Of a DNA stretch of 64,000 nucleotides, positions 1 to 64,000 are shown piece after piece (position 1 is the stretch's first letter; every line of letters starts with the position of its first letter). Source of the DNA: an uncultured SAR86 cluster bacterium. Lineage in GTDB: Bacteria > Pseudomonadota > Gammaproteobacteria > Magnimaribacterales > D2472. Below the pieces are notes generated by a model, which did no database searches, was not told where the DNA came from, and saw nothing but the letters and a program-made list of their open reading frames with translations. The stretch spans positions 277,938 to 341,937 of the forward strand of contig CAJIYI010000001.1 in NCBI GenBank assembly GCA_905181595.1, given 5' to 3'. A program made the translations under genes and the position numbers.

Positions 1-1079
1 CCACAAATTATTGACGATACAGTCATGGGAGCAACATTCAATCCTGGATATGCCCAAGCATACTGGTTTGAGACTAATGACCCTCTGCAAAATTCTATTT
101 TACAAGCAGTTCAAGCATTTAATGGAATATTGAAATTTTTGATAAAAAAGAAGTTGGCCTGGTGGCACTCTCTAAAAAGAAAGATAAATTAATATTAAAT
201 GTTAGTGATTCAGTTTCTTCGAGTAAATACTACCTTTACGATTTAGAAAAAAATCAAATGAAGTATTTGCTTACTATGTGGCCTGAAATCGATGATGCTG
301 GGCTTGAAGCTGAAGTGCCATTTAATTTTGTAAACTCTGATGGTGTAACCATTCATGGTTACTACACAAGAGCAAAGGATCAGATAGAGGGTCAAAAAGC
401 TCCAATGATTGTTGTGCCACATGGCGGACCTCATGCAAGAGATACTTGGGGGTTTGATCCAGATACTCATATATTTTCACAAGCTGGATACGCTGTACTA
501 AAAGTGAACTTTAGGGGCTCCACTGGTTATGGAAAAGAATTTACTAAATTGGGCTTTGGAGAATGGGGCGGAGATACTCAGCAAGACATTATAGAAGCAA
601 CCGAATGGGCAATTGCACAAGGCATAGCTGATGCAGAAAAAATTGGTATTTATGGTGGAAGTTTTGGTGGATACTCTGCTGCAATGGCTCCTATGTTAAG
701 ACCTGATTTATATAAATCATCAGTTGCATACATTGGGGTATTTGATTTAGAGATGCTCTATAACGAGGGTGATATTAGAGGGATAAAATGGGGCGGTAAA
801 TATTTAGATAAAACTTTGGGTCAGGACCCAGAAAAAATTAAGGAAATGTCACCTGTTCATCAAGCACATAAACTTCAAGCGCCAATGATCATTGTTTCAG
901 GCAAGGAGGACCAAAGAGCGCCCATAGAGCATGCTTATGCTTTAGCAGATGCTTTAGAGAAAGCCGGAAAAGAACATGAATTAATTATTGTTCCAAAGGA
1001 AGGACATGGCTTCAGAAAACCTGAAAATAGATTAATGCTTTATAAAAAAATGCTAGAGCACTTCGACAGTACTCTGTAA
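1..1079 (+). CDS. S9-family prolyl oligopeptidase / acylaminoacyl peptidase, C-terminal part
   Basis: This is the C-terminal alpha/beta-hydrolase domain of a serine peptidase of family S9 that cleaves short peptides or acyl-peptides. The 5' part lies outside the window. The nucleophile motif GGSFGGYS has its Ser codon near 660, the acid is in SGKEDQRAP near 909, and the His is in EGHGF near 1005. Bases 1-120 read in frame 1 (PGYAQAYWFETNDP), while the rest reads in frame 3 (WNIEIFDKKEVG from 123), so one base seems to be missing near 121. Bases 162-164 (GTG) are an internal codon of this gene and not its true start. The substrate cannot be told from sequence. Confidence 0.88.
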
Positions 1080-1086
1080 ATATAAT

Positions 1087-1432
1087 TGGTGGAGGCGGCG
1101 GGAATTGAACCCGCGTCCGTTAGTTCTTCAACCTGACTTCTACATGCTTAGCTCACTCTTTGTGTTTCGCCTTAGTGACCCGAAGAGCAGGGTGCTAGAG
1201 ACTAGTCTAGTTAGATTTTACGTTACTGCGTTTAGACACCACAGCAAAGCTAGACTATGTATTTTGCCAATGCTTCGAACCATAGACAATTCTTGCATTG
1301 GTTAGCCTAAGCGGCTAAAGCGTAGTTGTCGTTTTCTGCAACTAATTTTTTTGTAGTATGTTTTACAAGAGTTACCACAATCTTGGCATGCGCTTTGGAA
1401 TCCAATAAAAACGTCGAACCCAATTCGCCCCC
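1087..1432 (-). ncRNA. ssrA: transfer-messenger RNA (tmRNA)
   Basis: tmRNA rescues stalled ribosomes together with SmpB. On the minus strand the 5' end reads GGGGGCGAATTGGGTTCGAC and the 3' end has the T-arm-like GGTTCAATTCCCGCC followed by the acceptor end and an encoded CCA at 1087-1089. The two ends pair over seven bases (1432-1426 with the strand before ACCA, including one G-U). The length is 346 nt, usual for a one-piece proteobacterial tmRNA. It lies 28 nt downstream of smpB on the same strand. The 1105-1305 open frame on the other strand is chance. Confidence 0.96.
1307..1339 (-). other. tmRNA tag-peptide reading frame (AENDNYALAA)
   Basis: Inside the tmRNA the minus strand reads GCA GAA AAC GAC AAC TAC GCT TTA GCC GCT TAG. 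It encodes AENDNYALAA, with the ALAA end that ClpXP and ClpAP recognise. The upstream TAGTT is close to the TAGTC before the E. coli resume codon, which places the GCA resume codon at 1337-1339. The E. coli tag is ANDENYALAA, so the residues are nearly the same but reordered in the middle. Confidence 0.88.
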
Positions 1433-1444
1433 ATGGGGTGAAAG

Positions 1445-1450
1445 ATTATA
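1445..1450 (-). promoter_or_regulatory. -10 box of the ssrA promoter
   Basis: A perfect TATAAT on the minus strand lies in the 28-nt gap between the smpB stop and the mature tmRNA 5' end at 1432. A start about seven bases downstream would leave a short 5' leader to be trimmed. No good -35 is visible at the right spacing (TTCTAA near 1468-1473 is weak). Confidence 0.55.
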
Positions 1451-1460
1451 TAGGAATTGC

Positions 1461-1925
1461 TTAACGATTAGAATTTTTTAAAATTCTTTGTTTTTCTCTG
1501 TTCCAATCTCTTTGCTTCACATCTTCCCTTTGGTCGTAGGTTTTTTTGCCTTTTCCAATAGCAATATCGCACTTAATTTTATTTTCTTTCCAGTAAACCA
1601 TGGTCAGAACACAAGTAAGTCCTTGAAGAGCAACAGAATCAAGAATTTTATTTATTTCTTTCTTATTAAGCAGTAGTTTTCTAGAGCGAGTTGGGTCGAT
1701 GCTTTCATGCATTAATGATGCTGGTGGATCAATTTTCAAGCCGATCACCCAGGCTTCATTATTTTTTAGGGTCACGTAGGAATCCTTGACATCGACTTTG
1801 CCATCCCTCAGTCCTTTGACTTCCCAACCTTCTAGGACAATTCCAGCTTGATATTTATCTGTTAAATGATAGTTTCTTGCAGCATTTTTGTTTTTGACGA
1901 TGATATTATTGTTTGCAGCTTTCAT
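1461..1925 (-). CDS. smpB: SsrA-binding protein SmpB
   Basis: SmpB binds the tRNA-like part of tmRNA and places it in the A site of stalled ribosomes. The 154-residue protein has the family core ARNYHLTDKYQAGIVLEGWE, KGLRDGKV and DSYV, and the basic tail KKTYDQREDVKQRDWNREKQ that enters the mRNA channel. The ATG at 1925 is preferred over an in-frame ATG at 1988, because homology begins at MKAANNNIIVKNK and the longer form would run into the next gene. It sits just upstream of ssrA on the same strand, so both partners of trans-translation are together. Confidence 0.96.
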   Translation of the reverse strand: MKAANNNIIVKNKNAARNYHLTDKYQAGIVLEGWEVKGLRDGKVDVKDSYVTLKNNEAWVIGLKIDPPASLMHESIDPTRSRKLLLNKKEINKILDSVALQGLTCVLTMVYWKENKIKCDIAIGKGKKTYDQREDVKQRDWNREKQRILKNSNR

Positions 1926-1982
1926 ATTAAGTATCGTAATTATGAATCTGTTAAATCTATTTGCAAACTTTGAGGATTTTTT

Positions 1983-2420
1983 ATGCAAGAAACTAAAGTT
2001 ACTCTAATCTATTTTGGCCTAAGTTTATTTGTTTTTTTGGCTTTGATTCCATGGATTTTGAATATCGAGCATGGATTGATGTCCATCAAAGCATTTGGTA
2101 TTTATGGAGGGATTGTGATTGCATTTTTAGGAGGTTTTATTTGGGGGTGGGATGATCAAACTAACTCATCATTTAATCTTTGGTATGCAATAGGGTTTTC
2201 ATTATTGGGACTATCTACAGCCTTACTTGCCCATACTTATATTGCATTAAGTTTAATTTCAATAGTTTTTAGTTTACAACTCTTTTTATACTTCGAAAGT
2301 AAACGAAGCGAGTATTATAAAAACAGCAATAAATACGCAGACGCAAGAAATTTAATTACAAACTTGGTTACAATATGTTGCATAACGTTATTAGCTTTTA
2401 TTTTTAACCCTTACACATAA
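1983..2420 (+). CDS. DUF3429-like integral membrane protein
   Basis: This is a 145-residue protein with about four to five hydrophobic segments. The piece YGGIVIAFLGGFIWGWDD matches the conserved YGAxILSFLGGxxWG motif of DUF3429 proteins, which is why I place it there. The family function is unknown. The gene starts 58 bp upstream of the smpB start and on the opposite strand, then is followed after 7 bp by the transporter gene, with which it is probably co-transcribed. Confidence 0.68.
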   Translation: MQETKVTLIYFGLSLFVFLALIPWILNIEHGLMSIKAFGIYGGIVIAFLGGFIWGWDDQTNSSFNLWYAIGFSLLGLSTALLAHTYIALSLISIVFSLQLFLYFESKRSEYYKNSNKYADARNLITNLVTICCITLLAFIFNPYT

Positions 2421-2427
2421 TTTCAAT

Positions 2428-3786
2428 ATGAATATCAATCCTTCTAGCTCTGTCAGTGAATCTATTTCATGGGTTGGTAAGTGGACTTTTGTCTTGGCTG
2501 CAGCAGGCTCAGCAGTTGGTTTGGGGAATATTTGGGGCTTTCCTTACAAAGCAGGAACCGAAGGCGGTAGTGCTTTTGTTTTAATTTACTTGGGCTGCAT
2601 CCTGGTTGTTGGGTTACCAATCATGATGGCTGAAATTATGATTGGAAGGCGAGCTCGAAAAAGCCCAGTCAATGCCATGAAAATTGCTGCTATGGATTCT
2701 GGGCAAAGCTCTAAATGGCAAGCAGTAGGATGGGGTGGATTGGTATCAGGAATTCTTATACTTTCTTTTTACAGTGTTATAGCTGGCATTTGTTTGAATT
2801 ACATAGGCATTGCTGCAATGCCAAACACAAGCATTTCTTCTGTTGAACAATTTAACCTAGTCACTGCTTCAGCACCTAGATTGCTATTCTGGCATACAGT
2901 CTTTATTGGATTTAATATTGCGATTCTTGCTGCTGGAGTGATCGGGGGCATCGAGCGGATGGTTCGCTTATTGATGCCAACATTATTTGTTCTTATGATA
3001 ATCATGGTCATTAATGCCATGATTAATGGTGACTTTATTAGAGGCTTAAGTTTCTTGTTTTCACCTAATTTTTCTGACGTTGATGCAACAACTTTTTTAA
3101 GGGCTATGGGACAAGCATTTTTTAGCTTAAGTCTCGGTATGGGCTCAATCATGTGCTACGGATCTTACATGCCAAAAGAAGAAAATATTTTTAAAACATC
3201 TCTTACCGTTGCCGGCTTGGATACCCTGATTGCCATCTTGGCAGGCTTAGCTATTTTCCCAATTATTTTTGCTTACGGCATGGAGCCAGAAGCTGGACCA
3301 GGTCTAGTATTTATAAGTCTATTATCAGTTTTTGTAGATATGCCATTTGGTAATATTTTAGGCCCAGCATTTTTTACTTTACTATCTATTGCAGCACTTA
3401 GTAGTGCGATCTCACTGCTTGAACCAAGCGTCGCTTATTTTGAAGAAGAAAAAATTACATCACGCTTTACTGCAGCCATGAGCCTAGGATTGTTGGCATG
3501 GTTTATTGGTTTAGGAAGTGTATTAAGCTTTAATGAGTGGTCTGATAAAGCTTTTATTGGAGATTTAAATTTTCTTGATTCAATAGATTATCTTGCAAAC
3601 CAATTCCTGATGCCAATAGGCGGAATGATGGTAGCAATATTTGCAGGCTGGTTCTTAAAACCAGATCTTGCCTTGGATGAATTTTCTGGCATTCAGCTAA
3701 AAGTTTTTAATACTTGGAGATTTTTTATTCGATTTATTTCTCCAACATTGGTTGCAGCAGTATTTATATACCAATTAACTTCATAA
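2428..3786 (+). CDS. Sodium-dependent transporter, NSS/SNF family
   Basis: This is a secondary transporter of the neurotransmitter:sodium symporter family that takes up amino acids or related amines with Na+. The N-terminal signature GSAVGLGNIWGFPYKAGTEGG (residues about 28-48) forms the unwound first helix with the Na+ and substrate sites. About eleven hydrophobic helices fit in 452 residues, usual for bacterial members. The substrate cannot be assigned. It lies between the DUF3429 gene and ratA with only 3-7 bp gaps, so it shares their transcript. Confidence 0.92.
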   Translation: MNINPSSSVSESISWVGKWTFVLAAAGSAVGLGNIWGFPYKAGTEGGSAFVLIYLGCILVVGLPIMMAEIMIGRRARKSPVNAMKIAAMDSGQSSKWQAVGWGGLVSGILILSFYSVIAGICLNYIGIAAMPNTSISSVEQFNLVTASAPRLLFWHTVFIGFNIAILAAGVIGGIERMVRLLMPTLFVLMIIMVINAMINGDFIRGLSFLFSPNFSDVDATTFLRAMGQAFFSLSLGMGSIMCYGSYMPKEENIFKTSLTVAGLDTLIAILAGLAIFPIIFAYGMEPEAGPGLVFISLLSVFVDMPFGNILGPAFFTLLSIAALSSAISLLEPSVAYFEEEKITSRFTAAMSLGLLAWFIGLGSVLSFNEWSDKAFIGDLNFLDSIDYLANQFLMPIGGMMVAIFAGWFLKPDLALDEFSGIQLKVFNTWRFFIRFISPTLVAAVFIYQLTS

Positions 3787-3789
3787 AAT

Positions 3790-4215
3790 ATGCCTCAGAA
3801 TTTTGAGCGGTCTCAGAAATTTTTCGCTGAACCTGAATCTATTCTTGAGTTAATTAATAACTTTGAGGTTTATAAAACATTTTTACCTGGTTGCCTTGAA
3901 TCAAAGAGACTGTCATCTAACTCTGAAACACAGGTTAGAGGGTTGCTTGTATTTGGACTGCTTAATAAAACCTATGAATTTGAATCTGAAAATCAGACAG
4001 ATGGATATGAGGTTCAAATCAAACAGGTCAAAGGACCGTTCACGCAGTTTTCTGCTTCATGGTCTCTTTCTTTATCTGAGCCAGGGATCACGGAAGTTCA
4101 TTTCAGCGCCAGTTTCAAGCTACCATTTTTCTTAAAATTTTTTGCAAGACAAAGTGCTATTGATGCGATGGGTAATAAATTTTTAAATGCATTTGCAGAG
4201 CAGCTATCCAAATGA
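3790..4215 (+). CDS. ratA: RatA / COQ10-type START-domain protein
   Basis: This 141-residue protein has a single SRPBCC (START-like) fold related to yeast Coq10 and E. coli RatA (YfjG). It opens with a short basic segment, then FFAEPESILELINNFEVYKTFLPGC, the usual start of this family. Coq10 relatives bind ubiquinone, and E. coli RatA was reported to inhibit 70S ribosome assembly, so the physiological role is debated. The gene is next to smpB and overlaps ratB by 4 bp (ATGA), the common gammaproteobacterial arrangement. Confidence 0.88.
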   Translation: MPQNFERSQKFFAEPESILELINNFEVYKTFLPGCLESKRLSSNSETQVRGLLVFGLLNKTYEFESENQTDGYEVQIKQVKGPFTQFSASWSLSLSEPGITEVHFSASFKLPFFLKFFARQSAIDAMGNKFLNAFAEQLSK

Positions 4216-4505
4216 AGATCTACTTTTCATTATTAGGCTTGCAGGGAATAGCATTTCAAGAATTAGATGTTTCTGAGAGCATAACGGCACAAGAAGTACT
4301 TGAACTTCCTAAAATAAAAGAGCTTTTAGACGATGAAACGTTTGAGTTTAAAATTGGAGTTAATAGCGTGGCACTTGATGGAAAATATAAAGCATTACCG
4401 CAAAATTATAGGATGTCAGATGGTGAAAGGCTTGAGGTTTATAAGCCTTTGAGTCAAGATCCAAAAGAAAGAAGAAAAGCTAAAGCTGACCTGAAAGAAT
4501 CTTAA
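4212..4505 (+). CDS. ratB: RatB / RnfH family ubiquitin-like protein
   Basis: This 97-residue beta-grasp protein of the RnfH family (E. coli RatB, YfjF) shows the family's characteristic hydrophobic strand pattern and the end segment RMSDGERLEVYKPLSQDPKE followed by RRKAKAD. The molecular role is not established, and pairing with RatA suggests they act together. It starts inside the ratA stop codon and its own stop overlaps the stop of bamE, which runs the other way. Confidence 0.88.
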   Translation: MKIYFSLLGLQGIAFQELDVSESITAQEVLELPKIKELLDDETFEFKIGVNSVALDGKYKALPQNYRMSDGERLEVYKPLSQDPKERRKAKADLKES

Positions 4506-4843
4506 CTTTCTTCTGGGTTGGTCTCTTCTATGACCCAGCTATCAAGCTTATTTTGCTTATCAAATATTAGAAATAATTTCTTTTCTAGAATTACCATCTC
4601 TCCAACCTTTACAGAGTAAAAGTAATCCCATCTTTGTTGGTGAATTGGACTTTTTAGTAGGGGAGTCCCCAGAAGATATTGAACTTGGTCTTTTGATAGG
4701 CCTTGAGTGAGTTGTTCCACATCTTTATCTTCTATAATATTCCCCTGAAGCACAGGGACCTTATAGGGTGAAAAAGTTGAGCATCCAAATCCCGCTGAAA
4801 TCAGGAGAAAAGTTATGAAAAAGGTTTTGGTTAATTGCTTCAT
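4502..4843 (-). CDS. bamE: Outer membrane assembly lipoprotein BamE (SmpA/OmlA)
   Basis: BamE is a small lipoprotein of the BAM complex that inserts beta-barrel proteins into the outer membrane. The 113-residue product has a signal peptide with a lipobox ending GFGC (Cys near residue 21), followed by the family core QLTQGLSKDQVQYLLGTPLL and RWDYFYSV. It is divergent from fur (45 bp between starts) and converges on ratB with a 4-bp overlap, the same neighbours as in many Gammaproteobacteria. Confidence 0.93.
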   Translation of the reverse strand: MKQLTKTFFITFLLISAGFGCSTFSPYKVPVLQGNIIEDKDVEQLTQGLSKDQVQYLLGTPLLKSPIHQQRWDYFYSVKVGEMVILEKKLFLIFDKQNKLDSWVIEETNPEES

Positions 4844-4888
4844 GAGATGATTTGATTATACTTTGAAAGAGGATACAAGGAAAAGTTC

Positions 4889-5296
4889 ATGAGTAAAGAA
4901 AATACTGAATTAAAAAAAGCTGGTTTAAAGGCAACGCTTCCAAGAATTAGGATTCTAGAAGCTCTTGAATCCAGTGAGAACCGCCATTTAAGTGCTGAAG
5001 AAATATATAAGCAGCTTATTATTTCTGGTGAGGACGTCGGCCTAGCGACTATTTATCGAGTTCTAACTCAGTTTGAATCAGCGGGGATAGTTATGCGACA
5101 TAACTTTGAAGAAGGTCACGCTGTCTATGAAATTACTCCTGATGACCATCATGACCATATGGTGTGTTTGGAAACTGGCAAGGTAATTGAATTTCATGAT
5201 GAACTTATTGAAAAGCGTCAAGAAGAAATTGCAAAAGAAATGGGCTATGAGATAGTGGATCACAGCATGGTTCTTTATGTAAAACCAATTAAATAA
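4889..5296 (+). CDS. fur: Ferric uptake regulator Fur
   Basis: Fur is the iron-responsive repressor. The 135-residue protein has the winged-helix segment GLKATLPRIRILEAL and DVGLATIYRVLTQFESAGIV, then the metal-binding HHDHMVCLETGKVIEF. Only the first Cys of the E. coli CxxC remains and the C-terminal Cys pair is absent, which matches my recollection of Pseudomonas-type Fur and is not a defect. The gene stands alone between bamE (divergent) and the heat-shock operon. Confidence 0.95.
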   Translation: MSKENTELKKAGLKATLPRIRILEALESSENRHLSAEEIYKQLIISGEDVGLATIYRVLTQFESAGIVMRHNFEEGHAVYEITPDDHHDHMVCLETGKVIEFHDELIEKRQEEIAKEMGYEIVDHSMVLYVKPIK

Positions 5297-5309
5297 TTTC
5301 TTCTAAACC

Positions 5310-5338
5310 CTTGAACTAGGTCTTATTCATCCCAATAT
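5310..5338 (+). promoter_or_regulatory. Sigma-32 (heat-shock) type promoter of grpE-dnaK-dnaJ
   Basis: CTTGAA at 5310-5315 and CCCAATAT at 5331-5338 are 15 bp apart. This is close to the sigma-32 consensus CTTGAA-N13-15-CCCCATnT and fits transcription starting about 5345, shortly before the grpE ATG at 5359. The operon it drives is the classic heat-shock set. This is inferred from sequence only. Confidence 0.7.
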
Positions 5339-5358
5339 ATTTGGTATTGGAATAAATA

Positions 5359-5931
5359 ATGGCTAAAAAAAATAAAACTACAGATAACCCAACTCCAGGG
5401 AATGACGTCCTCGCGGAAGATGTGATGGAGGAATCTGGGATCGAAGACCTAGCAGATGTTGAGGAAGTGATTACGGAAGATGATTCAGTAGAGGACGATG
5501 CCGAAGAAAAAATTCATAATTTAGAAGAGGCCCTCTTAAGATCTAGGGCTGAGCTCGATAATGCCTTGAAGAGAAGTGTTGCAGATATTGAAAAAGCTCA
5601 TAAATATGGTGTTGAGAGATTGTTAAATGAGCTATTGCCAGTAGTGGATAATCTTGAGCATGCATTGAAGAATTTTTCTGATGAATCATCTGCTGAAGAT
5701 AAGGAAGGCGTTGAATTGACTTTAAAATCATTTGAGTCAGCACTTGATAAATTTGGTATTAGACCCATCTATCCAATTAACGAACAATTTGATCCAGTTA
5801 AACACGAGGCTGTAATGACCTCACAGGATCCAGAGAAAGAAAATAATGAAATTGAAAATATATTTCAAAGAGGATGGGAGCTTCATGAGCGAGTCGTAAG
5901 ACCAGCCAGAGTCTCCGTCATAAAAAATTAA
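5359..5931 (+). CDS. grpE: Nucleotide exchange factor GrpE
   Basis: GrpE releases ADP from DnaK. The 190-residue protein begins with a long acidic, disordered region (about residues 15-50), then a coiled-coil helix (IHNLEEALLRSRAELDNALK), and the beta domain with NEQFDPVKHEAVM and GWELHERVVRPARVSV. The length and layout are usual. It is first in the grpE-dnaK-dnaJ operon behind a sigma-32-type promoter, and the gap to dnaK is 18 bp with a purine-rich ribosome site. Confidence 0.97.
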   Translation: MAKKNKTTDNPTPGNDVLAEDVMEESGIEDLADVEEVITEDDSVEDDAEEKIHNLEEALLRSRAELDNALKRSVADIEKAHKYGVERLLNELLPVVDNLEHALKNFSDESSAEDKEGVELTLKSFESALDKFGIRPIYPINEQFDPVKHEAVMTSQDPEKENNEIENIFQRGWELHERVVRPARVSVIKN

Positions 5932-5949
5932 AATATTAGGAAAAAAAAT

Positions 5950-7875
5950 ATGTCAAAAATAATAGGAATAGATTTAGGAACAACAAATAGTTGTTTAGCA
6001 GTTGTAGAGGGCCAACAACCCAAGGTAATTGAAAATGCAGAAGGCGGAAGAACCACCCCGTCAGTCATTGGCTATGCAGATGACAATGAGGTGCTAGTTG
6101 GAGCCCCAGCTAGACGTCAGTCAATAACCAATCCTGAAAAAACTTTGTATGCAATCAAGAGATTGATTGGCCGTAGATTTGAGGATGATGTTGTGAAGAA
6201 AGATATGGACATGGTCCCTTATCAAATTATTAAAGCTGATAATGGAGACGCCTGGGTTCAAGTGGACGATAAGAAACTTGCACCTCCCCAAATCTCTGCT
6301 GAAATTCTCAAGAAATTAAAAAAGACTGCCGAAGAGTATTTAGGGCATGAAGTCACAGAAGCTGTTATTACTGTGCCGGCATACTTTAATGATTCCCAGA
6401 GGCAGGCAACGAAGGATGCTGGTAAAATAGCAGGGCTGGAAGTAAAAAGAATTATTAATGAACCTACCGCTGCAGCCTTAGCCTATGGTCTTGATAAGCA
6501 CACAGGTGATTCTGTGGTTGCTGTTTATGATCTAGGTGGTGGAACTTTTGATATTTCTATAATTGAAATCTCAGAAGTTGATGGAGAGCATCAATTTGAA
6601 GTGCTTGCTACAAATGGAGATACCTTTCTGGGAGGAGAGGATTTTGATCTGAAATTAATAGATTACTTTGTTGAAGAGTTTAAAAATGAGTCAGGATTTG
6701 ACTTAAAAAGCGATCCTATGGCCCTTCAAAGATTAAAAGAAGCAGCAGAAAAAGCAAAAATTGAATTATCTTCTTCTGATCAAACTGAAATAAATTTGCC
6801 ATACATAACAGCAGATAGTTCTGGCCCGAAACATTTTGTCCATAAAATTACAAAAGCGAAGCTTGAATCTCTTGTTGAGGATCTTGTGGATAGAACTCTA
6901 GCGCCATTAAAGCTAGCCCTTGAGGATGCTAAATTATCAATTAATGATATCAATGAGATTTTGTTAGTCGGTGGTCAGACTAGAATGCCGATGGTGCAAC
7001 AAAAAGTTAAGGACTTTTTTGGCAAGGAGCCAAGAAAAGACTTGAATCCTGATGAAGCAGTAGCAGTTGGTGCAGCAATTCAGGGGTCAGTGCTGTCAGG
7101 TGACACAAAAGATGTATTGCTTTTAGATGTGACGCCTCTCACCCTTGGCATAGAGACTCTAGGCGGAATTGCTACTCCATTAATTGAAAAGAATACTACG
7201 ATACCAACCCAAAAATCACAGGTATTTTCAACAGCCGAAGATAATCAATCAGCAGTCACCGTTCATGTTATTCAGGGAGAAAGAAAACAGGCTGCTCAAA
7301 ATAAATCATTGGGTCAATTTAATCTTGCAGATATTCCTCCAGCTTCAAGAGGAACACCGCAAATCGAAGTTTCGTTTGATCTAGATGCTAACGGCATACT
7401 CAATGTTGCAGCCAAAGATAAAAATACTGGTAAAGAGCAATCTATTGTGATTAAAGCTTCGAGTGGATTATCTGATGAAGACATTGAAAAAATGGTTCAA
7501 GATGCCGAAGCCAACGCTGAAGATGATAAGAAATTCGAGAGCCTAGTCCAAGCTAAAAATAATGCAGATATGCTTGTTCACGCAACAAGAAAAACAATTG
7601 AAGAATCTGGAGACAAGATAACTGATGATGAAAAAGCATCAGTTGAGTCTGCAACTGTTAAGCTGGAAGAAGCGATTAAACAAGATAGTCTTGAGTCTAT
7701 AGAGACTGCTTCTAAAGAACTTAATGAGGTATTAACTCCCTTAACTCAAAAATTATATCCACAAGATGAAGCGGGATCAGATCAGGGAGCTAGTGAAGAC
7801 ACTGTTTCCGATGAGAATACAGTTGATGCAGAGTATGAAGAAGTAAAAGAAGAAGAAGCAAAAGAAGAAAAGTAA
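5950..7875 (+). CDS. dnaK: Molecular chaperone DnaK (Hsp70)
   Basis: DnaK is the ATP-driven Hsp70 chaperone. The 641-residue protein has the ATPase phosphate loops [14 protein letters not shown] (residues 4-17) and [13 protein letters not shown], the adenosine motif [11 protein letters not shown], a substrate domain ([17 protein letters not shown]) and a helical lid. The C-terminal end is extremely acidic ([12 protein letters not shown]) where the canonical end is EEVKDKK-like. It forms an operon with grpE and dnaJ, and dnaJ starts 3 bp after its stop. Confidence 0.99.
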
Positions 7876-7878
7876 GCT

Positions 7879-8988
7879 ATGTCACAGAGAGACTATTACG
7901 AGGTCTTAGGGGTCTCTCAAACTGCTTCAGGGCCCGAATTAAAAAAAGCCTTTAAGAAATTAGCCATGAAATATCATCCTGATCGTAATCCGGATGATCC
8001 TCAGGCTGATAAAAAATTTAAAGAAGCTGCAGAAGCATATGAAGTCCTTTCAGACGCTGACAAAAAATCATCTTATGACCAGTTTGGGCATGCTGGTGTT
8101 CAAGGCATGGGCGGCGGCTCTGGTGCTGGTTTTCAAGATTTTAATGTAGGAGATATCTTTGGAGATATCTTTGGTGATGTGTTTGGGGGCAGGGGTTCTT
8201 CTAGGCGTTCTGCTAGAGGTCAAGACCTTCAATACAATCTAGATCTATCATTAAAGGAAGCTATCTTAGGCATCAAAAAAACTATTAAAATTCCTGTCAA
8301 TAAATCCTGTGACGACTGCTCTGGATCCGGAGCAAAACCTGGTTCGTCGCCTATTCCATGCGGTCAATGCAATGGAGTGGGGCAGGTAAGAATGCAGCAA
8401 GGTTTCTTTTCTGTGCAACAACCATGCAATGCATGTCGAGGAGAGGGCCAGATTATTAAAGATCATTGTGGTACTTGCAGGGGTGCAGGGGTCAACGAGG
8501 AAACTAAATCTTTATCTGTTAGTATCCCCGCAGGAGTTGATAACGGCGACAAGGTGAGATTGTCTGGTGAAGGAAGCGCAGCCAGAGGAGGTCCAGCAGG
8601 AGATCTTTATGTTGCTATTCAAGTTATAGCAAATGATATTTTTGAGCGAGATGGACGCGATTTGTATTTTGAGGCACCAATTCCTTTTGATATTGCTATT
8701 CTCGGAGGCTCAATTAATATTCCTGGATTAGAGTCAAAGATTTCATTAAAAATACCTGCCTATACTCAAACAGGCAAAATTTTTAGAATTAAAGGAAAAG
8801 GAGCCTCCTCTGTAAGAGATTCGAGAAGGGGAGATTTAATGTGTCGAGTTGTTGTGGAAACTCCTGTTAATTTATCTAATGCTCAATTGAAAACTTTTAA
8901 AGAATTTGCTGAATCCATAGAATCAGAAAAGCATCATCCGATCAAAGAATCTTTTAATCAATCTGCTGACAAGTTTCACAAAGAATAA
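7879..8988 (+). CDS. dnaJ: Chaperone DnaJ (Hsp40, type I)
   Basis: DnaJ delivers substrates to DnaK and stimulates its ATPase. The 369-residue protein has a J domain with the HPD motif (YHPDRNPDD, residues about 32-40), a Gly/Phe-rich linker (about 70-115), four CxxCxGxG zinc motifs (about 134-210: [32 protein letters not shown]), and the C-terminal substrate domains. All four zinc motifs are intact, so it is a class A Hsp40. Confidence 0.98.
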
Positions 8989-8991
8989 AAA

Positions 8992-9666
8992 TTGCATATT
9001 CTTTTAAATGGATACAACGGCAATATGGGCCAATCTATCAGGCATCTATTAGATGAATTCCCTGAGATTACAGTTCAAGATTTTAAAGTAGAAAAAATAG
9101 ATATTGCAACCCCATCTCTTGTAATAGATTTTTCTTCCCCCGATCACTTGTCTGAAATTTTACATACTTGCGTTCATCAAAAATTGCCACTGGTCATAGG
9201 GACGACAGGCTTAAATTCAAATCATCATGAATTGATTGGCAAAGCAAAAAAAACTATCCCAATTTTAATTGGATCCAATATGTCTATTGGTATTGCAACA
9301 CTTAAAAAATCTATTACAAATTTTCTGATGTCTTCGCAAGAGTCATTCTCTTGCAATCTTATTGAAATCCATCATACCCAAAAAGTTGATGCTCCCTCAG
9401 GAACAGCTATTGAAATCATGAAGTTTCTTAAAGATCTGCCTGGTGATAAAATTCAGATGCCTATAAGTGTTAATTCTCATAGGATTGGCAGGGCTTTTGG
9501 AACCCACAGAGTAGAATTTCATAACTCCAGAGAAACTATTTCTTTTCAACACATAGCTCATTCAAGGGATATTTTTGCTTCTGGTGCCATAGCTGCTGCT
9601 CAATGGATTATTTCAAATCCACCCGGACTTTATAGCTTTGATGATTACTTGAACAAAAAACTTTGA
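8992..9666 (+). CDS. dapB: 4-hydroxy-tetrahydrodipicolinate reductase DapB (short form)
   Basis: DapB makes tetrahydrodipicolinate in lysine and diaminopimelate synthesis. It has the NAD(P)-binding GYNGNMGQ, VIDFSSPD and VIGTTGLN, and the catalytic HHTQKVDAPSGTA. At 224 residues it is about 50 shorter than the E. coli enzyme, with the losses mostly between the first strand and VIDFSSPD. The start is a TTG at 8992, because no ATG or GTG lies before the Rossmann motif. It follows dnaJ after 3 bp. The carA gene common after dapB is not here, and rpsB follows instead. Confidence 0.93.
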   Translation: MHILLNGYNGNMGQSIRHLLDEFPEITVQDFKVEKIDIATPSLVIDFSSPDHLSEILHTCVHQKLPLVIGTTGLNSNHHELIGKAKKTIPILIGSNMSIGIATLKKSITNFLMSSQESFSCNLIEIHHTQKVDAPSGTAIEIMKFLKDLPGDKIQMPISVNSHRIGRAFGTHRVEFHNSRETISFQHIAHSRDIFASGAIAAAQWIISNPPGLYSFDDYLNKKL

Positions 9667-9690
9667 TCTCAAGCAAATTTTCTATAGAAT
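9663..9690 (+). promoter_or_regulatory. Sigma-70 type promoter for rpsB-tsf
   Basis: TTGATC (9663-9668) and TAGAAT (9685-9690) are 16 bp apart, in the only sizeable gap before the translation/envelope gene run. The -35 box overlaps the dapB stop. The expected start near 9697 leaves an untranslated leader of about 95 nt, which contains the structured element below. Confidence 0.55.
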
Positions 9691-9732
9691 ACACAGACTT
9701 TAAATCCCGAAAGCGCTATTGAGATTATTGTT

Positions 9733-9787
9733 GGGGTGCTCCATTGGAGTCAACTATATGAAGCGCTGGAGTATTAACCCCGGAGGA
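9733..9787 (+). promoter_or_regulatory. rpsB 5' leader with paired element next to the ribosome site
   Basis: GGGGT (9733-9737) can pair with ACCCC (9777-9781), and inside it CTCCA (9739-9743) pairs with TGGAG (9767-9771). A competing hairpin CTCC-ATT-GGAG (9739-9749) is also possible. The Shine-Dalgarno GGAGGA (9782-9787) follows directly. S2 leaders in Gammaproteobacteria are known autoregulatory sites bound by S2, so this is likely such an element. The pairing itself is read from sequence and not tested. Confidence 0.6.
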
Positions 9788-9791
9788 AATT

Positions 9792-10798
9792 GTGAGCATT
9801 GTTTCAATTAAAGACCTGTTAAACGCAGGCGTTCATTTCGGTCATCAACAAAGATTTTGGAATCCTAAAATGGAATCTTATATTTTTGATACCAGAAAAA
9901 AAATTAGCATTATCGATCTTGAGATCACTAAAGAGTGTCTAAATGCTGCATCCTCTAAAGCAGAAGAAATTTGCTCCAAAGGCAACAGAGTTCTTTTTGT
10001 AGGCACAAAAAGATCAGCATCCAAAACAATTAAAGAGTCTGCTTCAGCGCTTGGCTTGCCATACATAGATAAAAGATGGTTAGGCGGGACTCTTACTAAC
10101 TGGAAAACGATTCGTGGTTCTATTAGACGGTTATTGGATATTGAAGAGCTTCAATCATCAGGGCGAATTAATAAACTTTCTAAAAAAGAAGCTGTGGATA
10201 TTACCAAGGAATATGAAAAATTAGATGCAAGTGTTGGCGGCATTAAAGATATGAAAGGTCTGCCTGATGCATTATTTGTTATAGATGTTGCCCATGAAAA
10301 AATTGCAGTAACTGAAGCAAAGAAAATGGGAATCCCTATTATTGCTTTAGTTGATACTAATTCTAATCCAGATGGCATTGATCACATTATTCCTGGAAAT
10401 GATGATGCAATCAGATCCATTAGATTAATTACTAAAGTTATAGCTGAAGCCTGTGCTAGAGGTTTAGCCACATCAACTGGTGGATTAAACCTTGCATCTG
10501 ATGATGCGGAAACTCCAGACGTAAAAATTAAAAAAGCTGCTGTAACATCTGGAAAAGCTCTGAATCTTGTTGAAAAAGGAGAATTAAGCGAGCCAGAAGA
10601 AGATGTTCCTGCTGAGATAGTCATCGAAGAGAGTGCTTTAGAGGCCTCAGAAGAAACTGTTGAAGAGGCTGTCGTTGAATCCGATACAAAGATCGAAGAA
10701 CTGTAGAAGCTGAAGAAGCGAAAGAAGTAAAAGAGACAGAAGAAGGATCTGTAGACTCATCTGATGCTGAGGTAAAAGAATCTGAGGAAGATAAATGA
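9792..10798 (+). CDS. rpsB: 30S ribosomal protein S2, with long acidic C-terminal tail (frame break near 10700)
   Basis: S2 is a 30S subunit protein. The body (residues about 1-230) has the usual motifs LLNAGVHFGHQ, DKRWLGGTLTNW and PDALFVIDVAHE. After it comes a tail of roughly 100 residues rich in Glu, Val and Ala, absent from E. coli S2 (241 aa). The frame runs into TAG at 10704-10706, but the next frame continues the same acidic composition (EAEEAKEVKETEEG) and stops at 10796-10798, overlapping the tsf ATG. One base is probably missing near 10700, and the corrected length would be about 335 residues. The GTG start at 9792 has a strong GGAGGA. Confidence 0.93.
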
Positions 10799-11652
10799 GT
10801 ATTTCTGCCAGCCAAGTTAAAGAATTAAGGGAGATGTCTGGAGTCGGAATGATGGAGTGTAAAAAGGCCTTAGTTGAAACTAATGGAGATTTACAACAGG
10901 CTTTAGATTTACTTAGAGCTAATAGTTCTTTAAAAGCTGAAAAAAAAGCTTCTAGAGTTGCTGCTGATGGAGCAGTTAAAGTTGCTGAGACATCATCCTA
11001 CGTTAGTTTGGTTGAAATCAACTCAGAGACAGATTTTGCTGCAAAAGATGCTCAGTTCAAAGACTTTATAAGCTCTGTAGCTGATCATTTAGCAAGCTCT
11101 CAAATAGATTCCATCGAAGTTCTAAACGAAGCTTTTGATGCACAGCGACAAACTCTTATTCAATCCATTGGAGAAAATATCCAATTACGAAGACTTAGCA
11201 CCCTTACGATTTCAGATGGTGGTTCTATTGGTTCATATATTCACTCTGACGGAAGGCTAGCAGCGCTAGTTTCACTAAACGTTGATAATCAAGATTTAGC
11301 AAAGGATATTGCTATGCATGTTTCGGCCACAAGCCCGAGTTGCTTAACTTCAGATGATATGGACCCAGAGTTATTAGCGCGTGAGAAAGCTATTTATATA
11401 GCTCAAGCAGAGGAGTCAGGCAAAGACGCAGCTATTATGGAGAAGATGGTAGAGGGAAAGGTAAAAAGATTTTTATCCGAGGTTACCCTTGTCTCCCAGG
11501 CATTCGTGAAGAATCCCGATCAATCCATTCAGCAATTACTAGATGATAATAATGCCTCTATTATAGACTTTGTTCGCTTTAAAGTAGGCGAAGGCATTGA
11601 AGTAGAGGTCAAAGACTTCGCGACTGAGGTGGCTGAACAGTTAAAAAAATGA
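10795..11652 (+). CDS. tsf: Elongation factor Ts
   Basis: EF-Ts recycles EF-Tu-GDP to EF-Tu-GTP. The N-terminal UBA-like domain reads [19 protein letters not shown], followed by the nucleotide-exchange motif SETDFAAKD (residues about 76-84) and two core subdomains. The length of 285 residues matches the family. Its ATG overlaps the probable S2 stop (ATGA), and it overlaps pyrH by 4 bp, so the three are translationally coupled. Confidence 0.97.
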
Positions 11653-12362
11653 CCACACTTTCCTATAAGCGTCTCCTTGTTAAATTTAGTGGAGAAGCTG
11701 TTGCTGGGGAAGATGAACATGGCATTGATCCCAAAATATTAGATAAAATGGCAGCCTCTGTGAAAGATTGCAGAGACTTAGGTGCCGAAATTGGGATTGT
11801 CATTGGTGGCGGTAATCTTTTTAGGGGCGAGAAATTAAGCCAAGCAGGCATGGATAGGGTTGCTGGCGACCATATGGGAATGCTAGCCACTGTAATGAAT
11901 GGCATCGCTTTAAGAGATGCTCTTGAAAGGGCGGGTGTCAAAACAAGGGTAATGTCAGCTATCTCTATGTCAGGATTAGTTGAGCATTATGATAGAAGAC
12001 TGGCAATTCAGCTCTTAGCTAACGGTTTTGTTGTAATTTTTACTGCAGGAACTGGCAATCCATTTTTTACTACCGATAGCGCTGGCTGTCTTAGGGCGAT
12101 AGAAACTCAATCTGATGTAATGTTAAAAGCCACTCGAGTTGATGGAGTTTATTCCGATGATCCAGAAAAAGTTCCCGATGCTACTTTTTATTCAACCCTT
12201 ACTTATGATGAGGCGATACAAAAAAATCTAAAAGTGATGGATGCGACAGCATTAACCCTTGCAAGAGACCATCAATTACCTTTAAAGGTATTTAATTTAA
12301 ATCATCCTGATGCGCTGAAAAAAATTGCTTGCGGTGAAGAAATTGGGACATTAATATCATAG
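11649..12362 (+). CDS. pyrH: Uridylate kinase
   Basis: PyrH phosphorylates UMP to UDP. This is the bacterial amino-acid-kinase-fold enzyme of 237 residues with KFSGEAVAG near the start, the glycine loop [24 protein letters not shown], and the nucleotide-site segment [13 protein letters not shown]. All core motifs are present. The gene sits between tsf and frr as in E. coli, with a 4-bp overlap with tsf and a 2-bp gap to frr. Confidence 0.98.
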
Positions 12363-12364
12363 TT

Positions 12365-12919
12365 ATGAATGAAATAATTAATGATATTAAACCTAAGATG
12401 CAAAAATCAATTGATTCGCTTATGCACGAGTTTAATAAGATTCGTACCGGAAGAGCAAATCCTAATATCTTAGATACTGTTAAAATTGATTATTACGGAA
12501 ATCCAACACCAATAAGTCAAGCAGCCAATATCTCCATAGAAGAGGGAAGAACTCTTGCGATTTCACCTTGGGATAAGTCTTTAATTGGAGAGGTAGAAAA
12601 GGCTATTATGAAAGCAGATTTGGGTTTAAATCCTAGTACAAGTGGGGATTTGATTAGGGTAACTATGCCAGTCTTGACTGAAGAAACTCGGCAGGAATAT
12701 ATTAAGCAAGCTAGAACGGAAGCCGAAAATTCTCGCATATCTATTAGAAATACTCGTCGAGATGCAAATAATAGCGCCAAAGATCAGCAAAAGGCTGGTG
12801 ATATCTCTGAAGATGATCTCAAAAGGATAGAGGATCTTGTGCAAAAAGAAACAGATCACTTTATCGGTCTTGTTGAGGCTGAGCTTAAGAAGAAAGAAGA
12901 AGATTTAATAGAAATCTAG
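12365..12919 (+). CDS. frr: Ribosome recycling factor
   Basis: RRF splits post-termination ribosomes together with EF-G. The 184-residue protein carries the conserved MHEFNKIRTGRANPNILD, YYGNPTPISQAANIS and the C-terminal helix pair with RRDANNSAKDQ and EDDLKRIEDLVQKETD. The length is standard (E. coli 185). It ends 21 bp before uppS within the same transcript. Confidence 0.98.
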   Translation: MNEIINDIKPKMQKSIDSLMHEFNKIRTGRANPNILDTVKIDYYGNPTPISQAANISIEEGRTLAISPWDKSLIGEVEKAIMKADLGLNPSTSGDLIRVTMPVLTEETRQEYIKQARTEAENSRISIRNTRRDANNSAKDQQKAGDISEDDLKRIEDLVQKETDHFIGLVEAELKKKEEDLIEI

Positions 12920-12940
12920 ATTCTTTTCCCAGCAGCCAAG

Positions 12941-13672
12941 ATGGCAAAACATAAAACTAAATCTTTCAACCTTTCAGGGGCAAATGTAGCCATCATCATG
13001 GATGGAAATGGGAGATGGGCTAAAAAAAATACACTTAACGTTACTTCAGGTCATGAGAAAGGGGTTGATGTAGTAAGAAGAATTGTTGAGTCAGCTGCTC
13101 AGCATAAGATTGCCTCTTTGAGCTTATATGCATTTAGTACAGAGAACTGGTCCCGTCCAAAAAAAGAGATTCTTGGGATTAAGAAATTAATTATTAGCGC
13201 CATTAATGCTCAGGTACCAGACTTAATTAATCAAAAGGTTGCCTTAAAATTTTTTGGTGACTATCAAGGGTTTGGTCCTGAGGTTACAAAGGCAATTGAG
13301 GGTGCGGAATTAGCAACAAATTTTTCTACACCAACGTTAGAATTAAATATTGCTCTAGGGTATGGCGGAAGAGCAGATATTCTTCAGGCGGTCAAATTAA
13401 TTGGACAAGATGTAGCTTCCCAGAATTTAAAGATAACTGAAATTTCTGATGACCTAATTTTTCAACATCTTAAAGCCCCAATCAAAGAATTAGATTTGTT
13501 AATTAGAACAGGTGGAGATCACAGGATAAGTAACTTTCTGCTTTATCATTTAGCTTATACTGAGATTCAATTTCTAGATACATTGTGGCCAGATTTTACA
13601 GAGCAGCATTTTGAGCAATGTTTGGAAGAATTTATGAAAACGGAGAGACGATTTGGCAAAAGAATTCTTTAG
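12941..13672 (+). CDS. uppS: Undecaprenyl diphosphate synthase (cis-prenyltransferase)
   Basis: UppS builds the C55 lipid carrier for peptidoglycan and O-antigen from FPP and IPP. Visible motifs are IIMDGNGRWAKK with the catalytic Asp at residue 21, YAFSTENWSRP, and DLLIRTGGDHRISNFLLYH near the C terminus. The length of 243 residues is normal. Its end overlaps the TTG start of cdsA by 20 bp, and it is followed by cdsA and dxr, the usual isoprenoid/phospholipid neighbours. Confidence 0.97.
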   Translation: MAKHKTKSFNLSGANVAIIMDGNGRWAKKNTLNVTSGHEKGVDVVRRIVESAAQHKIASLSLYAFSTENWSRPKKEILGIKKLIISAINAQVPDLINQKVALKFFGDYQGFGPEVTKAIEGAELATNFSTPTLELNIALGYGGRADILQAVKLIGQDVASQNLKITEISDDLIFQHLKAPIKELDLLIRTGGDHRISNFLLYHLAYTEIQFLDTLWPDFTEQHFEQCLEEFMKTERRFGKRIL

Positions 13673-14468
13673 CAATATTTTATCAAGATTGCCCTCAGCA
13701 ATTGCTCTTGCAGTTGGGGTATTTGGAATCTTATATTTGCAAAACTTGCTTATTATTTCTTTATTAGTCCTAGTGGTGGCTGGATTTCTTTGCTATGAAT
13801 GGTTGCAGGTGTCATTAACTAAAATTCACTTAAAACAGATTATTTTCTTAATAACTCCAGCGGTTTTATTCATATGTATAGGAGAAAATTTTGTTAATTA
13901 CTTTCTTTTAGTATCATTTGGATTTTGGTGCATATATGGATTGTTATTGATTTCAAAAAATACAGGACATTTCACACTTTTTAGTTTCAATAATAATTAT
14001 TTAGGCATCTTTTTAATACAATCTTTTCTTTTTGGCTTGATGGTAATTTTACTATTTCCAAATTCTAGCGTTAATCATTTTTTTGTTCTCTTTCTATTAT
14101 TATTTATTACAGCATTAATAGATGTAGCAGCCTATTTGGTTGGCAGCAGTATTGGCAGGACTCCATTGTTTCAGGATTTAAGTCCCAATAAAACTTTAGA
14201 GGGTTTTATTGGCTCGGTGGTTATAACTACATTATTTCTCTCCATAATTTTCTGGTTAGAGCTCATCTCATGGAATTTATTTTTACTGTTCATAGCAGTC
14301 ATTCCTTTCGCTTTTATAGGAGACTACTTTGAGAGTCACTTAAAACGCAACCAACAAATCAAAGATAGTGGTTCTTTAATTCCTGGTCACGGCGGCATAT
14401 GGGATAGGCTAGATTCACATATGGCAATTATTCCAGTTTTTGCAGCTCTGAGCTCTTTAGTGCTATGA
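13653..14468 (+). CDS. cdsA: Phosphatidate cytidylyltransferase
   Basis: CdsA makes CDP-diacylglycerol from CTP and phosphatidic acid at the inner membrane. It is a 271-residue protein with about seven to eight hydrophobic segments and the C-terminal family signature GDYFESHLKRNQQIKDSG plus PGHGGIWDRLDS. NKTLEGFIGS is the other conserved piece. The TTG start at 13653 is likely but not certain. It lies between uppS and dxr with a 4-bp overlap at each junction or slightly more. Confidence 0.95.
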   Translation: MAKEFFSNILSRLPSAIALAVGVFGILYLQNLLIISLLVLVVAGFLCYEWLQVSLTKIHLKQIIFLITPAVLFICIGENFVNYFLLVSFGFWCIYGLLLISKNTGHFTLFSFNNNYLGIFLIQSFLFGLMVILLFPNSSVNHFFVLFLLLFITALIDVAAYLVGSSIGRTPLFQDLSPNKTLEGFIGSVVITTLFLSIIFWLELISWNLFLLFIAVIPFAFIGDYFESHLKRNQQIKDSGSLIPGHGGIWDRLDSHMAIIPVFAALSSLVL

Positions 14469-15617
14469 AAAATGTAGTTTTGCTTGGTGCTACAGGAAGC
14501 ATTGGCAGTAGCACCCTAAATGTTCTTAGGCAAAATAAAGAAATTTTTACGTTAAAGGCGATTGCCTTGCATCAGAATTTAGACATCGCTTTAGAGATTG
14601 TTAATGAGTTTAGTCCTGAGCATGTATTTATTTCTGATAAAAATATTAGTACAGATCATCCTATCTTTTCTTCTGGCTGCAAGATTGTGACTTGCTTAGA
14701 GGATCTCAAGTCAGTCATTCAGAATCCAGCGATTGAAATAGTAATCTCAGCCATCTCTGGTTTTGCAGGTCTTCAGTCGAGCTACTGGGCTATTGAAGCT
14801 GGTAAAACAACACTCATTGCAAACAAGGAAAGCATCGTTTCTGCTGGTGATATTTTAATTCCATTAGCAGCTCAAACAAAGGCTAAAATTATTCCAGTTG
14901 ATAGTGAGCATAATGCTATCTATCAATGCTTGTTAGGAGAAAAAGATACATCAGCTGTATCAACAATTCTGATTACTGCATCCGGAGGCCCTTTTAGAAG
15001 GCTATCAATGCAAGAGCTAGAAACAGTTAGCCTTGAAGATGCTCTTCAACATCCAACATGGCAAATGGGGTCTAAAATTACCATTGACTCTGCAACCTTA
15101 ATGAATAAATGCCTTGAGCTCATAGAAGCTTGTTATTTATTTAATTTACCGGAATCAAGGATTGAAGTTGCAACCCACCCTCAGAGCATCATTCACTCAA
15201 TGGTTACATACCAAGATGGCTCAACCATTGCCCAGCTAAGCAATCCTAGTATGGAGGTGCCTATTGCTAATGCTTTAGGAATGGGAGATAGATTGCCCAT
15301 TAAATTTACTGCACTGGATTTTTCTGCATTGAACCTTACCTTTGAGCCCATTCCAGCTGGAAGAGAGACAATATTTGAAATGGCCAGGGAGGTCTGCAGA
15401 CAGAAGGGTAGCTCTAGGAGCTATTTTTAATGCAGCAAATGAGAAAGCTGTCCAAGCTTTTTTAGATAACGAGATTACTTTTATTAATATTTATGAAGTA
15501 GTTGAGAGAACTTTTAATCACTTCTCTTGTTCTAAGTTAACAACAATAGAAGATGTATTTGATTATGATAGACAAGCACGCATTCAAGCAGAGAAGGTGA
15601 TAAAATCCCTAAACTAA
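14465..15617 (+). CDS. dxr: 1-deoxy-D-xylulose 5-phosphate reductoisomerase (one-base frame break at 15406-15408)
   Basis: Dxr converts DXP to MEP, the first committed step of the MEP isoprenoid pathway. Motifs are the NADPH loop LGATGSIGSSTLNV, ANKESIVSAG, PVDSEHNAIYQCL, SGGPFR and WQMGSKITIDSATLMNK. The frame set at the start ends early at 15430, whereas the correct C-terminal part (NAANEKAVQAFL, onward) lies one base out of register. Removing one G from the GGG at 15406-15408 gives QKVALGAIFNAANE and aligns with E. coli Dxr without a gap (383 residues). A sequencing insertion is the likely cause. Confidence 0.93.
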
Positions 15618-15633
15618 ATTTTTCATTAACAGC

Positions 15634-16977
15634 ATGATATATCTATTTTCAGCAATTATTTTATTGGGTGTTCTGATAGCGATTCATGAGTATGGTCATT
15701 TTATAGTTGGAAGACTATGTAATATTCATATTTATAGATTCTCTATAGGAATGGGCCCAGTAATTTTTAAAAGATATGACAAGCATGGAGCTGAAATTGC
15801 TCTTTCAGCCCTTCCATTGGGTGGTTATGTAGCCTTTCATACTGAAAAAGCTTCTGATGATGATTCGGAATTGCTAGAAGGCATGACCCCAGAGCAAAAA
15901 GCAAATACTTTTGAAAGCAAGCCTAAATGGCAAAGAGCTTGTGTCATGTTGGCTGGTCCAGTGGCTAATTTCATTCTTGCAATTGGAATTCTTTCAGTTA
16001 TTTTTGCAAATTCAGTTGAGCGTCAGTTTATTCCAGAAGTATCGGACATTTCTTCGCCTTATCTTTTGCAGAACACATCATTAGAGCCTGGACATATTTT
16101 AATTTCAATTAATGGTAAGGAAGCATCTAACCTTCAACAGATCAGGCTTGAGCTTTTATCTAACTCTGGCGAAACTGGTTCGCTAGATCTTGTATTTCAA
16201 TCTCGAGACGGCCAAAGACAAGAAAGTATCTCTATTCCAATTAATGATTTTCTATCTACTGCTGAGGAGCAAAATGCTCCAGAGAATTTCTTAGGCTTTA
16301 ACTTAGCATTAAAAATGCAGCCGCTTGTTGGCGTAATATCGAAGGATTCTTTGGCTTTACAAAATGGGCTAGAGGTTAATGATCGAATACTTGCTGTGAA
16401 TAGTCAGCCCATCTACTCATTTGAAGATTTAAAAGAATTTTTGAGTAATTATGAGGGCTCAGAAATTGACCTAAAAATCCAAAGATCAGTTGAGACCTTG
16501 TATTTAAATATTCCCCTTGGAACTAGAGTGAATGCTGAGGGCTTGGAAGAGAAATTTATTGGTATTCAGCCTGGCTTAAAACGCTCTTGGTTTGGATCTC
16601 TTTCCAAAGGAGCTTATGAGACTTATAACCTGAGCTCAAAAACCCTAATGTTTGTTGGAAAAATGGTCACAGGTGATCTTGGTACTCAGAACTTAAGCGG
16701 CCCCATAGGCATAGTTAAAATGTCTGGAGATACTGCAAAGGCAGGGTTTCTTCCTTTTCTTTATTTGATGGCCTTACTAAGTATTAGTTTGGGCGTTATG
16801 AACTTACTTCCTATCCCAGTTTTGGATGGTGGGCAGCTTGTTATGCTTGGGGTTGAGGCTATCAGAGGATCTCCTATGCCTGAAAAAATGGAAAATATGT
16901 TTTATCTTTCTGGTTGGGTAGCTGTAGGATTTTTGATGGTCTTTGCAGTTTTTAATGATATTTCTAAATTCTTATAA
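15634..16977 (+). CDS. rseP: Site-2 zinc metalloprotease RseP
   Basis: RseP is an intramembrane protease that cleaves anti-sigma factor RseA and remnant signal peptides. The zinc motif HEYGH lies at residues 18-22 in the first membrane segment, with LPIPVLDGGQL in the last part. Between them are two PDZ-type domains (GHILISINGKEA and NDRILAVNSQPI are their binding-groove segments). The length is 447 residues. It overlaps the upstream end of bamA only by the untranslated lead, the usual dxr-rseP-bamA order. Confidence 0.97.
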   Translation: MIYLFSAIILLGVLIAIHEYGHFIVGRLCNIHIYRFSIGMGPVIFKRYDKHGAEIALSALPLGGYVAFHTEKASDDDSELLEGMTPEQKANTFESKPKWQRACVMLAGPVANFILAIGILSVIFANSVERQFIPEVSDISSPYLLQNTSLEPGHILISINGKEASNLQQIRLELLSNSGETGSLDLVFQSRDGQRQESISIPINDFLSTAEEQNAPENFLGFNLALKMQPLVGVISKDSLALQNGLEVNDRILAVNSQPIYSFEDLKEFLSNYEGSEIDLKIQRSVETLYLNIPLGTRVNAEGLEEKFIGIQPGLKRSWFGSLSKGAYETYNLSSKTLMFVGKMVTGDLGTQNLSGPIGIVKMSGDTAKAGFLPFLYLMALLSISLGVMNLLPIPVLDGGQLVMLGVEAIRGSPMPEKMENMFYLSGWVAVGFLMVFAVFNDISKFL

Positions 16978-16984
16978 TCCCGCA

Positions 16985-19397
16985 ATGAAAAAATTATTCT
17001 TATGTTTTCTCGCATTCTTTTCATTCGCAGTAAGTGCATTTGATGAATTTTTAATAACAGATATTAGAATTGTTGGCCTTCAAAGGGTATCAATTGGCAG
17101 CATATTTACTGCCATACCGGTAAGCGTTGGTGACAAGATGAATGAAGGAAAGGTATCTGAAATTACCAGAGCATTATTTTCTACAGCTCAATTTAATGAT
17201 ATTCAAATAGGCAAAGATGGTAATGCATTGATTATAAGTGTTGCCGAGCGACCATCCATATCTTCAATAGAATTAGAGGGAAACAAAGCTTTAAAATCTG
17301 AAGATCTTTTACAAGGCTTAGAAGGCGCAGGCATATCTGAGGGTCAGGTTTACAAGCGCTCTACGCTTAATGGCATGAAGAGTGAATTAATTCGTCAATA
17401 TGCTTCTCAGGGTAGATATGGTGCTGGGGTTGAAATTGAAACTATTGATAAGCCAAGAAATACCATTGAACTTAAAATTATTATTGATGAAGGCAAAAGC
17501 GCAAAAATTAAAAAAGTAAATATTATTGGCAATGAGTTATTTTCTGACGATGATCTTGATGCGAGGATTTGAGTTAAAAGAGGGGAAGTGGTACTCATTC
17601 CTTTCTAATAAAGATAAATACTCAAAAGAAAAGCTAGAAGGGGATATTGAAAATTTAGAATCTTTTTATCTTGATAGAGGGTATTTAAAATTTTCTATAG
17701 AATCCTCCCAAGTGTCAGTGTCTAAAGATAAACAAGATGTATTCATTACTCTCAGCATCAGTGAGGGAGAGCAATATAAGATCGATGAGGTCAGCGTGAT
17801 TGGTGATGTTCCGCTGGACGAAGCAATATATAACCCTATTTTGGATAACCTCAAAGATCAAATATATTCTCAAGCTCAAATTACTTCCATAGAAGAGTAC
17901 CTAGTTAATTTTTTGGGGAATGAAGGTTATACCTTTGCTGAGGTAACGGGTAATCCAGATATGAGCGAAGAAGCCAATAAGGTTTCTCTAATTTTCTTAG
18001 TGCAACCTGGGAATAGAACTTATGCAAGGAAGATATTATTTTCTGGAAATTATCTAACCAATGATGAGGTTCTCAGAAGAGAGATGAGGCAATTTGAAGG
18101 TGCATGGGCATCTGATAACCTTATTGAAGGTTCTAAGCTGCGCCTTGAAAGACTTGGATTTTTTAAGGAAGTTAATGTAGAAACCATTCCCGTTCCTGGA
18201 ACAGAAGATCAAGTAGACATAGAGTTTACTGTGGAGGAAGAAAGCACTTCAAGTATTGGTGGATCGATTGGGTACAGTGACTTTGGTATGAATTTAGGCT
18301 TAAACCTCTCCGATAATAATTATCTTGGAAGCGGCAATAGATTCAATCTCGCTATTAATAAAAGTGTGTACCAGGAAGCCTATAATATTTCTTTCTTTGA
18401 TCCGTATTTCACTATGGATGGGGTTAGCAGGGGCTACAGTCTGTATTACCGCGTAACAGATTATGGTGAGTATAACGTTGCAAATTATTTAACTAACTCT
18501 ATGGGCGGCGGCGTTCAATTTGGTTACCCAATCAGTGATACAACTAGAATTGGTTTGAATCTTAATTTTGATAATACTGATATTGACCCTGGTTCATTGC
18601 CTTCAAGGGAAATCGCAGACTTTTTGGCCTCTGAGGGAACGGTTTTTGATGTTTTTAAAGCTCAGGCAGTTTGGTCTAAAATGACTTTAAATAGGGGTAT
18701 GTTCCCGACATATGGTTCCTCTACAGACGTTATGTTGCAAGTCACGATACCCGGAAGTGACCTGACTTACTTTAAAACTGATATCAAGCAAAAATTTTAT
18801 CGCCCGCTCGGCTTTGCAAATCTAGTTTTTGGCTTTGATGGCGAGTTAGGCTACATAGGAACTTATGGAGATACCAAGAAAACTCCATTTTTTGAAAATT
18901 TTTATTCAGGTGGTCCTCGCTCTATTCGCGGTTTTGAATCCAATACTCTTGGCCCAAGAGTTACTCCTGCTCCATGCTATGAATTTGATGCTAAGACTGG
19001 GGAGTGCCCATTAATAATTGATACTGATTTTGATGGTATCCCAGACTCCATTGCGCAAAACCCATATGGATATCAGCAAGTTAGAGATCCTATTGGTGGA
19101 AACTTATTGGTTGAGGGTAGTCTCCAGCTCATTTTCAAGCTACCTATGGTTGAAGACCAAAGGTCTATGAGATCAGCCTTTTTTATTGATTTTGGTAATG
19201 TTTTTTCTACTGATTGCCAGTCATATCAGCTCAATTGCTATGAACCCTCTATAGATGAATTGAAGTATTCCGTCGGAGTTGGAGTAACCTGGATTACAGG
19301 GTTTGGACCTATGAGCTTTAGTTTCTCCCAACCATTTAACGATGGTATATACGACAGAACTGAAGAGTTTCAGTTTACTATTGGTACTGTGTTTTAG
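16985..19397 (+). CDS. bamA: Outer membrane protein assembly factor BamA (frame break near 17568)
   Basis: BamA is the central barrel protein of the BAM complex. It has a signal peptide (residues about 1-19, ending AVSA), then five POTRA repeats (GNKALKSEDLLQ, GNELFSDDDL, VIGDVPLD and GNYLTNDEV mark their starts), then the 16-strand barrel with GGPRSIRGFESN and an aromatic C terminus (FTIGTVF). The frame stops at 17572 after DDDLDARI and resumes one base on as ELKEGKWYSFL. One extra T in ATTTGAG is the simplest explanation (803 residues when fixed). As the gene is essential, a sequence error is most likely. Confidence 0.94.
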
Positions 19398-19467
19398 TGA
19401 TTCAATATTAGTTAGTGTTTTTTATCTCAATTCATATAAAATATAACGACAATTTAAGGGGTTTAAA

Positions 19468-20001
19468 ATGAAAAAATTATTATTAGTACCAGCGTTATTA
19501 GTTTCCTTTCTAGCATCAGTATCCGCTTTTGCAGTTGAAGGTCTTGCAGTCATAGACATGAGAACAGCTGTTTTAGCAACTCAAGTATCTAAAGCTACTT
19601 TTACAGCACTTGAAGAAGAGAGTGAATATGCTGGAAATGTTGAGCAAGCTCAATTATTACAAGCTGATCGTCAAGCCATTGCTGAAAAACTTCAAAAAGA
19701 TGGTGAAACTCTTTCACAGGCTGAAATTGCTCAGATGCAAAAAGATATTCAGGATAAATCTAAAGACTTAGAATTTATTGTTGGCAAAATTCAAGCCAAG
19801 CAAAATGATACAGCTGAACAGGTTTTTAATGACCTAAATCCATCATTGCAAAAAATACTATCAGAGCTTATTGCTGCAAAAGAAGTTAAAGTTTTACTTG
19901 GTAGAGACCAAGTTCTATTTGCTGATGCTGCTTTAGACCTAACAGATGATGTAACTTCTATGTTGGATGTAGCTGCAGCAGACGGCGCAGACAAAAAATA
20001 A
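19468..20001 (+). CDS. skp: Periplasmic chaperone Skp (OmpH family)
   Basis: Skp holds unfolded outer membrane proteins in the periplasm. The 177-residue product has a signal peptide (residues 1-22, ending VSAFA), then GLAVIDMRTAVLATQVSK, and a long charged helical region (about 50-140) that makes the jellyfish tentacles. Its place between bamA and lpxD is the standard one. The 70-bp gap before it is the longest in the envelope block, with a GGGG ribosome site. Confidence 0.92.
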   Translation: MKKLLLVPALLVSFLASVSAFAVEGLAVIDMRTAVLATQVSKATFTALEEESEYAGNVEQAQLLQADRQAIAEKLQKDGETLSQAEIAQMQKDIQDKSKDLEFIVGKIQAKQNDTAEQVFNDLNPSLQKILSELIAAKEVKVLLGRDQVLFADAALDLTDDVTSMLDVAAADGADKK

Positions 20002-20003
20002 GT

Positions 20004-20936
20004 TTGTCAGGGCACTCGTATAGCCTACAAGACCTAGCCTCAGAGGTTAATGGAAGGCTAGTAGGTGAGCCAACTACTGAAATTTATTCCATTTCAACCA
20101 TACAAAATGCATCCTCTGGATGCATTTCTTTTTTAGCGAACCCAAAATATAAAAAGTTTCTCTCAGACACCCAAGCCTCTGCTGTAATTATTAGCCCGGA
20201 GAATGAGTCTGACTTGAGAGGCTCAGGAATTATTGTAGATGATCCTTATGCCGCTTATGCAATCATATCTTCTATGTTTGTCATTTTTAAAAATCCCTAT
20301 GAAGATATGGTGAAGAGCTTTGCCGTCCATGAATCCTCGATCATTGATGATTCAGCAATTCTTGGTCCTAATGTTTACATCGGGCCTAATTGCATCATAG
20401 GAGCTAACTCAATTATTCATGCAAATTGCTCTTTAGTCATGAACGTAGAGATAGGGAAAAACTCCATAATACATCCCAATAGTGTCTTAGGTTCTGATGG
20501 TTTTGGTTATGCTCCAAGCCATCCAGGCTATGTAAAAATTGAGCAACTTGGAAAGTTGATTGTAGGTAATTCCGTTGAGATAGGAGCTAGCTGCACAATT
20601 GACAGAGGGGCGATTGATCATACGGAGATTCATGATGGCGTAAAGCTCGATAATCAGGTTCATATTGCTCACAATGTTATCTTGGGAAAAAATTCAGCCA
20701 TAGCTGCATCATGTGCAATAGCGGGATCAACTGTTATAGGTAAAAATTTACAAATGGGTGGTTTATCTGGAATTCTAGGACACCTTGAAATTTGTGATAA
20801 TGTTCTAATCGGTGCTCATACTTTGATCACAAAAAATATAACTGATCCAGGTGATTATGTCGGTATAATGCCCGCCCAAGAGAAAAAAGACTGGGCCAAA
20901 TCATCAGTCTTTATAAAAAAAAGGAATGATAAATGA
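20004..20936 (+). CDS. lpxD: UDP-3-O-acyl-glucosamine N-acyltransferase
   Basis: LpxD adds the second 3-hydroxyacyl chain in lipid A synthesis. The 310-residue protein has an N-terminal uridine-binding domain followed by left-handed beta-helix hexapeptide repeats (about residues 105-260: SAILGPNVYIGPNCIIG, IHPNSVLGSDGFGYA, and on) with the catalytic His in VKLDNQVHIAHNVILG. The start is TTG at 20004, 2 bp after skp. It overlaps fabZ by 4 bp. Confidence 0.96.
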   Translation: MSGHSYSLQDLASEVNGRLVGEPTTEIYSISTIQNASSGCISFLANPKYKKFLSDTQASAVIISPENESDLRGSGIIVDDPYAAYAIISSMFVIFKNPYEDMVKSFAVHESSIIDDSAILGPNVYIGPNCIIGANSIIHANCSLVMNVEIGKNSIIHPNSVLGSDGFGYAPSHPGYVKIEQLGKLIVGNSVEIGASCTIDRGAIDHTEIHDGVKLDNQVHIAHNVILGKNSAIAASCAIAGSTVIGKNLQMGGLSGILGHLEICDNVLIGAHTLITKNITDPGDYVGIMPAQEKKDWAKSSVFIKKRNDK

Positions 20937-21373
20937 ACCATGATTTTTCAGAGATTCTAAAGCATCTTCCTCACAGATACCCTTTTTTATTTGTTGATAA
21001 AATTGTCTCTGTTGAGCTGGGCAATACCATTCATGCTCAAAAAAATGTTTCCATTAATGAAGACTTTTTTAACGGACATTTTCCCAATAAACCAGTCATG
21101 CCAGGCGTCTTAATTATTGAAGCAATGGCTCAAGCAGCTGGTATCCTTGGCTTTATGACCATGGAAAAGACTCCAGAAGAGGGCAGCATTTATTACTTTG
21201 CAGGAGTGGATAAAGTCAGATTCAAGCGTCCAGTTCAGCCTGGTGAAATTATTAATCTTCATGCGACAATTCGATCTGAGAAAAGAGGTATTTGGAAATT
21301 TGATTGTTCCGCCGATGTTGATGGTAATAAGGTATGCGAAGCAACAATTTTGTGCGCTGATCGTGAAAAGTAA
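20933..21373 (+). CDS. fabZ: 3-hydroxyacyl-[ACP] dehydratase FabZ
   Basis: FabZ dehydrates 3-hydroxyacyl-ACP in fatty acid synthesis. The 146-residue hot-dog fold protein has LPHRYPFLFVDKI near the start and the active-site stretch FNGHFPNKPVMPGVLIIEAM with the catalytic His and Glu. It sits inside the lpxD-fabZ-lpxA-lpxB group, where it competes with LpxA for 3-hydroxyacyl-ACP. Confidence 0.98.
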   Translation: MNHDFSEILKHLPHRYPFLFVDKIVSVELGNTIHAQKNVSINEDFFNGHFPNKPVMPGVLIIEAMAQAAGILGFMTMEKTPEEGSIYYFAGVDKVRFKRPVQPGEIINLHATIRSEKRGIWKFDCSADVDGNKVCEATILCADREK

Positions 21374-21379
21374 AATAAA

Positions 21380-22145
21380 ATGAATTCAGTTATTGATCCA
21401 TCTGCGAATATACATGAGTCTGTAAAAATTGGACCTTTTTGCATGATAGGTCCAAATGTTACTATCGGACCAAACTGTATATTGCACTCACATGTGGTCA
21501 TCAAAGGCCGCACTACGATTGATGAAGATAATATTTTTTACCAATTCTCAACCATTGGTGAAGATACACCTGATAAGAAATATGCTGGCGAGGATACTTC
21601 CTTGGAAATAGGTAAAGCAAATATTTTCCGAGAAGGAGTGACGGTTCATAGGGGGACTATTCAAGACAAGCACAAGACTGTTATTGGAAGTGGTAATTTA
21701 TTGATGGCATATTCACATGTTGGCCACGATTGCGAAGTTGGAGATAACAATGTTTTTGCTAATACAGCTGGTCTTGCTGGGCACGTCAAACTCGGTAATC
21801 AACGTCACTTTAGGTGCGGTTACATTAATTCATCAGTTCTGTCATATTGGTGATTTTTCATTTACAGGTCTAAATACTATTATCACAATGGATGTCCCAG
21901 CCTTTGTTAAGGTTGCGGCGAATCCAGCAAGGCCAATTGGATTAAATTCAATTGGAATGCAGCGCAATAATTTTGATGTTGATACGATTAATTTAATCAA
22001 GAAAGCCTATAGAATTATTTATCGCAAAGGTTATTCATTAGAAGATGCAGTTAAACAATTGCATGCTTTAAATAGCCAAGCCAATCCAGCGCTGAATACA
22101 TTTATTGATTCTATTGAAAACTCTCAAAGAGGCTTACTGCGATAG
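21380..22145 (+). CDS. lpxA: UDP-N-acetylglucosamine acyltransferase (one-base frame break near 21801)
   Basis: LpxA is the first enzyme of lipid A synthesis. Hexapeptide repeats begin right away (SVKIGPFCMIGPNVTIGPNC), with the catalytic His region MAYSHVGHDC and a C-terminal helical domain (RPIGLNSIGMQRNNF). The frame set at the start ends at 21853. The correct frame resumes as NVTLGAVTLIHQF one base out. Deleting the C in AATCAACG gives KLGNNVTLGAVTLIHQF, which aligns gap-free with E. coli LpxA and yields 254 residues. This is probably an insertion error. Confidence 0.93.
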
Positions 22146-23267
22146 GTGTCCAGCAAAAAGTTAAAGATAGGCATCATTGCTGCTGAGCACTCAGGAGATA
22201 GATTGGGTGCAAATCTTCTTAGATCCTTAAAAAATCTTGATGAAGTTGAGATTTTTGGTTTGGGTGGGCCGGAAGTGAACTCCATTGGTATTTCTACTCC
22301 GGATGGAGTGAATCACCAAGATTTACAAGTAATGGGGCTAGTGGATCCTTTGCTTAAGCTACCAAAATTACTCTCCATTAGAAAAAAACTCTTCACACTC
22401 TTTTCAAATCAAAAGATTGATATTTTTATTGGTGTTGATTCTCCTGACTTCAATATGTTTTTCCATAAAAAATTAAATGGTCTTGGTATTAAAACTGTGC
22501 AAGTGGTCAGTCCTTCCGTTTGGGGCTGGAGAGAAAATCGAATTAAAGCCATTGGCTCATACATCGATTTAACAATGTGTTTATTTCAATTTGAGCATGA
22601 TTATTATTTAAAAAAAGGGATGAATAGCTTTTTTTTAGGACATCCATTTAGTCACTTGAAGCCAAGTGCCTCAAAAGACGTATTAGAAAAATATGAATTA
22701 AATAGCTCACAAGATTTTATATGCATCTTGCCTGGCAGCAGAAAAAGTGAGATTCTGCATATGATGCCAATTTTTATCCAGGCTGCTGAAAGAATTTTTG
22801 CCTCAAATCCCAGTGCATTTTTTTTAATTCCGGCAGCTAACGATGAGCTCAAAGCATTAATTCAAAATACCCTTGACCAGACCCTACTTAACTATCAACT
22901 AACCTCCTCAACAGCTAAGGATTATTTAAGCGTATCAAAGGTATCGATTGTGACATCAGGGACGGCATCTCTTGAGGCTGCAGTTCTTGGCTCCCTGCCA
23001 ATTATTTGTTACAAAACTAACCCGTTTAATTATGCGGTTTTAAGCAGGATGATTAAAACTCCATTTATTGGCTTGCCTAACCTTCTTTTGCAGCAGCCTC
23101 TATTTCCTGAGCTTGTTCAGCATGAGCTAACTCCTGAAGCAATTGTGCATCATTATCAAAATTTATCTTTAGACCCTCTTCAGTATCAATCCCAGTTAGA
23201 GGAGATGAATGCAGCGATGCATGGAGAAGGCTTTGAGGAAGCAGCTCGTTTGCTCTTGTCCCTTTGA
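22146..23267 (+). CDS. lpxB: Lipid-A-disaccharide synthase
   Basis: LpxB joins UDP-2,3-diacylglucosamine and lipid X into the lipid A disaccharide. It is a GT19 glycosyltransferase of 373 residues with AAEHSGDRLGANLL, DIFIGVDSPDFN, VVSPSVWGWRENR and LPGSRKSEI. The GTG start at 22146 immediately follows the lpxA stop. It overlaps rnhB by 4 bp. Confidence 0.97.
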   Translation: MSSKKLKIGIIAAEHSGDRLGANLLRSLKNLDEVEIFGLGGPEVNSIGISTPDGVNHQDLQVMGLVDPLLKLPKLLSIRKKLFTLFSNQKIDIFIGVDSPDFNMFFHKKLNGLGIKTVQVVSPSVWGWRENRIKAIGSYIDLTMCLFQFEHDYYLKKGMNSFFLGHPFSHLKPSASKDVLEKYELNSSQDFICILPGSRKSEILHMMPIFIQAAERIFASNPSAFFLIPAANDELKALIQNTLDQTLLNYQLTSSTAKDYLSVSKVSIVTSGTASLEAAVLGSLPIICYKTNPFNYAVLSRMIKTPFIGLPNLLLQQPLFPELVQHELTPEAIVHHYQNLSLDPLQYQSQLEEMNAAMHGEGFEEAARLLLSL

Positions 23268-23806
23268 TCATAGCTGGTGTGGACGAGGTTGGACGAGGTT
23301 GTTTAGCTGGACCAGTAACAGCCGCCGCCGTAATACTTCATCACCCAATCTCAGGCCTTACAGACTCGAAGAAGCTTTCAGCAAAGAAGAGGACGCAACT
23401 CTCAGCAATTATTCAGCAAGATGCATCATTCAGCTTTGGGCACGTTCAAAATGATGAAATTGATAAAATTAATATCCATCAAGCTACATTGAAGGCCATG
23501 CAAGAGGCTATAATAAATTTACCCATTACTCCTGATTTAGTTTATGTTGATGGAAAATTTATCCCAAATGTTGAGATGAATTGTGAGGCAGTGATTGGCG
23601 GTGATATGTTAATTTCCGAGATATCAGCTGCTTCTATTATTGCCAAGGTTTATAGAGATGAGATCATGACAGAACTTGATAAAAAATTTCCAGTTTACGG
23701 ATTTGCCAATAATAAAGGCTATGGCACGGCTCAACATTTAGCTGCACTAAAAAAATCAGGATACACAAACTTTCATAGACTTTCCTTTAAAGGAGTCATT
23801 GTTTAA
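23264..23806 (+). CDS. rnhB: Ribonuclease HII
   Basis: RNase HII removes ribonucleotides and RNA from RNA/DNA hybrids. The 180-residue protein shows the catalytic DEDD pattern: GVDEVGRGCLAGP (Asp and Glu), DSKKLS, VYVDGKF and the late Asp in IAKVYRDEIM. TTG at 23264 is the start, 4 bp inside the lpxB end. The stop TAA overlaps the dnaE ATG. The order lpxB-rnhB-dnaE is as in E. coli. Confidence 0.97.
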   Translation: MIIAGVDEVGRGCLAGPVTAAAVILHHPISGLTDSKKLSAKKRTQLSAIIQQDASFSFGHVQNDEIDKINIHQATLKAMQEAIINLPITPDLVYVDGKFIPNVEMNCEAVIGGDMLISEISAASIIAKVYRDEIMTELDKKFPVYGFANNKGYGTAQHLAALKKSGYTNFHRLSFKGVIV

Positions 23807-26800
23807 TGATGAAGCCTTCATTTGTTCATCTGCGGGTTTCTTCTGAATATAGTATTTCTAGAGGCCTATTAAGGATTAATGAAATTATCGAAAGAGCTGT
23901 AAAGCTTAAGATGCCAGCTGTTGCATTAACAGACCTAAACAATATGTTTGGAATGGTTAAATTTTTTAAGAAAGCAGAAAGCGCAGGCATTAAACCTATA
24001 GCTGGTACTATTCTCAATCTTAACCCTGAGGATGGTTTTGAGGGAGAAATACTGTGTCTTGCAAAAAATAATGCAGGACTTAAAACCTTAATGGGATTAA
24101 TTTCAACGGCTCAGTTACAACAAAAAAATGGAAAAATAACGCTTTCATTCGAAGAGCTACTAGGTTGTGTAGGTAATGTCATTATTATTGCCGGGGGAAG
24201 CAATTCCCATATTTTTCAATTATCAAAACATCAGAAATTAACAGAATTAGAGCAAGAGCTCAAAAAATTTCAACGAGCTTTTGGCGAAGATTTTTGCATT
24301 GAATTACAGAAAGTTGGGAAAGAGTATGAGGAAGAATTCATTCAAACCATATTGCCGCTGGCTTCAGCCTTAAATATCCCAGTTTTAGCTACAAATGACG
24401 CTATGTTTTTGCAGCAAGAGGACTTTGATATACATGAGACGAAAGTTTGCATTAATACCGGCAAGACTCTTAATGACCCGAATAGAGAAAAGCTGTATAC
24501 CTCAGAGCAGTTTTATAAATCATCAACGGAGATGACCAATTTATTTGAAGAGTATGGTGCTAATACTTTAATATCAAATACTTTTCATATTGCGCAAAAA
24601 TGTAATGCTTCTTTTGTAACAGATCAATATTTCTTGCCTGAATATCCTGTTCCAGAAAAACATGACTTTAATTCGTTTCTTTCTGAGCTCTCTAATCTCA
24701 AATTACAGGAAATCATCAGCTCTTATAGCCCAAGCGAACAAACTAAATATCAAGAACGCCTTGATTACGAATTAAAACAAATTCATGCAACAGGATTTTC
24801 TAGTTATTTCTTAATAGTTGCAGATTTTATCCAGTGGTCCAAAGACAATGATGTCCCAGTGGGTCCAGGCAGAGGCTCAGGCGCAGGCTCACTTGTTGCG
24901 TTTGCATTAGGAATTACCGCTTTAGACCCAATTGAGCATAACCTTCTTTTCGAGAGATTTATTAACCCTGAAAGAATTTCAATGCCTGACTTTGATATTG
25001 ATTTTTGCATGGATAAACGAGACATGGTTATTGACTATGTTGGCCAAAAGTATGGAAAGAATGCTGTATCTCAAATTGCAACATTTGGTACCATGGCAGC
25101 AAGGGCAGTTGTTCGGGATGTGGCCAGGGCACTAGGAAAGCCATATGCCCTCGGTGATAGGATCTCAAAAATGATTCCCTTTATTCCTGGAATGACATTA
25201 GACAAGGCTATTTCTTCACAGCCCATTTTTAAAAAAATGATTCAGGATGAAGCTGAAGTTTCTGAGATCATTGATTTAGCTTTTAAGCTTGAAGGAATAG
25301 CAAGAAATGTTGGAAAGCATGCCGGCGGAATTGTTATTGCTCCTGGATCCATTGCAGATTTTTGCCCAACGTATTTTGATCCGCAGTCTGATTCTACGAT
25401 GACGCAATTTGATAAGGATGATGTGGAAACTATTGGCTTAGTTAAGTTCGACTTTTTAGGTCTCAGAACTTTAACTGTTATTGATCGAGCAATTAAAACA
25501 ATCAATGAACATTTGCTTTCTGAAAGTAAGGCTCCGTTGGATCTATATTCCTTATCTCTCGATGATCCAAAAGTATTTGAGTTACTTGCTTCAGGGCGAA
25601 CAACTGCTGTATTCCAACTAGAATCAACTGGCATGCGTGAGTTAATTAGAAGATTGCAGCCAACTAAATTTGAAGAAATTGTGGCCTTGCTTGCACTCTA
25701 TAGACCAGGCCCCCTTGAATCAGGCATGCATGATGAATTCGTTGATAGAAAGCACGGGAAGAGCAAAGTAACTTATCCTCATGAATTATTGGCTCCAGTG
25801 CTCTCAGAGACTTATGGAGTGATTCTTTATCAGGAACAGGTGATGCAGGCTGCACAGGTACTAGCAGGGTACTCTTTGGGTCAAGCAGATATTTTGCGAC
25901 GCGCAATGGGCAAAAAGAAAATTGAAGAAATGGAGCAGCAACGCCAGATCTTTGTAGATGGATGCGCTGCCAATGACATCAAAAAAATAACCGCAGAAAA
26001 AATCTTTGACTTAATTGAAAAGTTTGCAGGCTATGGGTTCAACAAATCTCACTCAGCAGCTTATGCGATGCTTTCATATCAAACAGCTTACTTAAAAACA
26101 TATTTTCCTGAACACTTTATGGCGGCGGTCCTATCTACTGAATTAGGTAACACCGATAAAATTAATACTTTGATTAATGAATGCAAAGAATTAAAAATTA
26201 ACGTTTTAACCCCCAATATTGAAACAAGCAATAAGTTCTTTAATGTGAATGAGGATCTTGCAATTAAATATGGTTTAGGGGCTATCAAGGGAGTAGCTGA
26301 CTCATTTATTGATCATGTTTTAGAGGTCAGAAAAAAACAGTCCTTTAAAGATCTCTTTGATTTTACAAAAAAAGTAAACGTTCGTTTGGGTGGCAAGAAA
26401 TCTATCGAGGCTTTAACCAAGGCAGGGGCATTTGACGAGCTTGCTCCTTCTAGATCTGTGGCTCTGGCTTGTATGGAGGATATGGTAAGAGAGGGGCAAA
26501 AGAACAGCACGCAGATTGCTGGTACATCAGATTTATTTGCTTCGATGGAAGAAACATTTGATCCATATGCAAAATATGTCAATGTGAAAGAGCTATCTCA
26601 AGAAGATTTATTGAATCATGAGAGAGATGCATTAGGTTTTTATTTTTCAGGCCACCCAGTTAAAGCTATTGAAGGAATTATCAGTGGATTGCGCTCTCAT
26701 ACTATTGGAGAGATAGCTGATCAAATGAACAGAGTAAAGATAGTTGGGTTGCTGAATTCATTTAGACAAATTAGAGATCGTTCTAACAAACAGGTTGCTT

Positions 26801-27258
26801 TTATAAGTTTTGATGATGGAACTGGGACAATGGAAGGGATTGTTAGCACTGATGTTTTAGAAAAAAATCACTTACTGTTAAAAACAAATTCTATTTTAGT
26901 GTTTGCTGGTTCAGTTGAGAAAGATGACTATCGCTCAAAAGAACTTAACCGCAGAATGTATAAAATGAAAGTTGGAAATGTGACCTCTCTTGAAGGTCAG
27001 ATGAGCCAAGGGAATAAGATAATGCTCATAGACGCTCGAGAACTCACAAATGATTCTATTCAGGGCGCTATGACAGACCTTAAAGGATTAAATGGTGGTT
27101 TTTGGCAAGCAGGGCATTGTAAAGTTCATTTAAAAATATCCCATAATGGCTCAGAAGCTATAATAGAATTAGGAAATGAATACCAGTTGATCCCCTCCAC
27201 TGATAACATTAAATTATTGAAAGGGTTATTTGGCGACGGAACAATTACTATAAATTAA
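23806..27258 (+). CDS. dnaE: DNA polymerase III alpha subunit
   Basis: DnaE is the replicative polymerase. The 1150-residue protein begins with a PHP domain (FVHLRVSSEYSISRG). The C-family polymerase core carries the catalytic PDFDIDF (Asp395, Asp397 and Asp399) and GPGRGSGAGSL, then the tandem HhH and OB-fold region (KIVGLLNSFRQIRDRS). The first PHP His residues are partly replaced (SEYS where an HSDYS-type motif is usual), so PHP nuclease activity is unlikely, as in E. coli. The length is close to E. coli (1160). Confidence 0.99.
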   Translation: MMKPSFVHLRVSSEYSISRGLLRINEIIERAVKLKMPAVALTDLNNMFGMVKFFKKAESAGIKPIAGTILNLNPEDGFEGEILCLAKNNAGLKTLMGLISTAQLQQKNGKITLSFEELLGCVGNVIIIAGGSNSHIFQLSKHQKLTELEQELKKFQRAFGEDFCIELQKVGKEYEEEFIQTILPLASALNIPVLATNDAMFLQQEDFDIHETKVCINTGKTLNDPNREKLYTSEQFYKSSTEMTNLFEEYGANTLISNTFHIAQKCNASFVTDQYFLPEYPVPEKHDFNSFLSELSNLKLQEIISSYSPSEQTKYQERLDYELKQIHATGFSSYFLIVADFIQWSKDNDVPVGPGRGSGAGSLVAFALGITALDPIEHNLLFERFINPERISMPDFDIDFCMDKRDMVIDYVGQKYGKNAVSQIATFGTMAARAVVRDVARALGKPYALGDRISKMIPFIPGMTLDKAISSQPIFKKMIQDEAEVSEIIDLAFKLEGIARNVGKHAGGIVIAPGSIADFCPTYFDPQSDSTMTQFDKDDVETIGLVKFDFLGLRTLTVIDRAIKTINEHLLSESKAPLDLYSLSLDDPKVFELLASGRTTAVFQLESTGMRELIRRLQPTKFEEIVALLALYRPGPLESGMHDEFVDRKHGKSKVTYPHELLAPVLSETYGVILYQEQVMQAAQVLAGYSLGQADILRRAMGKKKIEEMEQQRQIFVDGCAANDIKKITAEKIFDLIEKFAGYGFNKSHSAAYAMLSYQTAYLKTYFPEHFMAAVLSTELGNTDKINTLINECKELKINVLTPNIETSNKFFNVNEDLAIKYGLGAIKGVADSFIDHVLEVRKKQSFKDLFDFTKKVNVRLGGKKSIEALTKAGAFDELAPSRSVALACMEDMVREGQKNSTQIAGTSDLFASMEETFDPYAKYVNVKELSQEDLLNHERDALGFYFSGHPVKAIEGIISGLRSHTIGEIADQMNRVKIVGLLNSFRQIRDRSNKQVAFISFDDGTGTMEGIVSTDVLEKNHLLLKTNSILVFAGSVEKDDYRSKELNRRMYKMKVGNVTSLEGQMSQGNKIMLIDARELTNDSIQGAMTDLKGLNGGFWQAGHCKVHLKISHNGSEAIIELGNEYQLIPSTDNIKLLKGLFGDGTITIN

Positions 27259-27260
27259 CA

Positions 27261-28205
27261 ATGAGCATCACGATTTTAGATTTTGAAAAACCAATAGCAG
27301 AAGTCTCAAGTAAGATTGAGGCTCTTCAGTTAGCAGCTTCAGATAATCCCGAGCTCCTTCCTCAAATTGATAAACTAAAGACCCAGGAAATTAGCTTAAG
27401 AAAGAAAATCTATTCAAAACTTACAACATGGCAAAAGGTCCAGGTTGCGAGACACCCCAATCGACCTCACACACTTGATTTTATTGAACGAATTTTTGAT
27501 GAATTCGAAGAGCTCCATGGTGATCGTCAGTTTGGTGATGATGCTGCCCTGGTTGGTGGCATAGCTAAGCTTGAAGGCATGCCTGTAATGATTATTGGTC
27601 ACGAAAAGGGCAGAGGAACTGATGAGAAGGTCAGAAGAAACTTTGGAATGCCTCAGCCTGAAGGGTATCGGAAAGCAAAGCGCTTAATGCAGTTAGCAGC
27701 AAGATTTGATATGCCTGTTATCACCTTTATAGATACAGCTGGAGCTTATCCTGGGGTTGAAGGAGAAGAGAGAGGTCAAAGTGAGGCAATTGCAACAAAT
27801 TTAGCTCTTATGTCGAGCTTAGATACTAAAATTCTTGTTGTTGTTACTGGCGAAGGAGGTTCTGGAGGTGCTTTAGCTCTAGGCGTGGGTGATCACGTAG
27901 CTATATTAGAATATGGCACGTATTCCGTTGCTTCACCTGAAGCTTGCGCATCAATAGTATGGAGAGATTCAGATAAAGCAGCTGATGCCGCCGCCGCAAT
28001 GAAAGTAGGGGCTTCAGACCTAATTAAAATTGGAATTGTGGATGAAATTATTCTAGAGCCAACAGGTGGAGCACATCAAAATTTTGATGAAACATCTTCC
28101 AATATCAAAACATCTTTATTAAAAAATATTGCTGAACTATCTAAGCTAAGCCAAGAGGAGCTATTATCCAGACGATATAATCGCCTGCTTAGCATTGGTG
28201 CCTAA
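27261..28205 (+). CDS. accA: Acetyl-CoA carboxylase carboxyltransferase subunit alpha
   Basis: AccA together with AccD transfers the carboxyl group from biotin to acetyl-CoA. The 314-residue crotonase-like protein carries GHEKGRGTDEKVRRNFGMP, ITFIDTAGAYPGVEGEERGQ and VVTGEGGSGGALALGVGD, the standard CoA and biotin segments. It follows dnaE after 2 bp, the same order as in E. coli. AccD is not in the window. Confidence 0.98.
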   Translation: MSITILDFEKPIAEVSSKIEALQLAASDNPELLPQIDKLKTQEISLRKKIYSKLTTWQKVQVARHPNRPHTLDFIERIFDEFEELHGDRQFGDDAALVGGIAKLEGMPVMIIGHEKGRGTDEKVRRNFGMPQPEGYRKAKRLMQLAARFDMPVITFIDTAGAYPGVEGEERGQSEAIATNLALMSSLDTKILVVVTGEGGSGGALALGVGDHVAILEYGTYSVASPEACASIVWRDSDKAADAAAAMKVGASDLIKIGIVDEIILEPTGGAHQNFDETSSNIKTSLLKNIAELSKLSQEELLSRRYNRLLSIGA

Positions 28206-28207
28206 TT

Positions 28208-29173
28208 TTGCTCGACTCCAAAACTTTTTTTCATTTAATTGATCCTACTAAAAATATTATCGTTGCTTATAGTGGAGGTGGCGATTCAACAGCTTTATTA
28301 AATTATTGCTATGAGCTGAAACAAGACAATCATCTCAAAGGATCCTTATCTGCTATCCATGTTAACCATTCAATCAGCCCCCATGCCGATTCATGGGTAA
28401 TGCACTGTAAGAAATTTTGTTCCGAAAGAGATATTCCTCTGATTTGTGAGTCTATAAAAGTAGATGGAAAAAAATCAGGATTGGAATCAGCTGCTAGGCA
28501 GGGAAGGTATGAGGTGTTTAAACAAAATATATCCTCAAGCGATCAATTACTATTAGCTCATCATGCAGATGATGTGGCAGAAACCTTAATGTTTCGATTG
28601 TTCAGAGGCACTGGAATTGATGGCCTTAGCGGCCCAATAAAGAGTCGTAAGTTAGGAGAGGGTATATTGCTGAGACCCTGGCTAGATTATTCAAAATCAA
28701 TTCTTGTTAGTTACTTAGTTGATAGAGAACTTCATTATATTGAAGATGAGAGCAATGCCTCTAACAATCAAGATAGAAATTTTATTCGTAACGAAATTTT
28801 ACCTCTTGTTTCCAAGAGATGGCCAAATGCGAACTCTCAAATCCAACAAACATCTTCAATTATTGCTCAGCACTTAGATGTTCATGAAAAATTAATATAT
28901 GCCCAATTTCCAGATACTTTGTTTGAACCCAGCCTAAGCATTGATTCCATTAAAAGTCTTGATGAAGCAATGTGCAATGAAGTCATAAGGCATTGGATTA
29001 AGAATAATAATGTTGCTGTTCCTAATAAGAAAATTCTTCAAGAAATCACTAAAGCCTTTATCCATGCTCAGCCTTCAACCAAGACACTGGTGGAATGGTC
29101 GCGAGCAGACAAGGCTCAGAGTGGAGGAGTCCTTACATTTGAAGATGGCGATTTGATCATAAATAATAAATAA
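28208..29173 (+). CDS. tilS: tRNA(Ile)-lysidine synthase TilS (short form)
   Basis: TilS converts C34 of the CAU-anticodon tRNA-Ile to lysidine using ATP and lysine. The PP-loop SGGGDS is at residues 22-27, followed by LLAHHADDVAETLMFRLFRGTG. At 321 residues it lacks most of the C-terminal tRNA-binding domains of the E. coli form (432 aa), like other short TilS proteins. The TTG start at 28208 lies 2 bp after accA, again matching the E. coli neighbours. Confidence 0.93.
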   Translation: MLDSKTFFHLIDPTKNIIVAYSGGGDSTALLNYCYELKQDNHLKGSLSAIHVNHSISPHADSWVMHCKKFCSERDIPLICESIKVDGKKSGLESAARQGRYEVFKQNISSSDQLLLAHHADDVAETLMFRLFRGTGIDGLSGPIKSRKLGEGILLRPWLDYSKSILVSYLVDRELHYIEDESNASNNQDRNFIRNEILPLVSKRWPNANSQIQQTSSIIAQHLDVHEKLIYAQFPDTLFEPSLSIDSIKSLDEAMCNEVIRHWIKNNNVAVPNKKILQEITKAFIHAQPSTKTLVEWSRADKAQSGGVLTFEDGDLIINNK

Positions 29174-29193
29174 TAGGTAACCGGAGAAAAAAT

Positions 29194-29967
29194 ATGAGCT
29201 ATCAGACTTTAACTTTAGAAACAGATAATCATGTCGCTAAGATCACATTAAATCGTCCCGAGATGATGAATGCATTTAGCGAGCAATTAATTTGGGATAT
29301 GGGTGAAGCAACCAAGGCGGTCAAAGACGACTCTCAAATTCGTATTCTTGTTATTACTGGTGAGGGTAGAGGATTTACTGCTGGAGCTGATCTTAGTGAG
29401 AGAGATGCATCCTGGACTGATACGAAAGATGCTTTGGAGAGAGGTTACTATCCCTTTATAAAAAATATTATTGATATGCCTAAGCCGGTTATTGGCTCTA
29501 TTAATGGAGCTGCAGCTGGCATTGGCGCAGCAGTGGCGATGGCTTGTGATTTAAGAATCATGGCCAAAGAGGCATACATTATGTCTGTATTTAGCAATAT
29601 AGCCCTTGTCCCTGATGGAGGTTTAAGCTTTCTGTTAACTCGAGAAATTGGCTACAGTCGCGCTTTAGAGTATGCAATAGAAGCCAAGAAAATATCAGCA
29701 GACGAGTGCTTAAATCTTGGAATAGCAAACAAAGTTGTTGCGCTAGATCATTTGAAAGAAGCCACAATGGAGTGGGCTCATCACTTGTCTAAAAGATCCC
29801 CACAAGCATTAGCTAACACCAAGAAATTAATGAGGCAGGCAGTAACACAATCTTATGACGAGGTATTTGCTGAAGAAGCTAATATTCAACAATCAATTTT
29901 TGGCAACGAAGAGAATCTTGAGGGCGTGACAGCCTTTTTTGAAAAAAGAGAACCTAATTTTAAGTAA
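29194..29967 (+). CDS. Enoyl-CoA hydratase/isomerase family protein (PaaG-like)
   Basis: This is a 257-residue crotonase-fold protein acting on acyl-CoA esters. The oxyanion-hole segments are GRGFTAGADLS and GSINGAAAGIGAAVAM. The catalytic position reads NIALVPDGGLSF, with Asp where classic hydratases have Glu, as in PaaG-type isomerases, so isomerase activity is as likely as hydration. A clear ribosome site (CCGGAGAA) precedes the ATG. The stop overlaps the leuA stop on the other strand by 8 bp (TTAAGTAA). The exact substrate is unknown. Confidence 0.85.
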   Translation: MSYQTLTLETDNHVAKITLNRPEMMNAFSEQLIWDMGEATKAVKDDSQIRILVITGEGRGFTAGADLSERDASWTDTKDALERGYYPFIKNIIDMPKPVIGSINGAAAGIGAAVAMACDLRIMAKEAYIMSVFSNIALVPDGGLSFLLTREIGYSRALEYAIEAKKISADECLNLGIANKVVALDHLKEATMEWAHHLSKRSPQALANTKKLMRQAVTQSYDEVFAEEANIQQSIFGNEENLEGVTAFFEKREPNFK

Positions 29968-31630
29968 TGAGTTTATTTAGGCCCGAAATGATGGCCTGAA
30001 AAGATGCTTTAACTGTATTGCCATCCATTCCTGCACCCCATTCATTTTTTCCATTTAAAGTGAGCTCAATAAATGCAGCTGCTTTAGCATCTGCGCCCGA
30101 TGTTACAGAGTGCTGATGATAATCAGATACAGAAATTGATTCATTAAAATGTTCATTAATGGCAGACACGAAAGCTTCAATTGGACCGCCCCCTTTACCA
30201 TTAATAACTATAGCTTTACCTGCAACGCTTAAAGTAATTTCAATATTATCTGAGGATATGCCTGAGCTATCTTCGGCAGATGATAATGAATAGTTGTCTA
30301 GTTGAAATTTTCCTGAGACCGTAAGATAGTTTTTATCGAACACCTCCCATATCTCTGATGACATGACTTCTTTGCCTGTCTCGTCTGCGACCCTTTGAAC
30401 TTTCTCACTCAAATTAATTTGTAATCGCCTTGGCAAAGATATTCCATGATCTTTTTCTAAAATAAAAGCAATCCCACCTTTTCCAGATTGAGAATTAATT
30501 CGAACAACTGCCTCGTAGGAGCGGCCTAAGTCGGATGGATCAATCGGAAGATATGGAACTGCCCATTGCGGTTCATTCGATTGAGACAACGCATGCAAAC
30601 CTTTTTTAATGGCATCTTGATGAGAGCCAGAAAAGGCGGTAAAAACTAGGTCTCCCGCGTAAGGATGCCGAGGATGGACTGGTAATTGATTACAGTATTC
30701 AACCTCTCTGATAACTGAATTGATATCAGAAAAATCTAATGTTGGGTCAACGCCCTGAGTTAAGAGATTTAAGGCCAATGTAACAATATCTACGTTACCT
30801 GTTCTTTCACCATTGCCAAAGAGTGTGCCTTCAACCCTATCTGCCCCTGCCATGAGACCAAATTCAGATGCAGCAACAGCAGTGCCCCTATCATTGTGAG
30901 GATGCAAGGACAAAGAAATATTTTTACGTTCTTTAAGGTTATTGTTCATCCATTCAATTTGATCCCCATAAATATTGGGAGTTGCCATTTCAACCGTTGC
31001 AGGCAAGTTGATGATTATTTTTTCTGATGAGGAACCTTTTAATATTTCAACCACAGAATCACAGACATCTGCAGCAAACTCTAGTTCAGTTCCAGTAAAG
31101 CTTTCTGGAGAGTATTCAAACATCCATTTGGTATTTGGTTTTTGATCTGCTAATTTTTTAACTAAGTTTGCACCATCAAGTGCAATTTTTTTGATGCCCG
31201 CTTGATCTTGATTGAAGACAACTTTGCGTTGGAGCGTCGAGGTAGAATTATAAAAGTGCACGATAGCCTGAGGTATTCCTTCTAGGGATTCAAATGTTCT
31301 TTCAATAATATGATCTCTTGCTTGAGTTAGCACCTGAATTGTCACGTCTGAAGGGATCTGCTTTTCTTCAACCAACCATCTAACAAACTCAAAATCAGTT
31401 TGTGATGCAGCAGGAAAACCAACTTCAATTTCTTTAAAACCAAGATCACAAAGTAATTTAAACATGCGCTTCTTTCTATCATGACCCATTGGCTCTATCA
31501 GAGCCTGATTTCCATCACGCAGGTCAACAGAACACCATTTTGGTGCTGACTGAATTACCTGATTTGGCCACTGCCTATTTTTAAGAGGAATCGGCTCAAA
31601 AGGTTTGTATTTCTTTGTTAAATCTTTCAT
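29960..31630 (-). CDS. leuA: 2-isopropylmalate synthase, long (yeast/actinobacterial) type
   Basis: LeuA condenses 2-ketoisovalerate and acetyl-CoA in leucine synthesis. The 556-residue protein has the HMGL-like TIM barrel with the metal motif DLRDGNQALIEPM, SLHPHNDRGTAVAASE, and a C-terminal regulatory domain (SVSDYHQHSVTSGADAKAAA). The opening KYKPFEPIPLKNRQWP and overall form match the yeast/actinobacterial LeuA type, not the E. coli one, so horizontal acquisition in the lineage is possible. Its start codon lies 13 bp from the divergent holD-like gene. Confidence 0.94.
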   Translation of the reverse strand: MKDLTKKYKPFEPIPLKNRQWPNQVIQSAPKWCSVDLRDGNQALIEPMGHDRKKRMFKLLCDLGFKEIEVGFPAASQTDFEFVRWLVEEKQIPSDVTIQVLTQARDHIIERTFESLEGIPQAIVHFYNSTSTLQRKVVFNQDQAGIKKIALDGANLVKKLADQKPNTKWMFEYSPESFTGTELEFAADVCDSVVEILKGSSSEKIIINLPATVEMATPNIYGDQIEWMNNNLKERKNISLSLHPHNDRGTAVAASEFGLMAGADRVEGTLFGNGERTGNVDIVTLALNLLTQGVDPTLDFSDINSVIREVEYCNQLPVHPRHPYAGDLVFTAFSGSHQDAIKKGLHALSQSNEPQWAVPYLPIDPSDLGRSYEAVVRINSQSGKGGIAFILEKDHGISLPRRLQINLSEKVQRVADETGKEVMSSEIWEVFDKNYLTVSGKFQLDNYSLSSAEDSSGISSDNIEITLSVAGKAIVINGKGGGPIEAFVSAINEHFNESISVSDYHQHSVTSGADAKAAAFIELTLNGKNEWGAGMDGNTVKASFQAIISGLNKLIT

Positions 31631-31643
31631 GATTGATATTCTG

Positions 31644-32078
31644 ATGTTATCAAATAAATCTCAATATATTTTGTCTAAAATTGGCATTCCACTCTATCAA
31701 GATAATACAAAATCTTTAATAAAACAGGAAAGCGCCATACATTTTTATCAAAAGGACAGTATTCTAACATTACATCTTATTTCTGTTGATAAATACTCCG
31801 AAAAAGAGATAAATCTACTAGAAGCAATTATGGGCTCCATGAAAGGCGAGCAAGCATCTGAATCGCATGGAGAATTCACTTTTGTAGAAGGTGAAAGTGT
31901 GAGATGTGAAAAAATTCTTAATAATAACCATCCAATTAAAGCAACATTAGTATTTTTTGATACTAAGTTGCTCTCCACTGATGCCAACTGCATTGAATCC
32001 CCGCCATTAATTGATATGTTAAGTGACCCGACGCTGAAGAAAAATCTCTGGGCTCAAATTAAGCTTCTAGACACCTAA
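31644..32078 (+). CDS. holD: Probable DNA polymerase III psi subunit (HolD-like)
   Basis: Psi links the clamp loader to chi and SSB at the replication fork. The family is very divergent. The 144-residue product aligns with E. coli HolD at both ends: QYILSKIGIPLY against the start QLQQLGITQW, and LIDMLSDPTLKKNLWAQI against LTDLRANPTARAALWQQI. It sits directly before rimI, as holD does in E. coli. The ATG at 31644 gives the same N-terminal length as E. coli, and an earlier ATG at 31629 would overlap leuA. Similarity is weak in the middle. Confidence 0.78.
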   Translation: MLSNKSQYILSKIGIPLYQDNTKSLIKQESAIHFYQKDSILTLHLISVDKYSEKEINLLEAIMGSMKGEQASESHGEFTFVEGESVRCEKILNNNHPIKATLVFFDTKLLSTDANCIESPPLIDMLSDPTLKKNLWAQIKLLDT

Positions 32079-32083
32079 ATTTT

Positions 32084-32521
32084 ATGAGGATTAGACCTTC
32101 GAGCTCCGATGATCTTGCAACGATTTTAATTATCGAAAGCTTAACCAATAAGATTCCATGGACAGAGCAGCAGTTCTTATCTTCTGCTGAGGTTGGTCAT
32201 CACTCTGTGGTTATAGAGGAAAAAGAGGGCGTAGTTGGTTTTGCAATTTATTCGCCAATTGTTCCAGAATCTCATTTACTAAACATAGCAATCACACCCT
32301 CTAATCAAGGTCGAGGCCTTGGAAGACAGTTACTCCAAAAAGTAATTCTTCAGAATCAATTGCTGGGAGTAAAATCTTTAACTTTAGAGGTCAGGGTGTC
32401 TAATAATTCTGCCATTAGTCTATATGAGAGTGAAGGTTTTTTAAAAGATGCTATCAGACCAGATTATTACAGTGGAGTTGTCAGGGAAGATGCTCTATTA
32501 ATGAGTTTGTTAATTAAATAA
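32084..32521 (+). CDS. rimI: Ribosomal protein S18 alanine N-acetyltransferase RimI
   Basis: RimI acetylates the N-terminal Ala of ribosomal protein S18. It is a 145-residue GNAT protein with the acetyl-CoA loop ITPSNQGRGLGRQLL, LEVRVSNNSAISLYESEGF and the short C terminus typical of RimI. It starts 5 bp after the holD-like gene, which supports both assignments. The stop overlaps the glutathione peroxidase stop by 8 bp (TTAAATAA) in the convergent arrangement. Confidence 0.92.
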   Translation: MRIRPSSSDDLATILIIESLTNKIPWTEQQFLSSAEVGHHSVVIEEKEGVVGFAIYSPIVPESHLLNIAITPSNQGRGLGRQLLQKVILQNQLLGVKSLTLEVRVSNNSAISLYESEGFLKDAIRPDYYSGVVREDALLMSLLIK

Positions 32522-32993
32522 TTTTCTTTAATTCTGCTTCTATTGCAGCTCCACCATCTTTAGGAGCAAACCTCTTCACCACTTCACCATTTTTATTAAC
32601 AAGGAACTTAGTAAAATTCCATTTAATAGATTCGGTGCCCAAGATTCCTGGAGACTCATGTTTTAAATGTTTAAAGAGAGGGCTGGCATTTTCGCCATTC
32701 ACTTCGATCTTATCAAACATTTTAAAAGAGACGTTAAAAGTAAGATCACAGAAAGATTGAACTTCTTCGTTTGTTCCAGGCTCTTGGCCTCCAAACTGAT
32801 TGCACGGAAACCCTAAAACTTCTAGCCCCTGTTCTTTGTATTTATCAGAGAGATTCTGCAGATCTTTATACTGAGGTGTAAAGCCACATTTGCTGGCAAC
32901 ATTAACTATTAACAAGGTTTTACCTTGAAATGAGCTCAAATCAATATCGTTTAATTGAATATCTTTAACACTTAGGTTGTATAAATCACTCAT
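32514..32993 (-). CDS. Glutathione peroxidase family protein (thiol, Cys type)
   Basis: This is a 159-residue thioredoxin-fold peroxidase that reduces hydroperoxides. The active-site Cys36 lies in NVASKCGFTPQY, with Gln70 (NQFGGQEPG) and Trp125-Asn126 (KWNFTKFL) completing the tetrad. It has Cys and not selenocysteine, so glutathione or thioredoxin may be the donor. It has no signal peptide. It is convergent with rimI and divergent from the fused acetyltransferase gene, each with a TATAAT-like box. Confidence 0.95.
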   Translation of the reverse strand: MSDLYNLSVKDIQLNDIDLSSFQGKTLLIVNVASKCGFTPQYKDLQNLSDKYKEQGLEVLGFPCNQFGGQEPGTNEEVQSFCDLTFNVSFKMFDKIEVNGENASPLFKHLKHESPGILGTESIKWNFTKFLVNKNGEVVKRFAPKDGGAAIEAELKKII

Positions 32994-33019
32994 TTTTTTT
33001 CCATAATAATTTTCAATCT

Positions 33020-33045
33020 ATTATAGATAATAAAAAAGATATAAT
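33020..33045. promoter_or_regulatory. Back-to-back -10 boxes between the peroxidase and acetyltransferase-fusion genes
   Basis: In the 84-bp divergent gap, TATAAT is present on the minus strand (33020-33025, towards the peroxidase gene) and on the plus strand (33040-33045, towards 33078). No good -35 boxes are seen at standard spacing. AT-rich sequence gives such matches by chance, so confidence is moderate. Confidence 0.4.
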
Positions 33046-33077
33046 CATGGAATGTTTCTTTTCTATCTTAATAAATA

Positions 33078-34382
33078 ATGGAATTACGCTGGAAATCATT
33101 TGCTCTGCTAACCAAGCAAGAGCTTTATGCTGTTATGCACCTCCGACAGAAAGTATTTGTGTTGGAACAAAATTGTCCATTTATTGATGCAGATTTAAAC
33201 GACGAGCGTAGCGATCATTTGCTCGGCTACCAGGATAATGAGTTAGTAGCATATGCACGTTTAGTAGAACCAGGCCCATTATATCCAGGGCCTTCTATTG
33301 GTCGTATTGTTACTTCTGAGAAAGTTAGAGGCATGGGTTTTGGAAAGATCATCACACAAGCAGCGATTGATTTCAGCTCAAAGAAATATCCCAATCAAGA
33401 CATCACTATTTCAGCTCAATATCGACTAATAAATTTTTATCAAGATCTACAGTTTAAGGCTGAAGGAGATGTGTATCTCGAGGATGATATTGAACATATT
33501 AAGATGACCATTGCGCCTCCTAAACGAATGTCGATTTTCTCATTCCTACCTTTATCAATCACAAATACAGTTTTGATTATTGGAATACTGCTCGCTATAA
33601 CTATTATCGGCTCTAGTTTTATTAAAAAAATTGATTTAGATCAGTTGAATTGGATAGCAAAAATAGATGATCGTGCAATTTCTAAAGGAAAGTATGAGTC
33701 TTACTTGGATTCGGTGGCTCAATCTCGCAAATCAGGTCTTATTGCTTCTGACGCCGAAAATATTCTTGAGAGAATGATTGATGAGGAGCTTCTTATACAA
33801 AGGGCAGTAGACCTCGGGATGTTAGAGAATGATTCAGAGCTGAGGAGTATCATCATTCAAAAAATGATCAGCTCCATTATCGCTGAGACAGAAAACGTAA
33901 GATTTTCTCAACAAGATCTACAAACTTTTTTTGTCGAGAATAAAGATTTTTTTGCCCCTAGCCCAAAACTTCATTTACTCAAACTTAGCTTTGCTGGAGT
34001 GAATGCAGCACAGGCCGATAAAGCCAGGCAAATGATTCTTTCTGGTGATCTCGTGTCAGCCAAACAGCTTGCTGAGACTGATGTTATCCAACTGCCAAAT
34101 ACCTTATTGCCTGCAACAAAAATTAGAGAATACATAGGCCCCTTACTAACTCAGGAAGCTCTTAAGTTAAATGATGGTGAGGTAAGTCAGATTATTGCTT
34201 CAGAGAATCAACTCCATCTATTAATCGTCGTTAAAAAATTACGCGAGTCTGCAGGGTCCTTTGAAGAGATGTATGAAGAGATTGAATCAGAATTTATTCG
34301 CCAAAAAGGTGAAGAGATGCTTGATGAATACTTATTAGATTTAAGGAACTGGTATGACGTTGTGAAAGCAAATGATTTATAA
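33078..34382 (+). CDS. ElaA-like GNAT acetyltransferase fused to a membrane-anchored peptidyl-prolyl isomerase-like domain
   Basis: Residues about 1-150 are an ElaA-type GNAT (MHLRQKVFVLEQNCPFIDAD, RIVTSEKVRGMGFGK). From Met151 the product continues as one membrane segment (about 155-178) and a SurA/PpiC-like chaperone region (NILERMIDEELLIQRAVDLG, KLHLLKLSF). These parts are normally separate: GNAT ElaA acts in the cytoplasm, the isomerase-like part outside. The join MTIAPPKR-MSIFSFL has no Shine-Dalgarno for the second Met, so this could be a true fusion or a lost stop or indel. The 3' end overlaps the HupE gene by 11 bp. Confidence 0.82.
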   Translation: MELRWKSFALLTKQELYAVMHLRQKVFVLEQNCPFIDADLNDERSDHLLGYQDNELVAYARLVEPGPLYPGPSIGRIVTSEKVRGMGFGKIITQAAIDFSSKKYPNQDITISAQYRLINFYQDLQFKAEGDVYLEDDIEHIKMTIAPPKRMSIFSFLPLSITNTVLIIGILLAITIIGSSFIKKIDLDQLNWIAKIDDRAISKGKYESYLDSVAQSRKSGLIASDAENILERMIDEELLIQRAVDLGMLENDSELRSIIIQKMISSIIAETENVRFSQQDLQTFFVENKDFFAPSPKLHLLKLSFAGVNAAQADKARQMILSGDLVSAKQLAETDVIQLPNTLLPATKIREYIGPLLTQEALKLNDGEVSQIIASENQLHLLIVVKKLRESAGSFEEMYEEIESEFIRQKGEEMLDEYLLDLRNWYDVVKANDL

Positions 34383-35562
34383 AAAATTACTTTGTTGCAG
34401 TTTACTGATTCTTTGTTCTATTTTTTCTGAGGCACACAATCGAAGTGAGTCCTATTCAAAGTTTAATTTAACTTCTAATGAGCAGGGCATGGCGATACAA
34501 GTCACCGGCTCAATTAAACAAGATATTTTTAATAACCTTAATCCAACATCACACTTTCAATCCTATGAGAGTCTAGTTACCTATTTAGACAAGGCAATTA
34601 ATCCAGGCAGTTCATGCAAACTAAATGAGTCAGTAGAAATTAATGAGAATATTTCATTGGGGGTATTAAAGTTTGTTTGGTCATTTCAATGCTTGCAAAT
34701 ACCCGAGAGTATTTCCATGTCATTATTTCAAGATTTAGGAGTTACTCATACTCACATTGCCAGAGGAGTTATTGATGGGCAATCAGTTCCTGAGTTTATG
34801 TTTGCAAGCACCCAAGACGCATGGGTGATAGGCTTGCCTGGAGAGAGCAATGTTAATCAAAGTTCTTATTTTGGTTACTTTAAATCTGGTGTGCAGCATA
34901 TTTTAAGTGGCTGGGATCACTTAACATTTTTATTGGGATTATTGCTTTTATTTACTGGTAGATTCTTAATTATAGCTATTACTGGATTCACGATAGGCCA
35001 TAGTTTAACTTTAGGTCTGGGGGCAATGAATGTCTTGAGAGTTCATTCAGAAATCATTGAAACACTCATCGGATTCTCTATTTTATTGTTAGCTGTAGAG
35101 TATTTTCTTAAGCATGCCTTTGAGATAAATAAGCTCATCAAAAACCTTGCACTCTCATTTTGCGCTTTCCTGCCTCTCACTATCTTTGGTAACCTTGACC
35201 CAATTTTAATTGTTGGATTAGCTTTATTTTTAACTTTTTATTTAAGCCTAACAAACCATTACTCAAATCCCTGGCTCCCTTTGATGGTGACAATATTTTT
35301 TGGTCTAATTCACGGACTTGGATTTGCTTCCTCTATCGCAGAGTCAGGAATACCTCAAGATAGGCTTTTACCTATTATCTTGAGTTTTAATATAGGAGTT
35401 GAGGTAGGGCAATTAGCAGTGGCCTTTACTCTTTTAGCATTTTTAAAACTTACCAAAACTTACTTTCGTTTCTCTGATTTCAATTATCTTCACGGAGCCA
35501 TGGGAGCCTTTGTATTTTCAATGGGAACTTTTTGGTTTATTAGTAGGGCAATCGGCTTATGA
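34372..35562 (+). CDS. HupE/UreJ family membrane protein
   Basis: This is a 396-residue protein with a signal peptide (residues 1-21), an extracytoplasmic region (about 22-165), and then six to seven hydrophobic helices with family His motifs HILSGWDHLTFLLGL, GHSLTLGL and GLIHGLGFASS. HupE/UreJ proteins are linked to nickel or cobalt uptake, but members with this large N-terminal domain are poorly characterised. Nickel enzymes are not visible here. It is coupled to the isomerase-like gene upstream and overlaps the LLM oxidoreductase by 4 bp. Confidence 0.88.
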   Translation: MIYKKLLCCSLLILCSIFSEAHNRSESYSKFNLTSNEQGMAIQVTGSIKQDIFNNLNPTSHFQSYESLVTYLDKAINPGSSCKLNESVEINENISLGVLKFVWSFQCLQIPESISMSLFQDLGVTHTHIARGVIDGQSVPEFMFASTQDAWVIGLPGESNVNQSSYFGYFKSGVQHILSGWDHLTFLLGLLLLFTGRFLIIAITGFTIGHSLTLGLGAMNVLRVHSEIIETLIGFSILLLAVEYFLKHAFEINKLIKNLALSFCAFLPLTIFGNLDPILIVGLALFLTFYLSLTNHYSNPWLPLMVTIFFGLIHGLGFASSIAESGIPQDRLLPIILSFNIGVEVGQLAVAFTLLAFLKLTKTYFRFSDFNYLHGAMGAFVFSMGTFWFISRAIGL

Positions 35563-36428
35563 AATTTGCAATTCCTTTATCCATGCTTCCTATTGATGAA
35601 ATTAAACCCCTGGCTATTGCAGCAGATCAAATGGGGTATGACTCTTTGGCTGTTTCTGATCATTTAATTCATCCAGAAACTTTTTCTGTGCCTTACCCTT
35701 ACACCGATGATGGAAGCGTTAGATGGGAACCTGGAACTGATTGGCCAGATCCAATTAATACGTTATCTCTAATCGCTGGCGCGACTAAAAATATTAAGCT
35801 TTATACAAGCGTTTATGTTTTACCTGCTCGAAACCCCATGAGGGTTGCCAAAGAGATCGCAACATTAAGCGCTCTATCTGGTGGGCGATTTGATTTAGGC
35901 ATAGGAATGGGCTGGATGCCTGAAGAATTTAAAGCTGGCGGTCAAGAATTTAGCAAACGCGGTAAAAGAGCAGATGAGATGATTGAGATCATGAAACTTT
36001 TGTGGAAGGGAGATATGGTTAGCTTTAAAGGAAATTTTTTTGAATTTGATGCCCTAGAAATGCTTCCGGCACCAAAACAAGAGATTCCAATATACGTGGG
36101 GGGTTTCTCTGAACCTGCACTAAACAGAGCAGCAAAACATGATGGATGGATTTCTGATATGCATAGTCTGAGTGAGTTAGAAGCCTTGATGGCAAAAATA
36201 CAGATAAAAAAACAAGAGTTACCAACGAAAGATAACTATGAATATATTTGCTTTAGTTGCTGGGATGCTTTTAGTTTAGAGGGATTCGGAAAAATGAAAG
36301 ATTTAGGGGTAACAACCATGACAACCTACCCATGGATGCTCTATGGCACTATGAATGATGCACCCTTGGAGCAAAAAATTGAAGGCATGCAAAAATTCTA
36401 TGATGAAGTGATTTGCAAGCTAACCTAA
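35559..36428 (+). CDS. LLM-class (luciferase-like) flavin-dependent oxidoreductase
   Basis: This is a 289-residue TIM-barrel protein of the bacterial luciferase superfamily, often annotated as F420-dependent. Motifs are YDSLAVSDHLIHPE, LYTSVYVLPARNPMRVAKE, GGRFDLGIGMGWMPEEFKAGG and PIYVGGFSEPALNRAA. Whether it uses FMN or F420 cannot be told, and F420 synthesis genes are not in the window. It overlaps the HupE stop (ATGA), and so may be co-expressed with it. Confidence 0.87.
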   Translation: MKFAIPLSMLPIDEIKPLAIAADQMGYDSLAVSDHLIHPETFSVPYPYTDDGSVRWEPGTDWPDPINTLSLIAGATKNIKLYTSVYVLPARNPMRVAKEIATLSALSGGRFDLGIGMGWMPEEFKAGGQEFSKRGKRADEMIEIMKLLWKGDMVSFKGNFFEFDALEMLPAPKQEIPIYVGGFSEPALNRAAKHDGWISDMHSLSELEALMAKIQIKKQELPTKDNYEYICFSCWDAFSLEGFGKMKDLGVTTMTTYPWMLYGTMNDAPLEQKIEGMQKFYDEVICKLT

Positions 36429-36472
36429 CGGCAACCTCTTCAATAAGCTCACTTTGAGGTCCGCATAATTGC

Positions 36473-36478
36473 TATACT
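36473..36478 (+). promoter_or_regulatory. -10 box of astA, placed for a leaderless transcript
   Basis: TATACT is followed by six bases (GAAGAC) and then the astA ATG at 36485. A start 7 bp below the -10 would be the A of the ATG, so the mRNA could be leaderless. No Shine-Dalgarno is visible before the ATG. The -35 is weak (TTTGAG, 36453-36458). Confidence 0.45.
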
Positions 36479-36484
36479 GAAGAC

Positions 36485-37489
36485 ATGAAAGTAGTCAGGC
36501 TAGTCAAATCATCTGATTTTAAAAATGTTGAACATCTTGTAAAGCATTCTGGCAAAGGCATGACTACAATGCCTAAAACTCCTCAAGAAATTAAAGAGCG
36601 AATCTCCTGGTCAGAAAAATCTAGAAACAAAAAAACCAATAAACCCAATCAAGATAGCTACCTCTTTGTGCTGGAAGACAATAATAGAATTGTTGGCTTA
36701 TCTGCAATTTATACTTCTGTCTCCCTTAAGAAGCCCTCAGTATTTTTTAAAAAATCTATTTCAAAGCTTGAGTCAAAATCCTTAAATTTCACTAAAGATT
36801 TGGATGTTTTGAGTTTGCATTTGTGCAAGCAACCATATTCTGAGTTAGGCACCTTATTCCTCAAACCAGCTTTTCGTGGAAAAGGTAGAGGCTCCTTACT
36901 TTCATTTTCAAGGTTTATTTTTATGTCCGCCCATCAACAAAGATTTGATCCGACAGCTTTCGTAGAAATTCGGGGATTTAAAAATGCAAAAGATGAATCA
37001 TATTTCTGGAATTCATTCAGCAATACTTTTTTTAACTTAGATTTTTTTAAAGCTGACGAGATTAGCTACATAGACAATCACTTTATTATGGAATCTATTC
37101 CTAAATATCCTTTTATTATCGAGCACATGCCAAGAAAAGTTCAGCGCGTCATTGGTAAGCCACATCCAAATGCAATGCCAGCTTATTCTTTGTTAAGAAA
37201 ACAGAATTTTCGTTCTAATGGCTTAATTGATGTTCTTGATGGAGGCCCTTGCCTGGAGGCTAAGATCAAAGATATCCCGCTGGTTAAATCAGCAGAATTA
37301 TTTCCAATTGAAATTAAACGTAATATTAATTTTGATCGCTTTGGCTTTATTGCTAATCCTGCAATAGATGCTTTTGCAGTGGTGAAAGAAAACTATGCTT
37401 TTGATAAAGACAAAAAGACACTGCTAGTTTCAGCGAAAGTGGCTCAAGCTCTAGGCCTGGAAACAGGTTCAACTGCACAGATTAACTGA
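36485..37489 (+). CDS. astA: Arginine N-succinyltransferase
   Basis: AstA starts the AST pathway of arginine breakdown, joining succinyl-CoA to arginine. The 334-residue GNAT-related protein has RLVKSSDFKNVEHLV at its start, GTLFLKPAFRGKGRGSLLSFSRF, PTAFVEIRGF and the C-terminal PAIDAFAV. The length is close to the E. coli form (344). It leads an astA-astD-astB operon with a 1-bp overlap to astD. AstC and AstE are not adjacent. Confidence 0.94.
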   Translation: MKVVRLVKSSDFKNVEHLVKHSGKGMTTMPKTPQEIKERISWSEKSRNKKTNKPNQDSYLFVLEDNNRIVGLSAIYTSVSLKKPSVFFKKSISKLESKSLNFTKDLDVLSLHLCKQPYSELGTLFLKPAFRGKGRGSLLSFSRFIFMSAHQQRFDPTAFVEIRGFKNAKDESYFWNSFSNTFFNLDFFKADEISYIDNHFIMESIPKYPFIIEHMPRKVQRVIGKPHPNAMPAYSLLRKQNFRSNGLIDVLDGGPCLEAKIKDIPLVKSAELFPIEIKRNINFDRFGFIANPAIDAFAVVKENYAFDKDKKTLLVSAKVAQALGLETGSTAQIN

Positions 37490-38898
37490 TGCTTTTCTAT
37501 CAGGGAAAATGGTCACCAGGAAAAGGTAAAGCCTTTAAGTCTTTCAATCCCATGAACAATGAGATTATCTGGGAGGGCAATTTTTCTAATATTCCACAAT
37601 TAAAATCAGCCATTAATTCTGCTGCGAGCAGTCATCTTGAATGGTCCAAACAAACCCCTCAAAGTCGAATCAAAGTGATTAAACTTTTCTATGCTTTGCT
37701 TGAAAAAAATAAGCTCGCCATGACCAGGCTTATTGCGACAGAGACAGGGAAAACAGATGTTGACGCATCATCAGAGGTTGCTGCTACTTTGGCTAAATTA
37801 AATAATTCAATTTTGGCTTATAAAAAACGTACTGGCTCTCAACTTAATTCCATGGGTGCGATGCAGGCTAAACTGAAACATGAGTCACATGGCGTGTTAG
37901 CGGTTATTGGTCCTTTCAATTTCCCATTGCATTTACCTAATGGACACATTACTCCTGCATTGATAGCCGGCAATACAATTGTATTTAAACCCAGTGAATC
38001 CACACCCATGGTTGCAGAGTACATGATGATGTTATGGGCTGAAGCAGGATTACCAAAAGGCGTCATTAACATGGTCCATGGAGGCAAAGATATTGTTCAA
38101 GCTCTATGTAAGAATCCATTGAGCAAGGGATTGCTTTTCACAGGCAGCTATAAAGTTGGTAAACAGCTCAGTAGAATCATGGCAGAGTATCCTGAAAAAA
38201 TTCTTGCATTGGAATTAGGAGGCAACAATCCATTGGTTGTTTGGTCTACTCGAAAAATTAATGCTGCCGTGGATCTTATTTTTGAATCAGCATTTATTTC
38301 CTCAGGCCAGCGTTGCACTTGTGCACGGCGCTTAATTCTTCCTAATTCTAAAAGTGGAAAAATGATTCTGACCAACCTGAAGAAAAAGGTTCAATCACTT
38401 TCTTATGCCAATGAGTCCGACCTTTACTATGGACCTTTAATCTCTCCAGCAGCCACCAAAGGGTTTTTAGACTACCAAGCAAAACTCATGCAGCTAGGGG
38501 CCAAGCCTATATTGAAAGCTCGCAAGGTAAGTAATTCTTTTAATCTGGTGACTCCAAGTCTGATGAATATTACTGGTATGAGGAAAGCTTATGATGAAGA
38601 GAATTTTGGTCCTATGTTACAAGTGCAATTTGTAGATACATTTGAAGAAGCTATTGAAGCGGCGAATAATACTAAATATGGTTTAGCGGCCGGGCTAATT
38701 TCAGATAATAAGAATTTATTTAATGAGTTTGTGGATAGGATTAATGCTGGAGTAATTAACTTTAATTCAACAACAACAGGTGCATCAGGTGCTTTTCCGT
38801 TTGGAGGAATTGGCAGAAGCGGTAATCTGAGGCCTGCAGGTTACTATGCAGCTGATTATTGCGCGTGGCCCAAGGCATCGATTATCAAGCAACTCTAA
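37489..38898 (+). CDS. astD: Succinylglutamate-semialdehyde dehydrogenase
   Basis: AstD oxidises N-succinylglutamate semialdehyde with NAD+. The 469-residue aldehyde dehydrogenase has the catalytic Glu242 in ALELGGNNP, Cys276 in SSGQRCTCARR, the cofactor site LLFTGSYKVG and the end motif FPFGGIGRSGN. Its position between astA and astB and these motifs make AstD more likely than a general ALDH. The ATG overlaps the astA stop (TGATG). Confidence 0.94.
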   Translation: MLFYQGKWSPGKGKAFKSFNPMNNEIIWEGNFSNIPQLKSAINSAASSHLEWSKQTPQSRIKVIKLFYALLEKNKLAMTRLIATETGKTDVDASSEVAATLAKLNNSILAYKKRTGSQLNSMGAMQAKLKHESHGVLAVIGPFNFPLHLPNGHITPALIAGNTIVFKPSESTPMVAEYMMMLWAEAGLPKGVINMVHGGKDIVQALCKNPLSKGLLFTGSYKVGKQLSRIMAEYPEKILALELGGNNPLVVWSTRKINAAVDLIFESAFISSGQRCTCARRLILPNSKSGKMILTNLKKKVQSLSYANESDLYYGPLISPAATKGFLDYQAKLMQLGAKPILKARKVSNSFNLVTPSLMNITGMRKAYDEENFGPMLQVQFVDTFEEAIEAANNTKYGLAAGLISDNKNLFNEFVDRINAGVINFNSTTTGASGAFPFGGIGRSGNLRPAGYYAADYCAWPKASIIKQL

Positions 38899-40224
38899 AT
38901 GGGATATTCAGGAGAAATTAATTTCGATGGCCTGATTGGCCCAACTCATAATTATGCTGGCCTGTCGCAAGGCAATTTAGCCTCTCAAAAACATCTAAAT
39001 CAGACTTCTAATCCGCAAGCGGCGGCATTGCAGGGTTTAGATAAGATGAGAATTATTATGGAGCAGGGGATTCCTCAAGGTTTCTTCTTGCCTCATGAGC
39101 GACCCAATCTTATAACTCTGAGAGGCCTTGGATTTGGAGGCACTGACGAAGAGGTGATAAGTAGAGTTGCCAAGCAAGACCCAGCTTTATTAAAAAATGT
39201 TTATTCCGCTTCATCGATGTGGGCTGCAAATGCTGCAACATTTTCTCCCAGCATTGATAGCTATGATCAAACAATTCACATTACCCCAGCCAACTTAAAC
39301 ACCATGTTCCATCGATCTATTGAGCCTGAATTTACAAAGATGCAACTTCAACTTATGTTTGGATCAATTGCCAATATTCATGATCCTGTATCTAATATTT
39401 CTGGGTATGGGGATGAAGGTGCTGCCAATCATCTAAGGGTTACTGCACAGCACTTAAAACCTGGTTTTCAAATTTTTGTTTATGGCAATTCAGCTTTTGA
39501 GAGCAATCAAGGTGTCATTGCTCGTCAGGCACAAGAAATATCTCAAGCCGTGGCTGCTCAACACCAGCTTGATCCAGATTTAACCCTGTTTTTAAAACAA
39601 AATAATTTAGCCATAGAATCTGGAAGTTTTCATAATGATATTGTGAGTCTGGCAAACGAAGAGGTATTTATTTTTCATCAAGAAGCGTTTGCTGATAGAG
39701 TTGAACTTGAGCGAGTTTTACATCATTTAAAAGAACACGTAAAAGGGTTTCACCCAATTGAAATTCTCTCTGCAGATATTTCTTTAGATAATCTAGTATC
39801 CAGTTACCTGCTTAATTCTCAACTTATTACATTGGAGAATAATCAGATGATGATGTTGCTCCCAGAAGAGGTGCAGAATCACTCGAATTGCATGCGATGG
39901 TTAGATGAAATTAAATCCTCCTCCCCAATTAAGCTCATTGAATTTGTAGATATCCGTCAAAGCATGATGAACGGGGGAGGCCCTGCCTGCCTTAGATTTA
40001 AAACTGTTGTGAATGACGAAGAATTTAGTCAAGTAAATCAAAAATTTCTTTTAAATCCAAAAAAACTAATGGATTTAAGGTCTCTTGTTAGCAAGCATTA
40101 CAGGGATAATCTAAGCCCTGAAGATTTGATGGATATTCAATTAATGGAAGAATCTTATACATTCTTAGATGAGCTCACTCAATTACTAGATTTAGGCTCT
40201 ATTTACCATTTCCAAAAAACTTAA
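38899..40224 (+). CDS. astB: N-succinylarginine dihydrolase
   Basis: AstB removes two ammonia from N-succinylarginine to give N-succinylornithine. The 441-residue guanidine-modifying enzyme has NFDGLIGPTHNYAGLS at the start, VYGNSAF, ESGSFHNDIVSL, and the nucleophile Cys364 in MNGGGPACLRF. It follows astD without a gap and ends the ast operon. The missing AstC and AstE steps may be supplied elsewhere, for example by ArgD-type aminotransferase. Confidence 0.96.
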   Translation: MGYSGEINFDGLIGPTHNYAGLSQGNLASQKHLNQTSNPQAAALQGLDKMRIIMEQGIPQGFFLPHERPNLITLRGLGFGGTDEEVISRVAKQDPALLKNVYSASSMWAANAATFSPSIDSYDQTIHITPANLNTMFHRSIEPEFTKMQLQLMFGSIANIHDPVSNISGYGDEGAANHLRVTAQHLKPGFQIFVYGNSAFESNQGVIARQAQEISQAVAAQHQLDPDLTLFLKQNNLAIESGSFHNDIVSLANEEVFIFHQEAFADRVELERVLHHLKEHVKGFHPIEILSADISLDNLVSSYLLNSQLITLENNQMMMLLPEEVQNHSNCMRWLDEIKSSSPIKLIEFVDIRQSMMNGGGPACLRFKTVVNDEEFSQVNQKFLLNPKKLMDLRSLVSKHYRDNLSPEDLMDIQLMEESYTFLDELTQLLDLGSIYHFQKT

Positions 40225-40282
40225 AATGAGTCGGATGTATGTTTAATCTGCGACGTTTATCAAGATATTTGATAGAATCTCT

Positions 40283-40312
40283 AATCAATCGATCTTGAAG
40301 GTAAGATTGATT
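40283..40312. promoter_or_regulatory. Inverted repeat before the acyl-CoA synthetase gene
   Basis: AATCAATC (40283-40290) and GATTGATT (40305-40312) are perfect inverted repeats 14 bp apart, just below a TAGAAT box (40273-40278) and above a GGGGGAA ribosome site and TTG start at 40335. It could be an operator for a regulator of fatty acid genes or a leader hairpin. The T run behind it (TTTTTTT, near 40317-40323) would also fit a weak terminator of the ast operon. Confidence 0.4.
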
Positions 40313-40334
40313 AAAATTTTTTTGGGGGAAGAAA

Positions 40335-42143
40335 TTGTTTAATAAAATCAAAGAGTTTTTTAGGGTTTTGGGTGAGCTGAGATACTTGATTCCAGTCATG
40401 CGTTACAAATTTCCAGATCCTGAGGATCAAGCTTCATTAGCTCATACTTTTCAAGCAACCACAGACAAATTTTCTGAAAGACCTTTTTTGCATTTCGAGA
40501 ATGAAATGTGGACATACGGACACACAAACAAAGCAGCCAATAGCCTGGCAAGGTATCTTGTTTCAACTGGCGTGAAGCATAGCGATAGAGTTGTGTTGTT
40601 TATGGAAAATCGACCAAGCTTTGTTATTACGTTATTAGCTCTAAATAAAATTGGCGCAATAGGCGTTTTAATTAATACCAGTCTAACTGGCGATCCATTG
40701 ATGCACTGCATTAATTCATCTGATTCTGTTAAATGTATTGTTGGGGCAGAACGAGCAGATGCTTTAGAGGATGTCTTGGATCAAATTAACATTACTAAAC
40801 AAGAAGATTTTTTATGGGCTGAAGATACTGCCGAGTTCTCTCTCCCAGATTGGGCTATTGATCTTAAGGCTCAACTAGATCTTTCTAACGATCAAAATTT
40901 AGAAGAAACAAATTCAGTTAAAGCAAAGGATGTGGCTTGTTATATCTTTACATCTGGCACTACCGGAGTTCCAAAGGCAGCTATCTGCCCCAATCAGAAA
41001 CTTATGGCAGCTTCAATTAATATTAAGATGGCCGGTTATCGTATTGATGAGACAGATTGCATGCATAACAGCCTGCCTCTTTATCACTCAACTGGTTTGA
41101 TGCTAGGGCTTTGTGCAGTCATTCAAGCTGGAGCTTCAACTTTTATTAAAAGAAAATTTTCTGCCTCCTCATTTTGGGATGAGGTACAGCAATATAATAC
41201 AACTGCCCTTGTTTATATTGGAGAACTTTGCAGGTATTTAGCCAACACAGAGCCAACACAAGCAGAGCAAAATAATCCTTTAAAAGTTATGGTTGGAAAC
41301 GGTCTAAGGCCTGATGTTTGGGATATATTCAAAGATAGATTTGGGGTTGATAGGATTGTTGAAATATATGGGGCAAGTGAAGGCAATGCTCTTTTCATGA
41401 ACCTATTAAACAAGGATAAAACCATTGGTATGACCAATGCCCAGGTAGCTTTAATTGAATACGATGTTGCTGAAGATAAAATTATTAAAAATGAAGATGG
41501 GACGTGTAAAAAAATAACTACCCATGATCCTGGGTTATTGATTGTTTTTATATCACCGAATTCTGTTTTTAATGGTTACACAGATGCTCAAGCCACAGAA
41601 AAGAAAATCTTAAGAGATGTATTTGAAGAGGGCGATGCTTGGTTTAATACTGGAGACTTAATTAAAACAGTTGACGTTGGGTACTCATTAGGAAAAGTAC
41701 ACTACCAATTTGTTGACAGGATAGGAGATACTTTTAGGTGGAGATCTGAGAATGTTTCAACCAATGAAGTTGGTGAAATATTAAATGGGTACAAAGATGT
41801 CAACATGTCCAATGTTTATGGAGTTCAAGTTCCAGGTTGTGAGGGCAGAGCAGGGATGGCAGCTTTTAGCCTTGAAGATTTTGGTAGCTTTGATTGGCAA
41901 GAATTTTCTCAATATGTGGAGAGCAATCTCCCCAAATATGCCCGCCCAGTTTTTATTAGAATTATTCAAGAAATGGATACTACAGGAACTTTCAAGCTGA
42001 AAAAAAATGATCTTCGAGATGAGGCTTTTGATCTGAGTAAAGTCAGCGATAAAGTTTATTGCTTAAAGCCCAATTCAAGTGACTATGTCGCACTTGATAA
42101 CGAATGGCTCGAAGTGATTAATTCTGAACAGGCCGGTTACTAA
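40335..42143 (+). CDS. Long-chain / very-long-chain acyl-CoA synthetase (FATP-like)
   Basis: This is an adenylate-forming enzyme that activates fatty acids to acyl-CoA, 602 residues. AMP-binding motifs are YIFTSGTTGVPKAAI (P-loop-like), IVEIYGASEGNALF, and the late DRIGDTFRWRSENVSTNEV with the C-terminal Lys in TGTFKLKKNDLR. The layout is that of the FATP/very-long-chain group rather than FadD. The TTG start has a strong upstream GGGGGAAG. The partner reductase gene starts 25 bp downstream. Confidence 0.9.
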   Translation: MFNKIKEFFRVLGELRYLIPVMRYKFPDPEDQASLAHTFQATTDKFSERPFLHFENEMWTYGHTNKAANSLARYLVSTGVKHSDRVVLFMENRPSFVITLLALNKIGAIGVLINTSLTGDPLMHCINSSDSVKCIVGAERADALEDVLDQINITKQEDFLWAEDTAEFSLPDWAIDLKAQLDLSNDQNLEETNSVKAKDVACYIFTSGTTGVPKAAICPNQKLMAASINIKMAGYRIDETDCMHNSLPLYHSTGLMLGLCAVIQAGASTFIKRKFSASSFWDEVQQYNTTALVYIGELCRYLANTEPTQAEQNNPLKVMVGNGLRPDVWDIFKDRFGVDRIVEIYGASEGNALFMNLLNKDKTIGMTNAQVALIEYDVAEDKIIKNEDGTCKKITTHDPGLLIVFISPNSVFNGYTDAQATEKKILRDVFEEGDAWFNTGDLIKTVDVGYSLGKVHYQFVDRIGDTFRWRSENVSTNEVGEILNGYKDVNMSNVYGVQVPGCEGRAGMAAFSLEDFGSFDWQEFSQYVESNLPKYARPVFIRIIQEMDTTGTFKLKKNDLRDEAFDLSKVSDKVYCLKPNSSDYVALDNEWLEVINSEQAGY

Positions 42144-42168
42144 TAATTAATTTTAAATGGAGACTCTT

Positions 42169-43338
42169 ATGAGTAAGAAGAATTTTGATGTCGTGGTTTA
42201 TGGTGCAACGGGTTTTACTGGAAAGCTGGTAGTCGAATACATGCTTAATCAATACGGAGATGATGAAACCATATCTTGGGCCATGGCCGGCAGAAGCCAT
42301 GAAAAATTAGTTGCAGTGAGAGATGCCTTGGGCGTATCCAAAGATGTACCTTTGCTAACGGTGGATAGCGATGACGAAGAAAGTATCACCCAGATGGTCC
42401 AGCAAACCCAGTGCGTATTAACAACCGTTGGCCCATATCAGCTTTATGGACCCAATATTGTGAAGCAATGCGTTGCTCACGGAACAGATTATGTTGATTT
42501 ATGTGGAGAGCCTGGTTGGATGCATGAAATGATTAATGAGCATGCTGCACAGGCCAAGGAAACTGGAGCAAGAATTGTCTTTTCTTGTGGCTTTGACAGC
42601 ATACCTTTTGATTTAGGTGTTTATTTCCTTCAAAACAAAGTGATAGCCGAGCATGGAAAACCTGCTTCTAATATCAGAGGAAGGGTCAGGGCTATGAACG
42701 GAGAATTTTCTGGTGGAACAGCAGCCTCATTAAGCGCCACTATGGCATCGTTAAAAGAAAAGCCAGAATTATTTGCAGTGTTAGCAAATCCGTTTGCATT
42801 GTCTAATGGTTTTACAGGGCCTGAACAAGCTCCAGACTCTAAAGCTGTATTTGATGAAAAACTTGAGACCTGGGTTGCGCCATTTTTTATGGCTCCTATT
42901 AATACCAAGAATGTTCATAGATCTAATGCCTTAATGGGTCATATGTATGGAGAAGATTTTTGTTACAACGAGATGTGGATTCAAGGGCCAGGCGAAGAGG
43001 GCAAAGCTGCAGCAGAATTTGTTGGCAGCATGAACCCATTGGCTGATGCGCCAGCTCCAGGTGAAGGTCCTTCTAAAGAATCAAGAGACAATGGAAATTA
43101 TGATGTTCTGTTTTGTGCAGATCTGCCAGATGGATCAACTATGCATGCTGCTGTTACCGGTGACATGGATCCAGGCTACGGCTCAACATCTAAGATGATT
43201 GCTGAAAGTGCAATCTGTTTAGTGAAAGAATGTTCCGACCTTGCCGGCGGTATTTATACTCCAGCTCCAGCAATGGGTGAAAAGCTAATCGCAAGATTGC
43301 AAGCAAGTGCCGGGCTCACATTTAAAATCGAAGAATAG
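42169..43338 (+). CDS. Saccharopine dehydrogenase-like NAD(P)-binding reductase
   Basis: This 389-residue protein has a Rossmann motif VVVYGATGFTGKLVVEYM (residues 7-24), then CGFDSIPFDLGVYFLQNK, the layout of saccharopine-dehydrogenase-fold proteins that include actinobacterial trans-acting enoyl reductases of polyketide and phenolic lipid synthesis. True saccharopine dehydrogenase activity is unlikely. The ATG at 42169 is chosen because a GGAGA lies eight bases before it, while an ATG at 42157 has none. It is probably co-transcribed with the acyl-CoA synthetase, so an acyl substrate is plausible. Confidence 0.8.
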   Translation: MSKKNFDVVVYGATGFTGKLVVEYMLNQYGDDETISWAMAGRSHEKLVAVRDALGVSKDVPLLTVDSDDEESITQMVQQTQCVLTTVGPYQLYGPNIVKQCVAHGTDYVDLCGEPGWMHEMINEHAAQAKETGARIVFSCGFDSIPFDLGVYFLQNKVIAEHGKPASNIRGRVRAMNGEFSGGTAASLSATMASLKEKPELFAVLANPFALSNGFTGPEQAPDSKAVFDEKLETWVAPFFMAPINTKNVHRSNALMGHMYGEDFCYNEMWIQGPGEEGKAAAEFVGSMNPLADAPAPGEGPSKESRDNGNYDVLFCADLPDGSTMHAAVTGDMDPGYGSTSKMIAESAICLVKECSDLAGGIYTPAPAMGEKLIARLQASAGLTFKIEE

Positions 43339-43377
43339 TTACAGCTAATGCCATGAGGATAGTCTTAGCTTTCATGT

Positions 43378-43943
43378 TTACTGGCTTTTAAAAATCATCA
43401 TGCATTGCCTGATCATTGCACTTTTAATTTGATCTTTTTTTAAGCCTTGACCTTGCAATCTCATCCAAAAAGCAAAGGACAAAGTCGCATGGGTTAGTTC
43501 TTGTAACTCGCCATCAAAATTTAAAACTTCGGGGAGCACTTCCTCTACTTTTTGCATTATCATCTTTTGGTAATTCATATAATTTTCCTGCAAAAATTTA
43601 TATTTCCACATATTTGAAACAGTCCCGAACATTATTATTTTATGTTTTTCGTAAACTGCACATAGATGATCGACACCAACCAAAAGACGATTCTCAAAAG
43701 AGAATTAGGATCAAATTTAACTTCAAAATCGTAGTCCTTACGCATTTCAGCATCCACTGACTTGAGCAGGTTTTCCATGTCATCGAATAGTCTAAAGACA
43801 GTTCTTATGCCAACTCCAGATTCATTTGCAACCAGTTGAGCTGTGGGAACAAAATTACCCTCTTTGAACAATTTTATACAAGCCTCAACGATGAGTTTTT
43901 GGCTTTTAACGCTTCGTAAAATTCTTCCATCTTGCTTTGTCAT
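43378..43943 (-). CDS. TetR/AcrR-family transcriptional regulator (frame break near 43690)
   Basis: This is a DNA-binding repressor type with the helix-turn-helix TAQLVANESGVGIRTVFRLFDDMENLL (residues about 30-56, read in two parts). The frame set at the start stops at 43635 after FDPNSLLR, and the correct frame continues as LLVGVDHLCAVYEKH one base out of register. One base is missing near 43690, and the corrected length is 188 residues. The ATG at 43943 is preferred over one at 43970 that would lie inside the palindrome. It is divergent from the nitronate monooxygenase gene, over a perfect inverted repeat. Confidence 0.85.
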
Positions 43944-43956
43944 AGAGTATTTCAAT

Positions 43957-43989
43957 ATATCTATTGACATAATTTATGTCAATAGATAT
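43957..43989. promoter_or_regulatory. Perfect 16-bp inverted repeat, likely TetR operator with two embedded promoters
   Basis: ATATCTATTGACATAA (43957-43972), one T, then its exact reverse complement TTATGTCAATAGATAT (43974-43989). Each arm carries a TTGACA -35 box. On the plus strand, TTGACA at 43964-43969 is 17 bp from TATTGT (43987-43992), and on the minus strand, TTGACA (43977-43982) is 17 bp from TATATT (43954-43959). Bound repressor would block both promoters, the usual TetR autoregulation. Confidence 0.85.
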
Positions 43990-43999
43990 TGTTATGATT

Positions 44000-44923
44000 A
44001 TGAATAGAGTTACAAAAATTTTAGGGGTTCAATATCCAATTGTTCAAGCACCCATGGGTTGGATTGCAAGAAGTCAGCTAGCTTCTGCTGTTTCAAATGC
44101 TGGAGGATTTGGCGTAATTGAAACTTCATCTGGCGAGACTGAAAATTGTAAAGCAGAAATTCTTGCAATGGCTAAACTCACAGACAAACCTTTTGGCGTC
44201 AATTTACCCTTAATGTTTCTTAGGGATGAAAGCATGATTGAGTTGGTCTTAGAACAAGGCATTAAATTTGTTACGACATCTGCTGGTGATCCAGGCAAAT
44301 ATATTCATATTTTAAAAGATGCTGGAATTAATGTTTTTCATGCTGTGCCGAGTGTTGCTGGGGCCATTAAAGCTGCTGATGCTGGAGTTGACGGCTTAGT
44401 CATTGAAGGCACAGAAGGTGGAGGCTTTAAAAGCCCCGAGGAAGTTGGATTGATTGTATTAATACAGGCAATTAGAAAGCACACTGATCTTCCAATTATT
44501 GCTGCAGGCGGGATTGTTGATGGTGTTGGAATGGCCGCAGCATTTGCAGCTGGTGCTGAGGGAATTCAGATGGGAACTAGATTTGTTTCCTCGAAAGAAA
44601 GCCCAGTGCATGAGAATTTTAAAAATTCAATTCTTGATGCTAATGAGCAAGGGACTTGGATTCTTAATAAGAAATCTAAACCCTGTATTCGAGCTTTAAA
44701 AACTGAATTCACTCAAAAAATTCATGAAGTTGGCGTCATGGAAATGTCTGAAATGGGTCGAATTCAAGATCTTTATTTTGGTGGAGATATGAACGCAGCT
44801 CCAGCACTAACCGGACAATCAGCAGGGCTGATAGATGAAGTTAAGCCAGTTGCACAAATTATTGAAGAAACAATATCTGAGTTTAATGAAACGTGTCAAA
44901 AAATGTCTGCACAGAAATTCTAG
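44000..44923 (+). CDS. Nitronate monooxygenase family protein (first copy)
   Basis: This is an FMN-dependent TIM-barrel enzyme of the 2-nitropropane dioxygenase/nitronate monooxygenase family that oxidises nitronates, related to enoyl reductases. Motifs are YPIVQAPMGWIARSQLASAVSNAGG, VIEGTEGGGFKSPEEVG and IIAAGGIVDGVGMAAAFAAGAEGIQMGTRF. Its length is 307 residues from ATG 44000, which would lie right at the predicted transcript start. ATG 43976 lies in the palindrome and is less likely. It is the first gene of the rightward cluster. The native substrate is unknown. Confidence 0.88.
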   Translation: MNRVTKILGVQYPIVQAPMGWIARSQLASAVSNAGGFGVIETSSGETENCKAEILAMAKLTDKPFGVNLPLMFLRDESMIELVLEQGIKFVTTSAGDPGKYIHILKDAGINVFHAVPSVAGAIKAADAGVDGLVIEGTEGGGFKSPEEVGLIVLIQAIRKHTDLPIIAAGGIVDGVGMAAAFAAGAEGIQMGTRFVSSKESPVHENFKNSILDANEQGTWILNKKSKPCIRALKTEFTQKIHEVGVMEMSEMGRIQDLYFGGDMNAAPALTGQSAGLIDEVKPVAQIIEETISEFNETCQKMSAQKF

Positions 44924-44925
44924 CA

Positions 44926-45966
44926 ATGAGAAGTCTTAACCCCATCCCCATTGGTGGAGTTCCTGCCTCTCCTTATACAAGAAAAATGATCTCATTAATG
45001 CGGTATCGCAGAATTCCCCATGTGATTGAATGGGGTGATCCTAGAGATCTTATTAGAAAGTTTAGCGTGGAAGAGCCTAAACCAGTATTGCTGCCTGTGA
45101 TGATTTTTGAAGTTGACGGTAAACATAAAGCAATCACGGACTCGACTCCAATTATTCGCCATTTAGAAACTGAATTTACAGCTAGGGGCGTTATTCCATC
45201 AGATCCAAAACTAGCTTTTTTAAATTATGTGCTTGAGGACTTTGGTGATGAGTGGGTAACAAAATACATGTTTCATTATCGCTGGCATTTTAAAGATGAT
45301 ATAGAAAAAGCTGGAACCATATTGCCCTTATTGCATGGCATTACTCTGGATGATGATAGTCATGCAGCTTTTAAACAGCATATCTCAGATTGGCAGACAA
45401 GTCGTTTGTGGGTAGTTGGCTCCAATGAGATAACAGCTCCAATTATTGAAGCTAGTTACAAAAGATTTCTTGGGCAACTCAACCATTGCCTGTCACAGCA
45501 TCCTTTTTTATTTGGCAACCGTCCGTCATCTGCAGACTACGCTCTATTTGGCCAACTATCAGCATTAGTAGGCTTTGATCCAACCTCAAGAGCTTTAGCG
45601 CATGAGATCTCTCCTCGAGTTATTGCTTGGCAGGATCTTATGGAGGATTTAAGTGGTTTAGAGCCCAGCGAAAGTGACTGGGTAAACTTTGAAGGTGCGG
45701 AGCAAAATCTATCGAGTCTGTTCCAAGAAGTTGGCAAAGTATATTTACCCGCCTTATTAGCAAATTCACACGCTGTTGCTCAAGAAGAGAAAACTTGGAC
45801 CGCTGAAATTGATGGAGCTAAGTGGGAGCAAAGAAGTTTCCCTTATCAGGCAAAGTGTTTGAAATGGATCAACGATGAGTTTCAAGCTTTAAATGAAAGC
45901 GATCAAAAGCAAATCAAAGAATTCTTAACTAAAACAGGTTGTGGGGAACTGATTGCAGAGAAATGA
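44926..45966 (+). CDS. Glutathione S-transferase family protein (long form)
   Basis: This is a 346-residue protein with an N-terminal thioredoxin-fold GST domain (IGGVPASPYTRKMISLMRYRRIP, VMIFEVDGKHKAITDSTPIIRHLE) and a C-terminal helical domain (PFLFGNRPSSADYALFGQL). It is longer than standard GSTs (about 210), with roughly 100 extra C-terminal residues of unknown fold. No Cys or Tyr at the classic position is certain. It begins 2 bp after the nitronate monooxygenase and overlaps the dehalogenase by 4 bp, so these three are tightly coupled. Confidence 0.82.
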   Translation: MRSLNPIPIGGVPASPYTRKMISLMRYRRIPHVIEWGDPRDLIRKFSVEEPKPVLLPVMIFEVDGKHKAITDSTPIIRHLETEFTARGVIPSDPKLAFLNYVLEDFGDEWVTKYMFHYRWHFKDDIEKAGTILPLLHGITLDDDSHAAFKQHISDWQTSRLWVVGSNEITAPIIEASYKRFLGQLNHCLSQHPFLFGNRPSSADYALFGQLSALVGFDPTSRALAHEISPRVIAWQDLMEDLSGLEPSESDWVNFEGAEQNLSSLFQEVGKVYLPALLANSHAVAQEEKTWTAEIDGAKWEQRSFPYQAKCLKWINDEFQALNESDQKQIKEFLTKTGCGELIAEK

Positions 45967-47048
45967 AAATTTTAAGAACACCCGATGAAAGGTTTAGTAG
46001 TTTAGAGGAGTATCCATTTGAGCCCCATTACACCAATATTAAAACTCATGATGGCGCAGATTTAAGAATTCATCACATCGATGAAGGACCAAAAGACGGC
46101 CCAATACTTCTAGCTATGCATGGCCAACCGGTTTGGAGTTATCTCTATGCAAGAATGATCCCTTTCCTCGTTAAAGCCGGTATTAGGGTAATAGCACCAG
46201 ATTTACCAGGGTATGGTAAATCGGATAAGCCTGCAGCTCGAGAGGACTACAGCTATCAAAGACAAGTGGATTGGATGGGTGAATGGCTAAAAGAAAATGA
46301 TTTTTCAAATTTAACTTTTTTTGGTCAGGATTGGGGAGGGCTTATAGGGCTGAGAATGGTCGCACAAGATCCTGATAGATTTCTGAAGATATCAATGGGA
46401 AATACTGGGTTGCCATATAACCCAGATGTCCCTCAAGAGGTTATAGACAGAGTCAAAGTTTTTAGAGAAAGTGATTTAAAACTTACCCCAATGAGCATGC
46501 AAAAAGAAGTTAAGCAGATGGATGGAAAAAACCTTTCAAAAGATTCATCTACTCCTTTTCATCCAGCATTAAAATTTATGTATTGGCAAAAATTTTGCTG
46601 GGATACAGAAAATTTACCAATAGGATTCATCAACTCAAGCATGATGGAAAAAAGATCTAAATTATCAATGATGGGACAATATCTTTTAGAAAATTTAGGC
46701 TTAGCAAAGATTTCACCATTTACCTCGGATCTAGTTAAAGCTTATGACGCACCTTTCCCAGATCCATCTTTTAAAATGGGTCCTCGAGCCATGCCCAGCC
46801 ATGTCCCAATTCTTCCAGATGCATCTTTGGATGCACAAAGAGAGGCAAGAGAGTTTTTTAAAACTTCAACTAAACCGTTCTTAGCAGTGTTTGCTGGCGA
46901 TGACCCTGTAACCAATAATATTGAAAAAGATGTTCTTAAAATGGCTCCAAATGCTAAAAGCGCTCCTCACATTGGAGGAGGGCATTTTTATCAATGGACT
47001 CGAGCAGAAGAACTTTCTGATATTCTTATATCTTTTATTAAGGAGTAA
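45963..47048 (+). CDS. Haloalkane dehalogenase (HLD-I like)
   Basis: This is an alpha/beta hydrolase that replaces halide by hydroxyl through an alkyl-enzyme ester. In 361 residues it has nucleophile Asp123 in FFGQDWGG with the halide Trp124, oxyanion HGQPVWSY (residues 53-60), an Asp at 313-314 and His341 in [12 protein letters not shown] of Xanthobacter has Glu at the HGE position, whereas here it is Gln55. The form is longer than DhlA (310), mainly in the cap. The start at 45963 overlaps the GST stop (ATGA). An epoxide hydrolase is the main alternative. Confidence 0.82.
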
Positions 47049-47050
47049 CA

Positions 47051-47734
47051 ATGATTGATTTTTATACTGCACCAACCCCTAATGGCCATAAGGTTTCCTG
47101 CACCCTCGAAGCTATGGGCTTAGCTTATGAAACCCACGTTATTAATTTATCCGAGAATGAGCAAAAGGAGCCTGATTTTCTTGCGATTAGTCCTAACGGA
47201 AGAATACCTGCAATTGTGGACAGGGATGCAAACAACCTAGCTATTTTTGAATCAGGAGCCATCATGATTTATCTTGCAGAAAAGACTGGCAAGCTCATGC
47301 CAATAGACTTAAATCAAAAAGCTAAAGTGTTGGAGTGGATGATGTTTCAGATGGGCGGCATTGGACCAATGATGGGTCAAGCAAATGTTTTTTTTCGGTA
47401 TTTTCCAGAAAAAATTCAACCGGCTATAGATCGGTACCAAAATGAAGGCAGAAGACTGTTTGAAGTTCTTGATACTCATTTAGCTAAACAGGAGTGGCTT
47501 GCAACCGATTATTCAATTGCCGATATTGCAAATTGGTGTTGGGTCAGGACTCACAAATGGTCAGGAATTTCAGTTGAGGGATTGGATCATCTTGATCGAT
47601 GGATCAAAGCAATGTATGAGCAGCCTGGAATGGTTGAAGGCATAGCAGTTCCTATAAAAATTGAAAGCTTGCTAGATGACGATGAGAAAATGAAAGAATT
47701 TACAAAGAATGCCGAAAAAATGGTAAAAAAATAA
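47051..47734 (+). CDS. Glutathione S-transferase (second copy, Nu-like)
   Basis: This is a 227-residue GST-fold protein with an N-terminal [28 protein letters not shown] and [13 protein letters not shown] (the gamma-glutamyl site), then a C-terminal all-helix domain with a [16 protein letters not shown] segment. It resembles YfcG/YghU-type disulfide-bond reductases, often Nu-class. It begins 2 bp after the dehalogenase gene. The substrate is unknown. Confidence 0.87.
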
Positions 47735-47747
47735 ATAGGAGAAAGCG

Positions 47748-48362
47748 ATGCTAAAAGTACATTTTGTTGCAGGAACTAGAGCGGGACGAGTGGTCTGGCT
47801 TCTAGAGGAGTTAGGGCTTGAATATGAAGTAAATATTATGCCATTCACTAAAGAAGGCTTGAAATCTCCAGAGCATAGATCAAGACATGCTCTTGGAAGG
47901 GTTCCTGTTTTGGAAGATGGCGATATTTCAATTTTTGAGTCAGGCGCCATCATTGATTATGTTCTTGAGAGACATAAGAATGGAGGGTTGAAGCCCAATT
48001 CAGATGCCCCTGAATTTCCTTTTTACCTTCAGTGGTATCACTATTGCGAGGGCATGGTTATGCCTCCCATGAATCAAATTGTTGTTCAAACAATTTTATT
48101 GCCTGCTGATCGAAGAGATGAGGCTGTGTTAAATCAAGCTAAGAAATTACTGTCCAAAGCACTTGCCCCAGTGAATGATGCTCTTGCTGGTAAAGATTAT
48201 TTAATTGGAGATTTCTCTGCTGCAGATTTGATGCTTGGACACTCATGCTTTATGGCTAATAGATTGGGCTGCGTCACTGATGACATGCAAAACATTAAAG
48301 ATTATGTCGCTAGAATTGATAGCAGGCCTGCATTCAAAAAAGCTATTACCATGGGAGAGTAA
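47748..48362 (+). CDS. Glutathione S-transferase (third copy)
   Basis: This is a 204-residue GST-fold protein. The N-terminal VHFVAGTRAGRVVWLLEELGL, LGRVPVLEDG and IFESGAIIDYVLE form the glutathione site, and YLIGDFSAADLMLGHSC is the C-terminal N-capping region. It has a good ribosome site (TAGGAGA) and follows the second GST after 13 bp. The three GSTs are clearly different from one another, so this is not a recent tandem duplication. Confidence 0.87.
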   Translation: MLKVHFVAGTRAGRVVWLLEELGLEYEVNIMPFTKEGLKSPEHRSRHALGRVPVLEDGDISIFESGAIIDYVLERHKNGGLKPNSDAPEFPFYLQWYHYCEGMVMPPMNQIVVQTILLPADRRDEAVLNQAKKLLSKALAPVNDALAGKDYLIGDFSAADLMLGHSCFMANRLGCVTDDMQNIKDYVARIDSRPAFKKAITMGE

Positions 48363-48364
48363 GA

Positions 48365-48778
48365 ATGGAAGTCAAAAATAGTGTAATACCTAACAAGGAT
48401 CAAATGGATGAATTTTTAGAGGGAGACATTGAGTCACCTATATCAATGGTGAATCTGCTTAAATTTAAAGAAAAGGCTGAGTATGAAGACGGCAGAGACA
48501 CTAATTTATCAGGGAAAGAGGCTTACATGATTTATGGAATAGAAGTGCAAGAGCATCTTAAAAAAGTTGGTGGTGAGATGGTCTTTGGCGGCGAAATCAG
48601 TCGATTGATGTTGGGCGAGGTAGAAGACCTTTGGGACAACGTGGCAGTCGCAAGATATCCCAGTAGAACAGCCATGCTAGAGATGATGATGGATCCAGAT
48701 TATCAAGAAAGTGAGAAACATCGATCTGCTGGACTGCTTGGGCAACTAAATATTGAAACAAAAGAAGGAGCTATGTAG
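48365..48778 (+). CDS. DUF1330-type protein
   Basis: This is a 137-residue, probably alpha+beta ferredoxin-like (dimeric alpha/beta barrel) protein. The pattern PISMVNLLKFKEKA and VAVARYPSRTAMLEMMMDPDYQ plus a GLLGQLNI ending matches DUF1330 proteins, whose function is unknown. It starts 2 bp after the third GST and its TAG stop shares one base with the next GTG. It could bind a small hydrophobic substrate or cofactor, but nothing here proves it. Confidence 0.72.
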   Translation: MEVKNSVIPNKDQMDEFLEGDIESPISMVNLLKFKEKAEYEDGRDTNLSGKEAYMIYGIEVQEHLKKVGGEMVFGGEISRLMLGEVEDLWDNVAVARYPSRTAMLEMMMDPDYQESEKHRSAGLLGQLNIETKEGAM

Positions 48779-49245
48779 TGCTCAATAAAATTTTCCCTCC
48801 CATGGCTGACAATAACTTTAGCGGCCATGTAATAGCCTTCTGGGGGTTTATTCTTTTTACAGGAATTATGACTTGGCGATCAATCGTTCATATGCTGTTT
48901 GAGAAATATGGATTTCATGAAATAGGAAATTTTATACCCATTGAAGGTGACCCTGATCCTATGCTGCTGATCTATAGATTTTTTTCTCTTTGGGGTTTTG
49001 CGCAGTTAATATTTTGTTTAGTTTGCTGGGTTGTAATCTTTCGGTACAGAGCACTCATTCCATTAATGTATTTACTGTGGTTATTTGAGTGGAGCTTTAG
49101 AACATTTGGATATCCTTTAATAAGGGAAGACATAACTATTCAAGGAATTTATACCCTTAGTGCCACTCCTGGTGCGGTTGGCGCTCCTTATGTCACCTTT
49201 TTTTTAATTATACTTTTCAGTCTTTCGCTAAGACAAAAAAAATAA
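48778..49245 (+). CDS. Small membrane protein of unknown function
   Basis: I do not recognise this 155-residue protein. It has about four hydrophobic segments (near residues 15-37, 65-90, 92-110 and 130-150), with SLWGFAQLIFCLVCWVVIFR as the best defined. The motif LWLFEWSFRTFGYPLIRED links helices. GTG at 48778 is the start, overlapping the DUF1330 stop. It sits inside the detoxification-type cluster and is probably co-transcribed. Confidence 0.7.
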   Translation: MLNKIFPPMADNNFSGHVIAFWGFILFTGIMTWRSIVHMLFEKYGFHEIGNFIPIEGDPDPMLLIYRFFSLWGFAQLIFCLVCWVVIFRYRALIPLMYLLWLFEWSFRTFGYPLIREDITIQGIYTLSATPGAVGAPYVTFFLIILFSLSLRQKK

Positions 49246-49260
49246 CATTAGGACAATACC

Positions 49261-50364
49261 ATGAACCAATTCCAAACTTTAAAATCCGATTTAACTCAAT
49301 CAAGAATTATAGATATTGATTCCCCTGCCATCGATAATGGTGAAATTGCTGTCAGGATTGAAAGTTATGCTTTTACAGCTAATAACGTTACTTATGGCGT
49401 AGCGGGAGACACTATTGGATATTGGAAATTTTTCCCAGCAGGACTTGATGAAAATAATGAATGGGGGTGTATACCTATGTGGGGATTTGCAGAAATTACT
49501 CACTCAAAAATCAAAGGTTTGAATCTTGGAGAACGAATCTTTGGCTATTTTCCAGCTGCAGACTCATTAATTTTAAGCCCAATTAAAATCTCTGATCAAA
49601 GTTTTAGTGATGGCAAAGAACATCGTAAAGAACTCCCGCCTGTTTACAATAATTATGTCAGACTTGCCGGAGATCAAAACTATGATTCAGCGATGGATGA
49701 AGTCAGAGCACTTTTATTTCCACTTCATATTACGGCCTTTTGTTTGTGCGACTCTCTAGCAGAAGATTCATATCTTGGAGCATCTCAGATAATTATTGTC
49801 AGTGCCTCAAGCAAAACAGCAATTGGTCTGGGTCAAGGTTTAGCTGATACTGATAACCCACCAAAAATTGTCGGATTAACATCTGCCGGCAATGCTAAAT
49901 TTGTAGAAAGTTTGGGCTGTTACGATGAGGTGATTTCTTACGATGAGCTTAGTAATGTAGATTATTCAGCAGCTTCTGTGATGGTTGACATGGCTGGCAA
50001 CAGAGAAATACTAGGAACCCTTCACGGAGAGCTTGGAGATAACATGCTTAAGTGCCTCACTGTCGGCATGACACACTGGGATAATGAGACCACTGCAGAG
50101 GATGCTTTAGGTCAGGCAATGCTAAGAGATAGAACCGAATTCTTTTTTGCTCCAGCTCACATTCAAAAGAGAATTGGAGACTGGGGGCATGATGGTTATG
50201 CTGAAAAAACAAATTCCTTCATGACTGCCAGAGCACTACAAAGCAAAGATTGGATGCAGGTCAAAGAGATTTCTGGGTTAGAGAATTTTACTAGCACTTA
50301 TGAAGATGTGGTTGCAGGAAAGATCAATCCAAATGAAGGCATTATTGTCAATCTTAAAAAATAA
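49261..50364 (+). CDS. DUF2855 family protein (MDR-like fold)
   Basis: This is a 367-residue protein matching DUF2855, distantly related to medium-chain dehydrogenases. The N-terminal half (IESYAFTANNVTYGVAG, IPMWGFAEI, IKGLNLGERIFGYFP) looks like the GroES-like part, and IIIVSASSKTAIGLGQGLAD the nucleotide-binding part. No zinc ligands of alcohol dehydrogenases are seen. The function is unknown, and redox activity on a carbonyl or enoyl substrate is an inference. A 15-bp gap separates it from the membrane protein gene upstream. Confidence 0.75.
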   Translation: MNQFQTLKSDLTQSRIIDIDSPAIDNGEIAVRIESYAFTANNVTYGVAGDTIGYWKFFPAGLDENNEWGCIPMWGFAEITHSKIKGLNLGERIFGYFPAADSLILSPIKISDQSFSDGKEHRKELPPVYNNYVRLAGDQNYDSAMDEVRALLFPLHITAFCLCDSLAEDSYLGASQIIIVSASSKTAIGLGQGLADTDNPPKIVGLTSAGNAKFVESLGCYDEVISYDELSNVDYSAASVMVDMAGNREILGTLHGELGDNMLKCLTVGMTHWDNETTAEDALGQAMLRDRTEFFFAPAHIQKRIGDWGHDGYAEKTNSFMTARALQSKDWMQVKEISGLENFTSTYEDVVAGKINPNEGIIVNLKK

Positions 50365-50380
50365 TTAAAAGGAGAGAAGA

Positions 50381-50758
50381 ATGAAAAATGTATTAAGAGT
50401 TGTCGCAGGCCTTTTTGGGGTCTTATTTTTAATAAACGGACTGCAGTGGATTATTGCTCCTGCAAGTATTGCAGCGCAATTAGGTATGCCCTTATTAGAA
50501 GGAGTTGGGCTGAGTACCCAAATTGGTGATATGGGAAGTTTCTTTATAACTGTAGGTGCTATGACACTAATTGGAGCCCTCACGCAAACTCGTCATTGGT
50601 TTTACGCGCCTTCAATGTTGTTGCTGGTGGCAGCTTTATATAGAACTCTTTCAGTTGCCTTGTACGGCGCACCATTTGTAATGTCAGCAATTGTCGTTGA
50701 GGTAGTTGTAGGTTTATTTTTAATTTTTGCTAGCTCAAGAATTTCAACCAAGGATTAA
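50381..50758 (+). CDS. Small membrane protein, DUF4345-like
   Basis: This is a 125-residue, four-helix membrane protein. GLFGVLFLINGLQWIIAP at the start and TVGAMTLIGALTQTRHWFY in the middle are typical of the DUF4345 group. The function is unknown. A ribosome site (AAGGAGAGAAG) precedes it, and it is between DUF2855 and the metallo-beta-lactamase-fold gene. Confidence 0.6.
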   Translation: MKNVLRVVAGLFGVLFLINGLQWIIAPASIAAQLGMPLLEGVGLSTQIGDMGSFFITVGAMTLIGALTQTRHWFYAPSMLLLVAALYRTLSVALYGAPFVMSAIVVEVVVGLFLIFASSRISTKD

Positions 50759-50762
50759 TATT

Positions 50763-51815
50763 ATGAAACTTCTTAAATATATATCAATTGCTGCTGCCAT
50801 AGGCTTTATTTTGGTCTCTATTTTAACAAGAGTTCCCGCTGTTCAAGATCGTATGATGTTTGGCTTTATTCAAAGCTTAGGTAGTTCAACTGCTGATCTA
50901 AACGACGATTCATTATCTGCTGTTGTGTGTGGTTCTCGATCTCCAATCCCATCTCCTGGAAGAGCGCAAACATGCATCTTAGTTAATGCAGGTGGGAATT
51001 ATTATGTTGTTGATATTGGAGACGGCAGCGCAGCAAATCTCAATAATTGGAGGATAGATGCTAATAAGATTCGCGCTACTTTATTAACTCACCTTCACTC
51101 AGACCACATCTCAGATCTTGCAGATCTGCATCTAATGACATGGATTAATTCCGCTCATAAAAAACCTCTAGATGTTTTTGGTCCGGAGGGAGTTCAATTA
51201 GTCACTCAAGGTTTTGAGGATGCCTATCAGCTTGATTACCAATATCGACATGATCATCATGGTGATGAGGTTGCTCCTATAGATTTCGCTGGCTTTAACC
51301 CTCACCCAATTGATTTATCTAATCCTGTGATCATTAATGAGAATGGTTTGACGGTTACAGCTTTTAAGGTTCCTCATGATCCAGTTGAACCAGCTTTAGG
51401 TTATAGATTCGATTATAAGGGACGTTCAATGGTTATAAGCGGAGATACAAGATATAGCAAGAATTTAATAACATTTTCTAAAGATGCAGATGTGCTTTTT
51501 CATGAGGCTCAAGCAAATCATCAATTAGATATTATGAAAGAGGCTTTAGCAGGCAATAAAGGGCTGGTGAAAGTGTTAGATGATATCGTGACTTACCATA
51601 CAACTCCAATTGAAGCAGCTCAAGCAGCTAATTTGGCCAATGTTGATCACTTAATTTTTTATCATTTAACTCCAGCGCCTAGAAATAATTTAATGGAGAG
51701 AATGTTTTTTCGAGGAGTAAATGACATCAGGAAAGATTGGAGTGCAGCCAAAGATGGCACTATGGTTATTTTGCCATTAGACTCTGATGACATAATAATT
51801 ACCGAGATAGATTAA
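50763..51815 (+). CDS. Metallo-beta-lactamase-fold hydrolase with N-terminal membrane anchor
   Basis: This is a 350-residue protein with a hydrophobic N terminus (residues about 6-24), then the metal-site LLTHLHSDHISDLAD (HxHxDH), VTAFKVPHDPVEPALGYRF, SGDTRYSKN, and FHEAQA. This resembles periplasmic MBL-fold hydrolases related to arylsulfatase AtsA or RNase Z-type proteins. The substrate is unknown. The ATG at 50763 follows the DUF4345 gene by 4 bp, and its stop overlaps the SDR start (TAATG). Confidence 0.88.
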   Translation: MKLLKYISIAAAIGFILVSILTRVPAVQDRMMFGFIQSLGSSTADLNDDSLSAVVCGSRSPIPSPGRAQTCILVNAGGNYYVVDIGDGSAANLNNWRIDANKIRATLLTHLHSDHISDLADLHLMTWINSAHKKPLDVFGPEGVQLVTQGFEDAYQLDYQYRHDHHGDEVAPIDFAGFNPHPIDLSNPVIINENGLTVTAFKVPHDPVEPALGYRFDYKGRSMVISGDTRYSKNLITFSKDADVLFHEAQANHQLDIMKEALAGNKGLVKVLDDIVTYHTTPIEAAQAANLANVDHLIFYHLTPAPRNNLMERMFFRGVNDIRKDWSAAKDGTMVILPLDSDDIIITEID

Positions 51816-52603
51816 TGGATGTCAAAAACAAACGAGTTGTTGTCACTGGTGCAGCTAGTGGTATTGGTAAAGCTCTATGTGAAGCTTTTCACCAAGCCGA
51901 AGCCAAAACAGTTATTGCTGTAGACATGAATTTAGAGGGTGCTCAAGATACAGCTGATTCAGTCAATGGCATTGCTGTTCAAGCGAACGTTGGCAATGAA
52001 GAAGAAATTATTAATGTCATTCAAAAGGCAGATGAGCATGCTGGTGGCACAGATATTTTCTGTTCCAATGCTGGGATTGGAGGTGTACCAGGATTTTTTG
52101 AAGTAGGGGCATCAGATTGGCAGAATATTTGGGATGTAAATGTTCAATCTCATATCTTCGCAGCCAAACATGTACTTCCTCAAATGATTGAGCGAGGGGA
52201 AGGCTATTTGGTGAACACATCTTCCGCCGCAGGTTTACTCACACAGCTTGGAGCTGCAGGTTACTCAGTGACCAAGGCAGCAGCAGTCAGCTTTGCTGAA
52301 TGGATTAAGATTACCTACGGAGAAAAAGGAATCGGTGTCTCATGTTTATGTCCTCAGGCTGTGAGAACCGCCATGACAGCTCAGGGTCCAGGCGTAGCTG
52401 GCGTTGATGGAATGATGGAGCCAGATGTAGTTGCGCAAGAGGTTCTAAAATGCATTGCGGAAGAGACATTCTTAATTCTTCCCCACACTGAAGTTGCTGA
52501 ATATGTTTCGAGAAAAGGCAATGACAGAGATAGATGGATTTCAGGCATGCAAAGACTTCAGAAACAATACGAAGATTTTTTAACCCCAGTGGACATGAAA
52601 TAA
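51815..52603 (+). CDS. Short-chain dehydrogenase/reductase
   Basis: This is a classical SDR of 262 residues with the NAD(P) motif VTGAASGIGKALCEAF (residues 10-25), NAGIGG, and the catalytic Ser-Tyr-Lys in NTSSAAGLLTQ and GYSVTKAA. VAVDMNLEG-like acidic residues after the second strand (AVDMNLEGAQD) suggest NAD(H) preference. It oxidises or reduces an alcohol or ketone within the cluster. The neighbours do not give the substrate. Confidence 0.93.
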   Translation: MDVKNKRVVVTGAASGIGKALCEAFHQAEAKTVIAVDMNLEGAQDTADSVNGIAVQANVGNEEEIINVIQKADEHAGGTDIFCSNAGIGGVPGFFEVGASDWQNIWDVNVQSHIFAAKHVLPQMIERGEGYLVNTSSAAGLLTQLGAAGYSVTKAAAVSFAEWIKITYGEKGIGVSCLCPQAVRTAMTAQGPGVAGVDGMMEPDVVAQEVLKCIAEETFLILPHTEVAEYVSRKGNDRDRWISGMQRLQKQYEDFLTPVDMK

Positions 52604-52615
52604 GTAGGAGAGAAC

Positions 52616-53584
52616 ATGAAAACAAAAATTACAGAATTATTTGGTATAGAGCATCCAATCATTCAAGGTGGAATGCACCATGTTGGCTTCGCTGAATTAG
52701 CTGCAGCAGTATCTAACGCAGGTGGGCTTGGAACTATTACGGGTTTAACTCAGGGTACTCCAGAAAAATTAGCTAATGAGATTGCACGTTGCCAAGAGAT
52801 GACAGATAAGCCTTTTGCTGTGAACTTAACTTTCTTGCCCTCACTGACTCCTCCTGATTATCCAGGCTTAGTGCAGGTTATTATTGATGCAGGAGTTCCA
52901 ATTGTTGAAACAGCCGGCAGAAATCCAGCCGAGTATTTACCAGCTCTCAAAGAGGCTGGAATTAAAGTGATCCATAAATGCACTTCAGTTAGACACTCTC
53001 TTAAAGCTCAATCTATTGGATGTGATGCGGTATCTGTCGATGGTTTTGAATGTGGTGGGCATCCAGGTGAGGATGATATACCTAATTTTATTCTTTTACC
53101 TCGTGCTGCAGATGAGCTTGAAATTCCTTTTGTTGCCTCTGGTGGCATGGCAGATGCAAGAAGTTTAGTTGCAGCAATGGCCCTTGGAGCGGAAGGTATA
53201 AACATGGGCACTAGATTTATTGCGACGCAAGATGCCCCAGTACATCAGAATGTAAAAGATGCAATTGTGAATGCTAGCGAATTAGATACTCGCCTAATTA
53301 TGCGTTCTTTAACTAACACAGAGAGAGTATTAAACAACGATGCTGTTGAACGTCTCATGGAAAAAGAAAAAGCTCTTGGCGACAAGTTAAGATTTGAAGA
53401 TATTGTTGATGAAGTGGCTGGGGTTTACCCAAAAATTATGCATGAGGGCACGATGGAAGTAGGGGCTTGGTCATGCGGCATGGTTGCAGGATTAGTTAGC
53501 GATATACCTACCGTTAAAGACTTAATTGACTCCATTATGACTGAGGCTGACAGCATTATTAACCAAAGGCTAAGTAACTTTTGA
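52616..53584 (+). CDS. Nitronate monooxygenase family protein (second copy)
   Basis: This is a 322-residue FMN TIM-barrel enzyme with HPIIQGGMHHVGFAELAAAV, LGTITGLTQGTPEKL, GFECGGHPGEDDIPN and ASGGMADARSLVAAMALGAEGINMGTRF. It is clearly related to, but quite different from, the copy at 44.0 kb, so the two were not recently duplicated. A GTAGGAGAG ribosome site precedes it. Such enzymes oxidise alkyl nitronates such as propionate-3-nitronate, but other oxidations are possible. Confidence 0.88.
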   Translation: MKTKITELFGIEHPIIQGGMHHVGFAELAAAVSNAGGLGTITGLTQGTPEKLANEIARCQEMTDKPFAVNLTFLPSLTPPDYPGLVQVIIDAGVPIVETAGRNPAEYLPALKEAGIKVIHKCTSVRHSLKAQSIGCDAVSVDGFECGGHPGEDDIPNFILLPRAADELEIPFVASGGMADARSLVAAMALGAEGINMGTRFIATQDAPVHQNVKDAIVNASELDTRLIMRSLTNTERVLNNDAVERLMEKEKALGDKLRFEDIVDEVAGVYPKIMHEGTMEVGAWSCGMVAGLVSDIPTVKDLIDSIMTEADSIINQRLSNF

Positions 53585-53648
53585 TTCTCTTCTCTCAGCA
53601 ACCTAAGGATCTATTCCATCAAGCTAGATTAGCCAAAGATAGATAAAT

Positions 53649-54995
53649 ATGTTGAAAGCTTTTAGAAATTTTATGAGTAGGCGAACGATGAGCGCCAAAA
53701 TTAGAAATCAGATTATGAATACTTTTTCTAATTATAAAATTTTAAAAGATGTCCGTAAAAAAGCTGAAGCTGCAAGACAAGATGAGAATAGACCTCATGA
53801 GATATTATATTTTCACAAGGTTGATGATCCATACTCTCATCTCACAATACACTCTATTGAAAAATTAAAATCTTCCTTTGATATTATTCTTAAACCAATT
53901 TTGGTTGGAGAAGAAAATCTTGAAGCTGTCCATGAACCTGGCTTATACAACACTTATTGTTTGCAAGATGTGAAGCGAATAGCGCCTTTTTACAACATTG
54001 ATTTTAAGGCTGATAAATCTCCTGCAAAAGATATGATAGAAATAGCTAACTCAATTTTAACTTCAGTAAATGCTGAAGATTTTGGTGAGGTAGCTATTCA
54101 AGTAAGTTGCGCTTTATGGAGTGGAGATGCTGCTGCGCTCGATGAATTATCCTCTACTTATTATGCAACTAAGGCTGAGGTAAAAGAGAATTTAAAGCAG
54201 GGCAATAAAACTAGAAATGCTAAAGGCTATTATTTTGGATCTGCATTTTATTACGAGAAAGAATTGTACTGGGGCGTGGATCGCTTGCCTTATTTAGAGA
54301 AAAGACTGGTTGAGTTAGGAGTAAAACATCCTCAAGCCAGTAATTATGTATGCGCGCCAGAATTAAAAGCTCCAAGACAACTAAAGTTAGATAGAAAAGT
54401 AAATTTGTATTACTACCCATCTTTAAATAGCCCATATACTTTTGTTAGCACTAAGAGAGTTCGACAAATCAGAGAAGATTACCCTGTAAATCTAATTACC
54501 AAGCCTGTTTTGCCAATGCTGATGCGTATGATGACTATCCCAAACTATAAAGCTAAATATATTATCTCTGATGCTGCTAGAGAGGGACGTAAGCATGGCC
54601 ATGAAATGAAATCTGTCTATTCCCCCATTGGAAAACCGGCTCGGAAGTCTTACTCACTCTTTCCAGTCATTGATGATGCGGGTAAGGGGTTTGAGTATAT
54701 CGAAGGCTTGTTAAAAGCCTCTTTTCAAGAGGGTATCAATATTGGCGATGAAGTCTTTCTAGAAAACTTGGTTACTGATCTTGAGCTAGATTGGTCAATC
54801 ATCAAAAAAGATTTAAATACAAGACGATGGAAAAAAATTCTCAATGATAATGTTGAAGACATGTATGCAGGAAATTGTTGGGGAGTTCCAAGTTTTAAGA
54901 TTACTGACCAAGATGGAGGTAATCCATTTTATGTCTGGGGGCAGGATAGAATGTGGCTTTTGAAAGAAGAGATATTTAAACGTTTAGAGAGTTAA
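53649..54995 (+). CDS. Tandem DsbA / 2-hydroxychromene-2-carboxylate isomerase-like protein
   Basis: This is a 448-residue protein that looks like two thioredoxin-fold DsbA/HCCA-isomerase (kappa-GST-like) domains in one chain: domain 1 (about 45-220) begins EILYFHKVDDPYSHLTIHSIEKL and domain 2 (about 245-448) begins VNLYYYPSLNSPYTFVSTKRV and ends with GNCWGVPSFKITDQDG, YVWGQDRMWLLKEEI, the usual C-terminal HCCA signature. Neither domain has a CxxC. Single-domain HCCA isomerases act on naphthalene and other aromatic catabolic intermediates. A doubled form is unusual. The upstream gap is 64 bp. Confidence 0.78.
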   Translation: MLKAFRNFMSRRTMSAKIRNQIMNTFSNYKILKDVRKKAEAARQDENRPHEILYFHKVDDPYSHLTIHSIEKLKSSFDIILKPILVGEENLEAVHEPGLYNTYCLQDVKRIAPFYNIDFKADKSPAKDMIEIANSILTSVNAEDFGEVAIQVSCALWSGDAAALDELSSTYYATKAEVKENLKQGNKTRNAKGYYFGSAFYYEKELYWGVDRLPYLEKRLVELGVKHPQASNYVCAPELKAPRQLKLDRKVNLYYYPSLNSPYTFVSTKRVRQIREDYPVNLITKPVLPMLMRMMTIPNYKAKYIISDAAREGRKHGHEMKSVYSPIGKPARKSYSLFPVIDDAGKGFEYIEGLLKASFQEGINIGDEVFLENLVTDLELDWSIIKKDLNTRRWKKILNDNVEDMYAGNCWGVPSFKITDQDGGNPFYVWGQDRMWLLKEEIFKRLES

Positions 54996-54997
54996 TT

Positions 54998-56978
54998 ATG
55001 AAAACTAAAAATAATCTGTTGTTACTGATTGCGTTACTTATTCGCATCATGCTCAGATGCAAATAACTCAAAAAATTTTGAAGTATCTTTGCATGACAAG
55101 CCATTATTAGAAGTCCCTGTTCAACCTAGACCATTGCCTAACCCAGATAAAAATGCATATTTTGGTGATTTGCATGTCCATACAGAAAATTCATTTGATG
55201 CTTATACTTTTGGCACAATCAGCACACCTGCAGATGCATATAAGTATGCTCAAGGTTATCCAATACAACATCCAAGCGGGTACCTTATTCAACTAAGCAG
55301 ACCTTTAGATTTTTATGCTGTAACTGATCACGGCATATTTATGGGATTGATGAAGGAGGCAGCTGATACCACTTCTGAGTTTTCAAAATATGAATTTACC
55401 AAACCTCTTCATAATCTAAATGAGTCAGCGGGCACAGGATTTCTCTCTCTCATCAAAAGAGCATGGTCTGTTTAGACCTTTTGGTGAAAAAGTTAGAGGA
55501 GGGCTTGCTGATGGAAGCATTGATTTATCTTTGATATTAGAAGTTGGCAGAACGGTCTGGCAGAACACTATTAAGGCAACTGATGATGCATATGTGCCAG
55601 GTACTTTTACTACTTTTGCTGCATATGAATATACCCCAGCTTAGATCTTTACAATAATTATTTGCATCGAAACGTCATATTTAAGAGATACTAAAAACCT
55701 GCCCGCGCAACTTTTCACAAGAAATGACAGCCAAGATCCTGAAGAATTATGGGATTGGATGAATCGATTGAGATCAAATGGAGTCGAGAGTTTAGCTATT
55801 CCTCATAATACTAACATTTCTGGTGGAGCTTCATTTTCCCTCAATGATTATAACGGTGGGCCGATTGATGAAGAGTATGCTAACAATCGCTCTCTTAATG
55901 AGCCATTAGTTGAAATTACTCAGGTAAAAGGCACTTCAGAAACTCATCCATTGCTTTCTAAAAATGATGAATGGGCAGCTTTTGAAGCTAAAACTGGAGT
56001 GGAGGCAGAAAAACTTGTTAGTAATTTAAGGGGAGGTTATGTCAGAGATGCATATCTTAGAGGATTGACTCTTGCTGAAAAAGGTCTAACCAATCCATAT
56101 AAATTTGGCTTAATAGGATCAAGCGACTCTCATGTTGGCGGACCTTCAGATAGCTGAAGAACTGTCTTTTCTCAAAAGTTGGTCTTTTAGATGGCACAGC
56201 TGAGCTAAGAGGCTCTATCCCATTTAATAGATTTTATGGAACTTTCTTAAAAGTTTTGAGACCAAATTTGTTCAAGGAAGTAGACGGAAAAAATTATTTT
56301 TCTGCTAGCGACCGACTCGTTCAATTTGCTGCATCTGGTCTTGCTGGAGTTTGGGCAGAAGAAAATACCCGCGAAGCTATTTATGATGCCTTTCGACGCA
56401 AGGAAACATTTGCAACCAGTGGCCCTAGAATGAAAGTGAGATTTTTTGCTGGCTATGATCTAGAGAATTCAAATCTAGATGATCTTTCTCTTATCCAAGA
56501 TGCTTATGCAAGAAGCATTCCAATGGGAGGGACGCTCAATATTGAAGCAAACAAAAATCCAACTTTTTTAGTATGGGCAATAGCTGATCCTCAAGGCGCA
56601 CCATTGCAAAGAACTCAAATTATCAAAGGATGGTTAGAAGACGGAGAGCACAAAGAAAAAGTTTTTGATATCGCATGTTCTGATGGGTTGAGTGTTGATC
56701 CAAAAACAAATCGCTGCCCTGATAATCAAGCTTGGGTAGATTTAAATGACTGCTCGATTAGTGCAGATTCAGGAGCGAGAGAAATGAAAGTTTTATGGCA
56801 AGATCCTGAGTTTAAAGCTGATCAGGATGCATTCTATTATTCTAGGGTGCTTGAGAATCCAGTTTGCAGATGGTCTACTTGGGATGCAGTTAGGGTTGGT
56901 GAGAAACCTAGATCAGATATAGCAACTACAATTCAAGAAAGGGCCTGGTCTTCACCAATTTGGTTAAATAAATTTTAG
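54998..56978 (+). pseudogene. DUF3604 lipoprotein locus, broken by at least five single-base indels
   Basis: The pieces together read as one DUF3604 (PHP-like) protein with a lipobox signal (FASCSDANN), the metal motif YFGDLHVHTENSFDA, VTDHGIFMGL, GLIGSSDSHVGG and RRKETFATSGPRMKVRFFAGYD. Frame changes occur near 55037, 55480, 55643, 55688 and 56155, alternating insertion and deletion, and the ORF pieces remain conserved. With the indels removed it would be about 659 residues. It could be sequence error or a recent pseudogene. Family members are metal-dependent hydrolase-like and poorly characterised. Confidence 0.8.
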
Positions 56979-57001
56979 TAGATACATAAGGAATACATAC
57001 T

Positions 57002-57796
57002 ATGTCCAATAAAACCGCATTAGTTACTGGCGCCTCTGATGGAATCGGCGCTGAATTTATCCAAATTCTTGCAAGCCGAGGGTACGATCTTATTCTTGTT
57101 GCCCGGAGTGAGGACAAACTAAATCAGTTAGCAGTCAAGGTGGGTGGCCAATTTGGAGTTAATTGCACTGTTATTGTGGCTGACCTATCAGAGCCAAATG
57201 CAGCTCAGAACCTATTTCAAAGTATCGAAGCAAAGGGCTTAGATGTAGATTTTTTAATTAATAACGCCGGTCTTTTGCACAACGGATTCTTTACTGAGCT
57301 CAATCTTGCAGAGCAGGAGAGAATGATTGTAGTTAATATCCTTGCTCTCACTGCATTGACACACTTGTATGCGAATAATATGGCATCTAAAGGTGGCGGG
57401 CATATACTTAACGTGGCCTCACTAGCTGGGTGGATGGCCATCCCAAATCAGAATGTGTATGCGGCCACAAAGGCCTATGTATTAGCCTTCACTCAGGCGC
57501 TATCTAATGAAATGGTCGCAGCAGAAAGCGGCGTTAAGGTTACAGCCCTATGTCCTGGTTATACCGCTACAAAAATGATGGACAATCCAGATCAAGGAGC
57601 CACTCTTCGCATTCCATCAAGCATGATGATGTCGGCTAGAGATGTCGCTGAAATTGGTATAAAAGCCTGTTTTGCAGGGAAGGACATTGTAGTTCCCGGT
57701 GTTGCTAATAAACTTACAGCAATAATTACTCACTTCTTTTCAAAGACATTGGTAACAAAGGTTTTTGGTTCTTTCTATCGAAAAAACATGGACTAA
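57002..57796 (+). CDS. Short-chain dehydrogenase/reductase (second copy)
   Basis: This is a classical SDR of 264 residues. The nucleotide motif VTGASDGIGAEF is at residues 9-20, NNAGLLHNG is the active-site strand, and the catalytic Ser-Tyr-Lys are in NVASLAGW and YAATKAYVLAF. VARSEDKLN suggests NADP(H). The C-terminal part has a membrane-associating look (ITHFFSKTLVTKVFGSF), as in lipid-modifying SDRs. It differs clearly from the SDR at 51.8 kb. Confidence 0.92.
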   Translation: MSNKTALVTGASDGIGAEFIQILASRGYDLILVARSEDKLNQLAVKVGGQFGVNCTVIVADLSEPNAAQNLFQSIEAKGLDVDFLINNAGLLHNGFFTELNLAEQERMIVVNILALTALTHLYANNMASKGGGHILNVASLAGWMAIPNQNVYAATKAYVLAFTQALSNEMVAAESGVKVTALCPGYTATKMMDNPDQGATLRIPSSMMMSARDVAEIGIKACFAGKDIVVPGVANKLTAIITHFFSKTLVTKVFGSFYRKNMD

Positions 57797-57827
57797 AGGT
57801 TATAAATTATTATATTAAGGTTTTCTT

Positions 57828-58809
57828 ATGAGTGAACAAATGATTAAAAAGGTACTGATTACTGGCGCCAATGGATTTATTGGCGGCTCATTGATGCGTT
57901 ACTACCAAAACCAGGGTCAAGATGTTGTGGGTGTTGATCTTGTCGGCAACGGCAATGATATTATCGAGGGCGACATAGCTCAACCTGATTCGATCAGTCA
58001 TGTCTTGCAGGAATGTGATGTAATCATTCCACACGGCTGCACTGGTATCTAATGCAATGCAAGATAGCGATATGTGGAGGGTCAATGTTTTGGCTACTCG
58101 AAACTTAATTGAGGCAGCTAAAGAGCATAAAGTAAGACGCTTTGTTCAAATTTCTTCAGTCGTTGCATATGGGAATTCAGCAGAAGGCGAGTTAGATGAA
58201 AGTCAGCCCGTTCATGCAGATGGAGGCAGCTATGTTCTTACAAAACTTGCTTCAGAACATGTTGTATTGGGCGCCCAGGCAAATGATGATATAGAGGTAG
58301 TGATTCTTCGACCTGGTGATGCTTATGGTCCAGGCAGTCGCCCTTGGATTATTGCCCCACTAGAGGCAATTGCTAAAAATCAGTTTATGCTTCCAGCAAA
58401 AGGGGAAGGCTTTTTTAGACCTATTTACATAGATGACTTAGTGCGTGGCATTGTCATGGCAGCAAGTCACCCAGATGCTGCAGGTGAGATATTTAATATA
58501 TCTTGCGAAGGTTATATGGCTACCAAAGACTACTTTGCACCTCATTACCAATGGCTAGGAAAAAAAGGTCCCATGCTGGTGTCTACGAAATTTGCACTTA
58601 GGGTATCTGGGATAGCATCAAAAGTGGCCGATCTTATGGGTAACCTAAATGAAGCCTCGCCATCCACTATTATGCAACTTTCAACCAAGAGTTGGTTTTC
58701 TATCAAAAAAGCTGAACGTATTCTTGGATGGAAGCCAGAAATTTCATTTGAAGATGGCATGAAATCAACACATGAATGGGCCAAAGAGCAGGGATTAATT
58801 AAAAAATGA
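57828..58809 (+). CDS. NAD-dependent epimerase/dehydratase family protein (one-base frame break near 58030)
   Basis: This is an extended SDR with VLITGANGFIGGSLMRYY (residues 9-26), the catalytic Tyr-Lys in GGSYVLTKLASEH, and RPGDAYGPGSRPWI. Such proteins act on nucleotide sugars, sterols (3-beta-HSD type) or other NAD-linked substrates, and the C-terminal region with hydrophobic helix ALRVSGIASKVADLMG hints at the 3-beta-HSD-like group. The frame stops at 58052, and the next frame reads HTAALVSNAMQDSDMW. One extra C in ATTCCACACGG would explain it (326 residues). Confidence 0.85.
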
Positions 58810-58829
58810 GAACAGTCTTTCTAAAAATT

Positions 58830-59687
58830 CTAATTCCGCTTATCCAGGATTTCCATCATAGTGTGCGCCATTTCCAGTCCTGAGTTTTGGTTCTGCCCAG
58901 TTACAAAGCGCTGCTGATCATCAACTGTTACATGAGTAGCAAATACATCTAGAAAAGCTGTTTTACTCTCAAAGGTAACGCCAGCTTTGCGCAGTTCTGT
59001 CTCTGGATGCTTAGGCGTAAATTCAATACCGAGCTCACTTATCTGCTTATCAGTCACGCCTGTCATTCGGCGCCCAGCAATTAGTAAATTTCCCTCATTA
59101 TTTCGGGCATTAACCAGTCCAAGTACGCCATGACAAACACCGCCGATAATGGGCTCTTTATCACTGTAATAGGACTCGCTAACCTTGATGGCCAATGCTG
59201 ATGATTGTGCCAAATCGTATGCAGCACCCCAGCCGCCTGAGAGAAATATGATGTCATACTGATTTACATCAACTGCTTCAATTGGAATAGAGTTTTTTAC
59301 CTTGGCTTGTGCAATTGGATCATTGAGATAACGTTCGTCCTCAGGTGTCTTAACCATAAAGAAAAAGCTTTCAGGATCTATTGGAAGCTCTCCACCCTGG
59401 ATGCTGGCTATATCAACTTCCATGCCGCCATCTAAAAAAGTGTAATAAGGATGCGTCATCTCTGACCCAAAAACACCGGTAGGCTTTCCTGAGGTTTCAC
59501 CTGGCTTTGATAGGACTGCATGGCTTGTAGTAATAACTAATGCACGTTTACCCGGTAAGTTTACTGATGAGCCCATATACTCTGGATGCAACCCACTTTT
59601 GTGCAAAATAGTAGGCAGGGATAATAGAAATACTCCGACTAGGGAGATTAATACAGCAAAGGTAGTAATTAGTTTTTTATTTTTCAT
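58830..59687 (-). CDS. Membrane-anchored DJ-1/PfpI family protein (Hsp31-like)
   Basis: This is a 285-residue protein with an N-terminal hydrophobic anchor (residues about 6-27), then a DJ-1/PfpI fold with the nucleophile-elbow Cys in IIGGVCHGVLGL, GGWGAAYDLAQ before it and VTGQNQNSGLEMAHTM at the end. Hsp31-type relatives are glyoxalases or deglycases that remove methylglyoxal damage. It is on the minus strand, convergent with the epimerase gene and divergent from the FAD oxidase. Its upstream region contains a near copy of the tetR operator. Confidence 0.85.
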   Translation of the reverse strand: MKNKKLITTFAVLISLVGVFLLSLPTILHKSGLHPEYMGSSVNLPGKRALVITTSHAVLSKPGETSGKPTGVFGSEMTHPYYTFLDGGMEVDIASIQGGELPIDPESFFFMVKTPEDERYLNDPIAQAKVKNSIPIEAVDVNQYDIIFLSGGWGAAYDLAQSSALAIKVSESYYSDKEPIIGGVCHGVLGLVNARNNEGNLLIAGRRMTGVTDKQISELGIEFTPKHPETELRKAGVTFESKTAFLDVFATHVTVDDQQRFVTGQNQNSGLEMAHTMMEILDKRN

Positions 59688-59727
59688 TTGTATTAGTAAT
59701 AAATTTTGAATTCTAGTCACAATAAAC

Positions 59728-59750
59728 TAATGTCATATTATATGTCAATA
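59728..59750. promoter_or_regulatory. Second, imperfect copy of the tetR operator, over the DJ-1 gene promoter
   Basis: TAATGTCATA (59728-59737), three bases, TATGTCAATA (59741-59750). The same place in the tetR operator reads TATTGACATA, three bases, TATGTCAATA. The right arm is identical and the left arm differs at two bases, with the same spacing. The right arm carries TTGACA (minus, 59743-59748), 18 bp from TATTGT (59719-59724), a promoter for the DJ-1 gene. Confidence 0.6.
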
Positions 59751-59815
59751 CTTTTAATGTTCTTTGGGACATGCTAATTTTTAAAGTGAAAAAGGCTATA
59801 CTTATATCTAATATT

Positions 59816-59831
59816 GCAACGCTGTTGCGTT
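59816..59831. promoter_or_regulatory. Overlapping short inverted repeats before the FAD oxidase gene
   Basis: GCAAC-GCT-GTTGC (59816-59828) overlaps AACGC-TGTT-GCGTT (59818-59831), about 32-47 bp before the ATG at 59863, below a possible TATACT -10 (59797-59802). The arms are only five bases, so this may be chance. Confidence 0.25.
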
Positions 59832-59862
59832 ATAAAATACAAACTTTAATTAGGTAAAATCA

Positions 59863-61473
59863 ATGCGTTTATGGAATGGTTGGGGGAATGAAGATAGTGA
59901 CCTAACAATGGAACTTAGCTCTGGTCTGCGTTCGTTGTTGGAGGCTCTTGTTGGAACTGGGACCGCGCTTCCTCAGGCAACCCTGAATGATGTTATCTCT
60001 AAAGTGCCAAACACTCGTCTTGATATACATCCACTGATAATAACTGATGCAGAAACACGAGTTCGTCATGCTCGAGGTCAAAGTTTGCCTGATTGGTTAG
60101 ATATGCACAGTGGTAACGTTGATAAATTTCCAGATGGCGTTGCATTTCCAGAATCATCAGAGCAGGTAAGAGAACTTTTAGTTCATGCTAAAGAAAATAA
60201 TTTGGTAGTAATTCCTTATGGTGGCGGAACATCAGTGGTGGGTCATATCAATCCTGAGAATACTGATAAGCCGATATTGACTATTGATATGGGAAAAATG
60301 AATTCCATGATGAGTATTGATACTGAAAGTCAATTAGCTACCTTCGGCGCTGGTGCCCCAGGGCCTATCGTTGAAGAAGAGCTTAAAAAACATGGCTACA
60401 CATTAGGGCACTTCCCGCAATCTTGGGAGCTTTCTACGCTTGGTGGCTGGGTGGCAAGTCGATCAAGTGGCCAGCAATCCCTTCACTATGGGCGAATTGA
60501 GAATATGTTTGCTGGGGGTAGGATTGAAACTCTTAATGGCACCATGATAATTCCAACTATTCCTGCATCCTCTGCAGGTCCTGATGTTCGAGAGATGATT
60601 CTTGGCTCTGAAGGTCGTTTGGGCATCATCACTGAAGTAACTATACGAATAACTCCTCTGCCTGAAAAAGAAAAATTCCAAGTGGTTTTTTTTCCTTCTT
60701 GGGAAATTGGCATGAGTGCAGCAAGGGAACTTATTCAGCAGCGAGTTGCTCTGTCTATGGTGCGTTTAAGTAACCCCCTTGAGACAACCAGTCTTTTATA
60801 TATGGGCGCGGGCAGCGATAGCAGTGGAGTTGTTGCACTAGAGGAATCATTATCTGAAAAAGGTATTGGCGAAGGTAAAGTCATGATGACATTTGGAGTC
60901 ACTGGCTCAGCTCGTCATTGCGATGCTGCCTATCAATTAGCACTCGATCATTGTTCTGATCTTGGCGGTGTTGCAGATGAGTCTGACCTCGGAGAGAACT
61001 GGGCTCATGGTCGATTCCGTGCCCCATATCTTCGCGACCCTTTAGGCGCTGAGGGTTATGTTGTCGACACCATGGAGACAGCAGTTGATTGGTCAAAAGT
61101 TTCCCAAGCAGCAGAAAATATAGAACAAGCGATTCGCACAGCTTTGGATGATGAGGGTGAGCAAGTTCATGCTTACACGCATCTATCTCATGTCTATGGC
61201 CAGGGATCTAGCATTTACACTACCTATTTGTTTCGCATAGGTGAAAGCTATGAGCAGGGTATGAATCGATGGCTTAAGCTAAAAAAAGCTGGTGCCGAGC
61301 AGATTGTTGCTCATGGGGGCACCATCAGCCATCAGCATGGTGTGGGAAGCGATCATAAGAACTATTTAACCGCAGAAAAAGGGGAGCTTGGTATTGCTGC
61401 AATAAAAAGCTTATGTGAGCAATTTGATCCTAATGGTCAAATGAATCCAGGAAAATTACTCCCTGATAATTAG
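59863..61473 (+). CDS. FAD-linked oxidase, alkyldihydroxyacetonephosphate synthase-like
   Basis: This is a 536-residue vanillyl-alcohol-oxidase-fold FAD protein. It begins with the AGPS-like RLWNGWGNED, then the FAD loop VVIPYGGGTSVVGH (about residues 113-126), FPQSWELSTLGGWVASRSSG, GSEGRLGIITEV, and GGTISHQHGVGSDHK near the end (AGPS has an HHH motif at this point; here HQH). AGPS swaps the acyl group of acyl-DHAP for a fatty alcohol in ether lipid synthesis. The neighbours GlpD and an FGGY kinase share glycerol-phosphate chemistry, which fits such a role, but this is inference. Confidence 0.82.
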   Translation: MRLWNGWGNEDSDLTMELSSGLRSLLEALVGTGTALPQATLNDVISKVPNTRLDIHPLIITDAETRVRHARGQSLPDWLDMHSGNVDKFPDGVAFPESSEQVRELLVHAKENNLVVIPYGGGTSVVGHINPENTDKPILTIDMGKMNSMMSIDTESQLATFGAGAPGPIVEEELKKHGYTLGHFPQSWELSTLGGWVASRSSGQQSLHYGRIENMFAGGRIETLNGTMIIPTIPASSAGPDVREMILGSEGRLGIITEVTIRITPLPEKEKFQVVFFPSWEIGMSAARELIQQRVALSMVRLSNPLETTSLLYMGAGSDSSGVVALEESLSEKGIGEGKVMMTFGVTGSARHCDAAYQLALDHCSDLGGVADESDLGENWAHGRFRAPYLRDPLGAEGYVVDTMETAVDWSKVSQAAENIEQAIRTALDDEGEQVHAYTHLSHVYGQGSSIYTTYLFRIGESYEQGMNRWLKLKKAGAEQIVAHGGTISHQHGVGSDHKNYLTAEKGELGIAAIKSLCEQFDPNGQMNPGKLLPDN

Positions 61474-61485
61474 CACTAATTTACT

Positions 61486-63078
61486 ATGAAAGGATTTACT
61501 AATCGCGATCAACTTCTATCTGAAATGCGAAATGGGCAGAATTTAGATTGGGATATTATTATCATTGGTGGCGGCATTACCGGGGCTGGCGTTCTTCGTG
61601 AAGCTCGACGATGCGGTTATCGAGCGCTGCTACTTGAGCAACAAGATTTTTCATGGGGCACCTCAAGTCGATCATCTAAGATGGTGCATGGAGGCCTTCG
61701 TTATCTTGCTGCGGGTGATCTAAAACTCACCAAGGAATCAGTTCAGGAAAGACAGCGTCTGTTAAATGAGGCTCCTGGATTAGTGGATCCTATATCTTTT
61801 TACTTCACCTTTAGAAAGGGTAAATTTCCTGGCCGCATAGCCATGAAGGTCATACTAACTATTTATGATTTTTTTGCTGGCGCTCAAGATAACAGATACT
61901 GCAATAACAAGGAATTATTACAGCGTTTCAAGGGTCTAGATGAGCATAAACTTCAAGGTGCTAGCTGCTACACCGATGCTATGGTGGATGACTCCCGATT
62001 AGTCCTTCGTGTATTACAAGACAGTATTGATGATGGTGGATACGCACTCAATTACACAAAAGTGGAAGATCTCTTGCTCACTGATGGGAAAGTTTCTGGC
62101 GTGACTATTGAGGACAGCGTTAATTCTGCCTCCATTAATTTAACTGCCCCGGTTGTTATCAATGCTACTGGCGCATGGGCAGATCGACTTAGAAACGTTG
62201 TAAATAGCGAGAAGCGAATCAGACCCTTGCGGGGTAGCCATGTTGTTATTTCGAAATCTTTATACCCTGTAACTGACGTAATGACTTTTTTACATGTCGA
62301 TGATAAACGCGGTGTATTCGTTTACCCTTGGGAGGGAACAACCGTTATTGGCACCACAGATTTGGATCACGATGACGATTTAGATTTAGAGGCTAGCATT
62401 TCTGAGCAAGAGGTAGACTACCTTTTAAAAGCTTTTAACAGCCAATTTCCTAATAATGAACTCAAGCACAGCGATGTTTTATCGACCTGGGCTGGTGTCC
62501 GTCCTGTCATTGGCGCAGAAAAAAGTAAAGACCCTTCCAAAGAACGCCGTGATCACGCCGTTTGGTCAGATAACGGATTAATTACCGTCAGCGGTGGAAA
62601 ACTAACTACCTTTAGATTGATTGCATTAGATGCATTGGCTGCAGCCAAAGATAATTTGCCTACAGCCAAAGAATTTGTTGATGATCGAGTGTTCTCAACT
62701 CCAAAAATGAGTGCCCAGTCCTTGGCACCAGAAAATCATAGTTGGGGTCAACGTTTATTGGGTCGATATGGAGAGAAAGCGCTTGACCTGGCAAATGAAA
62801 GCTCGCTAGAGGATCAACAGAATCTTGGCGATACTGAATTTTCTCTAGCGGAATGCAAATGGGCAGTTCAGCATGAGGCAGTGGAGCATCTCGATGATCT
62901 TTTGCTAAGAAGAACTCGTTTAGGTATGTGTCTGCCTAACGGGGGCATTACTCTCTATCCTGCATTAAAAGATATTTTCTCAACTAATCGGAGCTGGGAT
63001 GATGAGCGTTGGCAAAAAGAAGTTAATCGCTATGAAAAAATCTGGAAAAACCATTACAGTCTTCCTAGCAACTCTTAA
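61486..63078 (+). CDS. Aerobic glycerol-3-phosphate dehydrogenase, GlpD-like
   Basis: GlpD oxidises sn-glycerol 3-phosphate to DHAP and passes electrons to quinone at the inner membrane. The 530-residue FAD protein has IIIIGGGITGAGVLREARRCG (residues about 20-40), GTSSRSSKMVHGGLRYL, IGTTDLDHDDDLDLEA and a C-terminal helical domain with ECKWAVQHEAVEHLDDLLLRRTRLG. It follows the FAD oxidase by 12 bp. I do not use glpD as a symbol, because paralogues near AGPS-like genes may have their own role. Confidence 0.93.
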   Translation: MKGFTNRDQLLSEMRNGQNLDWDIIIIGGGITGAGVLREARRCGYRALLLEQQDFSWGTSSRSSKMVHGGLRYLAAGDLKLTKESVQERQRLLNEAPGLVDPISFYFTFRKGKFPGRIAMKVILTIYDFFAGAQDNRYCNNKELLQRFKGLDEHKLQGASCYTDAMVDDSRLVLRVLQDSIDDGGYALNYTKVEDLLLTDGKVSGVTIEDSVNSASINLTAPVVINATGAWADRLRNVVNSEKRIRPLRGSHVVISKSLYPVTDVMTFLHVDDKRGVFVYPWEGTTVIGTTDLDHDDDLDLEASISEQEVDYLLKAFNSQFPNNELKHSDVLSTWAGVRPVIGAEKSKDPSKERRDHAVWSDNGLITVSGGKLTTFRLIALDALAAAKDNLPTAKEFVDDRVFSTPKMSAQSLAPENHSWGQRLLGRYGEKALDLANESSLEDQQNLGDTEFSLAECKWAVQHEAVEHLDDLLLRRTRLGMCLPNGGITLYPALKDIFSTNRSWDDERWQKEVNRYEKIWKNHYSLPSNS

Positions 63079-63090
63079 GATGAGGTAGCG

Positions 63091-64000
63091 ATGAAAGAAC
63101 AGTACTTTTTAAGCATTGATAACGGCACGCAAAGTGTCCGTGCCATTGTTTTTGATGGACAGGGTCAACTCATCGCAAAAAGTAAAATTGATATTGAGCC
63201 CTATTTTTCTAATCAGAAAGGATGGGCAGAGCAACACGCCGACTATTTTTGGGATTCACTCTGTCAGGCCTGCCAAGAACTTTGGCCAAAGCTGCCGATA
63301 CCCAAGGAATCAATTGTTGCAGTTTCAGTAACCACACAAAGGGCTACAGTAGTTCCGATGGGTAAACGATAATCAACCCCTGCGACCCGCAATTAGTTGG
63401 TTAGATCAGAGACAAGTAGAAACTAAGCCTAAACTTGGAAAGCTAGAGTCGGCGCTGATGAGTCTGATCAGAGCAAAGCCATTGGTAGATTTGATGCATA
63501 GCCAAGCTGAAGCTAATTGGATCGAACAAAATGAGCCTGACATCTGGCAGCAAGTTCATAAATTTTTACTTCTATCTGGCTATCATAATTACAAGCTCAC
63601 CGGTCAATACAATGATGCCATTGCCAGTACTGTCGGATTTGTGCCGTTTGAATATAAGACTCAACAATGGGCCGATGAAAAAGATTGGAAGTGGCGAGCT
63701 ATGCCAATTCGACCTGAAATGTTGCCGAAGGTATCACCAGCGGGGTCAGTGCTAGGAGAAATTACTGCAGCTGCGGCCGATGCAACAGGCATACCCGAAG
63801 GATTGCCATTGATTGCCAGTGGTTCAGATAAAGCTTGTGAGGTCTTGGGAACTGGTTGTATTGATAATGAAACAGGCAGTTTGAGTTATGGTAGTTTAGC
63901 CACTCTGAATATCACTTCTGATAAATACCTTGAGGCTATACCTTTTTATCCAGCGTATCCTGGTGTAATACCCAATACATTTAATATTGAGATGATGGTG
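63091..64000 (+). CDS. FGGY-family carbohydrate kinase, 5' part (one-base frame break near 63367)
   Basis: This is a sugar or polyol kinase of the FGGY family, such as glycerol or xylulose kinase, cut by the window end. The phosphate-binding start is LSIDNGTQSVRAIVFD (residues 7-22), with VTTQRATVV and, after the break, PLRPAISWLDQR. The first frame stops at 63372. One extra C in AAACGAT restores GKDNQPLRPAISW. Later ASGSDKACEVLGTG is the actin-fold core. It starts 12 bp after GlpD with a GAGGTAG ribosome site and is probably the third gene of this operon. Confidence 0.87.

Follow-up and report, generated by a model that had tools for sequence, protein, structure and literature searches.

A run of sixteen genes on one strand, combining a haloalkane dehalogenase (HLD) with three glutathione S-transferases (GSTs), flavin enzymes and several further families, was found in a 64,000-nucleotide stretch of SAR86 DNA (the window). 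SAR86 bacteria are among the most abundant in surface seawater, and the host genome examined here is 1.41 Mb at 88% completeness. The run raises the question of whether its genes form one unit and, if so, on what kind of compound that unit acts.

Gene content and layout

ORF calling and profile searches placed the run at 43976-58809, entirely on the plus strand. Its genes, with the regulator and palindrome at its head, were as follows; core, frequent and accessory refer to the conservation described in the next section.

43378..43970, minus: divergent TetR-family regulator; frame shift near 43701 (relatives carry one uninterrupted frame of about 189-198 aa)
43956..43990, no strand: 35-bp palindrome, probable TetR operator; core TTGACAT-N5-ATGTCAA at 43964-43982
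43994..44923 (ORF opens at 43976), plus: NMO1, FMN enzyme of the NMO/FabK superfamily (Pfam PF03060, NCBIfam, PDB)
44929..45966, plus: GST1, long (345 aa) glutathione S-transferase-like protein, core (GST domains; relatives in Alphaproteobacteria)
45966..47048, plus: HLD, DhlA-like (HLD-I) haloalkane dehalogenase (alpha/beta hydrolase; NCBIfam, PDB)
47051..47734, plus: GST2 (GST domain; nearest PDB entry 4eci), kin of YfcG/YghU disulfide-bond oxidoreductases and Ure2p
47748..48362, plus: GST3 (GST domain)
48365..48778, plus: DUF1330 protein, core (Pfam)
48796..49245 (ORF opens at 48778), plus: MEM, 149-aa four-helix membrane protein, core (no Pfam, NCBIfam or PDB match)
49261..50364, plus: DUF2855, predicted MDR-fold enzyme (Pfam, 326 bits; predicted structure)
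50381..50758, plus: DUF4345-like small membrane protein (Pfam, 20.9 bits, under the 26.5 cut-off)
50763..51815, plus: MBL, metallo-beta-lactamase-fold hydrolase, ribonuclease Z/PNGM-1/arylsulfatase-like
51815..52603, plus: SDR1, frequent member (profile match)
52616..53584, plus: NMO2, PA1024-like FMN enzyme (PF03060; PDB match)
53649..54995, plus: DSBA/HCCA-isomerase-like protein, 448 aa, accessory (one DSBA match, residues 256-442)
55029..56978, plus: DUF3604, frame-broken, accessory (profile match)
57002..57796, plus: SDR2 (profile match)
57828..58809, plus: EPI, epimerase, frame-shifted (profile match)

The first-pass annotation had described sixteen genes in one direction with gaps mostly under 20 bp, and both points were confirmed: every gene it named was recovered on the plus strand, and 11 of the 15 gaps were 17 bp or less. 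Its list lacked DUF3604, the sixteenth gene, and it had overlooked the TetR gene, the operator-like palindrome and the sulfatase of relatives. The other four gaps were 64, 33, 23 and 260 bp, the last lying before EPI because the 5' part of the epimerase sits in a different frame. Three genes, namely TetR, DUF3604 (in three pieces) and EPI, are frame-broken in the assembly, which may reflect assembly errors or decay. Since the genome is streamlined, tight packing and a single direction are weak evidence when taken alone.

Conservation of the set and its regulator

The comparison of gene order across relatives, which had been proposed with the first-pass annotation, showed that the order is shuffled while the set stays together, rather than homologues being scattered. 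Across 37 SAR86 loci judged to fall outside the window's genus, 7.4 of 15 cluster genes on average occurred together (the DUF2855 anchor counted), and the 47 other genes of the window gave two matches in total across the same loci. The linkage count took 58 of 80 DUF2855 loci and 11 of 14 further SAR86 loci. Eighteen loci (L055-L069, L075, L109 and L112) were left out as the window's genus, which was judged by DUF2855 identity and contig match; L080, L113, L130, L132, L160, L162 and L163 were also left out, and L089, with 86% in DUF2855, was kept as outside the genus.

HLD, GST1 and MEM cluster even without DUF2855. MEM was found in 44 of 60 SAR86 genomes and GST1 in 42 of 60, and pairs lying within 10 kb on one contig, with both genes found, numbered 30/33 for MEM-HLD, 31/34 for GST1-HLD and 28/34 for MEM-GST1. 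These counts left out weak or partial matches (MEM in G033 and a second match in G051, GST1 in G043 and secondary matches, and HLD matches under about 340 bits). HLD was missing from clusters that keep other members (L066-L069 and L161), and hence dehalogenation is not essential everywhere. HLD, GST1, DUF1330, MEM and MBL form the core, kept together across SAR86 families and OCS116/PS1 Alphaproteobacteria (L103-L106); NMO1, NMO2, DUF2855, GST2, GST3 and a sulfatase often accompany it. SDR2 and EPI had been overstated as members; they were linked in one and none, respectively, of the 37 loci and were rejected as core members. Two kinds of gene upstream, saccharopine-dehydrogenase-like and acyl-CoA synthetase, were likewise rejected, being unlinked outside the genus except for a single acyl-CoA synthetase match.

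Among alphaproteobacterial loci anchored on GST1, sampled from 20 of the 23 strongest genomes (of the other three, G716 was already available and G889 and G1002 were left out), 17 of 20 held at least one other member family and three held none; most carried only parts of the set, and one of the 17 (L214) is the same DNA as L104. The background control here was small and selected: six loci were taken from weak MEM matches, of which the five without the set formed the control, while L149, which contains the set, was treated separately. In fourteen loci of other Gammaproteobacteria and Alphaproteobacteria, DUF2855 stood alone or with little of the set around it (on average 1.4 of 15 genes, anchor counted), indicating that DUF2855 has other uses. 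In a midpoint-rooted tree that included distant HLDs, the OCS116/PS1 enzymes nested among those of SAR86; this was a quick search with SH-aLRT only and gave warnings on joined long branches. When the distant HLDs were omitted, OCS116/PS1 was simply one side of a branch. The module was thus apparently exchanged between SAR86 and OCS116/PS1, as judged from the tree with distant HLDs.

The TetR gene diverges from the run, and the palindrome lies between the two start sites; each of the two divergent promoter-like sites has its -35-like hexamer within the palindrome's arms. The motif TGACA-N7-TGTCA occurred at 22 sites in 100 loci, whereas ten simulated sets gave 0-5 each. Of the 22 sites, 20 stood at the head of a cluster, and 18 of those 20 were next to TetR. 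The exact motif was present in 17 of 21 TetR-bearing loci and absent in four, including L149. Within the window's genome, the sole perfect site is the one at this cluster. One-mismatch sites were also observed there, one of them 38 bp before another DUF3604-like gene, and with up to two mismatches the genome gave 18 sites; since a backward-pattern control gave 7, a wider regulon is a lead only. With up to three mismatches, the window alone gave 11 sites against 6.5 expected. Promoter and terminator scans overall showed no excess of sites over shuffles. The palindrome is a probable TetR operator, and the run is probably a jointly controlled gene set. Given the conservation of the set in other SAR86 families and in Alphaproteobacteria, and the TetR gene with its probable operator, the run is very probably one functional unit.

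Enzymes of the set

HLD matched the NCBIfam haloalkane dehalogenase model NF002043 with 315.6 bits (cut-off 265) and dehalogenases in the PDB (DhlA 1b6g; 6f9o, 5esr and 4mj3) with up to 265 bits; DhlA-like dehalogenases make up the HLD-I subfamily. The Asp nucleophile, its adjacent Trp, the cap Trp, the Asp acid and the His, which we take to be the halide-binding and catalytic set of haloalkane dehalogenases, were invariant in 60 of 60 orthologues; their positions follow from alignment of HLD with 6f9o and 5esr, in which the cap Trp is placed only by a weak 1.6-bit segment. The dehalogenase chemistry first proposed is thus plausible, and true carbon-halogen cleavage by HLD seems somewhat more probable than not. 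Compared with DhlA-like enzymes, the cap is about 50-65 residues longer and mostly unaligned, Gln replaces Glu in the HG[E/Q]P motif, and the gene belongs to a conserved multi-enzyme cluster rather than to a 1,2-dichloroethane pathway.

Both NMO1 and NMO2 matched PF03060, the NMO family. The best solved relative of NMO2 was PA1024 (2gjl/6e2a; 364 bits over nearly the full length); the GGHPGED region keeps its His, which was present in 36 of 36 NMO2 sequences. The entry 6e2a was deposited under the name nitronate monooxygenase, and PMC10033279 names PA1024 an NADH:quinone oxidoreductase; NMO2 is probably such an enzyme. NMO1 was nearest in the PDB to the FabK-type flavin reductases 7l00 and 5gvh, and fell under the FabK equivalog cut-off (271 vs 453 bits). 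In the PDB comparison, neither was closest to true nitronate monooxygenases. On these PDB and NCBIfam results for the two proteins, the nitro-compound catabolism that had been suggested for this run was rejected. Nitroaromatic use by SAR86 has been proposed in passages of PMC11582366, but by way of nitroreductases, which are other genes.

GST1 scored 24 bits against the IsoI equivalog, whose cut-off is 300. DUF2855 had no sequence match in the PDB. Its predicted model (mean pLDDT 68) matched 4b7x with a Foldseek E of 1.4e-12, as well as many PTGR/LTB4DH chains (TM about 0.5-0.6), which makes the protein a predicted MDR double-bond reductase resembling LTB4-dehydrogenase and prostaglandin reductase. 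The MEM model (pLDDT 73) gave no PDB match. In L149, a DUF4345-related domain is fused to a sulfatase; the window's DUF4345-like protein matched this fusion weakly by BLAST (E 0.88) and by profile with E 1.6e-8.

A formylglycine-type sulfatase gene follows DUF2855 in many relatives and occurs in 35 of 59 SAR86 DUF2855 loci, with the C-x-P-S-R motif in 31 of 31 of the relatives' genes. Its best match is a carrageenan sulfatase, and steryl-sulfatase is among its relatives. The window's own genome has no cluster sulfatase, the best matches there being about 35% identical. Of 60 SAR86 genomes, the majority of which are incomplete, only five had an FGE-domain protein (PF03781), and FGE genes lie beside cluster relatives in L149, L223 and L232. 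The MBL ligands were invariant (44 of 44). By eye, the MBL N-terminus is hydrophobic.

Proposed role and alternatives

We tentatively read the run as an inducible catabolic module (the SAR86 HLD-GST module), and a halogenated and/or sulfated lipid-like substrate could well be its main purpose. A hydrophobic lipid-like compound bearing halogen and/or sulfate ester groups would enter the cell, with MBL, DUF3604 and, where present, the sulfatase trimming it at or outside the membrane. Cytoplasmic HLD would swap halogen for hydroxyl through its Asp nucleophile, GST1-3 with glutathione would act on the remaining electrophilic groups, and GST2, of a disulfide-oxidoreductase-like class, may free glutathione again. 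SDR1 would oxidise alcohols, DUF2855, NMO1 and NMO2 would reduce activated double bonds or quinones, and the carbon skeleton would then be activated by acyl-CoA synthetase and broken down by beta-oxidation. Genes for acyl-CoA synthetase, acyl-CoA dehydrogenase, thiolase and enoyl-CoA hydratase lie in or beside copies, and TonB receptors adjoin some copies. With these acyl-CoA genes, the lipid link suggested in the first-pass annotation is plausible. Counted against the catabolic reading are the clusters without HLD, the few partners of DUF2855 elsewhere, the alphaproteobacterial GST1 loci with only parts of the set and their small control, the weakly placed cap Trp of HLD, the broken TetR, the four TetR-bearing loci without the exact motif, and the sulfatase and FGE distribution given above.

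The module resembles IsoI (isoprene degradation) and Lig (beta-aryl-ether cleavage) in its GST and SDR logic, which in those systems consists of conjugation, oxidation and glutathione release; to our knowledge, they include no HLD, MBL, DUF2855 or sulfatase. It also resembles the Lin (hexachlorocyclohexane) pathway, in which haloalkane dehalogenase, SDR and GST genes occur in one organism. Lin uses a different dehalogenase subfamily and scattered genes, and we know of none of the module's other families in it. Passages of PMC11582366, on the same order of bacteria, report numerous GST copies along with HCCA isomerases, arylsulfatases and beta-oxidation, and describe lipid, sulfolipid and steroid catabolism for SAR86; these passages do not describe the present cluster, its regulator or its spread, and the main text has no word starting "halo" or "nitronate". 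A module found in most SAR86 genomes searched despite streamlining, mostly kept together and apparently exchanged, should matter to the cells. Its composition suggests that four proteins cooperate: a dehalogenase, an unusually long GST, a membrane protein of no known family, and DUF2855. It also supplies a regulator and a putative operator, and makes it testable which organisms use halogenated and sulfated lipids in the sea.

A narrower form of the catabolic reading takes the substrates to be chlorosulfolipids, polychlorinated alkyl sulfates made by phytoplankton. The sulfatase would remove sulfate, HLD and the GSTs would strip chlorines, DUF2855 and the FMN enzymes would reduce unsaturated intermediates, and the chain would enter beta-oxidation. 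Passages of PMC13413282 describe such lipids (C12-C27, up to 11 chlorines) in coastal Pacific seawater, tracking algal blooms; the text has no word starting "degrad". This form is quite improbable, and the absence of the cluster sulfatase from the window's genome counts against it; if it is true, halogenated lipids in surface waters would have SAR86 and OCS116/PS1 among their chief natural consumers.

An inducible defence without carbon gain, directed against reactive electrophiles such as algal oxylipins, polyunsaturated aldehydes, quinones and halocarbons, is rather unlikely. The GSTs would conjugate glutathione, DUF2855 and the FMN enzymes would reduce enones, and HLD would hydrolyse. Three GSTs, a predicted prostaglandin-reductase-like DUF2855, a quinone-oxidoreductase-like NMO2 and a TetR with its palindrome fit this role, such a mix being the usual detoxification outfit, and the L102 copy has next to it a second MDR gene (PF16884, a family that includes prostaglandin reductases). 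However, the sulfatases, FGE, MBL, DUF3604, TonB receptors and acyl-CoA genes that accompany copies of the module argue for catabolism, and SAR86 is described in passages of PMC11582366 as living on lipids through beta-oxidation.

Steroid, sterol-sulfate or polycyclic aromatic catabolism, with HLD acting as a hydrolase on a non-halogenated substrate, is also unlikely. Passages of PMC4810484 and PMC11582366 report steroid side-chain and some ring-degradation genes in SAR86 genomes, steryl-sulfatase is a relative of the sulfatase, and a Rieske oxygenase adjoins DUF2855 in OM182 copies. On the other hand, none of the core genes was recognised as belonging to a steroid-pathway family, a carrageenan sulfatase is the best sulfatase match, and a non-halogen role would not require the presumed halide-binding residues that HLD keeps throughout.

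Finally, a chance neighbourhood of separate functions sharing a strand is very improbable: streamlined genomes commonly show short gaps and long stretches of genes on one strand, and SDR2 and EPI resemble such neighbours, but the set persists through reshuffling and across two classes while the flanks turn over, and the regulator-palindrome pair recurs.

Conservation of the run as a unit

Across relatives, the gene set of the run is inherited jointly, a regulator-palindrome pair recurs with it, and the catalytic sites compared are intact. The run lies in a genome of 1.41 Mb (88% complete, two contigs) as follows:

43976-58809, + strand, sixteen-gene run

Family-profile matches upheld the family names that the first-pass annotation had given to these genes; all families in its gene list were found, and a DUF3604 gene within the run was missing from that list. 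The DUF3604, divergent TetR, and epimerase genes were each frame-broken in the window assembly, which may be due to assembly error or decay; several relatives have each of TetR and DUF3604 in one uninterrupted frame. At 63091-63372 lies a 93-aa carbohydrate kinase fragment, and this fragment and the three broken genes may all stem from assembly indels.

DUF2855 was present in 27 of 60 SAR86 genomes, and its nearest relatives among named records were from SAR86 cluster bacteria (Gammaproteobacteria), AG-313-N18 (89% identity) and SAR86E (87%). Of 141 stretches coding for a DUF2855 relative in 84,980 species' genomes, the best 80 were retained. Gene order was almost constant within the genus of the window, which by itself would say little about a unit. 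Outside the genus, the comparison across relatives proposed in the first-pass annotation indicated that the order is shuffled and the set stays together. The window has NMO1-GST1-HLD-GST2-GST3-DUF1330-MEM-DUF2855 (NMO, FMN enzyme; GST, glutathione S-transferase; HLD, haloalkane dehalogenase; MEM, 149-aa membrane protein). L096-L098 and similar copies have DUF1330-GST1-HLD-NMO1-MEM-DUF2855-sulfatase-NMO2, and L122, L123, and L126-L128 have HLD-DUF1330-GST1-DUF2855-MEM-NMO1 with a divergent metallo-beta-lactamase-fold hydrolase (MBL). Only HLD-DUF1330-MEM-MBL was found in three genomes of 0.9-1.1 Mb from another family (L157-L159).

As an internal control, the loci were searched for the 47 remaining window genes as well as for 15 cluster genes. 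In the 37 SAR86 loci judged outside the genus, on average 7.4 of the 15 cluster genes (anchor DUF2855 counted) were present, along with two flank-gene matches altogether, both to a DJ-1-like gene. Eleven loci from genomes without DUF2855, picked by MEM or HLD matches, gave 5.5 cluster genes and 3 flank; seven OCS116/PS1/Rhodobiaceae loci and 14 loci from other bacteria gave means of 4.1 and 1.4 cluster genes, respectively, with no flank match. Judged from these sequence comparisons, the run is a real, conserved module.

The DJ-1/PfpI-like gene (58830-59720, opposite strand) lies directly past the run end; such a gene is also part of some clusters, its relatives being located inside them in L082, L086, L155, and L156. 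In many genus loci (e.g., L031, 13987-17831), an opposite-strand cassette of HupE/UreJ-like, PPIC rotamase, and second DUF3604 genes, with an extra GST in some, is inserted between NMO2 and a DSBA gene; it is absent from the window.

The divergent TetR gene and a probable operator palindrome

A near-perfect 35-bp palindrome with the core TTGACAT-N5-ATGTCAA was found between TetR and the first gene of the run, and two divergent promoter-like sites have their -35-like hexamers within its arms. The motif TGACA-N7-TGTCA occurred at 22 sites in 100 loci (1.7 Mb); ten simulated sets had between 0 and 5, and four alternative spacings gave 0 to 2 sites each in the set of loci. Twenty of the 22 sites were at a cluster head, in several SAR86 lineages and the Rhodobiaceae record L107, and a TetR gene adjoined 18 of these; the remaining two were intragenic (L114 and L119). 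The exact motif was present in 17 of 21 loci having a TetR match above 90 bits and was not found in the other four (L093, L094, L097, and L149). The sole perfect site in the genome of the window is the head of this cluster. These results suggest that the module genes are probably jointly regulated.

A one-mismatch copy of the putative operator (G000:C1:63193-63211, L175) precedes by 38 bp another gene that is DUF3604-like by eye, near a flavin-monooxygenase-like gene, and may mark a second member of the regulon. A two-mismatch operator-like site overlapping a promoter-like site lies by the DJ-1/PfpI-like gene (59730-59748).

Distribution in SAR86 and beyond

Of 60 SAR86 genomes, 44 had MEM and 42 had GST1 (each gene in 19 of the 23 best), and 39 had a strong HLD match, partial ones counted. 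In most genomes with both genes of a pair, the two shared a contig and were no more than 10 kb apart: MEM-HLD in 30/33, GST1-HLD in 31/34, and MEM-GST1 in 28/34. MEM was rare outside the order of the window, with four of 369 class genomes, all of that order, and seven of 398 phylum genomes, the window's own included.

One of these seven, G716 (3.1 Mb), carries TetR, GST1, a formylglycine-generating enzyme (FGE, sulfatase activation), MBL, HLD, MEM, DUF2855, and two sulfatases together (L149). We infer that G716 is an alphaproteobacterium from another genome of its class set, G1043: locus L214 of G1043 is identical DNA to the alphaproteobacterial OCS116 locus L104. In L149 (14431-16641), a 737-aa sulfatase has a C-terminal DUF4345-like domain; the two adjoin as separate genes in many SAR86 copies. 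A GST1 relative at E 1e-40 was found in 67 of 385 genomes of the class of G716. Around the strongest of these, 17 of 20 loci held at least one further member family and three none, the commonest partners being DUF1330 (7), sulfatase (7), and DUF2855 (6). As a control, five loci from weak MEM matches lacked the set, a small, selected sample in which the sixth of the batch was L149.

OCS116/PS1 loci L103-L105 have MBL-MEM-DUF1330-HLD-GST1 facing DUF2855, and L106 begins at MEM. The HLDs of OCS116/PS1 nested within those of SAR86 in a midpoint-rooted tree including distant HLDs, which points to transfer.

In L114, L118, L119, L121, and L131 (Porticoccaceae, SAR92, Hirschia), a protein of 466-484 aa, weakly FAD/NAD-binding in the two scanned (L119 and L131), directly precedes DUF2855 in place of the SAR86 partners. 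L115-L117 have DUF1330-MEM-DUF2855 and then a gene of 469 aa; the one scanned (L115, an OM182 record) encodes a Rieske ring-hydroxylating oxygenase.

Enzymes and candidate substrate

HLD matched DhlA-type dehalogenases, and the residues assigned to its nucleophile, to the Trp pair that binds halide, and to the catalytic acid and His were invariant in 60/60 orthologues. The metal ligands of MBL (44/44) and C-x-P-S-R of the sulfatase (31/31) were also invariant. This sulfatase (>200 bits) was found in 35 of 59 SAR86 DUF2855 loci and is absent from the window; its nearest match was a carrageenan sulfatase, with steryl sulfatase lower. C-x-P-S-R sulfatases were common in 60 SAR86 genomes, yet only five of these gave a protein match to the FGE domain. 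DUF2855 had no sequence relative among solved structures, and its predicted model, of middling confidence, matched MDR double-bond reductases. MEM has four helices and gave no structural match. The nitro-compound reading of the first-pass annotation is unsupported: NMO2 matched PA1024 most closely, which is described as an NADH:quinone oxidoreductase (PMC10033279).

The families are known ones whose combination was not found described in the literature searched, mostly without subscription papers: no paper combined four of five terms of the gene set, and DUF2855 was not named. Three papers mention SAR86 together with haloalkane dehalogenase, and six mention it together with dehalogenase. The main SAR86 study reports catabolism of lipids, sulfolipids, and steroids, many GSTs and arylsulfatases, and possible nitroaromatic use via nitroreductases, and its main text contains no word starting with halo or nitronate (PMC11582366). 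According to a 2026 paper, chlorosulfolipids occur in coastal Pacific seawater and correlate with diatoms and dinoflagellates (PMC13413282). For this conserved enzyme set, chlorosulfolipids may be considered a candidate natural substrate, having a fatty chain that bears chlorine as well as sulfate.

In the proposed working, a hydrophobic compound would induce the module. MBL, DUF3604, and, in copies that have it, the sulfatase would trim this compound, either at the membrane or beyond it. HLD would dehalogenate it hydrolytically, the three GSTs would do glutathione chemistry, a short-chain dehydrogenase (SDR1), DUF2855, NMO1, and NMO2 would carry out redox steps, and the product would enter acyl-CoA metabolism. 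Genes of acyl-CoA metabolism lie upstream of the run in the window and in or beside some relatives' copies, and TonB receptors adjoin L044, L133, and L161.
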